DNA from: Multifurca ochricompacta
Lineage: Eukaryota > Basidiomycota > Agaricomycetes > Russulales > Russulaceae
NCBI GenBank assembly: GCA_022496185.1
Contig: WTXG01000038.1
Location: 62,001-126,000 of the forward strand
Direction of reading: 5' to 3'
DNA: 64,000 nt
In this document: positions 1 through 64,000 of the stretch, one piece after another
Position numbering within the stretch: the stretch's first letter is position 1
Layout: each line of letters starts with the position of its first letter
Made by a program: the position numbers and the translations under genes
The notes under the pieces: generated by a model
The model's input: only the letters and a program-made list of their open reading frames with translations
Database searches by the model: none
What the model was told of the DNA's origin: nothing

Positions 1-240
1 TGAAAACATGGTTACTAGACTTGGGCTTATATGAGTATGTTGTCGACCTCGAATGTGACACAGGAAGTGTCCATGATGTTGACCTTGAGAGTGATGCAAG
101 AGGTGTGTGACTGAACATGTTTCAGTTTGCATAATACACTTCAGATCACTCCTCTCCTCTCGTCAACTCACTCTCACACCTCTTAATTGGCGATGTGCTC
201 ATTCAACTCATTTTGACCTGATGCCTTAATCATGGAGGGA
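1..240 (+). mobile_element. Copia-4, 3' end of internal region
   Basis: This is the last part of a Ty1/copia internal region that enters from the left edge. It matches the tail that follows the pol stop in the copia elements at 41341-41637 and 48361-48619 (for example the conserved GAGAGTGATGCAAGAGGTGT block). It ends in a purine run (TGGAGGGA) that abuts the LTR, as a polypurine tract should. No open reading frame of note remains here. The 5' part of the element lies outside the window. Confidence 0.8.
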
Positions 241-736
241 TGTTGACACGACATGTGTCTTGAGGTGCTTCAGGCATCTAGGTTAGGGTCTAAGCTGTGC
301 AAGATTAGATTAGATATAGATTCGGAGTTTCGGACTTTTTACTATATCATTATTACTTTCTTTCTCACAATGCGCAGCAGCTGACTGATGTACCTTAGTA
401 ATCCTGTGTAGCATGTGATATCTCACTGGCCAATGGCCTTTGTCCCTCAGTAGTATATTCTAGTGCATTCCATTGTGCACAGACCATCCTTTAGAACTAT
501 ATAAGGAGGTCTATTTGTCTCTTACACTTCAGAGTTTTCTTCATCTCTGAAGTGTAAGTCCCACTCTCTCTACTTACTACCTTACCTATAACTAACCGTC
601 TCTTGTAGATAACTTGTTTCTAGGTGTGTAGTATAGTAATATAGAGTTTTCTTCATCTCTGAAGTATAACTTGTTTCTAGCCTTACATGCTAACATCCAA
701 CAGTCAGTATCACTGCGCGCACATGCCTGTTCATCA
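241..736 (+). mobile_element. 3' LTR of Copia-4 (split-leader copia LTR)
   Basis: 496-bp LTR, TG...CA, starting right after the polypurine tract. It has a TATA box (ACTATATAAGG) near 498. The split leader is R1a 531-553, intron 1 554-608 (GTAAGT, CTAAC, TGTAG), R1b 609-623, and the joined R1a-R1b copy 643-680. Both R1b copies read ATAACTTGTTTCTAG, a variant private to this LTR. A putative second intron is 624-680. The LTR cuts off the C-terminal end of the Plavaka transposase to its right. Its target duplication cannot be checked because the other LTR is outside the window. Confidence 0.88.
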
Positions 737-3700
737 AGTATGAGTCTGTGAGCCTGTGTAATGGTAATGGATTACTATCATAAACTGGGATAAGATGCAC
801 TGCTTGTAAGAATGCATCCAGATGCACAACAGCCTTGCATTGTCTGCCCCCTTCTATGTCAAGCTGTACTACCCACATACCAGTAGTATTATCTATTGAG
901 ACCCTTGTAAACCAGTCCACCAAAGAGCATGGATATTTGATATTGTTGTACTTGAATGAGAACATGAGCTGAACACACACAATATTGAGCCCTTGCATGC
1001 CAGGCTTTGCCTCATCTTCAACAATGAAGGCACAATCATGTCTGGGTCCTTTTCCTTGCCATGATGGCATCGAGTGGACACACTCACGTCACATACCATA
1101 GATACCACTTGGGTCACTTGGTGCAAAGAAAGTTGCCACAGCAGAATGAAAGACAGAGATCTTGCTGGTAATAGGAGGGAGGCTTGTATCATTGAGGTGG
1201 AGCTGATCCAAAAGAAATAATTGAGTGAGGTAGGGAAGATTTGGTTCATTCACTACATTTGAAAGCTCTTCCAATGATTGTGGATACCTGCAGGCTAATT
1301 GGAATGAAGATTGTGAAGTAATGCAGGGAAGTATAACTCACCTGGCAAGTGTGCAAGGATGACATGGCCAAGCACATTTTTTTCATCCACAGCCCCTCCA
1401 TTTTCATCATCACTCTCATCATCATCTTCTCTTGATGTATCATTGTTTGGCTGGTAGATATAAGAGATATTTTGAGGTGGGATGTGGCCTGCAGGCAGCA
1501 TACCACATGCCACAAAGTCAGAACCCATAGCTGATAGTTTATCAAGATGCTGGTTAGTCATAAGCATCTGACCCAAGGCATGATATTGATTGGAATGCCT
1601 CCATGGCTTTTTGACTGCTGAGATGTGGTGTGATTCAGTAATGGATGAACATAAACCACCAGGTGCACCAAAGTGTTCAATCAGTGAGTGATAGTGAACC
1701 AGAGCATGTTGTTGTGGGAGGGAAAACCCAGCTGTACAGATGCCAGTAACATAAAATATTTTGCATAGATCTATGAATTTTATCAATGCTAGATCTAGGT
1801 TCTTTAGAGAGTCTTCATTGATATTTTGTTGATGCACAAGGTAATAAACATCAAGGGAAGTGGCAATGCATGTGACCATTTCATTTGGCACAAATCCAAC
1901 TATCGAAGGTAAATATACCTGCCTTGATGTTGGCAAACAGCATGAGATCTCTTCTTGTAAGAATCACATACCTTCATCAGTGCCTTTGTGTCATCACCAG
2001 TCCACTGCTTGAAGCAACAACCTTGAGGAAAGCAGCAAAGGCCTGAGAATGCCAGAACAGCTGCAATACTTGATCACAACTACCATAAGACAGACAACTT
2101 ACAAGTAATAATTCTTTGACACACCAACAGTCTATTTCATCAAGGATCTTGCACGATTTGCTCTCCCCATGCTCCCACAATAAATATTCACCAACCCAAG
2201 TAACCAAATGATCTTTGAACATTCCTTTGATAACTTGATGCAAGAGATCTGGTGATAGCATCGCATGAATATCTGTGCAGGGGAAATCATTTGTAAATGG
2301 CTTTAAAATTAAAATTGCTGAATTAAGCAAAATTAATTAAATGTCATGATAAGTTAACGCACTATGATGTCATCATCTATGCCATATTGATTCCACAAAG
2401 TCTTTGAGTCTAAGAAGTCAGCAAGTTCCTCTGTCAATGCACATGTGCATGGTATGGTTGGCATTTCCAAGTTGTCTGGAAAAATTGGAAAAGTGATACA
2501 TCTGTTGTGTTGTTAGCTGTGTGCTGTAAGATTGGGAGGATCCAATCTAAGACTTACTTTGGACACCAGCCTTGAACAATTCTGGTTAGCATCACTTGTT
2601 CAGGGTAATCAGCAATAAATGTGATAAGATCATAAATTATACACCTGTAATGTCCATCAGGGCATCGTCAGATGGCTGGCTTTGTCATCCCCAGTAGGAG
2701 TGTCTTGAGTATGGCAGATAATGATGCATGATAGAGCTGGCACTTGAATTTTTGAAACTCTGGGTCATCATCATATCTGTGATCACCTAGATCTATTAAT
2801 CAATAAATTTGAATATAATTAAGAAGTGGCTCACTCTTTGGAATGGCTAGAAATGCTATGGGTACAACAGCATTGCAATGCACACAACGAACAGTATTGT
2901 GGATGTTGCCAATTGAAAGGTATAGTGGATGATACTCAGTGTGTCCTGTGGCAACAGACACAGTAGTTTTGTCACTCCCTAAAATAATAGGGCAGTACAT
3001 AGCCCTGAAGGCATCAGCATTGGATGCAAAGATCTTGACCTATATGATATTATCAGTTATTTTAGTTTATATCTTAAGATAATTGAATATATTCACACAA
3101 TGTTTCCAAGAAATGTTGGCCAACATAATATCCCCCCAGCAATTGTCGCACACAGGTCCTTCGGCGTGCGTCGGTTCGGGTCAGTCAGGGTCACAGTCAA
3201 TCAAGGCAATCAAGGTAGGCAGGTGTCACACAGCGCGCGGCCGGTATGGATCAAGGCAACGAGTCTGAACGTCGTGTGTGAAGTCAGGGTGTTCAGATAG
3301 CAAGGCAAGAGCCTTTGCTGGAGTTACTGGTGAGCCAAACCCTCTCAAGTCACATCTTGGAAGAGGGCTGAAGGGACTTCTTAAGGACCTTTGATTGGTA
3401 CAAGGAGAACAGACTTAGTCTGTCCTTAGATTTATTGCAGTCTTTAAATACAGTGTAGCTACTATGAAGTCATAGTCTAGAGTCTTGTACAAATGATATC
3501 ATAGTAGGTCACAATGGTCATGATATCATCTATGAGGTCATACTAAGGTCACAAGGTCTATGACATCAACTATGAGATCATCAATCAGATGACATGGGAG
3601 TTGAATCCCTTGTCCAGACTATGGCTGTCAGATAAGTGGATCTGATAAGGTATATGGTGAAAGAAAGGGACATAGCAGACAGAAAAAGAGAGAAAACGCG

Positions 3701-4519
3701 AAATAATAGCAAGAAAGTGTCACAGCAATGCTGACCATGCTCATCCAGTTCCATATAAGGGCACATGTCAAAGTGTCCTTCAAAGTCAGGATTGTCCAAC
3801 ATTGCTGATATGGCAAGGTCTGGGTCACGATACCAAACCTCATATGATGTCTGCTTCCAGCTCAGGGCATCCACTGGCACACAAAGATCTTCAGAGAAGC
3901 CTGTAATGAAGCATTGCCAAGGAACATCACCAAGCAGTGAGGAATCAATCTTTGCATATAGGTCTTGATGACACTTAAATGGCTCAGATGTGTCAAGGCC
4001 AGAATCTTCCAGGGATGCAAGCCATAATTTCATGAGTAAGTCTATATTGGATGCTGACATTTCAACGTGGTGATATAGAAGATCTGCAATCATAAACTGA
4101 GTCTGATTGTCAAAGGGTGACCAGTCTGCATTTGGTCTTTGCATTCTTTCCTGTTGTATGCTGCCAGGTGGTAGGAAGTTCCCATCCAAGTCACAGGGAA
4201 CAGCTTAAAATATAAAGCAATTACATATATCAGAAGTGTAATGAGAAGTGCATTGAGATAGAAACTTACCAGTGAGATAAGCATGCTCAATCCATTTTCT
4301 GCTTGGGCCTGAACTAGAATGTGGTGGTACATCTTGGTAATCCAGCCCATTTTGATGCAGAGGGGTCATGCTGGAGCAATCCTGTCTTGGCCCTGTATCT
4401 GAATGGGCATTGGAGTTTGCATGAATCGACCACATGTGGTATGTGCAGCCGTGTTGACTCTTGAAAGTGACAGGACAACCTGAGTACACACACAGGAGTC
4501 TATGAGGATGCCACATCAT
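737..4519 (-). pseudogene. Plavaka-type (CACTA-like) transposase, disrupted
   Basis: Read right to left, fragments of one Plavaka transposase appear in order. An N-terminal C2H2-like finger lies at 4519-4270. A second block is at 4189-3725 (PFDNQTQFMIADLLYHHVEMSAS). A third, at 3000-2810, has the family hallmark SDKTTVSVATGHTEYHPLYLS and IGNIHN. The MLSPDLLHQVIKGMFKDHLV block is at 2330-2170. The GGLCSSITESHH...KPWRHSNQYHALGQML block is at 1936-1295, and the C-terminal GMQGLNIVC...GMWVVQLD block at 1070-740. Several GT-AG introns fit between blocks. A solo LTR (3144-3724) and the Copia-4 LTR (ending at 736) interrupt it, and stops lie between blocks, so it is dead. The family is a basidiomycete cut-and-paste DNA transposase. 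No terminal inverted repeats were found. Confidence 0.85.
3144..3724 (-). mobile_element. Solo gypsy-type LTR in the Plavaka gene
   Basis: 581-bp LTR beginning TGTCGCACACAGG and ending AAAGTGTCACA, flanked by a perfect 5-bp duplication GCAAT (3139-3143 and 3725-3729). It belongs with the LTRs at 5612-6197 and 56032-56732, which share the ends and the hairpin block AACAGACTTA...GTCTGT (here about 3404-3425). The TATA-like ATTTAAA lies on the minus strand just before this hairpin, so the LTR is read leftward. No internal region is present, so it is a recombination remnant. Confidence 0.88.
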
Positions 4520-4951
4520 ATGGGTTGAGGGAATTGATAAATGCAGCTGTAAAAAGGATTTTAGCTATCTATTCAGTTGTTGTGGTCAAAATCAGTTTGG
4601 ACACACTTCAGATTATCTTATCAGGTGTCCAGCTGTCCAGTCCTCAACTATCCAGTTGCTACTGGTGCATCTCAACAGGAATGTGATCCTCACTAGGCTA
4701 GGTTGCCATCAAGGATGCCAGATGTTATTGGAATTAGGCTATGGTAGGAGATTACATGTATCACTGGACATCTATCTAAGAAAAATGGGGCAGCACAAAT
4801 ATTAGAAATCAGGGAGATAATCATGAAGGATATATAAGCCCATAAAAAGAAGGGGGGGAGTTCATGCCATTCAAATCCTTGAACTCATCCCCCTCTTATC
4901 CCAAGATCAAATATTGATTCTGTAAATCATCTTCATTCTCATTCCTCCATA
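4520..4951. promoter_or_regulatory. Divergent intergenic region
   Basis: This 432-bp gap lies between the Plavaka start (minus) and the plus-strand gene at 4952. A TATATAAG at 4831-4838 lies about 120 bp before the ATG at 4952 and is a reasonable core promoter for it. A purine run (AGAAGGGGGGGAG) follows. I see no gene here. Confidence 0.45.
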
Positions 4952-5271
4952 ATGCCAATCACAACACACAAGGCCAATGTGAAGGCACACCCAGGGCACA
5001 TTATTGTCAATTCTCAGCAGAAGTGCTGCACCTCAAGGCAGGTAGCTGAAGACAAAGCTAAATCAAAAGAAGAGGAAGCCACTGCCAGAGAGATGGAAGC
5101 CACCCAGCATCAAGCAGTGGTCAATCATATTGCTAACATAGAGGACAGAATTCAGCTTGCTGAATTCTCAGCACAAAACATGCTGCAAGACCTGATCTGG
5201 CCCTGAGTGCTGAATATTATCCCTTACAGAAAGAGAAAATGGCCCATTCCATCAGAATGGCGGTTACTGCA

Positions 5272-6376
5272 TGTCAAACAGGCATGAGGTGCAGCATACT
5301 GACTGTAAGGGTTAGCGGTTTAGGCTAGAAAACAAGTTAAACTTCAGAGGTGAAGGAAACTCTATATTACTATACTACACACCTAGAAAACAAGTTAACT
5401 ACATGAGACAGTTAGTTATAGGTAAGGTAGTAAGTAGAGAGACTGGGACTTACACTTCAGAGGTGAAGGAAACTCTGAAGTGTAAGAGATGAAACAGACA
5501 CCCTTATATACATTCCAAGGGATGGTCTGTGCACTGGAATAAGTCCACAAGTGCCAGACAAAGTCCAAACAATAAACAAGAGGGAATAAGGCCATTGGCC
5601 AGTAAGGAATCTGTTACAGCCAGGTGCGTGCTGTGTCAAGACCAGAGAGTTGTTCGGATTCAAGGTAACTAAGTCAAGATCAAGACTACAGTCAAGTCGA
5701 GTTAAGCCCACACAAGATAGAGGGGCGCGTGCGAGATATGGAATCGAACAGCGACACTAGGTCCTGTCACAAGCTACTGGGGTTCGAAGTCCCTCTAAGT
5801 CGCGACTTAAGAGGGTTCAAGAGGGATCTTTCAGTGAGTCAAAGGAAACACCTGTATTGACACAGGAGAACAGACTTAAGGTCTGTTCTCTAGAGTGTAA
5901 TAGGTTTAAATACAGTTGGATCACTACTCAAGATAAGAGTCTAGCCAATGAAGTAAAGTAGGTATAATAGGATGATATCATGCTGTGTCACAGTGACCTC
6001 AACGCTACGTCATACCATGTCATATAGGTACAGGAGATGGGCTAGATCAGTACATAAGGAAAAGGAAAACAATAGAGGGGTTACGCCCTCCTAGTATTCA
6101 GTCAGTTAACCTAGTTAGATAGGTTAACTGATACAACTCAGACAGTTATCCAGACAGTCGACAAAGAAAAGAAAAGAAAGGAAAACAAACTGTCACAGAA
6201 TCACATGCTTGTACATCATTACTAAGGTGCATCAGTCAGCTACTGCAGAATGTGAGAAAGAAGGTAATAATGATATGGTAAATAGTCCGAAACTCCGATA
6301 TCTAATCTAGTCCACAAAGTAGCTAATCTAATCTCCTGATGCCTGAAGCATCACCAAACATGTCCTATGTTCAACA
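5272..6376 (-). mobile_element. Solo copia LTR (split-leader), itself interrupted
   Basis: Copia LTR in reverse orientation, TGTCAAACAGG...TGTTCAACA, with a perfect 5-bp duplication CTGCA (5267-5271 and 6377-6381). The nested LTR 5612-6197 splits it. Split leader on the minus strand: R1a 5454-5476, intron 1 5399-5453, R1b 5383-5398, joined copy 5325-5363. Both R1b copies read TTAACTTGTTTTCTAG, a private variant. Its insertion breaks the plus-strand gene 4952-8201. Confidence 0.9.
5612..6197 (-). mobile_element. Solo gypsy-type LTR nested in the copia LTR
   Basis: 586-bp LTR, TGTTACAGCC...CTGTCACA, with perfect 5-bp duplication GAATC (5607-5611 and 6198-6202). A near-perfect hairpin lies at 5866-5890: 10-bp arms GAGAACAGAC and GTCTGTTCTC with a 5-nt spacer. 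It stands just downstream (minus-strand sense) of a TATA-like ATTTAAAC. It is the youngest of the three layers here: gene, then copia LTR, then this LTR. Confidence 0.88.
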
Positions 6377-8201
6377 CTGCAGACAATCCAAGTCTATGCA
6401 ATGTGATTGAAGAAGTTGAGCATGGCCAAGAAGAGGTGCACAGCCAAGAAGAGTATGTATTTCTGTCAATTTATTACAGAGCACACATTCTAATTCTGAT
6501 CAATTATGACAGTGGACCATCCAACCTTGAATCTGAAAGTGAATTACAGGACAGTGGTAGTGAGGACAGCAGTGCATGAGCACAATCCTATCCACCAACT
6601 GTGTCACCCACTTCATTTACAGACACTGAGCCAGTCCCAAATATTAATGCAGGCAGAGATCAAACAGATCACACTGACAACAATGACAACAATAATGAAT
6701 TTATCTCCATTTGTTTCAGTGATCTGGAAGAGGAGGAAGAGGAGGAAGAGCCAAGGCAGCAGCAGCACAAAGGAAAAGGAAAACAGAGTGCAAGAATGGT
6801 GATATTAATTTCCAATTCTCACATGACTGATTCCACCAACACCACTGACAACACCACACATCATAGGAGTCACATCATACAAAGAAGAAGTCATCTAGTG
6901 TGGGCCAGTTGTGGAGTGAAGTTGCAAAGGCATGTGTCATAAACTCCGCAGTCATGGGGTCAATCAACAAGCACAAGTGAAAGGAGCTGCAGTAAGAGTA
7001 TATCTGGGATACACAGTTCATTCTTACGACAATTACCAGGGAGTCCTATCATGGCCAGAGAGATCCCAAGTGCAGCAAGATTGATTCCACAGGGCTCCAT
7101 GTTAACTGGGAAAGAAGGAGTGAAACTCGTAAGTCACTCTATTTGCAATCAATTATCACTATCTGATCATATATAGTAGTCCCCACTAGCACTGGCATGA
7201 AAAGTGCTATCATGGCATCTGAGTCAAACTATGCTAGTACAGGAGTTAGTGGGATCCATGAAGACAACAACACATCCCAAGCATCCCAGTACATCAAGCA
7301 TGGTCGCCAGAACACATGGACTACAGCACAGGTATCACTTTATATTTTTTTAACTTACACAGATTGCTCATTGATGTACAGATGGGGATCATGTTAACTA
7401 ATGTAGCTGTGGGCACAGAAGACAACTTGCAAGATGCCAATCCCAAGTGTCCCTGAAGGAGGTACTTGGTTACAGACCTACCATTTCCACATGGTTCAGC
7501 TCATAGGTGTGCATGGCAAAAAACATTTGTTCCAACTTTGATAATGTGGGCAGGGTCCATAGAAGACCCATTTGGTGCAAACAATCATGTGGAGGGCATT
7601 ATTAAAGATATATGGTGTCTTGTATATCCAGACATACCACTTGGGCCCAAGGAAATGCAGATCACACTAGGCATGGTACATCCATCATTTTTCCTTACTG
7701 AGTATTGATCTTATGACTTTCAGATTGATAATGTACTCAATAACTGGTGCAGCAACACTGGAAAGGTGGGCTACAAGGTTATCTTGGATCTATGGGACAA
7801 CGACACATGCTATGACTTTGCTTCTTTGGAAGAGTTCACAAAATTTGCTGGGTCTGCTCTTGAAGGCTTTCACTTTATTTACCAGTACCCAGATCTCAAG
7901 GTAAGTTATATTATGATGTACTATAACTGTCTAAAATTGCCAACAGGGTTTGCATGCAGCATTTTGTTCAGAGTTAATCATGAAAGTATATGCAAAACAC
8001 CTTCAAAGGATAGAAAAATCACCAGTTGATTATGGCCCTCAAATTGGAGCACTGGCATTGGTAACAACTGCAGTTGAGGGAGGGCTAACATTGTTCAGGG
8101 ATGGTGTCAAGGGACCTGGTTTTATTGAAGATCCTTGGGGCAGAAAGGTGCGAGAATGGGTTGGCACTACAAAAAGAGTTGACAGTGAATGTTGGGAATG
8201 A

Positions 8202-9241
8202 ATAATTGACCAATTGCAATACTATTATCACACAAGTAAGGGGTCCTCTCAAGATGCTGGAGGACCCACTGATACTGCCTTTCCCCTCATCAAGCTTGAC
8301 TGGTATGTCTCATCAATATATTATATTCCTCTGATTTATTCATGCTAGATATCAAAAAACATTGCACGCGTAGATTACCATCTTCATGTAAATTGCTTAG
8401 TAATAATGTTAAACTATTATGGACTATCTGAGAACTGCTTTGTGAACCACTTTGTGAACCACTTTGCCAACCCAAAAAGCACAATAAACATAAAAACTAG
8501 ACTAATGAGTCCTAGATTTGAAAAGTAGCTTTACATTTTCAAAAGTAGTTCTAGGCATGAAGACACATTTGCTAGATCTACTTTTGAATTTAAAGTGCTA
8601 GAAGGGCTAGATTGGCTAGCAATAGTCAATCTAGCAATATGTCATTTTCCTGATGTGTAGGCTCTTAGCAAAGTTCAATATAGGTCTATTCTTGCTGCAT
8701 AAGCAAAGCAGAGTCCTCTGACTGCTTCAAGCCTTATGCATGCATTAATCTCTGCATTCTGGGCAGCTTTCCGACTAGGATATTTTCACCTCTAAGTTTT
8801 ACCACGATCTCTACATCTTATCTAATCTACATAGCAAGCGCGGGATAGAAGCACCTGTTACACTAAGTACCCTGACATATCTTATTTACCAACGCGCGAT
8901 CCTTTCCGCCTGTCTGGCATTATCTAAAATACATACTAGACTACTTTGGATCACTCTATAATCAAATCATCAAATTGTATCACTCAAACAAAGGCCGCGT
9001 GTGTCTATCAGTGTCCATTGCTGCGTAGGGCAGCAACTACTTGGCATCGCGTGGACTGGGTCAGAACGGTCCGGACTCCCTCTTATCTTATCTAAGTTTA
9101 AGAAGGTCGACTTTACAAGACACACGCGTTATATAACCCTCTGGGTGGCTTTCAAGCGGTCCGGGATGCCAAAAATGTGCATCCAGGACAGATGTGCATA
9201 CAGGACAATACCCAAACTAGATATTTTTCAAACAAATCCCA
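8202..9241. repeat. Non-coding repeat-derived DNA
   Basis: No gene is supported. Part of the stretch (about 8650-9200) matches, with inversions, the interior of the hAT-like element at 21020-21480 (blocks GGTCTATTCTTGCTG, TCTGGCATTATCTAAAATAC, TGCACATCCAGGACAG). A short tandem (CTTTGTGAACCA) lies near 8437-8463. I read it as old fragments of the same miniature element family. Confidence 0.5.
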
Positions 9242-12200
9242 CGGGTGATGCCAAAAAAATAAATAATACCACGAAGTGATATACTATCGAACAAAAGAGC
9301 ATCTATACAGATTTCTTGACATACGATGTGAATAGGTGAGGTTGAACGCTCTTACCCAAACGTTATTAAGATACTAACCACTAGCGAAAGCTTTCCTCCA
9401 TCACGCACCATAATGAACAAAGTTCACCCACCGCTCCAGAGTCATCCCCTTCTTTCTCCTCATCTTCCGCGTCGCATCACGAAGCGCCCTCGCAGACCTC
9501 AAGTGATAAGGTACCTCTTGTCCATTCCTAGAGAACATCGACTTGTAGAAATTCTCTGCAATTTCACATCCATCTATATCTGCCATCTCCCACATCGTCC
9601 CCACCACACTTCGAAACCCACAATATTGCACTGCCGCAGTAAGATGAAGTCCCTCGTCAGCAATACTGTCACCTGTCAATTCCGCAGTGTGACATGCAGC
9701 AAGGAATGCAAATTCAGCAGCAGGCAGTTGAGAGCGTACAATGTCGAGTAGAGTAAGGCGCTCATCATCGAACAGCTTGAATGATGCATCGAATGGTTTC
9801 CCAGTCTCGAGCTTGCCATGACACACGAAATGTACCAATCCGTGATGTCGTAGTCCTTCCACCACACCAGCCGGTGTCGCGATCTTCCCACAGAGGGTGG
9901 TCACCGGCAGCCGCGAATTGAAAGACTGTATGATTTCCATCTCTCCAAAAGCGCCTGGTAAGGATTCATCTGGATTAGCCACAAGGAGTAATGAAGGTTG
10001 GTACGATGTTCTTGGACTGGGTTTGCGAGACTCGATGAGTGCAGAGAGTGTCGGTGTATATGAAGGGATATATAGATCTGAAAAGTATCGCTTGACACCA
10101 TCATTTGATGGGATTGGGCCCATCGCATGAAGGGGAAGTGAGCAGAAAACGGAGGTCGGACACCACCAGATTCGTGATTGTTCTGGTACCCCCAAAGCGC
10201 ATAGCCTGTCGATGACTGGTCTGCCGACGAGTTTGTAAAGGCCGTCGAGTACAGAACGTAAAGCGCGTTTGTATTTGTCTGAGTCGAGACCCTCGTTTCG
10301 TGCGACCACTAGGCGATCTTTTAATTCATTTGCAAGATGATAGAAATCTTTAGTTGTAAGGATAAGGGAAGGGGGAGAGTTGTGAACGAGAATGAGGATA
10401 TCGGAACGCCACTTGCTATGATTGATAATGACGATGGGCCCATGTGAAGCAGCAATACGAATATTTTCGAATGATGGCGTCTTCAGAAACTCACCAAACC
10501 CTGGTAATTCTTGGATCTGCGACACGAGCACATCCCGCTCCTCCAGAAGCTTCTGTTGCTTGACCACCAGACGACCGAATGGGTCCATCCCATCACCAAT
10601 CTGTGATCCACCATCGCTGATCTCTATAGTCCCACTCGGCGTGACAGACATGGTGAGTGACTCGAGATCCTGATTAATTGCTGCAAGTTTCGTCGCTAAA
10701 GGTGAATTGAATCGAGAAAGGTGATCCATGGAATTGCGAAGACCACGCATTTCAGACCATAGTAATGCCCTCCCTTGTTCTAGAGTCTCAATAGCCTGAG
10801 TGAATTGACCCATGTCGATCTGGTAAGACGCGTAGTCCAGTGGCATCTTGTCACAGAGCCCTCGCATTGCGACCAGTCGAGCATGCTGTATTTGTAAGGT
10901 CGGCGCGGAGACAAATGAGCTTTGTATTAATGACATGGCCATTTGGTATGCATCAGAGACGGACGGGTGCTTGGCCGATCGCACAATGGATGCCCAGCGG
11001 CATGACAAAGTAAATCGGTCAGATACCTTTGCAAATTTATCATTGACACCCAAACGAATTAGCTCAATGATTTCATCGAAATCCTGTCTTCGACCAAGCA
11101 ACCTGAAGCGTTGGGATAAAGACTTGAAAAGTTGTTTGATTAAAGTGAAGTGGTATCGCCGGGCGCTTTGCATTTCGAGAACACCACGATGCAAGGTGAT
11201 AGACTCGTCAAGGTACTCCATTTTATTCGAACACTCAAACGCCATGTAGAGGTCAAAGCCCAAATCGAATGCCGGTTGAATCCAAATGGATGACTCGTGT
11301 CAGCTGACGCAACTAGTACCCGGCGGCACTTGATCACCTCTTCAAGGTCCGTGATATCGTCGGTACGAGAGAACTTGGTTGTATACCAATCCGCAAGACG
11401 TCTGAGGTACGCGTTGCGCTCGGAGGACCTTGGCGGAGTCTTGGAGATCAGTTTTGAATATTTTGAATTTTCTCGTCTACCACCTTCATCGGATACGCCG
11501 CCCGGACAGCATCAACTTTGTCAATTTCTTCTTGAGATGTGATGTGAGCTGAGGACGATGAGGCAAGGCTGACCATTTCGGAAGTATATGAACGTGATTC
11601 TTGAAGAGCCTCTGTGAGACCGAAGTTATCGAAGCGCTTCTTAGCAGGGATGCCATCCATGGGTAAGTACATGCCGAAAGCGGTTGTCAAGGGAAGAAGA
11701 GCCGAGTACGGTACGAAAACGGGAAGTCGCCTCCTCTAAATATTCTGGATTTGGATGGAAGGTAGCCCGAACGCGCGCAAGAGTCGCGGCAAATGCCAAA
11801 GCTTCATTCTGAGTTTTACTGCGGTCATTCCCAAGAGGACTTGAGGCAATGACACTTTCTAGGAGGGTTATTGCCTCATCGTAATCGTTGTTTGAATAAT
11901 TTGTTCCATATCGAATTAAGAGGAACATAATCAGTCCGAGAAGAATGTCATGAGAGCCTGGCGGTAAGATCTTCAGCGCGTCCCGAAGGCATTGAATGAC
12001 TCCATCTATCGGCTCTACTTGCTTCCCTTGAAAAATTTGTGTGAAATGGCGGAGATCGAGGTGAGAATGGCGCCAGTTGGATAGTTTACTGAGTTGTGAC
12101 AGGTGAGAAGTTCTTGGCAGAGCATCACCATCTCCTCAATATCCCGCTTCTCATCCGCTTCCAGCTCAACTTGAATAGTCAACGCCTTAACAAGCGATGC

Positions 12201-13165
12201 CGTGACGAGTTCGTGCGAGACCTCAAAGGTATCAAGGGTAGTCCTCGGAGATAACGAAGGTATCCAATCGTACACTTGACATCTTCAGGTTGCTTGAACT
12301 TCTCGGAACGAAGAAAAAGGGAAAGTGCGAGTTGAAAGAAGATTTGAACCACATTTAGGTAGAATCCCCAGGAAGGTGGAAGAAAGATCGCTTCGGTGTA
12401 ATGAACAATAGATTTGTCGAGATCTTCCTTCTGTTCTGATAGCTTATAGCGTTCGAATCGTGATCTGGCCAGACGGTGGATGTAGGTAGTGTAAAGGGGA
12501 TGAGATCGAGGGATCCTTGAGAGAGCACGCTGATGAGAAGTGATCATTTGGTCAAGTTCCATGATGGAGGCTGCGAATAAGAAAAAAATGAATTACTGAT
12601 GATCGAAGGGCATATGCTCGGGAAAGAGGTGACCAAGTTGTGCACTTACATTCTTGGGCCATGGTTTATTAAATGTACAAGAATCACAGTAACCGCGGGT
12701 CCTCTGGCGATGAATTGAGAGAGTAAACGGCGAAAATGGTTGCGGGTGCTGGAGAACGGCAAAGACCACGCCAGAATACATGTTTTATAGAGCATGAGCA
12801 TGAGGACAAAACGAGGCAACGAGGCAATGGAGGGCGGCTGTTCCCCGGCCCGTCAAACCGGAACCGTTTGCTTGACTTTGAGCTTGCGGTGAGTGTGAGG
12901 CAAAGTGTGTCCCCAAAAGGAGAGAGGTAGGGTGTGCCGTGCTTGTACCTGTGAATATGCTGCTTGCTGTTTCCATTTGACCTTGCGCTTGTCGTCATTG
13001 TGAAATCATTTAGCACACAAAGATAAAGAGAAAAAACCTAGATTGTTGATTCACCGGCTCAACTACAAGCATTGTAGATACCTTTATATTTTTGTTGAGA
13101 GTCCAGAGTGGAATAGTAAGAAGCAAGCCATAGAGAGTGAATTTGGATAATAAAAAAAGACAGAT
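9242..13165. repeat. Segmental duplication, copy 1 (contains TPR-CHAT gene A)
   Basis: This stretch is repeated in direct orientation at 16968-20726 plus 25841-26070. Homology starts at GGGTGATGCCAAAAA in both. It runs through the 3' flank, the whole TPR-CHAT gene and its 5' region (TGCCGTGCTTGTAC, CATTTGACCTTG), and fades around the AAAAAAAGACA tract (13165 and 26065). The GH5 gene lies between the two copies. Confidence 0.85.
9401..12662 (-). pseudogene. TPR-CHAT protein, copy A (TPR part frameshifted, CHAT part open)
   Basis: A fungal TPR-CHAT protein: helical TPR-like repeats followed by a caspase-like CHAT protease domain, a class tied in other organisms to protease switching in defence and cell death. 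The start is ATGGCCCAAGAAT at 12662-12650, followed by a 79-nt intron (GTAAGT 12649 to CAG 12571), then MELDQMITSHQR. The TPR half (12570-11264) has at least four indels relative to copy B, near 12240, 12050, 11650 and 11460. The last 620 codons (11263-9401) are open. In that ORF the predicted dyad is His482 (HFVCHG) and Cys524 (LAACHTAEL). It could be a pseudogene or a gene with assembly errors. No gasdermin-like or other target gene is visible nearby. It is transcribed divergently from the GH5 gene. Confidence 0.8.
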
Positions 13166-13365
13166 GGAGAAGTTTTTTTTTTTTATTGGATCGAGTTTAT
13201 TGACGCAGTTGCTATTATTGTTCACACTCTTCACCGTCTTCACCACACATCCACACATATTTCTTTCTTTCTTCTCTCCTCTCCTCTCCTCTTCTCTTCT
13301 CTTCTCTTCAATAAAACCTTTCAATTCAATTCCTCAAACTCTAGACTTAAAGATACCTTAACATA
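12663..13365. promoter_or_regulatory. Divergent promoter region between TPR-CHAT A and GH5
   Basis: This 703-bp spacer lies between the start codons of the minus-strand TPR-CHAT gene and the plus-strand GH5 gene. Its left three quarters are duplicated upstream of TPR-CHAT B. A T-run (13173-13182) and a long CT-rich tract (13259-13315) precede the GH5 ATG, as is common before fungal start sites. I can name no transcription factor site. Confidence 0.5.
13259..13315 (+). repeat. Pyrimidine microsatellite before GH5 start
   Basis: A run of CTTTCTTT, CTCCTCTCCT and CTTCTCTTCT units about 50-110 bp before the ATG at 13366. Such CT tracts are typical of fungal core promoters next to transcription starts. 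Length variation here could alter expression, but that is inference. Confidence 0.7.
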
Positions 13366-16300
13366 ATGGCCGAGTCGATTGATTCGTCTTTCATTCTCGT
13401 AGGCGCTGAGCAATCTCAAGTTTTACCCCCACCTTCAAGGCCACCCACGGTGACCTCAGACGGGACGTTTCCTTCAAGTATCTCAACGCCCACTTCTCCC
13501 ATAGACTAATGTATCTTCCGTTGGTACCCTCGAGGTTTGTATATTTTTATTTTTTTCCCCCTCCCCATCTGACAGACCATTTCCAGCCGGTTCATCATCC
13601 TTCCGTCGACCCCACCTATGTTGCGGGCTCTACCTCATCCTACGCACACGATTGGTCGCGGGATACGACTGGCGGAATACGTACGCATGGAAGGCATTTC
13701 GTTGATGCGTATGGCCGTGTATGCAACCTTCGTGGTGTGAACCTTTCGGGGAACTGCAAGACGTGTGTTCCCCCCTTCCTTGTCACCACCGGTCTGCTCT
13801 CGCTCACGCGTCTGACATCCATGGCTGTGCTTACAGCCCGGTCAACGATGATCATGCTACCTTCCCTGCAGGGGCGGAAACCGTCACTTTTGTCGGACGC
13901 TCATTCCCGCTCGATAAAGCACCACAACATCTCGCCCGGCTTCGACGTTGGGGTCTCACATTCGGTGAGTCGTCTCTTTATCCTTTTTTTTTCTTTCTTT
14001 TTTTTTTTGCCCTTCTCTTTTTTCCGTATTTAACCCTCTATCCCACTCGACTGCTTTCCAATCAAGTCCGTTTCCTCATCACCTGGGAGGCTGTCGAGCA
14101 TGAGGGCCCGTATGTCCTTTCGTTCAACCAATTTCATATTATCCCTATCCCGCTGACCGACCCCTGCGTCACGTACCCGCTTCACCCAAAAACAGAGGCA
14201 TTTATGATGTTTCCTATCTTTCCTACCTTCGTTCGGTTCTCTCGTTACTACCCCAATACGGCCTCACGGCCTTCGTCGCACTACACCAAGACGTCTGGTC
14301 GCGCTACGCAGGCGGGTCCGGCGCACCTGCATGGACGCTTGAGCACGTGGGATTTGATTTGCATGCACTCGAAGAGAGTGGCGCGGCGTGGCTGCGCGGC
14401 GTCTGTGGTGGTGGGCACACGGAGGCCGAGCGTGGGCTGTGGCCATGTGGGTATCAGAAGCTAGCGGCCTCGACAATGGCGTGCGTCACCCTTTCTCTCT
14501 TCCGAAAACCCACCGCACCGCATCGCCTAGTAGGTTGTCGCTGATACCCTGTCCTTTTTGTCGTCCAGGACGTGTTTCTGGGCCGGCGACGTGTTCGCAC
14601 CGAAACTCCGCGTGCGCGACGGCGCGTCGATACAACGTTTCTTGCAGGACGCGTTTTTGGACATGTGGGAGGCGGTGGCGCGTGCCGTTGGTGACCTTGA
14701 CGGTGTGCTTGGGTTCGAAGTACGCGCGGCGCCTTTTCCTCCGCCCGCACGGGTTTTCACTTACGCTCGTTTTGTGTGGTGACTTTTGCATAGATGATGA
14801 ACGAGCCGCATCGCGGATATGTTGACCTCCCCTCACTACATGGATTCGACTATAATACTGACCTACATTTGGGTGACGTCCGTGCGTTACGTTCCTCGCC
14901 TTGTTGTTTGGGGCAAATATATATATATATATCTCCGACGTGTTCTCAGCCTCGGCATTCCAGTCTTTCCTCCTTGGCACAGGCCATCCGACCAACGTCG
15001 ACCACTGGACGCGCTCCTTCCTGATGCTCACAAGGCGTACCGGGAAAACATTACTCAATCCACAGGGTCGCAAAGCCTGGCGCGAGGATGGCCCAACTGG
15101 CGGTCAGGACCTGTGGGAGATGCATGGCGTTTGGGAGTGGGATGATACGAAGAATATTGGGAAGGTGCTCCGTGAGAGTTACTTTGTCAACGATCCAACC
15201 ACGGGTCGCAAGGTGCGCTCTCTTTCCCCGCGTTCTATTTGATGATGGGGTGAATTATTTTTTCTGATGGTAGAATAGATAGATTGGTACACGGATTTTT
15301 ATTATCCGTTCTTGAAGCGGTGGACGGAACGTGTACGCAGCGCTGTATCCAATGGGCATGGCCACGAGAAACTATCCTTCGCAGAGCCGATACCTAATGA
15401 GGTGCTGAGATGATCTTTTTTATGCTTTTCCCCCATTGGCTCCTCACTCATCGTCGCACCAGTTTTGTCCAACGTCATGGACGCCGGAACACCAGCCCCC
15501 AAACATGGTATTCGCCCCCCACTGGTTGGTGCACTTTTCAAACCCTTCATGTTTATATCGCCATGACAAATCAATTAGGTACGATCTTCGTGTACTCTTC
15601 GACAAGGCGCACGGGGAGTTTTCCGTTAATGTTCAAGCAATCTCGCGAGTACGGTCGCCCTCCTCGTTCTCACGCTTTTTTAATACCGCACAAAGTTGAT
15701 AATACCGTCTGTAGGGTGTAAACCCACTCAAGACGTTTTATTGGGGCCACAAGGGGGCGCGGGACAATTTTTCTACGCAAATTCGCTCCCTTGTGGAGGC
15801 TGGTTATAGTTCGCTAGGTGAACGCCCTGTGATCATCGGTGAATGTGGTCTGCCGATGGATATGAATGGTCGCGTGGCGTTTAAGAGCGACGATTGGACA
15901 TGGCAGCGACGGATGATGGACGCGATGATTACTGCGCTTGAACGGGCTAGCGTTGGTTTCACGTAAGATCCTCTGCTTTTAAATATCATCACTCGATCTC
16001 TGATGATCAACTTATTGGCACGGCTCATCCATAATAAATAGCCTGTGGAACTACAACCCGGAGAATGACGACACGCGTGGAGACGATTGGAATGGAGAGA
16101 ATTTTTCATGGTTTAGCAATTCACGCTCCGCGCATGCCCATGTTCATGCGTCTAAAAGAATTGAGCTCGGGCTCTCTCAGGATACGAAGGAGCTTGATTT
16201 GGGTGGACGCATCCTTGATGCCGTCGTACGACCTTACCCGGCTAAGACAGCGGGTGTACCGCTGAGCTTCGAATACGAGATGGCGACTGGGGCTTTTGCG

Positions 16301-16843
16301 TACTCTTGGGCGGTACCACCCCTCTCATCATCATCATTCCCAGGCGCTACCGCCACCGCCACTACGGAGGGCACGGGCACGACAGTGCAGGGAGAACAAC
16401 AACAACAGCAACGACTTACGAAAGGGCCAAGCGTACGCACACCACCACTCAGGGGACACCCTCAACTTCTCGCACGGGAGACGGAGATATTCGTACCCTC
16501 GCAATTGACGCGGGGTCGTAGACTCATTGTGAATGGACTCAAAGCTGGAGATGCGTATGTGTACGATGAGGCGCGTCAGACGCTCTTCATCTTACCTGTG
16601 GCGACGGCAACACAAACACAAACGCAAACGCAAACGCAAACGCAGACGCAGACGCAGACGGCCGAGGAGCAGCAGTCGGGGCAGGCGGTCTCGGTGGTTC
16701 ACACGGTGAGGGTAAGATTTGACCCGCCGTTGGAAGGGGAATTGCCTAATGACTTTTGGGGGGATTTTGCGGGGCCGATCGGTGCTGTGTCTGTGGTTTT
16801 ACTGGCGTTGGTCGCGTATTATGTTTTGCTGGAGCGTATATAA
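13366..16843 (+). CDS. GH5 glycosidase, steryl-glucosidase / endoglycosylceramidase type
   Basis: A multi-exon gene for a glycoside hydrolase family 5 protein like fungal EGCrP2/Egh1 (GH5_12), which cleaves glucose from ergosteryl glucoside or glucosylceramide. I start at ATG 13366 (MAESIDSSFILVG). Exon 1 is 13366-13449 with an intron to 13504. The next splice, near 13535-13575, is uncertain. The catalytic domain includes THGRHFVDAYGRV, VRFLITWEAVEHEGP (14069-14110), the acid/base Glu in MMNEPHRG (14794-14817) and the nucleophile Glu at 15841-15843 (IIGECGLPMD). Introns are short with GT-AG ends and all downstream exons join in frame, so it looks intact. The last exon holds a glutamine-threonine repeat and ends in a membrane segment (GAVSVVLLALVAYYVLL) before the TAA at 16841-16843. 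The codons are CpG-rich, unlike the flanking transposons. Confidence 0.85.
16610..16660 (+). repeat. CAAACG/CAGACG coding microsatellite
   Basis: Tandem 6-bp units (ACACAA, ACGCAA, ACGCAG) inside the last GH5 exon encode a run of Gln-Thr pairs in the linker between the catalytic part and the C-terminal membrane segment. Unit length is a multiple of three, so expansion or contraction keeps the frame. Confidence 0.85.
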
Positions 16844-17146
16844 AGATTTGAAATTCCACCTAGATAAGTTTTTTTTGTTTTTTGTCTTGGGTGGGTCGGT
16901 GAATACCTTGTAACCCACCCACTACTAAAGATTGGGAATATATATTTCCGAGTAGTTACTTTACCCACTTGGGTGATGCCAAAAAATAAATACTATTTCC
17001 AATCATATACCTCCACACGAACTGATATACTATCGAACAAAAGAGCATCTATACAAATTTATTGACATAGGATGTGAATAGGTGAAGCAGAAGGCTTTTA
17101 CCCAAACGTTATTAAGATACTAACCACTAGCAAAAGCTTTCCTCCG
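16844..17146. other. Convergent 3' intergenic region
   Basis: The region between the GH5 stop and the stop of TPR-CHAT B holds both 3' untranslated regions. From about 16968 it is the second copy of the duplicated unit (GGGTGATGCCAAAAA, ATCGAACAAAAGAGCATC). No further gene is seen. Confidence 0.6.
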
Positions 17147-20100
17147 TCACGCACCATAATGAACAAAGTTCACCCACCGCTCCAGAGTCATCCCTTTCTT
17201 TCTCCTCATCTTCCGCGTCGCATCACGAAGCGCCCTCGCAGACCTCAAGTGATAACCTACCCCTTGTCCATTCCTAGAGAACATTGACTTGTAGAAATTC
17301 TCTGCAAGTTCACTTCCATCAATATCCGCCATCTCCCACATCGTCCCAACCACACTTCGAAACCCACAATATTGCACTGCCGCGGTAAGATGAAGTCCCT
17401 CGTCAGCGATACTGTCATCTGTCAATTCCGCAGTGTGACATGCAGCAAGGAATGCAAATTCAGCAGCAGGCAGTTGAGAGCGTACAATGTCGAGTAGAGT
17501 AAGGCGCTCATTATCGAACAGTTTGAATGATGCATCGAATGGTTTCCCAGTCTCGAGCTTGCCATGACACACGAAATGTACCAATCCGTGATGTCGCAGT
17601 CCTTCCACCACACCAGCCGGTGTCGCATTCTTCCCACAGAGGGTGGTCACCGGCACCCGCGAATTGAGAGACTGTATGATTGCCATCTCTCCAAAAGCGC
17701 CTGGTAAGGATTCATCTGGATTAGCCACAAGGAGTAACGAAGGTTGGTACGACGTTTTTGGACTGGGTTTGCGAGACTCGATGAGTGCAGAGAGTGTCGG
17801 TGTATATGAAGGGATATATAGGTCTGAAAAGTATCGTTGACACCGTCATCTGATGGGATTGGGCCCATCGCATGAAGGGGAAGTGAGCAGAAAACGGAGG
17901 TCGGACACCACCAGATTCGTGATTGTTCTGGTACACCTAAAGCGCGTAGCCTGTCGATGACTGGTCTGCCGACGAGTTTGTAAAGGCCGTCGAGTACAGA
18001 ACGTAAAGCGCGTTTGTATTCGCCTGAATCGAGACCCTCCTTTCGTGCGACCACTAGGCGATCTCTTAGTTTATTTGCACGGTCGTAGAAATCTTTAGTT
18101 GTAGGGATAATGGAAGGGGGAGAGTCGCGAACGAGAATGAGGACATCGGAACGCCACTCGTTATGGTTGATAATAATGACTGGCCCATGTGAAGCGGCAG
18201 AACGAATAGTTTCGAACGACGGTGTCTTCAGAAAGTCTTCAAACCCTGGTAATTCTTGGATCTGAGACACGAGCATATCCCGCTCCTCCAGAAGCTTCTG
18301 TTGCTTGACCACCAGACGACCGAATGGGTCCATCCCATCACCAATCTGTGATCCACCATTGCTGATCTCTATAGTCCCACTCGGCGTGACAGACATGGTG
18401 AGTGACTCGAGATCCTGATTAATTGCTGCAAGTTTCGTTGCTAAAGGTGAATTGAATCGAGAAAGTTGGTCCATGGAATTGCGAAGGCCACGCATTTCAG
18501 ACCATAGTAAGGCTCTCCCTTGTTCTAGAGTCTCAATAGCCTGAGTTAATTGACCCATGTCGATCTGGTAAGACGCGTAGTCCAGTGGCATCTTGTCGCT
18601 GACCCCTCGCATTGCGACGAGTCGAGAATACTGCACTTGTAAGGTCGGCGCGGAGACAAATGAGATCTGTATTAATGACATGGCCTTTTGGTATGCAACA
18701 GAGACAGATGGGTGTCTGGCCATTCGAGCAAGGGATGCCCAGAAACATGACAAAACAAATCGGTCAGATACCTTCGCGAATTTGTCATCGACAGCCAAAG
18801 GACATAGCTCAATGATTTCATCCAAATCCTGTTTGTGACCAAGTAATCCAAAGCGTTTGGATAAAGACTTATGAAGTTTTGGATCAGAACAAAGTGGAAT
18901 GTCCGGGTGCTTTTCATCTCGAGAAGACCACGACACACGGTGATAGACTCGTCAAGGTACTCCATTTTATTCGAACACTCAAATGCAGCGTAAAGGTCGT
19001 AGCCCAAAGAGAGTGCTGAATGAGACCCAAATGGTGACCCGTGTCAGTTGAAGAAGTAACATTCGGCGATACTTGATAACCTCTTCGAGGTCCTTGATAT
19101 CCCTGGTACGAGAGAACTTGGTTTCATGCCAATTCACAAGATCCTTGATGTGTGTGTTGTGATTGGAGTTGCCCGGGGGAGTCTTGGAGATTAGTTCGCG
19201 AAGATTTCGGATTTTCTCCTCTACCACCGTCATCGGATACGCTGCCCGGACGGCTTCCACATTGTCAATTTTTCTTAATGTGCCGTGAGCTGAGGATGAT
19301 GAGGCAAGGCTGACGATTTCGGAAGTATATGAACGTGATTCTTGAAGGGCTTCTGTGAGACCGAAGTTCTCGAAGCGCTTCTCAGCGAGGGATGCCATGC
19401 AATCGGTAAAACTATGCCGAAGGTCGTTGTCAAGGGAAGAAGAGCAGAGAAAGGTACGAAAACGGGGAATCGCCTCCTCTAAATATTCTGGGTTTGGATA
19501 GATGACAGCCCTCATGCTCGCAAGAATCGTGGCAAGTCCTGGAGCCCCAATCTGAAAATGACAGGGGTCATCCCCAAATTGACAGGGACAGCCAAGAGGA
19601 CTTGAGACAATGATACTCTCTAGGAGGGTCATTGCCTCCTCGTAGTCGTCGTTTAAATAATTTGTTCCGTATCGAATTATGAGGGAAGCAGCCAGTCCGA
19701 GAAGAACTAGATGAGAGCCTGGCGGGAAGATCTTCAACGCGTCCCGAAGGCATTGAATGACTCCATCTAACGGCTCTACTTGCTTCCCTTGACAAAATTT
19801 CCATAAAATGGCGGAGAACAAGCCGTCAATGGCGTGAGTTGTATAGTTTGCAGAGCTGTGACAGGTGAGAAGTTCTTGGCAGAGGATCACCATCTCCTCA
19901 ATATCCCCCGTCCCATCCGCTTCCAGCTCAACTTGAATAGCCAACACATGAACAAGCGATGTTGTGACGACATTGCACGGGACCTCAAAGGTATCAAGGG
20001 GTAGTCCTCGTAGATAACGAAGGTATTCAACCGCACACTTGACATCTTCAGGTTGCTTGAACTTCTTGGAACGACGAAAAAGGGAAAGTACGAGTTGAAA

Positions 20101-20325
20101 GAAGACTTGAACCACATTTAGGTAGAATCCCCAGGAAGGTGGAAGAAAGATCGCTTCGGTGTAATGAAGAATGGATTTGTCAAGATCTTCCTTCTGTTCT
20201 GATAGCTCATAGCGTTTGAATCGTGAATTAGCCAGAAGGTGGATGTAGGCAGTGTAAGCGGGATGAGATCGAGGGATCCATGAGAGAGCACGCTGATGAG
20301 AAGTGATGATTTGGTCGAGTTCCAT
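17147..20325 (-). pseudogene. TPR-CHAT protein, copy B (TPR part open, CHAT part frameshifted)
   Basis: Paralogue of the gene at 9401-12662, with the opposite pattern of damage. The TPR half is one 448-codon open frame (20325-18979, MELDQIITSHQRALSWIP). The first exon seen in copy A is lost because its ATG reads AAG here (about 20415-20420), so I start at MELDQ. Relative to copy A there are single-base losses near 18875 (before SLSKRFGLLG) and near 17838 (after PIPSDDGV). A change of frame near 19000 is shared with copy A. The C-terminal frame 17728-17147 keeps the CHAT dyad motifs HFVCHG and AACHTAEL. It is probably a pseudogene unless the indels are sequencing errors. Confidence 0.8.
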
Positions 20326-21483
20326 AATGGAGGCTGCGAATAAGAAATGGATTACTGATGACCGAAGGGCATATGCTCGGGGAAGAGGTGACTAAGTTGT
20401 GCACTTACGTTCTTGGGTCTTGCTTTATTCAATGCACAAGAATGACGGTAATTGTGGGTCCTCTGGCAATGAATTGAGAGAGTAGATGGCGAAAATGGTT
20501 GCGGGTTCTGGAGAACGGCAAAGGCCACGGCTATAATACATGTTTTTATAGAGCATGAGGACAAAATGAGGCAACGAGGCAATGCAGGGCGGCTGTTCCC
20601 GGTACCATTGAGCTTTGGTGGATCTTGCGATCGTCGGTGTACTTGCAGAACGGATCCAATCCGTGGTGAGTGCAAGGCAAAGTGTGTCCCCAAAAGGAGA
20701 GAACCAGGGTGTGCCGTGCTTGTACTTAGTGTTGTGACGGCCCCGGCTCGGCCTGAAGCCGCGGCTTAGGCTCGGCTTTTGGCGGCTCAGGCTTTTCAAA
20801 ACTCAAGCCTGGGCCGTAGCGACGGCTTCCGGCCGGCTTAGGCCCGGCTTAGGCCCAAGCCGCGGCTTTACAGCGTCAAATCCAGTTTTAGCTGCATTTT
20901 TTGAAGGACTTGTAGTTTACATTATATCAACCCCTGGCTACTGCTTTGGCCTTCTGCCATATTATGTCTCCTATTTAACTCCTGTAACATAAATTGTCTT
21001 AGTTTAGCTTGTATCAATAACAGTGTTTGTAACAGGTGCTTCTATCCTGTGCTTGCTATGTAGATAAGATAAGATGTTGAGATCATGGTGAAACTAAGAG
21101 TGAAAATCCAGCAAGAATAGACCTATATTGAACAATTGCTAAGAGCCTACAGCCCCAAGAGGACAAAATGGGGTCTGTAGTGTGCTACAGGGCATCTTTA
21201 AATAGGTTCTAGTACTATTCTATGAAATACCAAAGCCAATCGAGCATGTGATGTAAATCCAATTAGTTATCAGTGGCTTACTTTCATAAGTACCCTGACA
21301 CATCTTATTTACTAATGCGCGATTGCTTCTGCTGGTCTGGCATTATCTAAAATACATACTAGACTACTTTAGACTACTCTACAATCAGATTATCAATTAA
21401 TATTACTCAAAAAATGGCCATGTGTATCTATAATGTCCTTTGCTGCATAAAAAATGCACATCCAGGACAGCATTGAATTTGTT

Positions 21484-22007
21484 GAACCAGAATACCGGTA
21501 CAGAGATAGTCTGAGATAATTGTGATTGCATTTAGATAAAACAATTGATGAGATAAAAACGTGTCTTACATTAATCAAGATACTGAGTATATACATCTCA
21601 GATTGATCATGTGATTAAATCACTTTCATTAACAAGCAAGATAATGCTGTGTTCGTTTACTTTGATTTAGTAGCTGTATAAAGCCACTAAATCTGCTATA
21701 GATAAAGCAATTGCTATCACATTATCACAAGCACCTAAGTCTCTAAGTTAACAAAGTATCTAAAATATAAGTCTGCACCATGCCCATTTCCTTCAGAATT
21801 CCTATTTAGATGTACTATATCAGCTACTAAATTAAAGTAAACAAATGCATTATCTTGCAATGTGATTTAATCACATGATTGATCTGAGATGTATATACTC
21901 AGTATCTTGATTAATGTAAGATGCATTTTTATCTCATCAATTGTTTTATCTAAATCTAAATGCAATCACAATTATGTTGGACTATCTCTGTACTGGCATT
22001 CTGGTTC
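21484..22007. repeat. Foldback element with ~140-bp inverted arms
   Basis: The left arm 21484-21623 (GAACCAGAATACCGG...GTGATTAAATCAC) is the reverse complement, with few mismatches, of the right arm 21862-22007 (GTGATTTAATCAC...GCATTCTGGTTC). About 240 bp separate them. A related single arm is present at 55680-55830. It would form a long hairpin. I could not fix a target duplication. Confidence 0.8.
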
Positions 22008-22396
22008 ATAGAAAGCGTGACTCAGCCACCAAAAGCCACAGCCTAAGCTGTGCTTCAGGCTTTCCAAACCTTAAGCCTGAGCTAGTGATTGTCAAGGGTT
22101 TTCATACCTGCGTGGGTAAGCGCCACGGGTTTTGCTGGGTATGGTACAGGTATATGGCTCCCAACCATGGAAACCCATACCCATGCGTGGGTTTGGCAGG
22201 TATAGGCGCCAATTATGCATTGACAAGATCAGTAGAAATTCTAAGATAAAACACATCTGCAGCCACAAAAATAAAAGATCTTATCTGATGTATGCTATAG
22301 GGTATCTTTAAATATGTTCTAGTATTATCATATGAAATATCAAAGCAGATTAATGGTGTGATGTAAAATAAAAGTGTTATCAGTGATCCACTTCTT

Positions 22397-22988
22397 TGTT
22401 ATGTCCGGTGCGGGACGTTCTACATGACTTGTGTGACAGCAGATCATTTGGGATCAGATAAGAAACCAATAAGGCTCCTTGGAGTGAGGTGGGATGAGTC
22501 AAAGTTGAAGGGGCTGTTCCCTAAGACAATGTTAAGCGGAAAGGTGTCAGAAACACCAAGACAGATGAGTCAAAGGTTCAAAGGGAATGTCCAGAAGACA
22601 AGCACCGATATATTCAATAAGTTGAGTCTGAGGTCTACAGGGTAGTTACAGCAGACTTATATACGTAATTGAATGAGTGTCTAAAGATAAGATAATGAGA
22701 ATCATGTGGGCCCAAATATATGAAAGTGGAGGGCGTAAAGCCGAGCTTCTGATAGGGAACTAAGTAAGTGTCTGGTCATAAGATAAGGAGTTAGAAAGAT
22801 AAGACGATAGTCCTCAATCATAGACAAACATGAAGTCAACAAGGGTAAACATGGTCACAGGGAGGGGAGCAGAGCATGTGATGGATCCCAGGATGGAGAT
22901 GTGATCAAGAAATGTAGTGTAGGTGGTAAAGTAGGATTGTCATTGGGGAGAGTGAAGAAAAGAGGGGTACTTGGCAGGGATCATAACA
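22397..22988. mobile_element. Solo LTR, TGTTATGTCC family
   Basis: 592-bp insert beginning TGTTATGTCCGG and ending GATCATAACA, with 5-bp duplication TTCTT (22392-22396 and 22989-22993). The intact neighbour copy at about 46100 reads CACTTCTTGAAAATC across the empty site. No internal region is present. The family (probably gypsy) and orientation are not established. Confidence 0.85.
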
Positions 22989-23756
22989 TTCTTGAAAATC
23001 ATGATGCACCTGTTTTATCAATGTGCGACCAATTCTGCCGGTCTGGCACTATCTAAAATACTCTCTAGACTACTTTAGACTATAATATAATCAAATTATC
23101 AAATTAGTTTACTGAAAAAAGGCCCGCGTGTATCTACAAGCTGCATGGGGCAGCGACTACATTGCATCACATGGTGGTCTGACCTCCTTCCTATTAAGGA
23201 AGGTTGACTTAAATGCACAAGGACAGTCACACTTGTATGAAATGAAAGCAGAATAATAAAATAATAATGTAAATAAAGGATCCTTTTAATCTTCTGAACA
23301 TAAACCAACAATATTTGAGGGCTCTTGAGTAGCCATAAATGAACACATTGTGTCCAAGTGCTTATCTCCTTGACTGGGATGGCCCAGGCCACTTATCTGA
23401 AATGCGCAGAAACACAAAGAACAGTCACACTCATATAAAATTAAAACCAGAATAATAAAATAAAAATGGAATAATAAATTATCTTAATCTTATGAACATA
23501 AAATAGGAATTTTGAGGGATCTTGAGTAGCCATAAATGAACACGTTGTGTCCAAGTGCATATCTCCTTGACCAGGATGTCCCAGGCTGGATGTCCAAAAT
23601 GCACAATGCAAGTAAAGAACTTGCACACATTTCATTTTATGGGTAACCCAGGTATCAAAACAATTACCCAGGGGTTACCCCTGCCAATGTCTATGTGTTC
23701 ATTAAATTTTTTTGCATTCTGTGCAGTTATCTGACAGGCTATTCATCAATGTTCTA

Positions 23757-25378
23757 CAGTGCCTCACAAAACTGAGTCAATGTTTTGCACTTTTGCACTG
23801 TTTGTTGAATATCACATCAGCCAAAACAAATATAAACAAAGTCTTGGTAGACCATAAAAGGTACAAGATAAGGGTTATGTAATGCAACAATAATTATGTA
23901 ATTCTGATCAAAACCTGTGGAGCTATGCCCATTTCAAATTGGGGACTCATTGACTCAGTTTTGTGAGTGGGTATCAGAAATATCAGAATCTGATGCTCCA
24001 CCAAATGTACAGCAACCAATCCTTAATATATGGTTACCATAGTTATCTTAATATTGATGGGACCTGGAATAGAGCTATTTAATCATGGTTTACATTCCCA
24101 GAATATTATAATTTCCCAATGCACCCCACCTCCTCTGCTCAGAAAGAAAACATGCTCTCTCTGGCCTCTGAAGGTCATTCCACTCACACTATTGCCTCCA
24201 GACTTAGCCTCAGCCAGTCCACAGTCTCTAGGACACTCAGAACCCTCCTTCCCAACCATCAGTCACCTCATTTTGGTCATCCTTCCAAGCTCTCTGCTAC
24301 CTCTGAACATGCTATCATGATACAAATCAGCACAGGAAAGGTTGTCAATGCTGTCCAGGCCACAAAGCACATCAATTCCATCATTCCCAACCATGTCTCT
24401 TCACAAACTGTGCATTGGGTTCTTAAACAACATTCATTCAAGGCTGTAACAAAGAAGAAAAGGCCACTACTCTCTGCAGTACATTGCAAGAAGCACTTAG
24501 CCTTTGCTTTGAAGTACAGAGAGTGGACTGTGGAGGACTGGCATCTGACCCAAACCTGTTAATTTTGGTCTCAGCTGACCAGATCACCCTCTCCCAGTCC
24601 TCCATAGCCCATTTCTGGTACTTCAAAGCAAAGGCTAAGTGCTTCTTGCAATGTACTGCAGAGAGTAGTGGCCTTTTCTTCTTTGTTACAGCCTTGAATG
24701 AATGTTGTTTAAGAACCCAATGCACAGTTTGTGAAGAGACATGGTTGGGAATGATGGAATTGATGTGCTTTGTGGCCTGGACAGCATTGACAACCTTTCC
24801 TGTGCTGATTTGTATCATGATAGCATGTTCAGAGGTAGCAGAGAGCTTGGAAGGATGACCAAAATGAGGTGACTGATGGTTGGGAAGGAGGGTTCTGAGT
24901 GTCCTAGAGACTGTGGACTGGCTGAGGCTAAGTCTGGAGGCAATAGTGTGAGTGGAATGACCTTCAGAGGCCAGAGAGAGCATGTTTTCTTTCTGAGCAG
25001 AGGAGGTGGGGTGCATTGGGAAATTATAATATTCTGGGAATGTAAACCATGATTAAATAGCTCTATTCCAGGTCCCATCAATATTAAGATAACTATGGTA
25101 ACCATATATTAAGGATTGGTTGCTGTATATTTGGTGGAGCATCAGATTCTGATATTTCTGATACCCCCTCACAAAACTGAGTCAATGAGTCCCCAATTTG
25201 AAATGGGCATAGCTCCACAGGTTTTGATCAGAATTACATAATTATTGTTGCATTACATAACCCTTATCTTGTACCTTTTATGGTCTACCAAGACTTTGTT
25301 TATATTTGTTTTGGCTGATGTGATATTCAACAAACAGTGCAAAAGTGCAAAACATTGACTCAGTTTTGTGAGGCACTG
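23757..25378. mobile_element. Palindromic Tc1/mariner element (inverted duplication of the 5' half)
   Basis: A 1622-bp element with ends CAGTGCCTCACAAAACTGAG, flanked by TA on both sides (23755-23756 and 25379-25380). The empty site is seen at about 27352. Instead of one transposase it has two near-identical arms (23757-24541 and 24594-25378) facing each other. Each encodes the N-terminal helix-turn-helix half (TIASRLSLSQSTVSRTLRTL). Only the minus-strand copy (25016-24438) reaches the catalytic start, as WSAETKINRFGSD. The usual first Asp of the SDET motif is Ala there, and the rest of the DDE domain is missing. No active transposase can be made. The whole unit can fold into an ~785-bp hairpin. 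Confidence 0.88.
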
Positions 25379-25840
25379 TATAACATCCTATCTAATCATC
25401 TCTGTATACTGGATTTTAGTTGTGCTTGTATAAAATTGAAAGCAGAATAATAAAATAAAAATGGAATAATGAATTATCTTAATCTTCTAAACATAAAATA
25501 AGAGTCATTGAGGGATCTTAAGCAGCCACAAATGAACACGTTGTGTATCTTCTTGGTCCGGGAAGTCCCAGGCCGGGTATCTGAAATGTGTGATGCAAGT
25601 AAAGAACTTGCACATGTTTTCATGGGTGACCCATGGGTAACCCATGGGTTACCTGTACCCATAGTGACAGGTACAGGTACAGGTATGGGTACCAATGAGG
25701 ATACCCCAGGGTTACCCCTGCCAATCACTAGCCTGAGCTGTGGGCCACTGGAAGCCGTTTTCACAGCCTATGTCGGCCCAGCTTTTTCCAACTCAGAAAC
25801 GGCTGGCTTATGGCTTTGAGCCAAGCCATGCACATCACTA

Positions 25841-26294
25841 CTTGTACTTGTGAATGCACTGCTTGCTGGTTCCATTTGACCTTGTGCTTGTCATCATTGT
25901 GAAGTTATTTAGCACACAAAGATAAAGAGAGAGAGAAAAAACTAGATTGCTGGTTCACTGGCTCTACTACAAGCATTGTAGATACTTTTATATTTTTGTT
26001 GAGAGTCCAGAGTGGTATAGTAAAAAGCAAGTTGTAGAGAGTGAATTTGGATAAAAAAAGACAAGTGAGATGAAGAGTCAATAAAGATGGAGAGGTAATG
26101 GATGGGCAGGCGGCCCCAGAAAGCTCACAATCCAAATCTTCTAATTCAGGGCTTGTAATGAAAGAGAGGAGGCAAAGGTTTTGGTATGATTATGGATGCA
26201 AAAGAAGACAAGTGGAGACATGCAAGTGGGTTTATAGGTGGAAGTGAAGCAAGAGACTCTCTGATTTGATATAATAGGTTTTTTATACTGTTTA
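25841..26294. other. Resumed duplicated flank, then unassigned sequence
   Basis: 25841-26070 continues the duplicated 5' region of the TPR-CHAT unit (CATTTGACCTTG, TTTGTTGAGAGTCCAGAG). 26071-26294 has no recognisable gene or repeat. Confidence 0.6.
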
Positions 26295-26805
26295 TGTTGA
26301 CACAGGACGTGTCTGGAGATGCTTCAGGCATCTAAGGATTCGCTTCAGCTGTAGATTAGATTAAGATTAGATTCCGGAGTATCGGACTTTTTATGTTATC
26401 TTTATTACATTTCTTTCTCACCTTACTCAGCTGATTAGTGATAGAATTAGTAATGCGCAGTAAGCATGTGATATCTCCACGGCCAATGGCCTTATTCCCT
26501 CTCTGTTTATTGTCCGGCACTTGTGGACTTATTCCCAGTGCGCACAGACCATTTCCCCTGTCCACTATGAGTATATAAGGGTGTCTGTTTGGTCTCTTTC
26601 ACTTCAGAGTTTCTTCAACCTCTGAAGTGTAAGTCTTACTATACTCTCTACTTTCCTTTGACTAACGTCTCTTGTAGATACTTGTTCTTCTAGGTCAGTA
26701 GTATAGTTAATACAGAGTTTCTTCAACCTCTGAAGTATACTTGTTCTTCTAGCCTCACACGCTACTAACCACAGTCAGTATAACCAGCAGCATAATTGTT
26801 TGACA
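26295..26805 (+). mobile_element. Solo copia LTR (split-leader)
   Basis: 511-bp LTR, TGTTGACACAGG...GTTTGACA, with 5-bp duplication GTTTA (26290-26294 and 26806-26810). Split leader: R1a 26606-26628, intron 1 26629-26677 (49 nt, GTAAGT/CTAAC/TGTAG), R1b 26678-26693, joined copy 26714-26752. Both R1b copies read ATACTTGTTCTTCTAG, private to this LTR. Confidence 0.92.
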
Positions 26806-26810
26806 GTTTA

Positions 26811-27006
26811 TACTATAGGGGTCAAATAGGAGACATAATACAAAGGAGTCAAAGCAGAAAGCCAAAAGCAATGGCTAGGGGTTCATACAATGTAAACTAC
26901 AAGTCCTTTAGAATGAAGTGTGTGCAATGCTGAGTAAAAGGGGGTGTGCAATAGAATGATTAATGAAACAGATTTAAGTTGTGCTTGAATAAAATAAAAC
27001 CAGAGT
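26811..27006. repeat. Fragment of element-E-type repeat
   Basis: Its reverse complement matches the interior of element E at about 20905-21000 (GGACTTGTAGTTTACATT, TTATGTCTCCTATTT). It ends at the hAT element that starts at 27007. There is no coding potential. Confidence 0.5.
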
Positions 27007-28456
27007 TAGTGATTGGCAGGGGTAACCCTGGGGTATACTTGTTGGTACCTGTACCTGTACCCATACCCATCACTGTGGGTATGGGTAACCCATGGGTTAC
27101 CCATGGGTCACCCGTGAAAATGCATGCAAGTTCTTTACTTGCATTGTGCATTTCGGATACCCAGCCCAGGACTTCCCAGACCAAGAAGATACACAACGCG
27201 TTTATTTGTGGCTGCTTAAGATCCCTCAATGACTCTTATTCTATGTTCAGAAGATTAAGATAATTCATTATTCCATTTTTATTTTATTATTCTGCTTTCA
27301 ATTTTATACAAGCACAACTAAAATCCAGTATACAGAGATGATTAGATAGGATGTTATAGAACATTGATGAATAGCCTGTCAGATAACTGCACAGAATGCA
27401 AAAAAATTTGATGAACACATAGACATTGGCAGGGGTAACCCCTGGATAATTGTTTTGATACCTGGGTTACCCATAAAATGAAATGTGTGCAAGTTCTTTA
27501 CTTGCATCACACATTTTGGACAATTGGCCTGGGCCATCCTGGTCAAGGAGATACGCACTCAGACACAATGCGTTCATTTATGGCTACTCAAGATCCCTCA
27601 AAGATTCCTATTTTATGTTCATAAGATTAAGATATTATTATTCCATTTTTATTTTATTATTCTGGTTTCAATTTTATACAAGCACGACCGATCTTTGCAT
27701 TTCTGTGCATTTCGGATAAATGGCCCAGGCCATCCCGGTCAAGGAGATAAGCACTTGGACACAACACATTCATTTATGGCTACTCAAGATTCCTCAAAAA
27801 TTGTTGTTTTATGTTCAGAAGATTAAAAGGATCTTTTATTTACATTATTATTTTATTATTCTAGTTTTATTTCATACAAGCGTGACTGTCCTTGTCCCTG
27901 GATGCACAATTCTGCGCGTTTAAGTCAACCTTCCTTAATAGGAAGGAGGTCAGACCACCATGCAATGCAATGTAGTCACTGCCCCATGCAGCTTGTAGAT
28001 ACATGCAGGCCTTGTTTCAATAAAGTAATTTGATAATTAAATTATAGAATAGTCTAAAGTAGTCTAGAGAGTATTTTAGATAGTGCCAGACCAGCAGAAT
28101 TGGTCATGCATTAATAAAACAGATGCATCATGATTTTCAAGAATGTAGATCACTGATAACAGTTTTATTTTACATCGCACTGTTGATCTGCTTTGATATT
28201 TTGTAGGATAACACTAGAACATATTAACATTCACCCTGTATCATACATCAGACAAGATCTTATATTTTTGTGGCTGCAGATGTGTTTTATCTTAGAATTT
28301 CTACTGATCTTGTCAATGCATAATCAGCACCTATACCCACCAAACCTGCCACATGGGTATGGGTTTCCATGGGTTGGGAGCCATATACCCGTACCCATAC
28401 CCGGCAAAACCTGTGGCACTTACCTGTGCAGGTATGAAAACCCTTGACAATCACTA
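27007..28456 (+). mobile_element. Non-autonomous hAT element, copy A (uninterrupted)
   Basis: 1450 bp, TAGTGATTGGCAGGGG...CTTGACAATCACTA, with perfect 8-bp duplication ACCAGAGT (26999-27006 and 28457-28464). This is the only intact copy in the window and so the reference for copies B, C and D. Inside are three direct modules (about 27110-27320, 27420-27690 and 27700-27890) and subterminal palindromes of the GGGTAACCCATGGG type, probably transposase binding sites. No transposase gene. Confidence 0.9.
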
Positions 28457-28549
28457 ACCAGAGTAATAAATGGAAAGGTAGAATGCATTTACTCTTCCAA
28501 ACATGAAACCTTAGACCATAGAATCTTGAGTGGTGTCCAAAGAATTAAG
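28457..28549. other. Short spacer between hAT copy A and Copia-1
   Basis: It contains the 8-bp hAT duplication at its left end and the 5-bp Copia-1 target duplication TTAAG at its right end. Nothing else is recognised. It continues at 42144 on the far side of Copia-1. Confidence 0.6.
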
Positions 28550-29046
28550 TGTTGAACACAGGAGATGTTCGGTGATGCTTCAGGCATCAGGTGATTAGAT
28601 TAGCTACTTTGTAGATTAGATTAGATACCGGAGTCTCGGACTATTGACACTATCATTATTACTTTCTTTCTCACATTCCGCAGTAGCTGACTGATACCAT
28701 GTAACATGTGATTCCTTATGGCCAATGGCCTTTCTCCCTCTATTTGTTTGTTTGGACTTTGTCCGGCACTTGTGGACTTATTCCCAGTGCACAGACCATC
28801 CCTTGGATAAGTATATAAGGGTGTCTGTTTTGTCTCTTACACTTCAGAGTTTCTTCTACCTCTGAAGTGTAAGTCGTCCTCTCTACTATCATCACTACCT
28901 TAGACTAACTCTGTATATAGAACTTGTCTTTCTAGGTGTGTAGTATAGTATAATAGAGTTTCTTCTACCTCTGAAGTAACTTGTCTTTCTAGCCTAACCC
29001 GCTAACCATCTACAGTCAGTATGCTGCGCCTCATGCCTGTTCTACA
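28550..29046 (+). mobile_element. 5' LTR of Copia-1 (split-leader)
   Basis: 497 bp. TATA box TATATAAG at about 28812. R1a 28846-28868, intron 1 28869-28920 (52 nt), R1b 28921-28935, joined copy 28955-28992. Both R1b copies read AACTTGTCTTTCTAG. A second intron could be 28936-28992 (TAG/GTGTGT to TTTCTAG). Confidence 0.92.
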
Positions 29047-29060
29047 GGTTATGGGCCCTG
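29047..29060 (+). promoter_or_regulatory. Primer binding site, half initiator tRNA-Met type (Copia-1)
   Basis: GGTTATGGGCCCTG directly follows the LTR. GGTTATGGGCCC is the exact complement of the anticodon arm of eukaryotic initiator tRNA-Met (GGGCCCAUAACC). It does not match a tRNA 3' end. Drosophila copia primes the same way with a cut tRNA. Confidence 0.8.
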
Positions 29061-29673
29061 GGCACGCTTTACTGATCTGTCACTTCTTTTGATCAGTCCA
29101 ACCTTTCTTCAAGCTCAACAGCTTCAAGACTTCATCTTTCCCAATCAGTCTTACAGTGAGCTTCGATTTCTATCCCTTGCCCTTAACTGTCCACAAGGTG
29201 GTGCACTTTATGTGCCCACCTTGATCTGTCTGGCTAGTCCCTCAGGGGATTCTTGCAAGAGGTGATGAGGGACCCTAAGTGGGTGAAACACCTTGAGTTC
29301 CTCATGTGCGCTCTAAGTAAATAGTATTCTTAGTTGTAGCTGGGTTTTGTCCCATCCATAGTCTTAGTAGGCCCTTGCCCAGAAGGCTTGGAGCTATAGG
29401 TTCAGTCAATGCTTGGCTCAATCTGTAAGCCAGGTTTAGCAACCTGCAGGTAGAGTTTAGGGTCTAGAACAAGGCATGGGTAGTCACTCCCATGATGCTT
29501 GGGCTCGATACAAGTAGGCTTGAACTACTATAGTAGATACACAGTAGCTAGAGGGTCTTGTCTCTGGGCAGAAGTACCCGCTGCTTTTATTGGGGGTCCG
29601 CCCAACCAGAGGAGATCTGATAGTCTACTATAGTCATGGCCCCAATCATCTAGGGCTTAATCATGGACTCCAC
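29061..29673 (+). other. Copia-1 5' leader, first part
   Basis: Non-coding leader, closely matching the Copia-2 leader at 30188-30800 (GTGATGAGGGACCCTAAG, CTTGAACTACTATAGTA). It is cut at 29673 by Copia-2 and resumes at 36188. Confidence 0.75.
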
Positions 29674-30173
29674 TGTTGAACACAGAAGATGTTCGGTGAT
29701 GCTTCAGGCATCAGGTGATTAGATTAGCTACTTGTAGATTAGATTAGATACCGGAGTTTCGGACTATTTACTATATCATTATTACTTTCTTTCTCACATT
29801 CCGCAGTAGCTGACTGATGCACTAGATAACATGTGATTTCTGTAGTAGCCAATAGCTTTACTCCCTCATGTTTATTGTTTGGACTTTGTCCGGCACTTGT
29901 GGACTTATTCCCAGTGCACAGACCATCCCTTAGAATTGTATATAAGGGTGTCTGTTTCGTCTCTTACACTTCAGAGTTTCTTCTACCTCTGAAGTGTAAG
30001 TCGTCCTCTCTACTATCTTCACTACCTTAGACTAACTCTGTATATAGAACTTGTCTTTCCAGGTGTGTAGTATAGTACAATAGAGTTTCTTCTACCTCTG
30101 AAGTAACTTGTCTTTCCAGCCTAACCCGCTAACTCACTTACAGTCAGTATGCTGCGCACATGCCTGTTTCACA
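29674..30173 (+). mobile_element. 5' LTR of Copia-2 (reference split-leader LTR)
   Basis: 500 bp, TGTTGAACACAG...TGTTTCACA. TATATAA at 29939-29945. R1a 29973-29995, intron 1 29996-30047, R1b 30048-30062, X 30063-30081, joined copy 30082-30119, U5 from 30120. Both R1b copies carry the private variant AACTTGTCTTTCCAG (CCAG instead of CTAG). Confidence 0.93.
29939..30119 (+). promoter_or_regulatory. Core promoter and split leader: TATA, R1a, intron 1, R1b, intron 2
   Basis: The repeated segment R1a begins 34 bp after the first T of the TATA box, where a transcription start is expected. R1a ends in GAAGT, then comes GTAAGT, CTAAC at 30032-30036, and TATATAG ending at 30047: a textbook 52-nt fungal intron. 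R1b follows for 15 nt. Then GTGTGTAG opens a 57-nt stretch ending CTTTCCAG at 30119, a candidate second intron that contains the pre-joined R1a-R1b copy. Removing both introns gives R1a-R1b-CCTAACCC, the same as genomic 30082 onward. The sequence is direct; splicing itself is inferred. Confidence 0.75.
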
Positions 30174-30187
30174 GGTTATGGGCCCTG
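30174..30187 (+). promoter_or_regulatory. Primer binding site (Copia-2)
   Basis: GGTTATGGGCCCTG follows the 5' LTR directly, as at 29047. It matches the anticodon arm of initiator tRNA-Met (half-tRNA priming). Confidence 0.8.
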
Positions 30188-31014
30188 AGCACACGTAACT
30201 GATCTGTACCCTTTTTTGATCAGTCCAACCTTTCTTCAAGCTCACTGCTTCAAGACTTCGTTCCCAATCACAGTCACAGTGAGCTTCGATTTTATTTGTC
30301 TCTTGCCCTTAACTGTCCACAAGGTGGTGCGCTTTATGTGCCCACCTTGATCTGTCTGGCTAGTCCCTCAGGGGATTCTTGCAAGAGGTGATGAGGGACC
30401 CTAAGCGGGTGAAACACCTTGAGTTCCTCATGTGCGCTCTAAGTAAATAGTATTCTTAGTTGTAGCTGGGTTTTCGTCCCATCCATAGACTTAGTAGGCC
30501 ACTTGCCCAGAAGGCTTGGGGCTATAGGTTCAGTCAATGCTTGGCTCGATCTGTAAGCCAGGTTTAGCGACCTGCAGGTAGAGTTTAGGGTCTAGAACAA
30601 GGCATGGGTAGTCACTCCCATGACGCTTGGGCTCGATACAAGTAGGCTTGAACTACTATAGTATTTACACAGTAGCTAGAAGGTTTTGTCTCTGGGCAGA
30701 AGTACCCGCTGCTTTCATTGGGGGTTCGCCCCAACCAGAGGAAACCCAATAGTCTACTATAGTCATGGCCCCAATCATCTAGGGCTTAATCATGGACTCC
30801 ACCACCAGCACTAGAGGAAGGGCTATATACCCTTTGTCTCTAGTGGAACTTGCGGTTGGCTCCTCCATGACATGACTCCCCATCTATTTACACAACGTCC
30901 CCCTGATGTGGGCTTAGGACTTGTTGTAGATGGCGCTAGATAGCCTACTATACTACTTAGAAGTCGCACATCAGAGGCAGGACTTTTTTAAGTTCTGAAG
31001 CATAGCGCCACAGA
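30188..31014 (+). other. Copia-2 5' leader
   Basis: About 830 bp of non-coding leader between the primer site and the gag start. The motif around 30795 (ATCATGGACTCCACCACC) is the site in the sister element where Copia-2 itself landed. No long open frame is present. Confidence 0.75.
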
Positions 31015-34000
31015 TTGGACGGGCCCTCTTCAATGAGACCTGGACAACTGGTTCTAACTGCTCCTTGGAACCAGGATCAACCTTTTTTAAATCATCTCAA
31101 TGTCTTCCATCGTCTTCCCCCCACCTTCAAGTTCGACAAGCTTGATGGCTCCAACTGGCAGCAGTGGTCAGTGTCCTTCACTGCCCTGCTGAGGATCAAT
31201 GGGATGAAGAGGCACATCACTCATGATGCCCCTGAATTCCTCAATGCTCCCAAGCCAGAGGATGGAGAAAAGGATGATGAGTACGCCAAGCGCTTCACAC
31301 AATGGTCAGAGCCCATGTACCTGGAGTGGAATAGAGTGGAGGAAGTCCTCATGGGAGTTCTGGTGATGGTCACATCACTGGAAACATACTCCCAAATTGC
31401 CTCTGACAGAACTTACCCTTCTGTCAATGCCAAGTATGAGCGTTTGGAATCGCTCTATGGCTCAGTAGGTAGCATGGCCACCTACAACTTGTGGTGTTCT
31501 GTGTCCTCCTTCCGCTTGGAGGAGGGCAAAGCATTCAGACCCCAGTTGCAGCGTGTGTTGGATGTGAGGAGTACTCTCAAGGAAAATGGGATGGAGATCT
31601 CAGATCTCCAGTTGAGCTTTATTTTGCTCCAATCCCTACCTCCATCCTACAATGCCATTGCTGGCTCTATCCTGGTGTCAGGTCCTCCTGACCGCCTTTC
31701 CCCTCAGGATCTTGTACAAAGATTCCTAAATGAGGAAAGCCGACTTGCCGGCCCTGCAGGAAGTGGTGTTGGGGCTGCCCTTAACAAGGCAGCCCATGTC
31801 AACAAAAACAAAAACAAAAAACAAGTATCATTCACGCCACAACCTGCAGGTGCATCATTGTCCAATGATGTCACCTGCTTCTATTGCCAGAAGCCGGGCC
31901 ACAAGGCAAATGAATGTCGGCAAAGGAAACAGGACAGAGCCAATGCTGATGCAGGCAAAAAGGGCAACAAGAGGAAGGGGCAAGGCCCCAGTGTACATAA
32001 TAACTCCACACAAGTAGCTACCGTAGTTAATGGTAGCGGCAGAATACAGGAGGTGCATGAGACACCTCGTATTTCACTTTATATGATGACCGAGCACACG
32101 CAAGAAGTCGATGATGGCAGCAACCCTTGGATGATGGACAGTGGAGCCACCACTCACTTCACACCATACTTAGACGATTTCTCTGAGTATTTCCCTCACA
32201 AGGGACATCAGGTGACAATTGGTGATGGATCCATAGTCCAAGTCGAAGGAACAGGCAAAGTCATACTCAGAACTCGAAACAATTATGAGTTAGAGTTAAA
32301 TAATGTCTTTTACATGCCTGGCAGTGAAAGAATACTGTCAACAAGCTGCATCACAGACAAAGGCGGTTCAGTGGAGTTCTCTCCATCTGAGGTCAAAATA
32401 AAGTACAATAATGCAATTATAGCGGAAGGTGTCAAGGCTATGGGACTCTATTGGGTCTTTGGGAAAACTATGCAGAATCTAAATACTGCTTCCCACAAAT
32501 CTGCATCAAGTAGCCTTGATACCTGGCATTTGGCATGGGTCATATGTCAAAAGAGGCCCTCAAAAGACATGCTCCTAAGGCTGTAAAAGGCCTTAGCATA
32601 GATAATAGCCAAGTGGAAGACAAGCCGTGTTATGGCTGTGAAATGGGAAAATCACACCGTCTTCCATTCCCTCCCTCTCAAAAGAGAGCTTCAGCCCCTT
32701 GGAATCATTCATAGTGACCTAGTTGGTCCTTTGCAATGTACTTCAATTCAAGGGAACCTATACTTCGCCACTTTCATAGACGACTTTAGCAGGACAGCTT
32801 AGTTGTTGCTATGAAAGCAAAAAGTGATTTTACATCGGTCTTCTGTAACATTAAGGCATTCTTGGAAAATAAAACAGACAAGAAAATAAAGACCTTACAC
32901 ACAGACCGAGGTGGCGAATTGTTAATAGGGAGCTGAAGTCAATACTTGAGCAGGCTGGCATAGAGCATAAATTGACAATGCCATATTCCCCACAACAGAA
33001 CAGAAGGGCTGAAAGGTTCAACAGAACCATCATGGAAAAGGCCACCAGTATGCTGCATCATGCTGGTCTTTCCCTTGGTTTCTGGGAATGTGCAGTGCGA
33101 ACAGCCTGTCACATATACAATAGAACGCCTATCCGCTCTAATAAGTGGAGGACACCGCTTGAACTTCTGGATGGGGACATTCCAGATGTTTCATACTTCA
33201 AAATATTTGGCTGCTTAGCCTATTATACTGTCCCAGAGGACAAAAGACGTAAACTGGATCATAAAGCCAGGGAAACAGTCTTTGTCGGGTATGCACCCAC
33301 TCTAAAGGATATCTTCTTTGGGACATGCATACTCGATCCTTCGTATTGTCAAGAGATGTGACATTTGATGAAGGATCCTTCCCATCCAACCTTGCCAAGG
33401 ACAGCAAGGGAAACAAAAGAAAAAGTTACACCTTTTGTGTTAGAAGTGAGAGGCCTGTCCAACCTCAACCAGCAATAGCCACAGTTCCTCAGGCTCCTGA
33501 AGACAAGGACGCCGAGGTTGAGGAACAGGAGGTAGTGGAACCTCCTCAAGTAAATCCTGAGCCTACCACACCCGAAAATGAGCACACGATATAACATCTA
33601 TCAGACACCTCCGTCCCAAATCATGGAACCATCTGAACTCCCCCAGAGAACCCGTGCCAAAAGACAATCTAAAAAGAATGTTGGCAAAATTTCCCAACCA
33701 GTTTTACTAGGGAAAGTCCAGCTCTCAGCAACGTGATAGGGCTGTGCAGGAAGATTTAGATCTTGATACTGCCCGTCCCAAACGTCACGTCGAATGAATC
33801 CTCGATTTTATAATGAGGATAATGCTGAGTTTGTGCAGGGTTCTCCAATTGGGACACATGGAATTGCTTAATGCCGCAGGAGTCTCTTATAGAGACCCCT
33901 GACTTTCAGGAGGCAATGCAGTCTGACAACGCCAATGAATGGCTTGAGGCATGTAAATATGAAATTGATGCCTTAGATAAACTTGATGTGTGGCGCCTGA

Positions 34001-35427
34001 GGATCTTCCTAAGGGAAGAAAGGCAGTAAAATCAAAATGGGTTTTTAAGCTGAAACCAGATGGACGGTTTCGTGCTAGGCTCGTGGCAAAAGGTTTCACC
34101 CAAATAGAAGGGTGGACTTCGACGAAACATTCTCACCAGTCGCCAGATTTGAATCCTTAGATTATTACTAGCGCTAGCTACGCTAGAGGATTGGGAAATC
34201 CACCAAATGGATGTCAAATCGGCATTCCTACATGGTGATCTGGATGAAGAGATATATATGGAGCAACCAGTTGGTTTCGTCATTGCTGGTCAAGAGTCCA
34301 AAGTTTGTAGGCTACAAAAGCATTATATGGCCTCAAACAAGCATCCCGAGCATGGAATCTACAATTCCATGCAGTTCTTAATGAACTGGGCTTTACTCGG
34401 ACGTACTCTGATGCAGGAGTATACGTGTTTCATCACAAGGAGGGGGATGAATCACTCTATGTCATTCTCTATGTAGATGACATTACTATACTTGGATCTT
34501 CCAATGATAAGATAACGTGGCTGAAGTCAGCTCTATCTAATCGATATGAGATGACTGACTTGGGAGAAATCCAGTCGTACCTTGGAGTTAACATCACCAG
34601 GGACGTCCTAATAAGACACTGGAAATTGACCAAGCAGCCTACGTTTTATCTATTATTGAGAAGTTTGGGATGAGGGATTCCAACCGAGTATATACTCCTC
34701 TTCCCTCTGGGCTGATGTACATCTGGTCAAGTTTGATGGCCAGGCATCTACTTCTGAAATAAAGAAGTACCAACAGTTGATGGGGTCTCTGCTATGGGTG
34801 CAGATTGGAAGCAGACCTGACATCAGTTTTGCTGTGGTGCGCCTTAGTCAATATGCTTCCAACCCCTCTCAAGATCAATGCGACTTGCAAAATATGTCTT
34901 AAAGTATCTTAATAGTACAAAAGACTGCAAGTTGCAGTATTCTGGAGGGAATGGGGAGAGTGGCCTTCATGGCTTTGCAGATTCCTCATGGGGAGATCAA
35001 GAGGACTGCCACTCTACCTCAGGCTACGTGTTTTTCTTGGCAAATGGTGCCATTTCATGGTGTTCCAGAAACAGAAAACAGTAGCACAGTCCACCACTGA
35101 GGCCGAATATATGAGCCTCTCTGAGGCTGCAAATCAGGCAGCATGGTATAGGACTTTTATGGAGGAATTAGGGTATGAGGTATCCTCCCCTATACTACTC
35201 CACTGTGACAATAAGGGTGCCATGGATTTGGCATTAAACCCAGTCACAGGAAGGCGGTCAAAGCATATACCATCAAGTACCATGCCATTAGGGGGTACAT
35301 TGAATCGCACATAATTGAGTTAGTGCGTACCCCCACAGGTGAGATGCTGGCAGATGGCTTCACTAAGTCTCTACCAAGAGCATCGTTTGAAACCATGGTA
35401 AATGGACTTGGACTTATGCTGGAATGA
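31015..35427 (+). pseudogene. Copia-2 gag-pol polyprotein, frameshifted
   Basis: The 523-codon open frame 31015-32586 starts MDGPSSMRPGQL. It covers Gag (LDGSNWQQWSVSFTALLRI), a CCHC knuckle (CFYCQKPGHKANEC), the protease motif WMMDSGATTHFT, and the start of the pre-integrase region. The frame breaks near 32530 in the HLRMGH equivalent. Further right, pieces of integrase (HTDRGGE, about 32900; PYSPQQN, 32979), reverse transcriptase (LYVDDITILG, about 34465) and RNase H (FADSSWGDQEDCHSTSGYVF, about 34975) follow in shifting frames to the stop at 35427. The protease motif is intact, unlike in Copia-1. Most lesions are single-base losses, which may be assembly errors. Confidence 0.9.
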
Positions 35428-35695
35428 GAGAGCTGGAATCTGGAGACTTTGTATACCAGTTTCACTTTCCCACCATGAGCAAAGTTCTCAACTTCGAGAG
35501 TGATGCAAGAGGTGTGTATGGTTTCAGTTTGCATAAGGAATCACCGCGATATGCCTCTGAACACCATGCCTCTCTCGCACTCAGAGAGTTAGAGAAGTTG
35601 GATCTCTGGCTGGCGATATGCTCATTTAATTGTGATGGCAGTGTGCTCATCCAACTCATTTCCCATCATGACCAGATGCCTTCAGCATGGAGGGA

Positions 35696-36187
35696 TGTTG
35701 AACACAGAAGATGTTCGGTGATGCTTCAGGCATCAGGTGATTAGATTAGCTACTTGTAGATTAGATTAGATACCGGAGTTCGGACTATTTACTATATCAT
35801 TATTACTTTCTTTCTCACATTCCGCAGTAGCTGACTGATCACATGTAACATGTATTTCTGTAGTGGCCAATGGCCTTTCTCCCTCATGTTTATTGTTTGG
35901 ACTTTGTCCGGCACTTGTGGACTTATTCCCAGTGCACAGACCATCCCTTAGATCGTATATAAGGGTGTCTGTTTCGTCTCTTACACTTCAGAGTTTCTTC
36001 TACCTCTGAAGTGTAAGTCGTCCTCTCTACTATCTTCACTACCTTAGACTAACTCTGTATATAGAACTTGTCTTTCCAGGTGTGTAGTATAGTAAATAGA
36101 GTTCTTCTACCTCTGAAGTACTTGTCTTTCTAGCCTAACCCACTAACTCACTTACAGTCAGTATGCTGCGCACATGCCTGTTTCACA
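35696..36187 (+). mobile_element. 3' LTR of Copia-2
   Basis: 492 bp, eight shorter than its partner. The differences are almost all lost single bases. Split leader: R1a 35990-36012, intron 1 36013-36064, R1b 36065-36079, joined copy 36098-36133. This is the one LTR where the joined copy differs visibly from R1a/R1b (two lost bases and CTAG against CCAG). Confidence 0.9.
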
Positions 36188-39100
36188 TCCACCACACTAG
36201 AAGGCTTATACCTTGTCTCTAGTGAACTTGCGGTTGGCTCCTCCATGACATGACTCCCCATCTATTTACACAATGTCCCCTGATGTGGCTTAGGACTTGT
36301 TGTAGATGGTGCTAGACAGCTTACTATACTACTTAGAAGTTGCACATCAGAGGCAGGACTTTTTTAAGTTCTGAAGCATAGCGCCACAGATTGGACGGGC
36401 CCTCTTAAATGAGACCTGGACAACTGGTTCTAATGCTCCTTGGAACCAGGATCAACCCTTAAAAATCATCTCAATGTCTTCCATCGTCTTCCCCCTACCT
36501 TCAAGTTTGATAAGCTTGATGGCTCCAACTGGCAGCAGTGGTCAGTGTCCTTCACTGCCCTGTTGAGGATCAATGGGATGAAGAGGCATATCATGCATGA
36601 TGTCCTGAGTTCCTGAATGCTCCCAAGCCAGAGGATGGAGAAAAGGATGACGAATATGCCAAACGCTTTGCGCTTTGGTCAGAGCCAATGTACGTGGAGT
36701 GGAATGGAGTTGAGGAAGTCCTCATGGGAGTTCTGGTGATGGTCACATCGCCAGAACATACTCCCAAATTGCCTCTGACAGAACTTATCCTTCTGTCATG
36801 CCAAATATGAGCGTTTGGAATCGCTCTATGGCACAGTAGGTAGCATGGCCACCTACAACTTGTGGTGTTCTGTATCCTCCTTCCGCTTGGAAGAAGGGAA
36901 GCAATTCAGACCCCAGTTGCAGCGTGTGTTGGATGTGAGGAGTACCCTCAAGGAAAATGGGATGGAGATCTCCGATCTCCAGCTGAGCTTTATTTTGCTC
37001 CAATCCCTACCTCCATCCTACTCAGCCATTGCTGGCTCAATCCTGGCGTCAGGTCCTCCTGACCGCCTTTCCCCTCAGGACCTTGTACAAAGGTTCCTAA
37101 ATGAGGAAAGCCGACTTGCCGGCCCTGCAGGAAGTGGTGTTGGGGCTGCCCTTAATAAGGCAGCCCATGTCAACAAAAATAAAATCAAAAAACAAGTATC
37201 ATTCATGCCACCTCCTGCAGGTGCATCATCGTCCAATGATGTCACCTGCTTCTATTGCCAGAAGCCGGGCCACAAGGCTAATGAATGTCGGCAAAGGAAA
37301 CAGGACAGAGCCAATGCTGATGCAGGCAAAAAGGGCAACAAGAGGAAGGGGCAAGGCCCCAGTGTACATAATAACTCCACACAAGTAGCTACCGTAGTTA
37401 ATGGTAGCGGCAGAATACAGGAGGTGCATGAGACACCTCGCATTTCACTTTATATGATGACCGAAAATACGCAAGAAGTCGATGATGGCAGCAATCCTTG
37501 GATGATGGACAGCAGAGCCACCACCCATTTTACACCATACTTAGATGATTTTTCTGAGTACTTCCCACACAAGGGACACTCGGTGACAATTGGTGATGGC
37601 TCAGTAGTCCAAGTCGAAGGAACAGGCAAAGTTATACTCAAAACTCGAAACAATTACGAATTAGAGTTAAATAACGTCTTCTATATGCCTGGTAGTGAAA
37701 GAATACTATCGACAAGCTGCATCACAGACAAAGGCGGTTCAGTGGAATTTTCTCCATCTGAAGTCAAAATAAAGTACAAAAATGAAATTATAGCGGAAGG
37801 TGTCAAGGCTATGGGACTCTATTGGGTCTTTGGGAAAACTATGCAGAATTTAAATACTGCTTCCCACAAATCTGCATCAAGTAGCCTTGATACCTGGCAT
37901 TTGCGCATGGGTCATATGTCAAAAGAGGCCCTCAAAAGACATGCTCCTAAGGCTGTAAAAGGCCTTAGTATTGATAATAGCCAAGTGGAAGACAAGCCGT
38001 GTTATGGCTGTGAAATGGGAAAATCACACCGTCTTCCATTCCCTCCCTCTCAAAAGAGAGCTTCAGCACCCTTGGAAGTCATTCATAGTGACTTAGTTGG
38101 TCCTTTACAATCCACTTCAATTCAAGGGAACCTATACTTCGCCACTTTCATAGACGACTTTAGCAGAACTGCCTTAGTTGTTGCTATGAAAGCTAAAAGT
38201 GAATTTACATCGGTCTTCTGTAATATTAAGGCATTCCTGGAAAATAAAACAGACAGGAAAATAAAGACCTTACATACAGACCGAGGTGGCGAGTTTGTTA
38301 ATAGGGAGCTGAAGTCAATACTTGAGAAGGCTGGCATAGAGCATAAATTGACAATGCCATATTCCCCACAACAGAATGGAAGGGCTGAAAGGTTCAACAG
38401 AACCATCATGGAAAAGGCCACCAGTATGCTGCATCATGCTGGTCTTTCCCTTGGTTTCTGGGAATGTGCAGTGCGAACAGCCTGTCACATATACAATAGA
38501 ACACCTATTCACTCTAATAAGTGGAGGACACCGCTAGAACTTCTGGATGGGGACATTCCAGATGTTTCTTACTTTAAAATATTTGGCTGCTTAGCCTACT
38601 ACACTGTCCCAGAGGACAAAAGATGTAAACTGGATCACAAAGCCAGGGAGACAGTCTTTGTTGGGTATGCACCCCACTCTAAAGGATATCTTCTTTGGGA
38701 TATGCATACCCGATTGTTGACACGGGATGTGTCTGGAGATGCTTCAGGCATCTGAGGATCGCTTCAGCTGTAGATAAGATTAGATTAGGTTCCGGAGTTT
38801 CGGACTTTTTACAATATCTTTATTACATTTCTTTCTCACCTTACTCAGCTGATTAGTGATGCCCTTAGTAATGCGCAGTAAGCACGTGATATCTCTTTGG
38901 CCAATCGCCTTTATCCCTCTTTGTTTATTGTCCGGCACTTGTGGACTTATTCCCAGTGCGCACAGACCATTTCCCCTTGTCCCTAAGAGTATATAAGGGT
39001 GTCTGTTTCGTCCTCTACACTTCAGAGTTCTTCTAACATCTGAAGTGTAAGTTCCTTTTAGTTTACTCTCTACTTCCTTTAGACTAACGCTTCTTATAGT

Positions 39101-41348
39101 ACTTGTCTTTTCTAGGTCAGTAGTGTAGTAATACAGAGTTCTTCTAACATCTGAAGTTACTTGTCTTTTCTAGCCTTACACGCTACTAACCACAGTCAGT
39201 ATAACCAGCAGCATGATTGTTTCACACCGATCCTTTGTATTGTCAAGAGATGTGACATTCGATGAAGGGTCCTTTCCATCCAACCTTGCCAAGGACAGCA
39301 AGGGAAAGCAAAAGGAAAAAGTTACACCTTTTGTCTTAGAAGTTGAGAGGCCTGTCCAGCCTCAACCAGCAATAGCCACGGTTCCTCAGGCTCCTGAAGA
39401 CAAGGACACCAAGGTTGAGGAACAGGAGGTAGTGGAACCTCCTCAAATAAATCCTGAGCCTACCACACCAGAGAATGAGCTTGACACACACGATCAAACC
39501 ATCTATCAGACACCACCATCCCAAATCTTGGAACCCTCTGAACTCCCTCAGAGAACCCGTGCCAAAAGACAGTCTAAAAAGAATGTTGGCAAAATTTCCC
39601 AACCAGTATTTACTAGGGAAAGTCCACGCTCTCAGCAACGTGACAGGGCTGTGCAGGAAGATTTAGATCTTGATACTGCCCGTCCCAAACGTTCACGTCG
39701 CATGAACCCTTGTTTTTATAATGAGGATAATGCTGAGTTCGTGGAGGGTTCTTCCAGACTTGGACATATGGAATTGCTAAATGCCGCAGGTGTCTCTCAT
39801 AGAGACCCCCTGACTTTTCAGGAGGCAATGCAGTCTGACAATGCCAGTGAATGGCTTGAGGCATGTAAATATGAAATAGATGCCTTAGATAAACTTGATG
39901 TGTGGCGCCTTGAGGATCTTCCTAAGGGAAGAAAGGCTGTCAAGTCAAAATGGGTTTTTAAGCTGAAACCAGATGGACGGTTTCGTGCTAGGCTCGTGGC
40001 AAAAGGTTTCACCCAAATAGAAGGGGTGGACTTCGATGAAACATTTTCTCCAGTCGCCAGATTTGAGTCATTAAGACTATTACTAGCGCTAGCTACACTA
40101 GAGGATTGGGAAATCCACCAGATGGATGTTAAATCAGCATTCCTACATGGCGATCTGGATGAAGAAATATATATGGAGCAACCAGTTGGTTTCGTCATTG
40201 CTGGTCAAGAGTCCAAAGTTTGTAGGCTACAAAAAGCATTATATGGCCTCAAACAAGCATCCCGAGCATGGAATCTACAATTCCATGGAGTTCTTAATGA
40301 ACTAGGCTTTACTCGGATGTACTCTGATGCAGGAGTATACGTGTATCATCAAAAGGAGGAGGATGATTCACTTTATGTCATTCTCTATGTAGATGACATT
40401 ACTATACTTGGGTCTTCCAATGATAAGATAACGTGGCTGAAGTCAGCTCTATCTAATCGATATGAGATGACTGACTTGGGAGAAATCCAGTCATATCTTG
40501 GAGTTAACATCACCAGAGATCGTCCTAACAAGACACTGGAGATTGACCAAGCAGCCTACGTTTTATCTATTATTGAGAAGTTTGGGATGAGGGATTCCAA
40601 CCGAGTATATACTCCTCTTCCCTCTGGCGCTGATGTACATCTGGTCAAATTTGAAGGCCAGGCATCTACTTCTGAAATAAAGAAGTATCAACAGTTGATG
40701 GGGTCTCTGCTATGGGTGCAGATTGGAAGCAGACCTGACATCAGTTTTGCTGTGGTGCGCCTTAGTCAATATGCTTCCAACCCCTCTCAAGATCACATGC
40801 GACTTGCAAAATATGTCTTAAAGTATCTTAATAGTACAAAAGACTACAAGTTGTGGTATTCTGGAGGGAATGGGGAGAGTGGTCTTCAAGGCTTTGCAGA
40901 TTCCTCATGGGGAGATCAAGAGGACTGCCACTCAACCTCTGGCTATGTGTTTTTCTTAGCAAATGGTGCCATATCCTGGTGTTCCAGAAAGCAGAAAACA
41001 GTAGCACAGTCCACCACTGAGGCCAAATATATGAGTCTCTCTGAGGCTGCAAATCAGGCAGTGTGGTATAGGACTTTTATGGAGGAATTAGGGTATGAGG
41101 TATCCTCCCCTATATTACTTCACTGTGACAACAAAGGTGCCGTAGATCTGGCATTAAACCCAGTCACGGGAAGGCGGTCAAAGCATATACCCATCAAGTA
41201 CCATGCCATTAGGGGGTACATTGAATTGCACACAATTGAGTTAGTGCGAACCCCCACAGGTGAGATGCTGGCAGATGGCTTTACTAAGTCTCTGCCAAGA
41301 GCATCGTTTGAAACCATGGTCAATGGACTTGGTCTTATGCTGAAATGA
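36188..41348 (+). pseudogene. Copia-1 gag-pol polyprotein, split by a solo LTR
   Basis: The region starts with the resumed leader (36188-36385) and a gag start near 36398 that is frameshifted up to about 36815. From 36815 to 38714 it is open: the rest of Gag, the CCHC knuckle, the protease, pre-integrase (HLRMGHMSKEALKRH) and integrase (HTDRGGEF, YSPQQNGRAERFNR). The solo LTR 38715-39226 interrupts it. 39227-41348 is open again: reverse transcriptase (GVDFDETFSPVARFES, YVDDITILG), RNase H (GFADSSWGDQEDCHST) and the stop at 41346-41348. The two open frames are in phase across the insertion. The protease active site reads DSR, not DSG, which should inactivate it. Confidence 0.9.
38715..39226 (+). 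mobile_element. Solo copia LTR inside Copia-1 pol
   Basis: 512 bp, TGTTGACACGGG...TGTTTCACA, with 5-bp duplication CCGAT (38710-38714 and 39227-39231). The sister element at 33326 shows the empty site. Split leader: R1a 39024-39046, intron 1 39047-39099, R1b 39100-39115, joined copy 39135-39173. The R1a variant (AACATCT) and the R1b variant TACTTGTCTTTTCTAG both recur in the joined copy. Confidence 0.93.
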
Positions 41349-41637
41349 GAAGAGCTGGAATCTAGAGACTTTGTATACCAGTTTCACTTTCCCACCATGC
41401 CAAATGAGCACGTTCTCAACCTCGAGAGTGACGCAAGTGGTGTGTACGAAGTAGATATGTCAAGCGTTCAGCTTGCATAAGCGAATCTACAACTCATATG
41501 CAAAACTTACAAACCCCGCACTTGAGAGTTAGAGAAGTTGGATCTCTGGCTGGCGATATGCTCATTTAATTTGTGATGGCAGTGTGCTCATCCAACTCAT
41601 TTCCCATCCATGACCAGATGCCTTCAGCATGGAGGGA

Positions 41638-42138
41638 TGTTGAACACAGGAGATGTTCGGTGATGCTTCAGGCATCAGGTGATTAGATTAGCTACTTTGT
41701 AGATTAGATTAGATACCGGAGTCTCGGACTATTGACACTATCATTATTACTTTCTTTCTCACATTCCGCAGTAGCTGACTGATACACCATGTAACATGTG
41801 ATTCCTGTAGTGGCCAATGGCCTTTCTCCCTCTATTTGTTTGTTTGGACTTTGTCCGGCACTTGTGGACTTATTCCCAGTGCACAGACCATCCCTTGGAT
41901 AAGTATATAAGGGTGTCTGTTTTGTCTCTTACACTTCAGAGTTTCTTCTACCTCTGAAGTGTAAGTCGTCCTCTCTACTATCATCACTACCTTAGACTAA
42001 CTCTGTATATAGAACTTGTCTTTCTAGGTGTGTAGTATAGTATAATAGAGTTTCTTCTACCTCTGAAGTAACTTGTCTTTCTAGCCTAACCCGCTAACCA
42101 TCTACAGTCAGTATGCTGCGCCTCATGCCTGTTCTACA
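41638..42138 (+). mobile_element. 3' LTR of Copia-1 (split-leader)
   Basis: 501 bp and almost identical to 28550-29046. Split leader: R1a 41938-41960, intron 1 41961-42012, R1b 42013-42027, joined copy 42047-42084. It is preceded by the purine tract GGAGGGA and followed by the target duplication TTAAG. Confidence 0.92.
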
Positions 42139-42417
42139 TTAAGCTTGTCCAATTTGCACGTCTTGAGATCCAGATCCATCAGGTTTCATGCTCAATGCCC
42201 AAGCCATCCTTACAGCAGGATAGCTAGCAGGCAGCAGGACATGTTGACAAGAGAAGGGGCAGTGTTGCACACTGGATGCAATTCGTCCAGCACTAGGGTT
42301 GCAGAAAATATTTGAGGCTGATATTTTACTGGTAATTTACAGAGGGTCTGATGGGAAGGAGGTAATTTACTGTAATTTACCGTAAAAAATTCCATGTGAT
42401 ACTTTCATGTGATGTTT
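42139..42417. other. Flank with a possible hAT terminus
   Basis: No gene. CACTAGGGTTGCAGAAAATA at about 42290-42309 resembles hAT termini. It lies downstream (minus-strand sense) of the hAT transposase remnant, so it may be that element's 3' end. I could not match it to a partner. Confidence 0.35.
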
Positions 42418-42994
42418 TCAATATAATTCCATTTCCATCGAGAAGTTGTTGTCTAGGGGCTCTCCAAGAGCTTCTGGAGGGTTAGGAGCAGCCACAGAAA
42501 TGTCACCTGATGGTTCATCAGAAAGAGCTGCTGCAAGACACTGAGATGACAGATCAATGGTTTGTGAGACCTCAAGAGAAAGTTCAGGATGGAACATCTC
42601 AAGATTTGGCTCATCCAACCAACTATCATCCTCATCATCATCCAGATTCTCATCCAGTTTGCCATCTGACTTTGAAAAGAACCTGTTCTTGATATCAAAA
42701 AACCTCACAAATGGTTTTGAATTAGCATGCAAGTGAGCCTTTGATAACAGAGTGAGATAAGCTGTCAAAAATGTGCAAATAGACAGTTATGCACCTTTTC
42801 TTCTGTTTTGTAGTACTGCTGTATCTGAGTCATTGCAGTCATTGCAGGAACAGACAGTTGAGAACATAGTGCAGGTGTCAACCATGTGAAAGTTGAAACA
42901 GTGTGCTCTTCTGGCATAGAGTTCACATGAACTGAATATATCTTTATTGCTAGGTGCTGCAGGCAGTGTTATGCTCATGAGTTTGGCAAACAGA
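42418..42994 (-). pseudogene. hAT transposase C-terminal fragment
   Basis: The minus strand reads LFAKLMSITLPAAPSNKDIF at 42994 and leftward. This resembles the hAT C-terminal dimerisation region, in which the usual (D/N)ERTFS block is altered. A frame change near 42787 leads to an acidic tail (42768-42418, DDDEDDSWLDEPNLEMF). It continues the fragment at 47721-47959; hAT copy D sits between them. Not functional. Confidence 0.5.
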
Positions 42995-43088
42995 TAGTGA
43001 TTGTCAAGGGTTTTCATACCTGCATGGGTAAGCACCACGGGTTTTGCCAGGTATGGGTACAGGTATATGGCTCCCAACCTGTGGAAAC

Positions 43089-45875
43089 TAGTGATTGGCA
43101 GGGGTAACCCTGGGGTATCCTCATTGGTACCCGTACCCATACCTGTACCTGTAGTGACGGGTATGGGTAACCTGTGGGTCACCTGTGAAAACACATGCAA
43201 GTTCTTTACTTGCATCACGCATTTCAGATAACTGGCCTGGGCCTTCCCAGACCAAGAAGATACACAACACGTTCATTTGTGGCTGCTTAAGATCCCTCAA
43301 TGACTCTTATTCTATGTTCAGAAGATTAAGATAATTCATTATTCCATTTTTATTTTATTATTCTGCTTTCAATTTTATACAAGCACAACTAAAATCCAAT
43401 ATACAGAGATTGTTACGACCCTACTCTTTTTCCTGACCCTGCACACCATGCCTTATTCTTTGCACCATCCTTGATCTCCTCCTTCTCTGGACCACTCTTT
43501 GATGCCCTTGGCCTGTTGCCTTGGGACCTTCCTTGATGCCTGTGGCCTGTGTGCCCAGGACCCTACCCTGATTCCTGTGACATTGTTCATAGGACTGACC
43601 TCCCATGCTGCCATTTACACCTAACCTGCTGGTGGTTATGCTGCTACACTGTTGGATGTATACCACCCTTCCTTGCTGCCTTGGCTTATGCCTTGGCCAC
43701 TGCTCCTGACCCTGTCCCTGTGCTTGACACCCATAGGAACCCCTGACATTGTCCCTGCCAATCTGACCAGTCCAGACAACTAGACAACTTTGGCTTGTAC
43801 TTGACCCTCTGCCAGTCATGTGACTCCTGGCCATGTGACCCTTGGCCATGTGATCCTTGACCATGTGATCCCTGACCATGTGACTTTGGACCATGTGATC
43901 CCTGACCCTGATCACAGCATCTTCATCTGATCATTTACCCCTTTCTGATCACATGACCCATCTGGCTTATCATTTGCTTCTCTGATTCCTGTGGGAGTAT
44001 TCCCACATCCACCCTGACTCCTGTGGGACCTGTTATCTCCCCATTTACCCCTGACCCTGGTGGGAATCCTCCCACACTGATATGACTCCTGTGGGGCTGT
44101 CCCACATGATTATGCTTCTGATAAGGCTTATCCTTATCATGGACTATATTTGACATCTTATCTGCTATTGGATGATAAGGACTCTGACCCTGTTCCTGAT
44201 TAGCTACAAACCAGATCCCCATACAGTATATAAGACCCTGTAGACAGTTTGTACAACCCTAGATTTGACCTCTTGTGCCTTCAGCCTAGAGTTTCCCTAG
44301 TCACGGAATACAGAGGGGCTTATTTGCCCATTCTCACTCTTCATAATCTCCAGAAGGACCCCATTGCCTCTGGCAATGGGTGTGCACTTCTGTTCCGAAT
44401 CCCATCCATTACCCAGATGCTGTTGATGCTCTGGCTTCCCTTCCTTTGCCCTCTCTGACTTTGGTCCACTTGGTGTGCTTCTAGCACTGTGGCTGGGTCC
44501 TGTCCCCACTCAACAGCCTTAGGGGATTAGCTCCCTTTGGCTGACTTGTCCCGTCTCTCTCTGTGCTTGGTTATAGCACAACTTCCTATTCACCCTGAAG
44601 CTAAGAGCCTGGCCTTGTTGTGCCAGGCTTGCTGAAGATCCCGGACCCACAGTGTCGGGTGCCGCGGATGTGGCTGACTAGTGCCGGACTAGTGTTAGTG
44701 GACTCGCGCCGACCGGTGCACGTTGCACAGCAATGCCCCGCTGAGCGTTACAGAGATGATTAGATAGGATGTTATAGAACATTGATGAATAGCCTGTCAG
44801 ATAACCACACAGAATGCAAAAAAATTTAATGAACACATAGCAATTGGCAGGGGTAACCCCTGGATAATTGTTTTGATACCTGGGTTACCCATAAAATGAA
44901 ACGTGTGCAAGTTCTTTACTTGCATCATGCATTTCAGACATCCGGCCCAGGCCATCCTGGTCAAGGAGATACGCACTCAGACACAATGCGTTCATTTATG
45001 GCTACTCAAGATTCCTCAAAGATTCCTATTTTATGTTCATAAGATTAAGATAATTTATTATTCCATTTTTATTTTATTATTCTGGTTTCAATTTTATACA
45101 AGCATGACCGATCTTTGCATTTCTGTGCATTTCGGATAAATGGCCCAGGCCATCCCAGTCAAGGAGATAAGCACTTGGACACAACACATTCATTTATGGC
45201 TACTCAAGATTCCTCAAAAATTGTTGTTTTATGTTCAGAAGATTAAAAGGATCTTTTATTTACATTATTATTTTATTATTCTAGTTTTATTTCATACAAG
45301 CGTGACTGTCCTGGTCCCTGATGCACATTTCTGCATGTTTAAGTCAACCTTCCTTAATAGGAAGGAGGTCAGACCACCATGTGATGCAATGTAGTCACTG
45401 CCCCATGCAGCTTGTAGATACATGCAGGCCTTGTTTCAATGAAGTAATTTAATAATTAGATTATAGAATAGTCTATATTAGTCTAGAGTGTATTTTAGAT
45501 AGTGCCAGACTGGCAGAAATGATCGCGCATTAATAAAACAAATGCATCATGATTTTCAAGAATGTAGATCACTGATAACACTTTTATTTTACATCACACC
45601 ATTGATCTGCTTTGATATTTTGTAGGATAACACTAGAACATATTTAAAGCCACCCTGTAGCATACATCAGATGAGATCTTTTATTTTTGTGGCTGCAGAT
45701 GTGTTTTATCTTAGAATTTCTACTGATCTTGTCAATGCATAATCAGCACTTATACCTGCCAAACCCACCACATGGGTATGGGTTTCCACGGGTTGGGAGC
45801 CGTATACCTGTACCCATACCCGGCAAAACCCATGGCACTTACCTGTGCAGGTATGAAACCCCTTGACAATCACTA
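43089..45875 (+). mobile_element. Non-autonomous hAT element, copy C, nested in copy D
   Basis: TAGTGATTGGCAGGGG...CTTGACAATCACTA with perfect 8-bp duplication GTGGAAAC (43081-43088 and 45876-45883). It landed inside copy D of its own family in opposite orientation. The LTR 43411-44752 lies inside it. Without that it would be about 1440 bp, like copy A. Confidence 0.92.
43411..44752 (+). mobile_element. Solo long gypsy-type LTR (1342 bp)
   Basis: TGTTACGACCCTAC...CTGAGCGTTACA with 5-bp duplication GAGAT (43406-43410 and 44753-44757). The empty site is seen in hAT copy A at about 27345. It has a promoter-like CAGTATATAAGACC at 44224-44237. It is full of short CATGTGAC/CATGTGATC repeats (about 43810-43910). 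Related LTRs lie at 58234-59304 and 60561-62415. Confidence 0.9.
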
Positions 45876-46613
45876 GTGGAAACCCATACCTGCGCAGTGG
45901 GTTTGGTGGGTATAGGCACCAATTATGCATTGACAAGATCAGTAGAAATTCTAAGATAAAACACATCTGCAGCCACAAAAATAAAAGATCTCGTCTGATG
46001 TATGCTACAGGGTATCTTTAAATATGTTCTAGTATTATCATATGAAGTATCAAAGCAGATCAATGGTGCGATGTAAAATAAAAGTGTTATCAGTGATCCA
46101 CTTCTTGAAAATCATGATGCATCTGTTTTATTAACGCGCAATCAATTCTGCCAGTCTGGCACTATCTAAAATACTCTCTAGACTACTTTAGACTATAATA
46201 TAATCAAATTATCAAATTAGTTTACTGAAACAAGGCCTGCATGTATCTACAAGCTGCATGGGGCAGTGACTACATTGCATCACATGGTGGTCTGACCTCC
46301 TTCCTATTAAGGAAGGTTGACTTAAACGCACCAGGACAGTCGCACATGTATGAAATGAAAGCAGAATAATAAAATAGTAATGTAAATAAAGGATCCATTT
46401 AATCTTCTGAACATAAACCAACAATTTTTGAGGGATCTTGAGTAGCCATAAATGAATGCATTGTGTCCAAGTGCTTATCTCCCTGACCGGGATGGCCTGG
46501 GCCATTTATCCGAAATGTGCAGAAATGCAAAGAACAGTCGCACTTGTATAAATTGAAACCAGAATTATAAAATAAAAATAGAATAATAAATTATCTTAAT
46601 CTTATGAACATAA

Positions 46614-47109
46614 TGTTGACATGGTATGTGTCTTGAGGTGCTTCAGGCATCTAGGTTAGGGTCTAAGCTGCGCAAGATTAGATTAGATAAAGATTCGGAC
46701 TTTCAGACTTTTTACCATATCATTATTACTTTCTTTCTCGCGATGCGCAGCAGCTGACTGATGTACCTTAGTAATCCTGTATAGCATGTGATATCTCACT
46801 GGCCAATGGCCTTTGTCCCTCAGTAGTATATTCTAGCGCATTCCATTGCGCACAGACCATCCCTTGAGTAGTATATAAGGGTGTCTGTTTCGTCTCTTAC
46901 ACTTCAGAGTTTTCTTCACCTCTGAAGTGTAAGTCCCAGTCCTTTACTTACTATCTTACCTTTGACTAACCATCTCATGTAGATAACTTGTCCTCTAGGT
47001 GTGTAGTATAGTAATAAAGAGTTTTATTCACCTCTGAAGTATAACTTGTCTCTCTAGCCTTACACACTAACTACAGTCAGTATCACTGCGCACACATGCC
47101 TGTTCTTCA
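46614..47109 (+). mobile_element. Solo copia LTR with diagnostic R1 differences
   Basis: 496 bp, TGTTGACATGG...TGTTCTTCA, with 5-bp duplication CATAA (46609-46613 and 47110-47114). R1a 46906-46928, intron 1 46929-46982, R1b 46983-46998, joined copy 47018-47057. Here R1a and the joined copy differ at one base (TTTTC against TTTTA), and R1b differs by one inserted base and a shift. RNA from this LTR could therefore tell splicing from direct initiation. Confidence 0.92.
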
Positions 47110-47720
47110 CATAAAACAGGAATTTTTGAGGGATCTTAAGAAGCCATAAATGAACACATTGTGTCCAAGTGCATATCTCCTAGACCAGGATGTTCCGGGC
47201 TGGATGTCTGAAATGCATGATGCAAGTAAAGAACTTGCACGCATTTCATTTTATGGGTAACCCAGGTATCAAAACAATTATCCAGGTGTTACCCCTGTCA
47301 ATTTCTATGTGTTCATCAAATTATTTTGCATTCTGTGTGGTTATCTGACAGGCTTTTCATCAATGTTCTATAACATCCTATCTAATCATTGCTGTATACT
47401 GGATTTTAGTTGTGCTTGTATAAAATTGAAAGCAGAATAATAAGATAAAAATGGAATAATAAATTATCTTAATCTTCTAAACATAAAATAAGAGTCATTG
47501 AGGGATCTTAAGCAGCCACAAATGAACGTGTTGTGTATCTTCTTGGTCTGGGAAGGCCCAGGCTGGTCATCCGAAATGCGCAATGCAAGTAAAAAACTTG
47601 CATGCATTTTCATGGGTGACCCACAGGTAACCTGTGGGTTACCCGTACCCATCACTATGGGTATGTGTACGGGTACGGGTACCAACAAGGATACCCCAGG
47701 GTTACCCCTGCCAATCACTA

Positions 47721-47959
47721 ATCAGACCCAAGAAGTGCTTGCCACCACCTGAGAACACCTTTCTTCTCATCAACTGGAAGATTAAATGGGTACTGGTGCC
47801 ATGCATAAGCTTTAAATTCGCCAAGAAACTGTGCCTTGAAAGCCCCAGCACGGTTCCTCCATTGGATGAATGCATCTTTTCCCCCATACTTGATTTCCTT
47901 CTCAGCAAGATCAACAAGGAACTGAGCAACAATTTTAAAAGTGTTGATGTGGCAGATTC
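47721..47959 (-). pseudogene. hAT transposase fragment
   Basis: The minus strand reads NRAGAFKAQFLGEFKAYAWHQ and PFNLPVDEKKGVLRWWQALL, which fits the hAT core before the C-terminal dimerisation motif (WW at a fixed place). It is truncated upstream by the Copia-3 LTR at 47960 and downstream by hAT copy D. It continues at 42994. Confidence 0.55.
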
Positions 47960-48360
47960 TGTCAAACAATCATGCTGCTGGTTATACTGACTGTGGTTAG
48001 TAGCATGTTAGGCTAGAAAAGACAAGTAACTTCAGAGGTTAGAAGAACTCTGAAGTGAAAGAGACGAAACAGACACCCTTATATACCCATAGGGGCCAGG
48101 GGAAATGGTCTGTGCACACTGGGAATAAGTCCACAAGTGCCAGACAATAAACAGAGAGGGATAAAGGCCATTGGCCAAAGAGATATCATGTGCTTACTGC
48201 GCATTACTAAGGGCATCACTAATCAGCTGAGTAAGGTGAGAAAGAAATGTAATAAAGATATTGTAAAAAGTCCGAAACTCCGGAACCTAATCTAATCTTA
48301 TCTACAGCTAAAGCAATCCTTAGATGCCTGAAGCATCTCCAGACATGTCCTGTGTCAACA
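47960..48360 (-). mobile_element. 3' LTR of Copia-3, collapsed leader form
   Basis: 401 bp, 112 shorter than its partner. It lacks exactly one R1a, intron 1, R1b and X. In sense orientation U3 is followed directly by R1a-R1b (TACTTGTCTTTTCTAG) and U5. This is the structure expected if both leader introns were removed. Deletion between the two R1a copies would give the same result. Confidence 0.9.
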
Positions 48361-48619
48361 TCCCTCCATGGTGAAGGCATCGATCATTGATGGAAATGAA
48401 TTGAATGAGCAGACTGTTGTTCACAATTGAATGAACATATCACCAGCCAGAGATCCAACTTCTCTAACTCTCAAGTGCAGTTTGTGAGCTTTGCGTGCGA
48501 GTTGTAGATTCGCTTATGCAGACTCACACCACTTGCATCACTCTCGAGGTCGAGAACATGCTCATGTTGCATGGTGGGAGAGTGAAACTGGTGTACAAGG
48601 TCTCCAGATTCCAGCTCCT

Positions 48620-50685
48620 TCATTCCAGCACTAGTCCAAATCCAGTTACCATGAGATCAAAAGATGATCTAGGCAGAGACTTTGTAAGGCCATCTGCTAG
48701 CATCTCTCCAGTGGGAGTTCGCACCAGGTCAATTTGGTGTGATTCTACATACTCCCTAATGGCATGGTACTTTATTGGTATGTGCTTTGATTGCCTTCCT
48801 GTGACAGGGTTTAATGCAAGATCTACTGCACCCTTATTGTCACAATGCAGTTGTATGGGTGAATTAACTTCATATCCCAATTCCTGCATAAATGTCCTAT
48901 ACCATGCTGCCTGATTTGAAGCCTCAGCAAGGCTCATATACTCGGCTTCAGTGGTGGACTGTGCTACTGTCTTCTGCTTCCTGGAGCACCAACTAATAGC
49001 TCCATTAGCAAGGAAAAAGACATAGCCTGAGGTGGAGTGGCGGTCCTCTTGATCTCCCCATGAGGAATCCACAAAGCCATGAAGGCCTACTTCACCTTTC
49101 CCTCCAGAATAGTGCAACTTGTAGTCTTTTGTAGCATTTAAATAGGCTAAGACATACTTTGCTAGTTGCATGTGCTGCTGAGAAGGGTTGGAAGCAAATT
49201 GGCTAAGGCATGCAACAGCAAAACTAATGTCAGGTCTGCTTCCAGTCTGCACCCAAAGCAGAGACCCCATTAACTGCTGATACCTCTTAATATCAGAGGT
49301 AGATGCTTGGTCTTCAAACTTGACCAAATGAACATCCATGCCAGAGGGTAGAGGAGTATATACTGGGTTGGAATCCCCCATTCCAAACCTCTCAACTATT
49401 GAGGATACATAGGCTGTCTGGTCGATATCCAGTGTCTTGTTAGGACAATCCCTGGTGATGTTAACTCCAAGGTAGGACTGGATTTTGCCAAGATCAGTCA
49501 TCTCATATTGGCTAGATAGAGAGTCCTTCAGCCATTGAATCTTCTTAGTGGAGGACCCAAGTATAGTGATGTCATCAACATATAAAATGATGAAAAGTGA
49601 ACCATCCCCCTCTTGGTGATGATACACATATACTCCTGCATCAGAGTACATCCAAGTAAAGCTCAGTTCATTGAGAACTGCATGGAATTGCAAGTTCCAT
49701 GCTCAGGAAGCTTGTTTGAGGCCATACAGAGCCTTCTGTAGCCTACAAACTTTGGACTCTTGTCCAGCAATGATGAAACCAACTGGTTGCTCCATGTAGA
49801 TCTCCTCATCCAGATCGCCATGTAAGAATGCCGATTTGACATCCATCTGATGGATTTCCCAATCCTCAAGTGTGGCCAATGCTAATAATAGTCTAAGAGA
49901 CTCAAATCTGGTGACTGGGGAGAAGGTTTCATTGAAGTCCACCCCTTCTATTTGGGTGAACCCTTTTGCTACTAGCCTAGCACGAAAGCATCCATCTGCT
50001 TTCAATTTGAAAACCCACTTGGACTTTACAGCCTTTCTACCTTCAGGAAGGTCTTCAAGGCGCCACACTTTAAGTTTTTCTAAGGCATCAATTTCATATT
50101 GACATGCCTCAAGCCAATCACTGGCATTTTCAGACTCCATTGCTTCTTTAAAAGTGAGAAAATCCCTATAAGGTGATCCTGCAGCATTGAGTAGATCCAT
50201 CTGACCAAGTCTGGAAGAACCCTGCACAAACTCTGCATTATCCTTGTTGTAGAAGCAAGGATTCAGATGATGATTCCGATTGGGACGTGCAGTATCCAAG
50301 TCTAAATCATCTTGGATTGCCCTATCTTGTTGTTCAGAGCGTGGACTTGTCCTCTGAAAATTAGGTTGAGGAAGTCTGCCTGCAATTCTTTCTGATTTTC
50401 TGATTGCACGGGTTCTTTTGGGAGGGGAGGATGGTTCCATGACTTGTGATGGAGGGGTCTGATATATAGTCTGAGGGTGTGTGGTGTCTACATTACGTGT
50501 GGGTGTGGTAGGCTGTGGTGGTAATTGAGGAGGTACAATGTCCTCCTGTTCCTCTTCTAGGTCTTCCTCATCTTGAGGAGCCTCAGGAACATGTGTAGCA
50601 GTTGCTGGTGGTGGCTGGACATTGCCACCAGGTATTTTAAATGAGCCACCTTCACTAGGTTTCTCTATTGGCTTATCTGCTCTGC
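48620..50685 (-). pseudogene. Copia-3 pol fragment (linker, reverse transcriptase, RNase H)
   Basis: 50685-50441 encodes the Pro-rich linker before reverse transcriptase. Frame 50440-49703 starts MEPSSPPKRTR and has FNETFSPVTRFES and KSAFLHGDLDEEIYMEQPVG. A one-base change near 49700 separates it from 49693-48620, which carries LYVDDITILG, FVDSSWGDQEDRHSTSGYV and the C-terminus GFGLVLE. It would be nearly full length for RT-RNase H but for that frame change. It is a different copia lineage from Copia-1 and Copia-2, with clear protein-level similarity. Confidence 0.9.
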
Positions 50686-51189
50686 TGTTACGAACCCCGC
50701 TGCGTCATCTCATTTCCTTTTTCCTTCCACGTGACTCATTGTTTGGCCCTGCTTGCCCCTTGTTGATCATGTTGTGCCTTCTGTTGTACCTATTTGTTCC
50801 TTATCTGTGACTCATGCTGTGCTTATCTATGACTCATACTTCACCTCAGACTTCTTACATATTTTCCCACCAGAATCGCAACTATACCGGATTCGTCTAC
50901 ATATATTCTCACCTGGCCCACCCTGACTCTGTTCCCTTCTCAGTTATATTGCGACTTCGTTGATGCACCCTGTATGTACTCTGATTCGGACTCTGACTTC
51001 TATTACGTATATAAGGCCCGTCTAGATAGCCTGTATACCTTAGACTTGACTTCTTAATCAACTTGGTGCATTACCTTCTGGGTGATCTCTAAGACCCAAC
51101 TTCCAAATTGTCTCAGTGCTTCTGGCACTTCTCCGCTCACTGGTACTAAGGGATTAGCTCCTTGGTATTGACTTCTCACCCGACCTCTG
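50686..51189 (+). mobile_element. Partial gypsy-type LTR in Copia-3
   Basis: Starts TGTTACGAACCCCGC and matches the complete LTR 60801-61380, but stops at ACCTCTG, about 85 bp short of its end, where the copia LTR 51190 begins. It has more CpG than its relative (GAACCCCGCTGCG here, GAACCCCACTGCA there). Confidence 0.85.
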
Positions 51190-51690
51190 TGTAGAACAGG
51201 CATGAGGCGCAGCATACTGACTGTAGATGGTTAGCGGGTTAGGCTAGAAAGACAAGTTACTTCAGAGGTAGAAGAAACTCTATTATACTATACTACACAC
51301 CTAGAAAGACAAGTTCTATATACAGAGTTAGTCTAAGGTAGTGATGATAGTAGAGAGGACGACTTACACTTCAGAGGTAGAAGAAACTCTGAAGTGTAAG
51401 AGACAAAACAGACACCCTTATATACTTATCCAAGGGATGGTCTGTGCACTGGGAATAAGTCCACAAGTGCCGGACAAAGTCCAAACAAACAAATAGAGGG
51501 AGAAAGGCCATTGGCCACTACAGGAATCACATGTTACATGGTGTATCAGTCAGCTACTGCGGAATGTGAGAAAGAAAGTAATAATGATAGTGTCAATAGT
51601 CCGAGACTCCGGTATCTAATCTAATCTACAAAGTAGCTAATCTAATCACCTGATGCCTGAAGCATCACCGAACATCTCCTGTGTTCAACA
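51190..51690 (-). mobile_element. Copia LTR inside Copia-3 gag (split-leader)
   Basis: 501 bp, close to the Copia-1 LTRs. Split leader in sense: R1a 51368-51390, intron 1 51316-51367, R1b 51301-51315, joined copy 51244-51281. It abuts the gag codon run MATYNLW on its right and a truncated gypsy LTR on its left. No target duplication is seen, so a deletion ends at this LTR. Confidence 0.88.
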
Positions 51691-52078
51691 CAAGCCACAA
51701 ATTATATGTGGCCATGCTACCTACAGAGCCATAAAGCTGCTCCAACTTATTATACTTCTCACTAAGAGAAGGATAATTGGCATCAGAAGCTACTTGGGAG
51801 TAGACTTCCTGGGTGACATTGAGGAAAAGGAGCCCAATCAACATTTCCTCTTCTCCCATCCATTCCCTAAGGATGGGATCAATTACCTCCTTCTGCATTT
51901 TCTCCTTCTCCTCCTTGTCCTCTGGGAGGAGGGGCATATCAGGGTAGGGCGTAATTATGTGCCTCCTGAGCCCATTCATCCTCAAAAGGGCGTTGAAGTT
52001 GGCAGACCAAACCTGCCAGTTGGAGCCATCAAGGTGCTCCATCTTGGAGGAGGGAGGGAAGACAATTGAAGACAGCAT
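51691..52078 (-). pseudogene. Copia-3 Gag N-terminal fragment
   Basis: MLSSIVFPPSSKMEHLDGSN begins at 52078. LDGSNWQVWSANFNALLRMN and GSVGSMATYNLW match Gag of Copia-1 and Copia-2. It is cut at 51690 by the copia LTR, and the CCHC knuckle and protease are gone. Confidence 0.85.
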
Positions 52079-53020
52079 TTTGAGATGTTTTAAAAAAGTG
52101 TTCCTGGTTCCAAGGAGCAGTTAGAACCAGTGCCCAGGTCTTGCTTAAGAGTGCCACCCCACACTGTGGTGCTATGCTTCAGAACCTAAGAAGGTCCTGC
52201 CTCTGTTGTGTGACTTTCTAGGTATAGTAAAGCTGTCTAGCACAATCCTGCAACTAGACATAAGCTCTGGTAGACTAGCCAGAGTGTCTAGTGTAATCAG
52301 GACTGGGAGTCATGTCATGGAGGAGCCAACCGCAAGTTCCACTAGAGACAAAGGGTGTAGAGCCCTTCCTCTAGTGCTGGTGGTGGAGTCCATGATTAAG
52401 CCCTAGATGATTGGGGCCATGACTAAGTAGATGTCTAGTCTGTCTCTGGTAGGGTGTGGTTACCCTACAAAGGCAACAAATACTTATGCCCAGAGATGAA
52501 GACTATATCTACTATGTATAGACTATAGTAGTGCAGCCTACTTGTATCGAGCCCAAGCGTCATGGGAGTGACTACCCATGCCTTGTTCTAGACCCTAAAC
52601 TCTGCATGTGGGTCGCTAAACCCAGCTTACAGACAGAGCCAAGCATTGGCTGGACTTAAAGCCACAAGCTTCTGGCTATAGGCCTACTAAAGCTATCTAT
52701 GGGTCAAAGACCCAGCTACAACTAAGAATTTACTAATACCTAGTGCACACTCAAGGAGCTTAAGATGTTTCACCCACTTAGGGTCCCTCATCATCTTTTG
52801 CAAGAACCCCAAAGGGCTAGCCAAACAGTTCAGGATGAGCAGTAAACTGCATCATCCTGTGGGGTGTTAAGGTGCACAGATGGTAAATAAGAAAGCTCAC
52901 TGGAAAAAGCTGGTGGGAAAGACTTTGAAGCTTTTTGTGAGCTTGATGTGTGAAAAGTGAGTTGGGCTGTAAATGAACAAAGGAAATTACAGATCAGTAT
53001 GAGCAGCAGGGCCCATAACC
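52079..53020 (-). other. Copia-3 5' leader and primer site
   Basis: The non-coding leader is similar in order to those at 30188-31014 (for example GGAGCCAACCGCAAGTTCC). At its right end, CAGGGCCCATAACC (53007-53020) is the half initiator tRNA-Met primer site, directly next to the LTR. Confidence 0.8.
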
Positions 53021-53533
53021 TGTCAAACAATCATGCTGCTGGTTATACTGACTGTGGTTAGTAGCATGTTAGGCTAGAAAAGACAAGTAACTTCAGAGGT
53101 TAGAAGAACTCTAATATTACTACACTACTGACCTAGAAAAGACAAGTACTATAAGAAGCATTAGTCTAAAGGAAGTAGAGAGTAAACTAAAGGGAACTTA
53201 CACTTCAGAGGTTAGAAGAACTCTGAAGTGAAAGAGACGAAACAGACACCCTTATATACCCATAGGGGCCAGGGGAAATGGTCTGTGTGCACTGGGAATA
53301 AGTCCACAAGTGCTGGACAATAAACAGAGAGGGATAAAGGCCATTGGCCAAAGAGATATCACATGCTTACTGTGCATTACTAAGGACATCACTAATCAGC
53401 TGAGTAAGGTGAGAAAGAAATGTAATAAAGATATTGTAAAAAGTCCGAAACTCCGGAACCTAATCTAATCTTATCTACAGCTAAAGTGATCCTTAGATGC
53501 CTGAAGCATCTCCAGACACATCCTGTGTCAACA
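53021..53533 (-). mobile_element. 5' LTR of Copia-3 (split-leader)
   Basis: 513 bp, TGTCAAACAATC...GTGTCAACA. In sense: R1a 53202-53224, intron 1 53149-53201, R1b 53133-53148, joined copy 53074-53112. Both R1b copies read TACTTGTCTTTTCTAG. Its outer edge abuts gypsy integrase sequence. Confidence 0.92.
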
Positions 53534-54607
53534 TGGGGAACAATCACCATGGACTTTATCACAGACCTACCCCTATCCCACTCCTATGACTCTCTATTTG
53601 TGGTGGTGGACTGATTCAGCAAAGCCACCATCATTGTTCCCTGTACCAAAGACATCACTGCTCCAGAAACCTCCAAGCTATTCCTTGAACATGTATGGAG
53701 GCACACTGGCCTCCCAGACCAAGTCATCTCTGATCGAGGTCCCCAATTTGCATCCAAAGTCATGAAAGAAATGTGGAGCAAATTAGGAGTACAATCATCC
53801 TTGAGCACTGCCTATCACCCCCAGACTGATGGAGAGACTGAACAAGTCAACCAAGAACTGGAACAATATCTCCGTGTCTTCTGCAACTTCCAACAAGATG
53901 ACTGGGCAGAGCTGATCCCCTTTATGGAGTTTGCCCACAATGCTAGAACCCATAGTGCCACCAAAAGATCCCCCTTCAAAATCTGGTATGGCTTCCAACC
54001 AGAGTTTATTCCCCCACTCCATTTTGTGACCCCTATTCTATCAGTTGAAGAAAGACTCCACACCCTAGAAACTATCCACAGTGAAGTGGCTGCTGCCCTT
54101 CAGGTTGCTGCAGAACTCATGAAGCAGTCAAGACCAGATGGACCCCTTCATGCTTTCAAGACAGGAGAACTGGTTTGGCTGGAAGGAACAAACATACACA
54201 CCACTCACCCCAAGGCCAAACTCAGCCCCCAACATCATGGCCCTTTCAAGGTCGTACACTCTGGCCCTGTTAACTGCAAACTTGAACTCCCTAAGTCATG
54301 GCGCATCCACCCAGTCTTTCACAATTCTCTTCTGTCCCAGTACAAAGAAACCCCAGCCCATGGACCCAACTTCACCTGACCACCACCTGAACTTGTGAAT
54401 GGGGAAGAAGACCATTATGAGATAGAGACCATCTTGCAGTCTGCCCACACCCCTAACAGAAAAGGCATCCATTACCTTGTTAAATGGAAGGGTTACCCTG
54501 CCTCCGAAAACTCTTGGGTCCCCTTCACTGACATGAAGAATGCCATGACCCTGCTTCAAAACTTCCATCATTGCCATCCCACCTTGCCTAGACCCCCAAC
54601 CCTCTGA
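53534..54607 (+). pseudogene. Gypsy-2 pol fragment: integrase and chromodomain
   Basis: It starts inside the integrase core (TITMDFITDLPLS), with a stop at VVVD*FSKA where the family has Arg (CGA to TGA). VISDRGPQFASK and YHPQTDGETEQVNQELEQY give the second Asp and the Glu. It is open from 53762. After a stop near 54379, a chromodomain follows (YEIETILQSAHTP...YLVKWKGYPASENSWVPF). Upstream pol is lost at the junction with Copia-3. It is a chromovirus-type Ty3/gypsy element. Confidence 0.88.
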
Positions 54608-54647
54608 CAACCTGCTGTGGCACAGCAAGACCCTAAAGAGGGGATAG

Positions 54648-55216
54648 TGTCATGAACTGACACCCTAGAGACCTCCTGACCCCCTATAAATCTCTGGGCG
54701 CTCCCAGAGACCCTGCAGAACCCTCAGAAGCGAAGATAACCCTAGATTAAGACCAGAAAGGGGCTGGTCCAGACCAGGGCCGGACTCCTGCCAAATTGGA
54801 GACCTGTGGGAAGAGTACTAACAAAACCCCACACTGCCCAAACAGTAGCCTACAAACTGCAGACTGCGGATTCCTAACCCCAAAGAGTGGGGCTATTCTC
54901 ATTGGTGGATCAATGGGGAGTTAAAGCAAAGTTAACCTCCCCTAAAGTAGTGCACAGACCAAAGTCCCGGTTGTAGTTATGTATATAAACCCTTTGGGAA
55001 TAGAATGGACAGCTCTAGACTGTCCACTTGTGATCCAGTACCTGGTTACCTAGGAGATTAGCCCCACATTGTGGAAGGCTTCTCATCCCTTGCCCTTGAG
55101 CTGTTTGCTTTGTCTCCCTGCACTTTCCCCCTCACTCTCACCCTTTTCCCCACTTCTAAAAATCATCCCTCTTGCATACAACCCACTGTCCAGGCAGTCG
55201 ACAGTGAGTTGTAACA
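54648..55216 (+). mobile_element. 3' LTR of Gypsy-2
   Basis: 569 bp, TGTCATGAACTGACACC...GAGTTGTAACA, preceded by the purine tract AAAGAGGGGATAG. It contains GTATATAAACCC near 54980 as a likely TATA box. The other LTR of this element is not in the window. Confidence 0.8.
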
Positions 55217-56031
55217 CTGGGTATAAGGAAATGAATAGGTAAGTGGCCTGGAACACACACAATCTGAATACCAACCATTAATATGCTAAGTAAAATTGCT
55301 TGTACCATGGATTAATCATGCTTGTACTGGTGTCAGAGTCTGTCTGAAACTAAAGTCAGGCAAATGTTAGAAATTTAATTGACAGTATAGTAATGGAAGA
55401 GTGAGAGCAAATGGGTCCCACCAAAAGTGGCGATGACCAGAGGATTTGTGTCCAATGCCTGAGCCATCAGAAGGAAACAGGCATCATGATGGCACAGGAA
55501 TATATTTTAGATACTACAATACTACAATCTATCTCACCTTGTTAACTTAGATGCTTGCAATAACACAATAGCAACTGCTTTATCTATAGCAGATTTGGTG
55601 GCTTTATATACAATTTAGATGTACTATATCAGCTACCAAATTAAAGTAAATGAATGTGTGCATTATCTTGCTTGTTAATGAAAGTGATTTCATCACATGA
55701 TCGATCTGAGATGTATATACTCAGTATCTTAATTACTGTGAGACATGTTTTTATCTCATCAATTGTTTTATCTAAATGCGATCACAATTAAGTCAGACTA
55801 CTTCTGTACCAGTATTCTGGTTCAACAGTTTGCAAAAATCCGGATAGAAAGTGTGACTCAGCCACCAAAAGCCATGGCCTAAGCTGTGGCTTCAGGCTTT
55901 CCAAACCTGAAGCCTGAGCTGTGGGCCACTGGAAGCCATTTTCATGGCCTATGTCAGCCTGGCTTTTTCTGGCTCAGAAATGGCCGGCTTATGGCTTTGA
56001 GCCGAGCCATGCACAACACTAGTGATGACAG
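55217..56031. repeat. Old repeat fragments between two gypsy elements
   Basis: 55217-55560 has nothing I recognise. About 55600-55830 is one arm of the foldback seen at 21862-22007. About 55850-56021 matches the right end of element E (AGCCTGAGCTGTGGGCCACTGG, ending GCACAACACTA). No gene is seen. Confidence 0.6.
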
Positions 56032-56732
56032 TGTCACAGCCAGGTACTTGCTGTGTCAGGTCACGTTTTCAAGACTCAAAGCCCTCAAGATGCGGGGTGC
56101 ATCCAAGATTCAAGGTCTAATACAGAAGACCTATTCCAGGTTCAAGTTTCAAGTGCCCATGATGTTGTAGAGTGGGTGCATGCAGGAAACAAGGTCGAGG
56201 GTAGTGGCAATCAGCCCTACTAGAGCTACTGGGGAGAAGGCTCCTCAAGCTGCAACTTGGGGAGTTCAAGCAAGTTTCTGTGAAGTTGAATATACCTGTA
56301 TTAGATACAAGAGAACAGACTTAAGGTCTGTCTCAGTAACCTAGCAGCTTAAATACATCTTGAGTGAGGTACAATCAGTGAATATAAGCTAACAAGAAGG
56401 CTGTTGTTATGTTCAAAGCTCAGTTCACTGGTCCAAAGTCCAATAGTTCGGGAAGCAAGGCAGTTACTCAGTGCACAGCTCAAGTAAAGAGGAGAGAGGG
56501 TGATATTCTGGGTCACAGAGCTATGTAGATCACAAAAGCTCAAGACTAAGGAATATAGCTTGAGCATATGGCAACTTAAATAGGAGTGGAAGAGGATGAT
56601 GTTATTATGTTAAGGGTGCTGCTAAGGTTTGAGGCTAGTAAGAGTAAAGGAGGAGAAAAAGTCATATGTTGCAGTATCGTACATTTCTGTCTGTATAGCA
56701 TGGGGAAAGGTATCATATTAGGTATTGTAACA
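56032..56732 (-). mobile_element. 3' LTR of Gypsy-1
   Basis: 701 bp, TGTCACAGCCAGG...ATTGTAACA. In sense it follows GTGAGAGGTAA as polypurine tract. It shares the hairpin GAGAACAGAC...GTCTGT (56311-56331) and TATA-like ATTTAAGC with the solo LTRs 3144-3724 and 5612-6197, so those are relics of this family. Confidence 0.82.
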
Positions 56733-56783
56733 TTACCTCTCACTAAGGTTCGAAGTCCCTTGATGAACTCTAGGTGTTCTTAG

Positions 56784-58233
56784 TTACTGTGCAATTAAGA
56801 CAGGGGTGAGATGATAAGCAGCGGCTGCTTTGTTTAGGCAGTGTTGTGTAAGGAGGGTTTTTTGAGCCATTTCAATGAAGTTGTATGTAGCAAAGGTCTG
56901 GGTTGGGAGTGGGGCGATACAGCGAATGCATTTTTCATTGGATGCGGATATTGGTGGGGGTGTGGACTTTATAGGCTTTCTCAGGGGTATGCGAATAAAA
57001 AGGCGGGGTGAGGGTTTTGAAGGTGAATTACCTCCCATTGTAAGGTTTGTGAGACTATGAACAGGAAGGGCAGCAGCAAGGGAAGGGGGAAGGGTGGAAA
57101 GGTAGTCATGAATGAGGTCATCGGCATGAATATGACGATAATTGACCCATTCATTGTCAGAGGATGGGAACCCTTTCCAGCAAAGGAGAAACTGGAGGCA
57201 GCCTAGGCAGCCTGAGCGGTGGTGGCCAATGACATGGTTGATTTCAACTTCCTCGGTGCCATGAACCAGGACAGGAGGGGGTCGAGGCAGGGATGGGCCA
57301 TATGCAGAGGTGGTGATGTATGGGGAGAGAAGGGAGGCATGGAAAACATTGTGAATCTTTAGGGAAGGAGGGAGGGCAAGTTCAAACGCAATGGGAGAGA
57401 TAATGCGGGTGATTGTGAAGGGTCCATGGTGGCGGGGGGCGAGCTTTTGGGATGGGAAAAGGGAGGAGATATGCTTACCTTCGAGCCAGACCTGATCATG
57501 GAGGGAGAAAGATGGTGTTAGAGGTGTCAGTTGTTCCAGAACTTTGGATGTGAGATGATGGGCAGAGAGAATAGAAGCAAGGCAATCTGATAAGGTGGGG
57601 ATTGGGGTGGTAATTTTGGAGTTTGGGGGACTAGGACAGAAGCCAAGGAGTAATTCATGGGGGCTAAGCTTAGTTTTATCATGACACCATCAGTTATGGA
57701 CAAATTCGGCCATAGGGAGAAGAGGAGCCCAAGTGTGGGGGTTTCCAAAGGTCCAGTGACGAAGGTATTGTTCAACCCACCAGTTCATGCATTCTGTTTG
57801 GCCATCTGTTTGGGGGTGGAATGCGGTACTAATGTTTGAGAGATAGAGAGAGTCTTGCACAATTTTCTGACGAAACTTGATGTGAAGTGGGGGTCACAAT
57901 CAGAAATCACGCATTTTGGAACACCAAATAGGGGAAAGAGGTGCGTGAAATAGAGAGATGCAACATCAATACCAGTAATAGAAGTAGAACAGGGAATAAA
58001 CTTGGCCATTTTTGAGCATCCCTGGTCAACAATAGTGAGAATAGCATTGTAACCTTGTGACAAAGGGAGGTCCATGATGAGATCGAGGGAGATAAATTGA
58101 AAAGGGCCTTCAGTTGCAGGGGTATTGAAAGGGGAGAGTGGAACCAGTGTTTTCATGTGTGGTTTGGTTGCTTGGCATGCATGGCATCCTTTGACATAGT
58201 TAGTGATGAACTCACATAAATTTGGACCGTTAT
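56784..58233 (-). pseudogene. Gypsy-1 integrase and chromodomain part
   Basis: Zinc-finger end KGCHACQATKPHMKTL, integrase core FISLDLIMDLPLSQGY, then VISDCDPHFTSSF (Cys where Arg is usual) and a degraded third motif (HSTPKQMAKQN in place of a TDGQTE-like run). A stop follows in AEFVHN*WCHD. Then come GPFTITRI, INHVIGHHRSG and CWKGFPSSDNEWVNYRH, a chromodomain. The C-terminus ends PVLIAQ at 56784-56786. Several stops and CpG-type changes show decay. Confidence 0.85.
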
Positions 58234-59304
58234 TGTTACAACCCTACTCTTTTCCCTAACCCTCTCTGGATGCCACCCTATCTCTTGACCTTTGCCTGCT
58301 ATACACATAATCCTTGCCTTTGTGACTTCTCTCTCTCTGATGCCTCACCCCTGTCTGACCTGCTAGTGGTTCTGCCATTGACACTATTGGACATCCCCTC
58401 TCCACTCTTGATGCCCTTGGCCCATTGCCTTGGGACCTTCCTGTCACCCTGACCATTCCCCCCACCACTCTACCCTTGCTAGCCTAAGACGACTTTGGCT
58501 TGCATTTGCCCCTCCAGACCACATGACCTGTAGGCACATGACATGGGCTCAAAGCCATGACCTGTCATGTGACCCTTGACCACATGACCTCAGACCATGT
58601 GACCCCTTTGACCATGTGACCTTGGGCTTTGATCATGACCCCTTAGATCATCTGACCCATCAGTCACTTGACCCTCTTCTCTGACTCCTGTGGGAGTATT
58701 CCCACACTGATATGACTCCTGTGGAGCTGCCCCACATGATTATGCTTCTGATAAGGCTTATCCTTATCATGGACTATATTTGGCATCTTATCTGCTATTG
58801 GATGATAAGGACTCTGACCCTGTTCCTGATTAGCTACAAACCAGACCTCCATACAGTATATAAGACCCTGTAGACAGTTTGTACAACCCCAGATTTGACC
58901 TCTTGGGCCTTCAGCCTAGAGATCTTAGACCCCAGAATACATCAGAGCCTTTTCCCTCCTTTTGCGCCTTTGAGATTCCTACAGGGACCCCCATTGCCTC
59001 TGGCAATGGGTGTGTGCCCTTCCCTTTGACCCCTCTTTTTCACTCCCTTGAGCTTCAGTCTGTTTGACATGCTTTTGGCACTGCAGCTGAGCCTGATCCC
59101 CACTTAACAGCCCTAGGGGATTAGCTCCCTTTGGCTGACTTGTCCCGTCTCTCTCCGTGCTTGGTTATAGCACCAAACTCTATTCTACTCTGAAGCTTGA
59201 CAGTAGCCTAGAGCCTAGCCTTATTGTGCTAGGCTCCCGGCTGAGGTAATGGACCCATGCTGACCTGTGCATGTCGCACATGAAATGCCCAGCTGAGTGT
59301 AACA
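58234..59304 (+). mobile_element. Solo long gypsy-type LTR in Gypsy-1 pol
   Basis: 1071 bp, TGTTACAACCCTAC...GAGTGTAACA, with 5-bp duplication GTTAT (58229-58233 and 59305-59309). Related to 43411-44752 and the reverse of 60561-62415 (shared CAGTATATAAGACCCTG). Opposite in orientation to its host element. Confidence 0.9.
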
Positions 59305-59773
59305 GTTATAAATCTCAGAGACAAGGTCCCAGGTATTGCAGTGACCAGGGTGTCTGGCCAGTGGGTGGTCATGGAACTGTTTGGCAATTTCTTGATAAGT
59401 ATCATGATCTTCGGCGAGTTGAATGACTTTGAGAGACCAATTTTCGTTTGGGAGGAGTACTGTGTGTTCATTATCTGTGAGGCCATTGTCATAATCAGGT
59501 TGTCGAGAGAGGAGATCAGTGATAATATTATGTTTTCCCTGTATAGGTTTAATGACAAAGTCATACTCCATTAGGTCTAAATGCCAACATGCTTGTCGCC
59601 TGTTGAGTTTTTGGGGTTTGTGAAAATACTGTAGATTATGATGATCTGAAAAGACTGTAACAGGATGAGGTGATCCCATGAGGTATTGTCTCCACTCTTG
59701 AAGGGGGAACCAGATAGCATAGAGCTCTCAGTCATATATATCCCAGTTGCATTGTGTTTGGTCTAGTGATTTT
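59305..59773 (-). pseudogene. Gypsy-1 RNase H C-terminal part
   Basis: The open frame 59679-59221 has TVFSDHHNLQYFHKP, NRRQACWHLDLMEYDFVIKP and GKHNIITDLLSRQ, the standard RNase H end (usually GKxNxxAD, here TD). The last codons belong to the adjoining LTR. Upstream, a stop lies in QCNWDIYD*ELYAIW. Confidence 0.85.
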
Positions 59774-60285
59774 TGTTGACACAGGACGTGTCTGGAGATG
59801 CTTCAGGCATCTAAGGTTCGCTTCAGCTGTAGATTAGATTAGATTAGATTTCGGAGTATCGGACTTTTTATGTTATCTTTATTACATTTCTTTCTCACCT
59901 TACTCAGCTGATTAGTGATGGACTTAGTAATGCGCAGTAAGCATGTGATATCTCTTTGACCAATGGCCTTTATCCCTCTCTGTTTATTGTCCAGCACTTG
60001 TGGACTTATTCCCAGTGCGCACAGACCATTTCCCCTGGCCCCTATGGGTATATAAGGGTGTCTGTTTCGTCTCTTTCACTTCAGAGTTCTTCTAACCTCT
60101 GAAGTGTAAGTTTCCTTTACTCTACTCTCTCACTACCTATAGACTAACCTATTATATTAGACTTGTCTTTCTTTAGGTGTGTAGATAGTAATACAGAGTT
60201 CTTCTAACCTCTGAAGTACTTGTCTTTCTTTAGCCTCACCGCTACTAACCACAGTCAGTATAACCAGCAGCATGATTGTTTGACA
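59774..60285 (+). mobile_element. Solo copia LTR in Gypsy-1 (split-leader)
   Basis: 512 bp, TGTTGACACAGG...TGTTTGACA, with 5-bp duplication ATTTT (59769-59773 and 60286-60290). R1a 60083-60105, intron 1 60106-60160 (GTAAGT, CTAAC, ATTAG), R1b 60161-60176, joined copy 60195-60233. Both R1b copies read ACTTGTCTTTCTTTAG, private to this LTR. Confidence 0.92.
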
Positions 60286-60560
60286 ATTTTGAGAGGAACG
60301 CTACCAGATGAAGTCATCCTGAAGCATCTTGCTGTGCCAACTCTGCGCCAATTGTGTAGCCAGAGGCATTGGTTGTAACAAAGAATGGTTCTTGTATACG
60401 CAGTTGTTGTAATACAGGGGCAGAACTGAACATTTTCTTAAGTGTATTGAATGCTTTCTCTTCTTTTTCTGACCAGGTCCATGGTGTGGCTAGTTTAGTG
60501 AGATCAATCAGTGGCTGTGCGAGTTGAGAATATCCCTTAATAAAACGACAGTAGTAATTG
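60286..60560 (-). pseudogene. Gypsy-1 thumb and start of RNase H
   Basis: YYCRFIKGYSQLAQPLIDLTK, FNTLKKMFSSAPVL and EPFFVTTNASGYTIGAELAQ. The first catalytic Asp of RNase H (TDASG) is Asn here (TNASG). A stop follows in DASG*LHLVAFLSK. Confidence 0.82.
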
Positions 60561-62415
60561 TGTTATGCTCAGCGGAGCATTCTGTGTGGCATGCACAGGT
60601 CGGCACAGGTCCATTACCTCAGCCTTGAGCCTAGCACAATAAGGCTAGACCCTGGGCACTGTCTAGCTTCGGAATCAGTTAAGGTTTGGTGCTATAATCA
60701 AGCACAGAGGGAGATGGGATGAGCCAGCCAAAGGGAGCTAATCCCCTAAGGCTGTTAAGTGGGGACAGGGCCCAGTTGCTGTGCTGGAAGCACACCAAGT
60801 TGTTATGAACCCCACTGCATTGTCTTGTTTCCTTTTTCCATCATGTGACATGTTGTTTGGCCCTGTTTGCCCTTTGTTGACCATGTGATGACTTCCTTTG
60901 TACATATTTGTCCCTTAACTTTGCTTATCTCTGACTCATACTTTACACAAGAACTCTTACATATTTTCCCACCAGAATTGTGACTATACTGGATCCGTCT
61001 ACATATATTCTCACCTGGCCCACATTGATTCCGTTCCCTATTCAGTCACATTACAACTTCGTTGATACATCAAGTGCGTACTCCAATTTAGACTCCAATC
61101 TCTATTACGTATATAAGGCCTGCCTAGATAGCCTGTATGCCTTAGACTCAACTTCTTAATTGACTTGGTGCATTACCTTCTGGGTGATCTCTAAGACCTG
61201 ACTCTTGAACTGTCTCAGTGCTTCTGGCACTCTTCCGCTTACCAGTACTAAGGGATTAGCTCCTTGGTATTGACTTCTCATCTGATCTCTGTGTACTTGA
61301 AAGACAGTGCACACTTGACTTCGTAGTTTTGCTACGCAACTTGTCACATGTCGTGCTGAACACCCACACCAGGCGTTACACAAGTGCACTGGAGCCCTTA
61401 GGGAGTGGCAAAGGGGTTCAAAAGGAAGGGTACACACCCATTGCCAGAGGCAATGGGGGTCCCTGCAGGGATCTCAAGGACACAAAAAAGGGGGAAAAGG
61501 CTTCTGATGTATTGGGGGTCTAAGATCTCTAGGCTGAAGGCCCAAGAGGTCAAATCTAGGGGTGTACAAACTGTCTACAGGGTCTTATATACTGTATGAG
61601 GGTCTGGTTTGTAGCTAATCAGGAACAGGGTCAGAGTCCTTATCATCCAATAGCAGATAAGATGTCAAATATAGTCCATGATAAGGATAAGCCTTATCAG
61701 AAGCATAATCATGTGGGGCAGCCCCACAGGAGTCATATCAGTGTGGGAGGATTCCCACCAGGGTCAGGGGTGAATGGGGAAATGACAGGTCCCACAGGAG
61801 TCAGATCAGTGTGGGAATACTCCCACAGGAGTCAGAGAAGAGGGTCAAGTGACTGATGGGTCAGATGATCTAAGGGGTCATGATCAAAGCCCAAGGTCAC
61901 ATGGTCAAAGGGGTCACATGGTCTGAGGTCATGTGGTCAAGGGTCACATGACAGGTCATGGCTTTGAGCCCATGTCATGTGCCTACAGGTCATGTGGTCT
62001 GGAGGGGCAAATGCAAGCCAAAGTCATCTTGTGTGCAGAGTCAGGTTTGGCAGGGACAGTGTCAGAGATCCTATGGGTGTCAAGCACAGGGACAGGGGTA
62101 CTGGCCAAGGCATAAGCCAAGGCAATAAGGAAGGGTGATGTACATCCAACAGTATAGCAGCAGAACTACCATCAGGTTAGGTGTAAATGGTGGCAAGGGA
62201 GGTTGGTCCTGTGAGCAACAGGTCACCAGCATCAGGGTAAGGTCCTGGGCACACAGGCCACAGGCATCAAGAAGGTCCCAAGGCAGCATACCAAGGGCAT
62301 CAGGGATCAGGGGCCAAAGAGGGCAGGAGACAGTGGTTTAGTGAAGGGGAAAGGTCAAGGGTGGTGTAAGGGAGCCAGCTCAGTGTGAGGAAGGGAAAAG
62401 AGTGGGGTTGTAACA
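60561..62415 (-). mobile_element. Solo long gypsy-type LTR (reverse), interrupted
   Basis: TGTTATGCTCAGCGG...GGGGTTGTAACA with 5-bp duplication AATTG (60556-60560 and 62416-62420). It carries the nested LTR 60801-61380, without which it would be about 1270 bp. The central CATGTGGTC/GGGTCACATG repeats near 61900-61990 mirror those of 43411-44752. Confidence 0.9.
60801..61380 (+). mobile_element. Solo LTR nested inside another solo LTR
   Basis: 580 bp, TGTTATGAACCCC...CAGGCGTTACA, with 5-bp duplication CAAGT (60796-60800 and 61381-61385). This is the complete version of the partial LTR 50686-51189. TACGTATATAAGGCC near 61105 is a likely TATA box. Confidence 0.9.
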
Positions 62416-62669
62416 AATTGCCAAAGCCAAGGTAGCTGCGGACTTGTTTTACAGATGTGGGGGTTGGCCATTCTAGAAGACCATTAACTTTTGTAGGGTC
62501 CATGGATACAGTACCATGTTCGAGAATGACACCAAGGTAGTCTATTTTATTTGTGTGAAAAGTGCATTTTGATGGTTTTAGGAATAGATTGTTGTTGAGT
62601 AAAATTTGGAGGACGCATGTGACACATTGTTGGTGGAAGGTGGGGTTGTTGGTGGTTGCTATTAGGATG
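62416..62669 (-). pseudogene. Gypsy-1 reverse transcriptase, palm end and connection
   Basis: Continues the reverse transcriptase after the YMDD block: LKPSKCTFHTNKIDYLG and MDPTKVNGLLEWPTPTSVKQ, VRSYLGF. It is bounded on the right by the LTR 62670-63180 and on the left by the LTR ending at 62415. Confidence 0.85.
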
Positions 62670-63180
62670 TGTTGACACAGGACATGTCTGGAGATGCTTC
62701 AGGCATCTAAGGTTCGCTTCAGCTGTAGATTAGATTAGATTAGATTTCGGAGTATCGGACTTTTTATGTTATCTTTATTACATTTCTTTCTCACCTTACT
62801 CAGCTGATTAGTGATGGACTTAGTAATGCGCAGTAAGCATGTGATATCTCTTTGGCCAATGGCCTTTATCCCTCTCTGTTTATTGTCCGGCACTTGTGGA
62901 CTTATTCCCAGTGCGCACAGACCATTTCCCCTTGGCCCTATGGCTATATAAGGGTGTCTGTTTTGTCTCTTACACTTCAGAGTTCCTTCTACCTCTGAAG
63001 TGTAAGTCCTATTCTCTTTACTCTCTACTTCCTTTAGACTAATGCTCTATGTAGAACTTGTCTTTTCTAGGTCAGTAGTATAGTAATATAGAGTTCCTTC
63101 TACCTCTGAAGTAACTTGTCTTTTCTAGCCTCACCGCTACTAACCACAGTCAGTATAACCAGCAGCATGATTGTTTGACA
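62670..63180 (+). mobile_element. Solo copia LTR in Gypsy-1 reverse transcriptase (split-leader)
   Basis: 511 bp, TGTTGACACAGG...GTTTGACA, with 5-bp duplication GGATG (62665-62669 and 63181-63185). R1a 62979-63001, intron 1 63002-63054, R1b 63055-63070, joined copy 63090-63128. Both R1b copies read AACTTGTCTTTTCTAG. It cuts the gene directly after YMDDIL. Confidence 0.93.
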
Positions 63181-64000
63181 GGATGTCATCCATGTAAATT
63201 ACCAGCCAGCCTTCATCCAGTTCCTTTCGAAAGAGTGCATTCATCATGGTTTGGAATGTTGCCAGGGAATTAGTTAGTCCAAAATACATGACTAGAGGTT
63301 CAAAAAGTCCTTTGTTTGTTTTGAAAGCAGCCTTCCACTGGTCACCCTCTTTGATACATACATTGTTATAGCCCCATCGAACATCAAACTTGGTAAATAG
63401 CATTGCATGTTGTACCTTGGCAATTAGTTCATCAATGAGAGGGAGAGGGTACATATTTCGGAGGGTATGTTCGTTTAGCTTTCGATAGTCTTGTACTGGT
63501 CGTAATTTGCTGCCATCTTTCTTCTTTACGAAGAAGAAAGGAGATGCATATTGGGATTTGGATTCACAAATGTAGCCTTTTGATAAATGTTCATGTAGGA
63601 ATTCTTCTAATGCAGTTTGTTCAGCTGGATTAAGTGGATAAATCTTACAGTCAAGTGTTGCAGGAGCATCAGGTTTTAGATCAATGGCGTGATCCCATTG
63701 TCGCACATCTGGGAAGCGTAGTGCAGCATCCTTGGAGAAGACCTTGGTGAAGTGTTGATACTGTTCTGGGATCGTGACATCTGAAGGAGGTTGCTGTTGT
63801 ATGGCTAGTTCAGTGGCAGGTGACAGACACATGATAAGTTCTTCACCAGGTAGTAGTCCTAAAGAGGTAGAGTTAATGTGATAGGGTATTGGGGGTGAAG
63901 GAGCTGGATTTTGCCCCTGCGGAAGGATACAGACGTGCTCCTGGATGGATGTGGTTGGCCAGGTGATAGTTGGTGAGGTGTGAGCAAGCCAAGGGTAGCC
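63181..64000 (-). pseudogene. Gypsy-1 protease end and reverse transcriptase start
   Basis: One open frame from the right edge to the LTR: a linker after the protease (LLPGEELIMCLSPATELA), then reverse transcriptase (FFFVKKKDGSKLRPVQDYRK, FTKFDVRWGYNNVCI, WKAAFKTNKGLFE, MYFGLTNSLATFQ, VIYMDDIL). No stop appears before the window edge. This part is well preserved and shows the element is a standard Ty3/gypsy type. The upstream protease and gag are not visible. Confidence 0.88.

Follow-up and report, generated by a model that had tools for sequence, protein, structure and literature searches.

At positions 29674-30173 the window, a 64,000-nucleotide stretch of Multifurca ochricompacta DNA, contains a copia LTR in which two short sequences, R1a and R1b, occur twice: once separated by a 52-nt segment that begins with GT and ends with AG, and once more downstream, directly joined to each other. 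The parts of this LTR are as follows.

29674-30173, plus strand: copia LTR with the arrangement, 500 bp, TGTTGA...TTCACA; limits set by self-alignment and by the PBS-like GGTTATGGGCCC that follows
29939-29946, plus strand: TATA box TATATAAG, recognised by sequence, 34 nt 5' of R1a
29963-29976, plus strand: left arm of a 14-bp inverted repeat; 10 of the 14 bases lie upstream of the putative RNA start
29973-29995, plus strand: R1a, putative leader exon 1; its first base is the presumed RNA start, and identity with the joined copy begins here
29987-30000, plus strand: right arm of the inverted repeat, spanning the intron 1 donor GTAAG
29996-30047, plus strand: putative intron 1, 52 nt, GTAAGT...GACTAAC...TATATAG, with CTAAC at 30032-30036
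30048-30062, plus strand: R1b, putative leader exon 2, 15 nt, delimited by sequence and by comparison of LTRs
30063-30119, plus strand: putative intron 2, 57 nt, GTGTGT...CTTTCCAG, made up of a unique 19-nt start and the joined copy; absent from LTRs that have lost both segments
30082-30119, plus strand: joined R1aR1b, a 38-mer; candidate DNA-stored spliced leader and proposed landing site of strong-stop DNA
30120-30173, plus strand: putative exon 3 and remaining R-U5, with CAGTCAGTAT; colinear with the predicted doubly spliced RNA
30174-30185, plus strand: PBS-like GGTTATGGGCCC adjoining the LTR end, recognised by sequence and found likewise 3' of 5' LTRs

The sequence check confirmed the positions of R1a, the 52-nt GT-AG segment, R1b and the joined copy as first described; in the joined copy R1a stands at offset 0 and R1b at offset 23. 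The LTR and about 0.6 kb of leader are tandemly doubled at 93% identity (28550-29673 and 29674-30802, within 28550-30802 of the window). Inside exon 3 the sequence GCTAAC...ACAG/TCAGTAT (30129-30143 and its counterparts) resembles an additional branch point with acceptor. This CTAAC...ACAG/TCAGTAT was tried as an alternative acceptor of intron 2, and the pattern of the expected product gave 0 matches.

Thirteen LTRs of the window keep both copies. The sequence-only reading had called 11 of them exact and two nearly exact (35696-36187 and 46614-47109) and had given the length of intron 1 as 49-55 nt; the same counts were obtained here, and the length range was borne out in the exact LTRs. The other LTRs of the window, and the reverse transcriptase gene, are listed below.

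531-680, plus strand: R1a, intron, R1b, intervening sequence and joined copy, exact
5325-5476, minus strand: same arrangement, exact; the LTR is split further upstream by other sequence
26606-26752, plus strand: same arrangement in another subfamily, exact; intron 1 of 49 nt
28846-28992, plus strand: same arrangement, exact
35990-36133, plus strand: same arrangement, nearly exact
39024-39173, plus strand: same arrangement, exact
41938-42084, plus strand: same arrangement, exact
46906-47057, plus strand: same arrangement, nearly exact
51244-51390, minus strand: same arrangement, exact
53074-53224, minus strand: same arrangement, exact
60083-60233, plus strand: same arrangement, exact
62979-63128, plus strand: same arrangement, exact
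47960-48360, minus strand: LTR with both putative introns exactly removed; R1a (48051-48029) is joined to R1b (48028-48013), followed by CCTAACATGC
39213-41348, plus strand: ORF of a Copia-type reverse transcriptase (RVT_2, PF07727, E 9.6e-81)

The window was also scanned without any motif, on both strands, for an exact 12-mer and 10-mer with a segment of 40-200 nt. Of the 27 placements obtained, 12 were LTRs with the arrangement and a GT-AG segment, one was the LTR at 35990 with the boundary shifted by one, and 11 were the same LTRs on the opposite strand. The remaining three, near 27507, 59832 and 20833, were different repeats that lacked GT-AG.

Several other repeat structures were seen in the window. 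The minus-strand LTR at 5277-6382 has about 580 bp of other sequence between its parts (5277-5618 and 6200-6377), 1.6 kb at 23749-25386 form a large palindrome that equals its own reverse complement at 97%, and a 3.7-kb direct repeat of 88% identity (9270-12948 and 17016-20725) contains long minus-strand ORFs. Additional repeats with TATATAAG (TATATAAGACCCTGTAGACAG... or TATATAAGGCC...) are located at 44226, 58856, 51007 and 61109 on the plus strand and at 2409 on the minus strand; they suggest further repeat families and were absent from the matches of the motif-free scan.

Judged by their domains and by their LTR, PBS-like and PPT-like sequences, the elements classify as Copia. The ORF at 36815-38755 encodes gag, zinc knuckle, gag_pre-integrs, rve and SH3 domains, and the next one, at 39213-41348, encodes RVT_2. 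An LTR (38715-39226) lies between the two ORFs, which may come from two elements. In metagenome relatives rve and RVT_2 are found within one protein, listed in that order, i.e. with the integrase before RVT_2 as in Ty1/copia. No relatives were found in viral contigs. The LTRs occur as pairs, with GGTTATGGGCC after 5' LTRs, CATGGAGGGA before 3' LTRs and 5-bp flanks that match in the elements C12 (CCCTT) and C212 (TAAAG) and are not shared in the pair C19. The PBS of copia elements is commonly complementary to the anticodon arm of initiator tRNA-Met, which we take GGTTATGGGCCC to resemble. Continuous anticodon-arm patterns matching GGTTATGGGCCC gave 0 hits in the assembly, where a tRNA intron could hide the arm.

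Two GT-AG segments in the leader

A donor-like GT (GTGTGT or GTCAGT) stands directly after R1b in all 13 window LTRs, and AG closes the joined copy. Removal of intron 1 alone would leave GTGTGT after R1b. The sequence that actually follows the joined copy is CCTAAC, which calls for a further splice running from R1b to where the joined copy ends. Removal of both segments yields exactly the DNA from 30082 onward. This points to two introns instead of one, the second (30063-30119) enclosing the joined copy.

To see how general the arrangement is beyond the window, we turn to the whole assembly (53.8 Mb, 605 contigs), which was searched and from which 127 distinct candidate LTRs were gathered; they came from exact-motif lists and from loci near reverse transcriptase matches and are a non-random sample. 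A piece of RPB2 from this genome had 77% identity to Marasmius and up to 96% to other records, which makes an agaricomycete host probable. Eleven candidates had no second TGAAGT (the eight LTRs described below that lack the second segment only, and L055, L061 and L132). Among the 116 that had it, 101 were exact in R1a, R1b and every GT-AG boundary. A stricter parser could read 109; the seven dropped on pattern include none of the non-exact LTRs. Genome-wide, the full arrangement had 1344 exact-motif matches with a pattern that does not require the second copy, and the second copy was present in all 72 LTRs fetched from this list (71 with an intact TGAAGT, L132 with TGAAGC). The number of matches indicates that the arrangement is neither due to chance nor restricted to the window.

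The donor of intron 1 was GTAAGT in all 109 parsed LTRs, as required by the parser. A CTRAY-type motif was found in 108 of them, and the segment ended with AG in 106. Intron 2 was 54-60 nt long and started with GTCAGT (74 LTRs), GTGTGT (34) or GCCAGT (1), that is, with GT in 108 of 109. The five LTRs dropped by the intron 2 pattern (GTCAAT, GTATGT or GTTAGT) likewise have GT after R1b. Three LTRs lacked AG at the best-fitting intron 1 boundary. One of these, L133 (GTGG), can be read as a point change, and in the nearly exact LTR at 35990 differences blur the boundary; L099 has one extra G in the joined copy, with no explanation past an indel. Joined copies that break the GT-AG boundaries are thus rare in the sample, as the sequence-only reading would have it.

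At the sequence level both segments have the GT donor, the branch motif and the AG at the exact boundary that are expected of spliceosomal introns. An ordinary contiguous R was not found at the putative RNA start, where exons 1, 2 and 3 are parted by the two GT-AG segments; given this start, the leader sequence is contiguous only from the joined copy on. Versions such as CTAACTTGTCTTTTAG suggest that R1b plays a double role: in its first place it would be a mini-exon, and in its second place it would supply the branch-like motif, the pyrimidine stretch and the acceptor of intron 2.

A proposed copying cycle and LTRs without the segments

We consider it very probable that the leader is spliced twice and transferred to the joined copy of the 3' LTR, so that each cycle retains the upstream introns and writes the joined copy anew. 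The 5' leader would contain intron 1 (R1a/GT...AG/R1b) and intron 2 (R1b/GT...AG/exon 3), both within the LTR, and the doubly spliced RNA would match the DNA of the LTR beginning at the joined copy. On the spliced leader reverse transcriptase would make minus strong-stop DNA ending in R1a, and this DNA would land on the joined copy within the 3' LTR stretch of an RNA. Extension in the upstream direction would then take in the first part of intron 2, followed by R1b, intron 1, R1a and U3. The progeny LTR would in this way retain its introns, and its joined copy would be a rewrite made from the parent's spliced leader. The scheme is drawn with an assumed length of R and an unplaced poly(A) site. 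Mistaken landing on the upstream R1a would lead to the loss of both introns together, and strong-stop DNA shortened by a cut in R1b and landing on the upstream R1b would lead to the loss of intron 2 alone. For the loss of intron 1 alone there would be no route, and none would be expected.

Exact-motif counts over the whole genome gave 49 LTRs from which both segments were gone, eight from which only the second was gone, and none from which only the first was gone; the last count holds for exact motifs on both strands, a pattern that diverged cases may escape. The 49 LTRs contain 33 distinct R1aR1b versions; in 48 of the 49 R1aR1b ends with AG, and 15 of the 49 match a spliced upstream version among the 109 sampled LTRs. 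A U3 tree of 65 full LTRs, 25 without both segments and six without the second (one row was left out) required at least 17 changes between the full and the doubly deleted state, with many of its forks weak. At the sequence level these results show exact double removal in many lineages, and the 49 LTRs are an indirect sign of intron excision by the spliceosome.

LTRs without both segments occur as 5' LTRs with a PBS and as 3' LTRs with a PPT. The example in the window (47960-48360, minus strand) is preceded by the PPT-like ATGGAGGGA and is thus a 3' LTR. In one element the double loss is present at the 5' LTR with the PBS (L057) as well as at the 3' LTR with the PPT (L058), with TAAAG on both flanks, and matching 5-bp flanks were found on six more LTRs of this kind (L040, L048, L050, L064, L067 and L068). 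The matching flanks and the double loss in L057/L058 indicate that the loss predates integration.

All eight LTRs without the second segment were on the plus strand, and the reverse pattern recovered the same eight only. Five of them end exactly at the usual exon 3. The jump in L075 lies within a shared CTCT and is microhomology-like, and L070 and L071 are a related pair with an end other than the usual exon 3.

Expanded LTRs, which RNA spliced at intron 1 only would be expected to yield on being copied to the joined site, were also considered. The eight pattern matches proved to be ordinary full LTRs plus a second CAGTCAGTA, which in six of the eight loci belongs to an abutting LTR. In these six (L097, L107, L172, L174, L175 and L177) the LTR end abuts exon 3 of a like LTR. 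The abutment is right at CTAAC in L097, L107, L172 and L175, as if this were a favoured insertion site, in a sample that was picked by pattern and is biased.

The introns could be real and the LTRs without both segments could nevertheless derive from spliced 3' LTR RNA, and not from strong-stop DNA landing on the wrong R1a. The same splice signals are present in 3' LTR RNA, and the eight LTRs that lack only the second segment can be cited for this origin. However, donor and branch site of intron 1 look better by eye than those of intron 2, so that intron 1 would be expected to be lost alone most often, and this was seen 0 times with exact motifs on either strand. Because of this failed prediction splicing of 3' LTR RNA was rated below the strand-transfer geometry, and we regard it as a rather unlikely source of the losses.

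Coupled variation and the probable start of the copied RNA

R1b and the loop of R1a vary among LTRs by substitutions and indels, in 64 combinations. In the 109 parsed LTRs, with their 64 distinct upstream versions, exons and joined copy were identical in 97 cases, had one difference in seven and two differences in five. The mean distance between exons and joined copy was 0.16 nt when both came from one LTR and 5.8 nt when they came from different LTRs; the minimum of 10,000 permutations was 4.98. In 67 of 116 LTR pairs sharing near-identical flanks a difference was seen in the exons and in the joined copy alike, in 43 in neither and in six in only one of them; in 51 of the 67 coupled pairs each LTR was internally identical. 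The coupling in these pairs gives a Fisher p of 1e-24, which is descriptive since pairs share members.

Twelve neighbouring LTR pairs on the same strand were compared as well. Exons and joined copy carried an equal change in four (including C3 14.5/20.4 and C7 20.3/26.3), five were unchanged, and three had changed on one side only. A 13th pair (C9) was unreadable by the parser and was excluded, and the pair parser found nothing in loci L162-L166 and L171, fetched as possible pair mates. Of six full LTRs read by eye (L172-L177), five were exact and one had a single difference. Later mutation is expected to account for some of the uncoupled cases (6 of the 116 close pairs and 3 of the 12 neighbouring pairs).

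In the proposed cycle the joined copy would lag one generation behind the upstream exons. Both LTRs of the C12 element, which has CCCTT on both flanks, read CTTATAG upstream and CTTTTAG in the joined copy. The CTTTTAG joined form recurs elsewhere (in two LTRs of the exact set and in five rows without both segments); the CTTATAG exon form does not. In the C19 pair, too, exons and joined copy mismatch alike in both LTRs, but the flanks of this pair differ.

It had been argued from the sequence that a tandem duplication could not produce such a pattern, and the boundaries, the coupling and the motif-free scan led us to reject both duplication and chance. The central proposal of the sequence-only reading, a back-copying of spliced leader RNA into the LTR, is supported by the coupled variation and changes, the splice boundaries and the recurrent exact losses. 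It was incomplete in two respects: two introns appear to be needed, and the copying appears to be recurrent and not one past event.

A single ancient copy-back, or a tandem duplication followed by an intron-like insertion, would leave the likeness of the two copies to the youth of the LTRs or to selection. The arrangement is common to the sampled subfamilies and hence old, and identity may be selected if strand transfer requires it. Yet there are 64 upstream versions with copies identical or nearly so within the LTR, and LTRs with nearly identical flanks have already altered both copies together; drift would uncouple the copies, and selection alone would leave many intermediates. A single event is thus very unlikely.

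The first base of the identity bears on where the copied RNA begins. The base 5' of R1a is C in 109 of 109 LTRs, being fixed by the parser; the base 5' of the joined copy is T in 76, C in 22, A in six and G in five. In the 5' direction the identity reaches as far as the A of AGAG, 33-34 nt past the TATA box, which fits a copied RNA beginning there. The distance between TATA box and R1a, put at about 34 nt in the initial description, was 34 nt in 41 and 33 nt in two of 43 LTRs (those of the window and L009-L038); these were located by a TATATAAG-type box and ACTTCAGAG, and the spacing itself was the test. The RNA of the element probably starts at R1a.

Gene conversion at the DNA level, without an RNA step, is able to homogenise close repeats, but between repeats as short as these (23 and about 15 bp) it would need separate, very short tracts ending at GT and at AG, and it leaves unexplained both the 49 LTRs with exact loss of both GT-AG segments and the unconverted base in front of the joined copy; we hold it to be highly improbable. 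There is similarly little to recommend an RNA start at the joined copy (30082) with the upstream R1a, intron and R1b as a U3 relic: being colinear with U5, the joined copy would serve as an ordinary R, but all 43 LTRs checked have a TATATAAG-type box 33-34 nt 5' of the upstream R1a, no TATA box stands 34 nt 5' of 30082, and a relic would hardly retain GT, CTAAC, AG or the coupling to the joined copy.

A possible hairpin across the putative RNA start, known systems and meaning

The cycle of double splicing and rewriting would have intron 1 spliced at the 5' end of the RNA and kept at the 3' end. It is possible, though we advance it tentatively, that this stored-leader cycle is assisted by a hairpin hiding the intron 1 donor only in 3' LTR RNA. 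Through the inverted repeat 29963-29976/29987-30000 the donor GTAAG would be paired with bases that precede the putative RNA start and would be present in 3' LTR RNA only. Of the ten outer pairs of the hairpin, 59 of the 109 LTRs keep ten, 48 keep nine and two keep eight; the parser fixes about six of the ten, leaving four positions as the free test. CACTTCAGAG was found before the loop in 43 of 43 LTRs marked OK (listed by TATA box). The left arm varies, and no compensatory changes were found in it.

When foldings were predicted for RNA that stops 6 nt after exon 1, the probability of an unpaired donor was 0.92 in the 5'-type, 0.30 in the 3'-type and 0.60 with shuffled upstream sequence (lower in the 3'-type in 108 of 108). 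The values were 0.58 for the 5'-type vs 0.28 for the 3'-type when the RNA ended 15 nt past exon 1, and with an end 30 nt past exon 1 there was no real difference in donor pairing (lower in 52 of 108). For an RNA of 170 nt from the start the effect at equilibrium was small (0.375 in the 5' LTR, 0.280 in the 3' LTR and 0.351 shuffled; lower in 77 of 108). That the hairpin blocks splicing of intron 1 in 3' LTR RNA only is speculative.

The elements resemble Ty1/copia in gag, zinc knuckle, integrase, RVT_2, PBS- and PPT-like sequences and 5-bp flanking repeats. Textbook strong-stop transfer has an uninterrupted R at either end of the RNA, whereas here the 5' R would be contiguous in DNA only as the copy stored downstream. 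Foamy viruses and the BLV/HTLV group have a splice donor in R. As in those retroviruses, splicing would begin inside R, and the 5' and 3' LTR would need different treatment. The retroviral intron, however, extends beyond the LTR to the coding region and gives rise to subgenomic RNA, whereas both introns delimited here lie inside the LTR; we know of neither a complete intron within R nor a stored copy of the spliced product in these viruses.

Functional introns of EVADE, Ogre and Cer1 serve subgenomic or regulatory RNAs, according to the available part of PMC12786077. As in these elements, spliced and unspliced RNAs would coexist; introns inside the LTR are not described for them in that part of the source (PMC12786077). 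Intron-marked retrotransposition assays, as presented there, also use precise intron removal as a mark of passage through RNA, but their introns are engineered and lost after one cycle, whereas here natural introns would be kept and the spliced product stored alongside (PMC12786077). The work on the Tto1 R region likewise deals with the R stretch used in strand transfer, and the passages available mention neither an intron nor a spliced copy (PMC12786077). A literature search at the level of titles and abstracts, in which subscription journals are thinly covered, recognised no LTR-internal introns with a stored spliced copy. What appears to be new is that whole introns lie in the LTR beside their stored spliced product and that replication of the element would keep the two matched.

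In an LTR element R is rebuilt from the spliced 5' end, so any intron close to the start of the RNA ought to disappear in the first round of reverse transcription. The present family seems to escape such loss by storing the spliced sequence downstream as the target of strand transfer. Short LTR repeats dismissed as tandem duplications may, as a caution, be splice products. If the proposed cycle is true, the LTRs hold a natural and repeated record of spliced RNA written into DNA at known positions, and the accuracy of strand transfer could be read from genome counts, with 1344 LTRs of the correct type vs 49 plus 8 aberrant ones (copies, not independent events). They would also offer a clean case for studying how splicing can act on a sequence at one RNA end and leave it intact at the opposite end.
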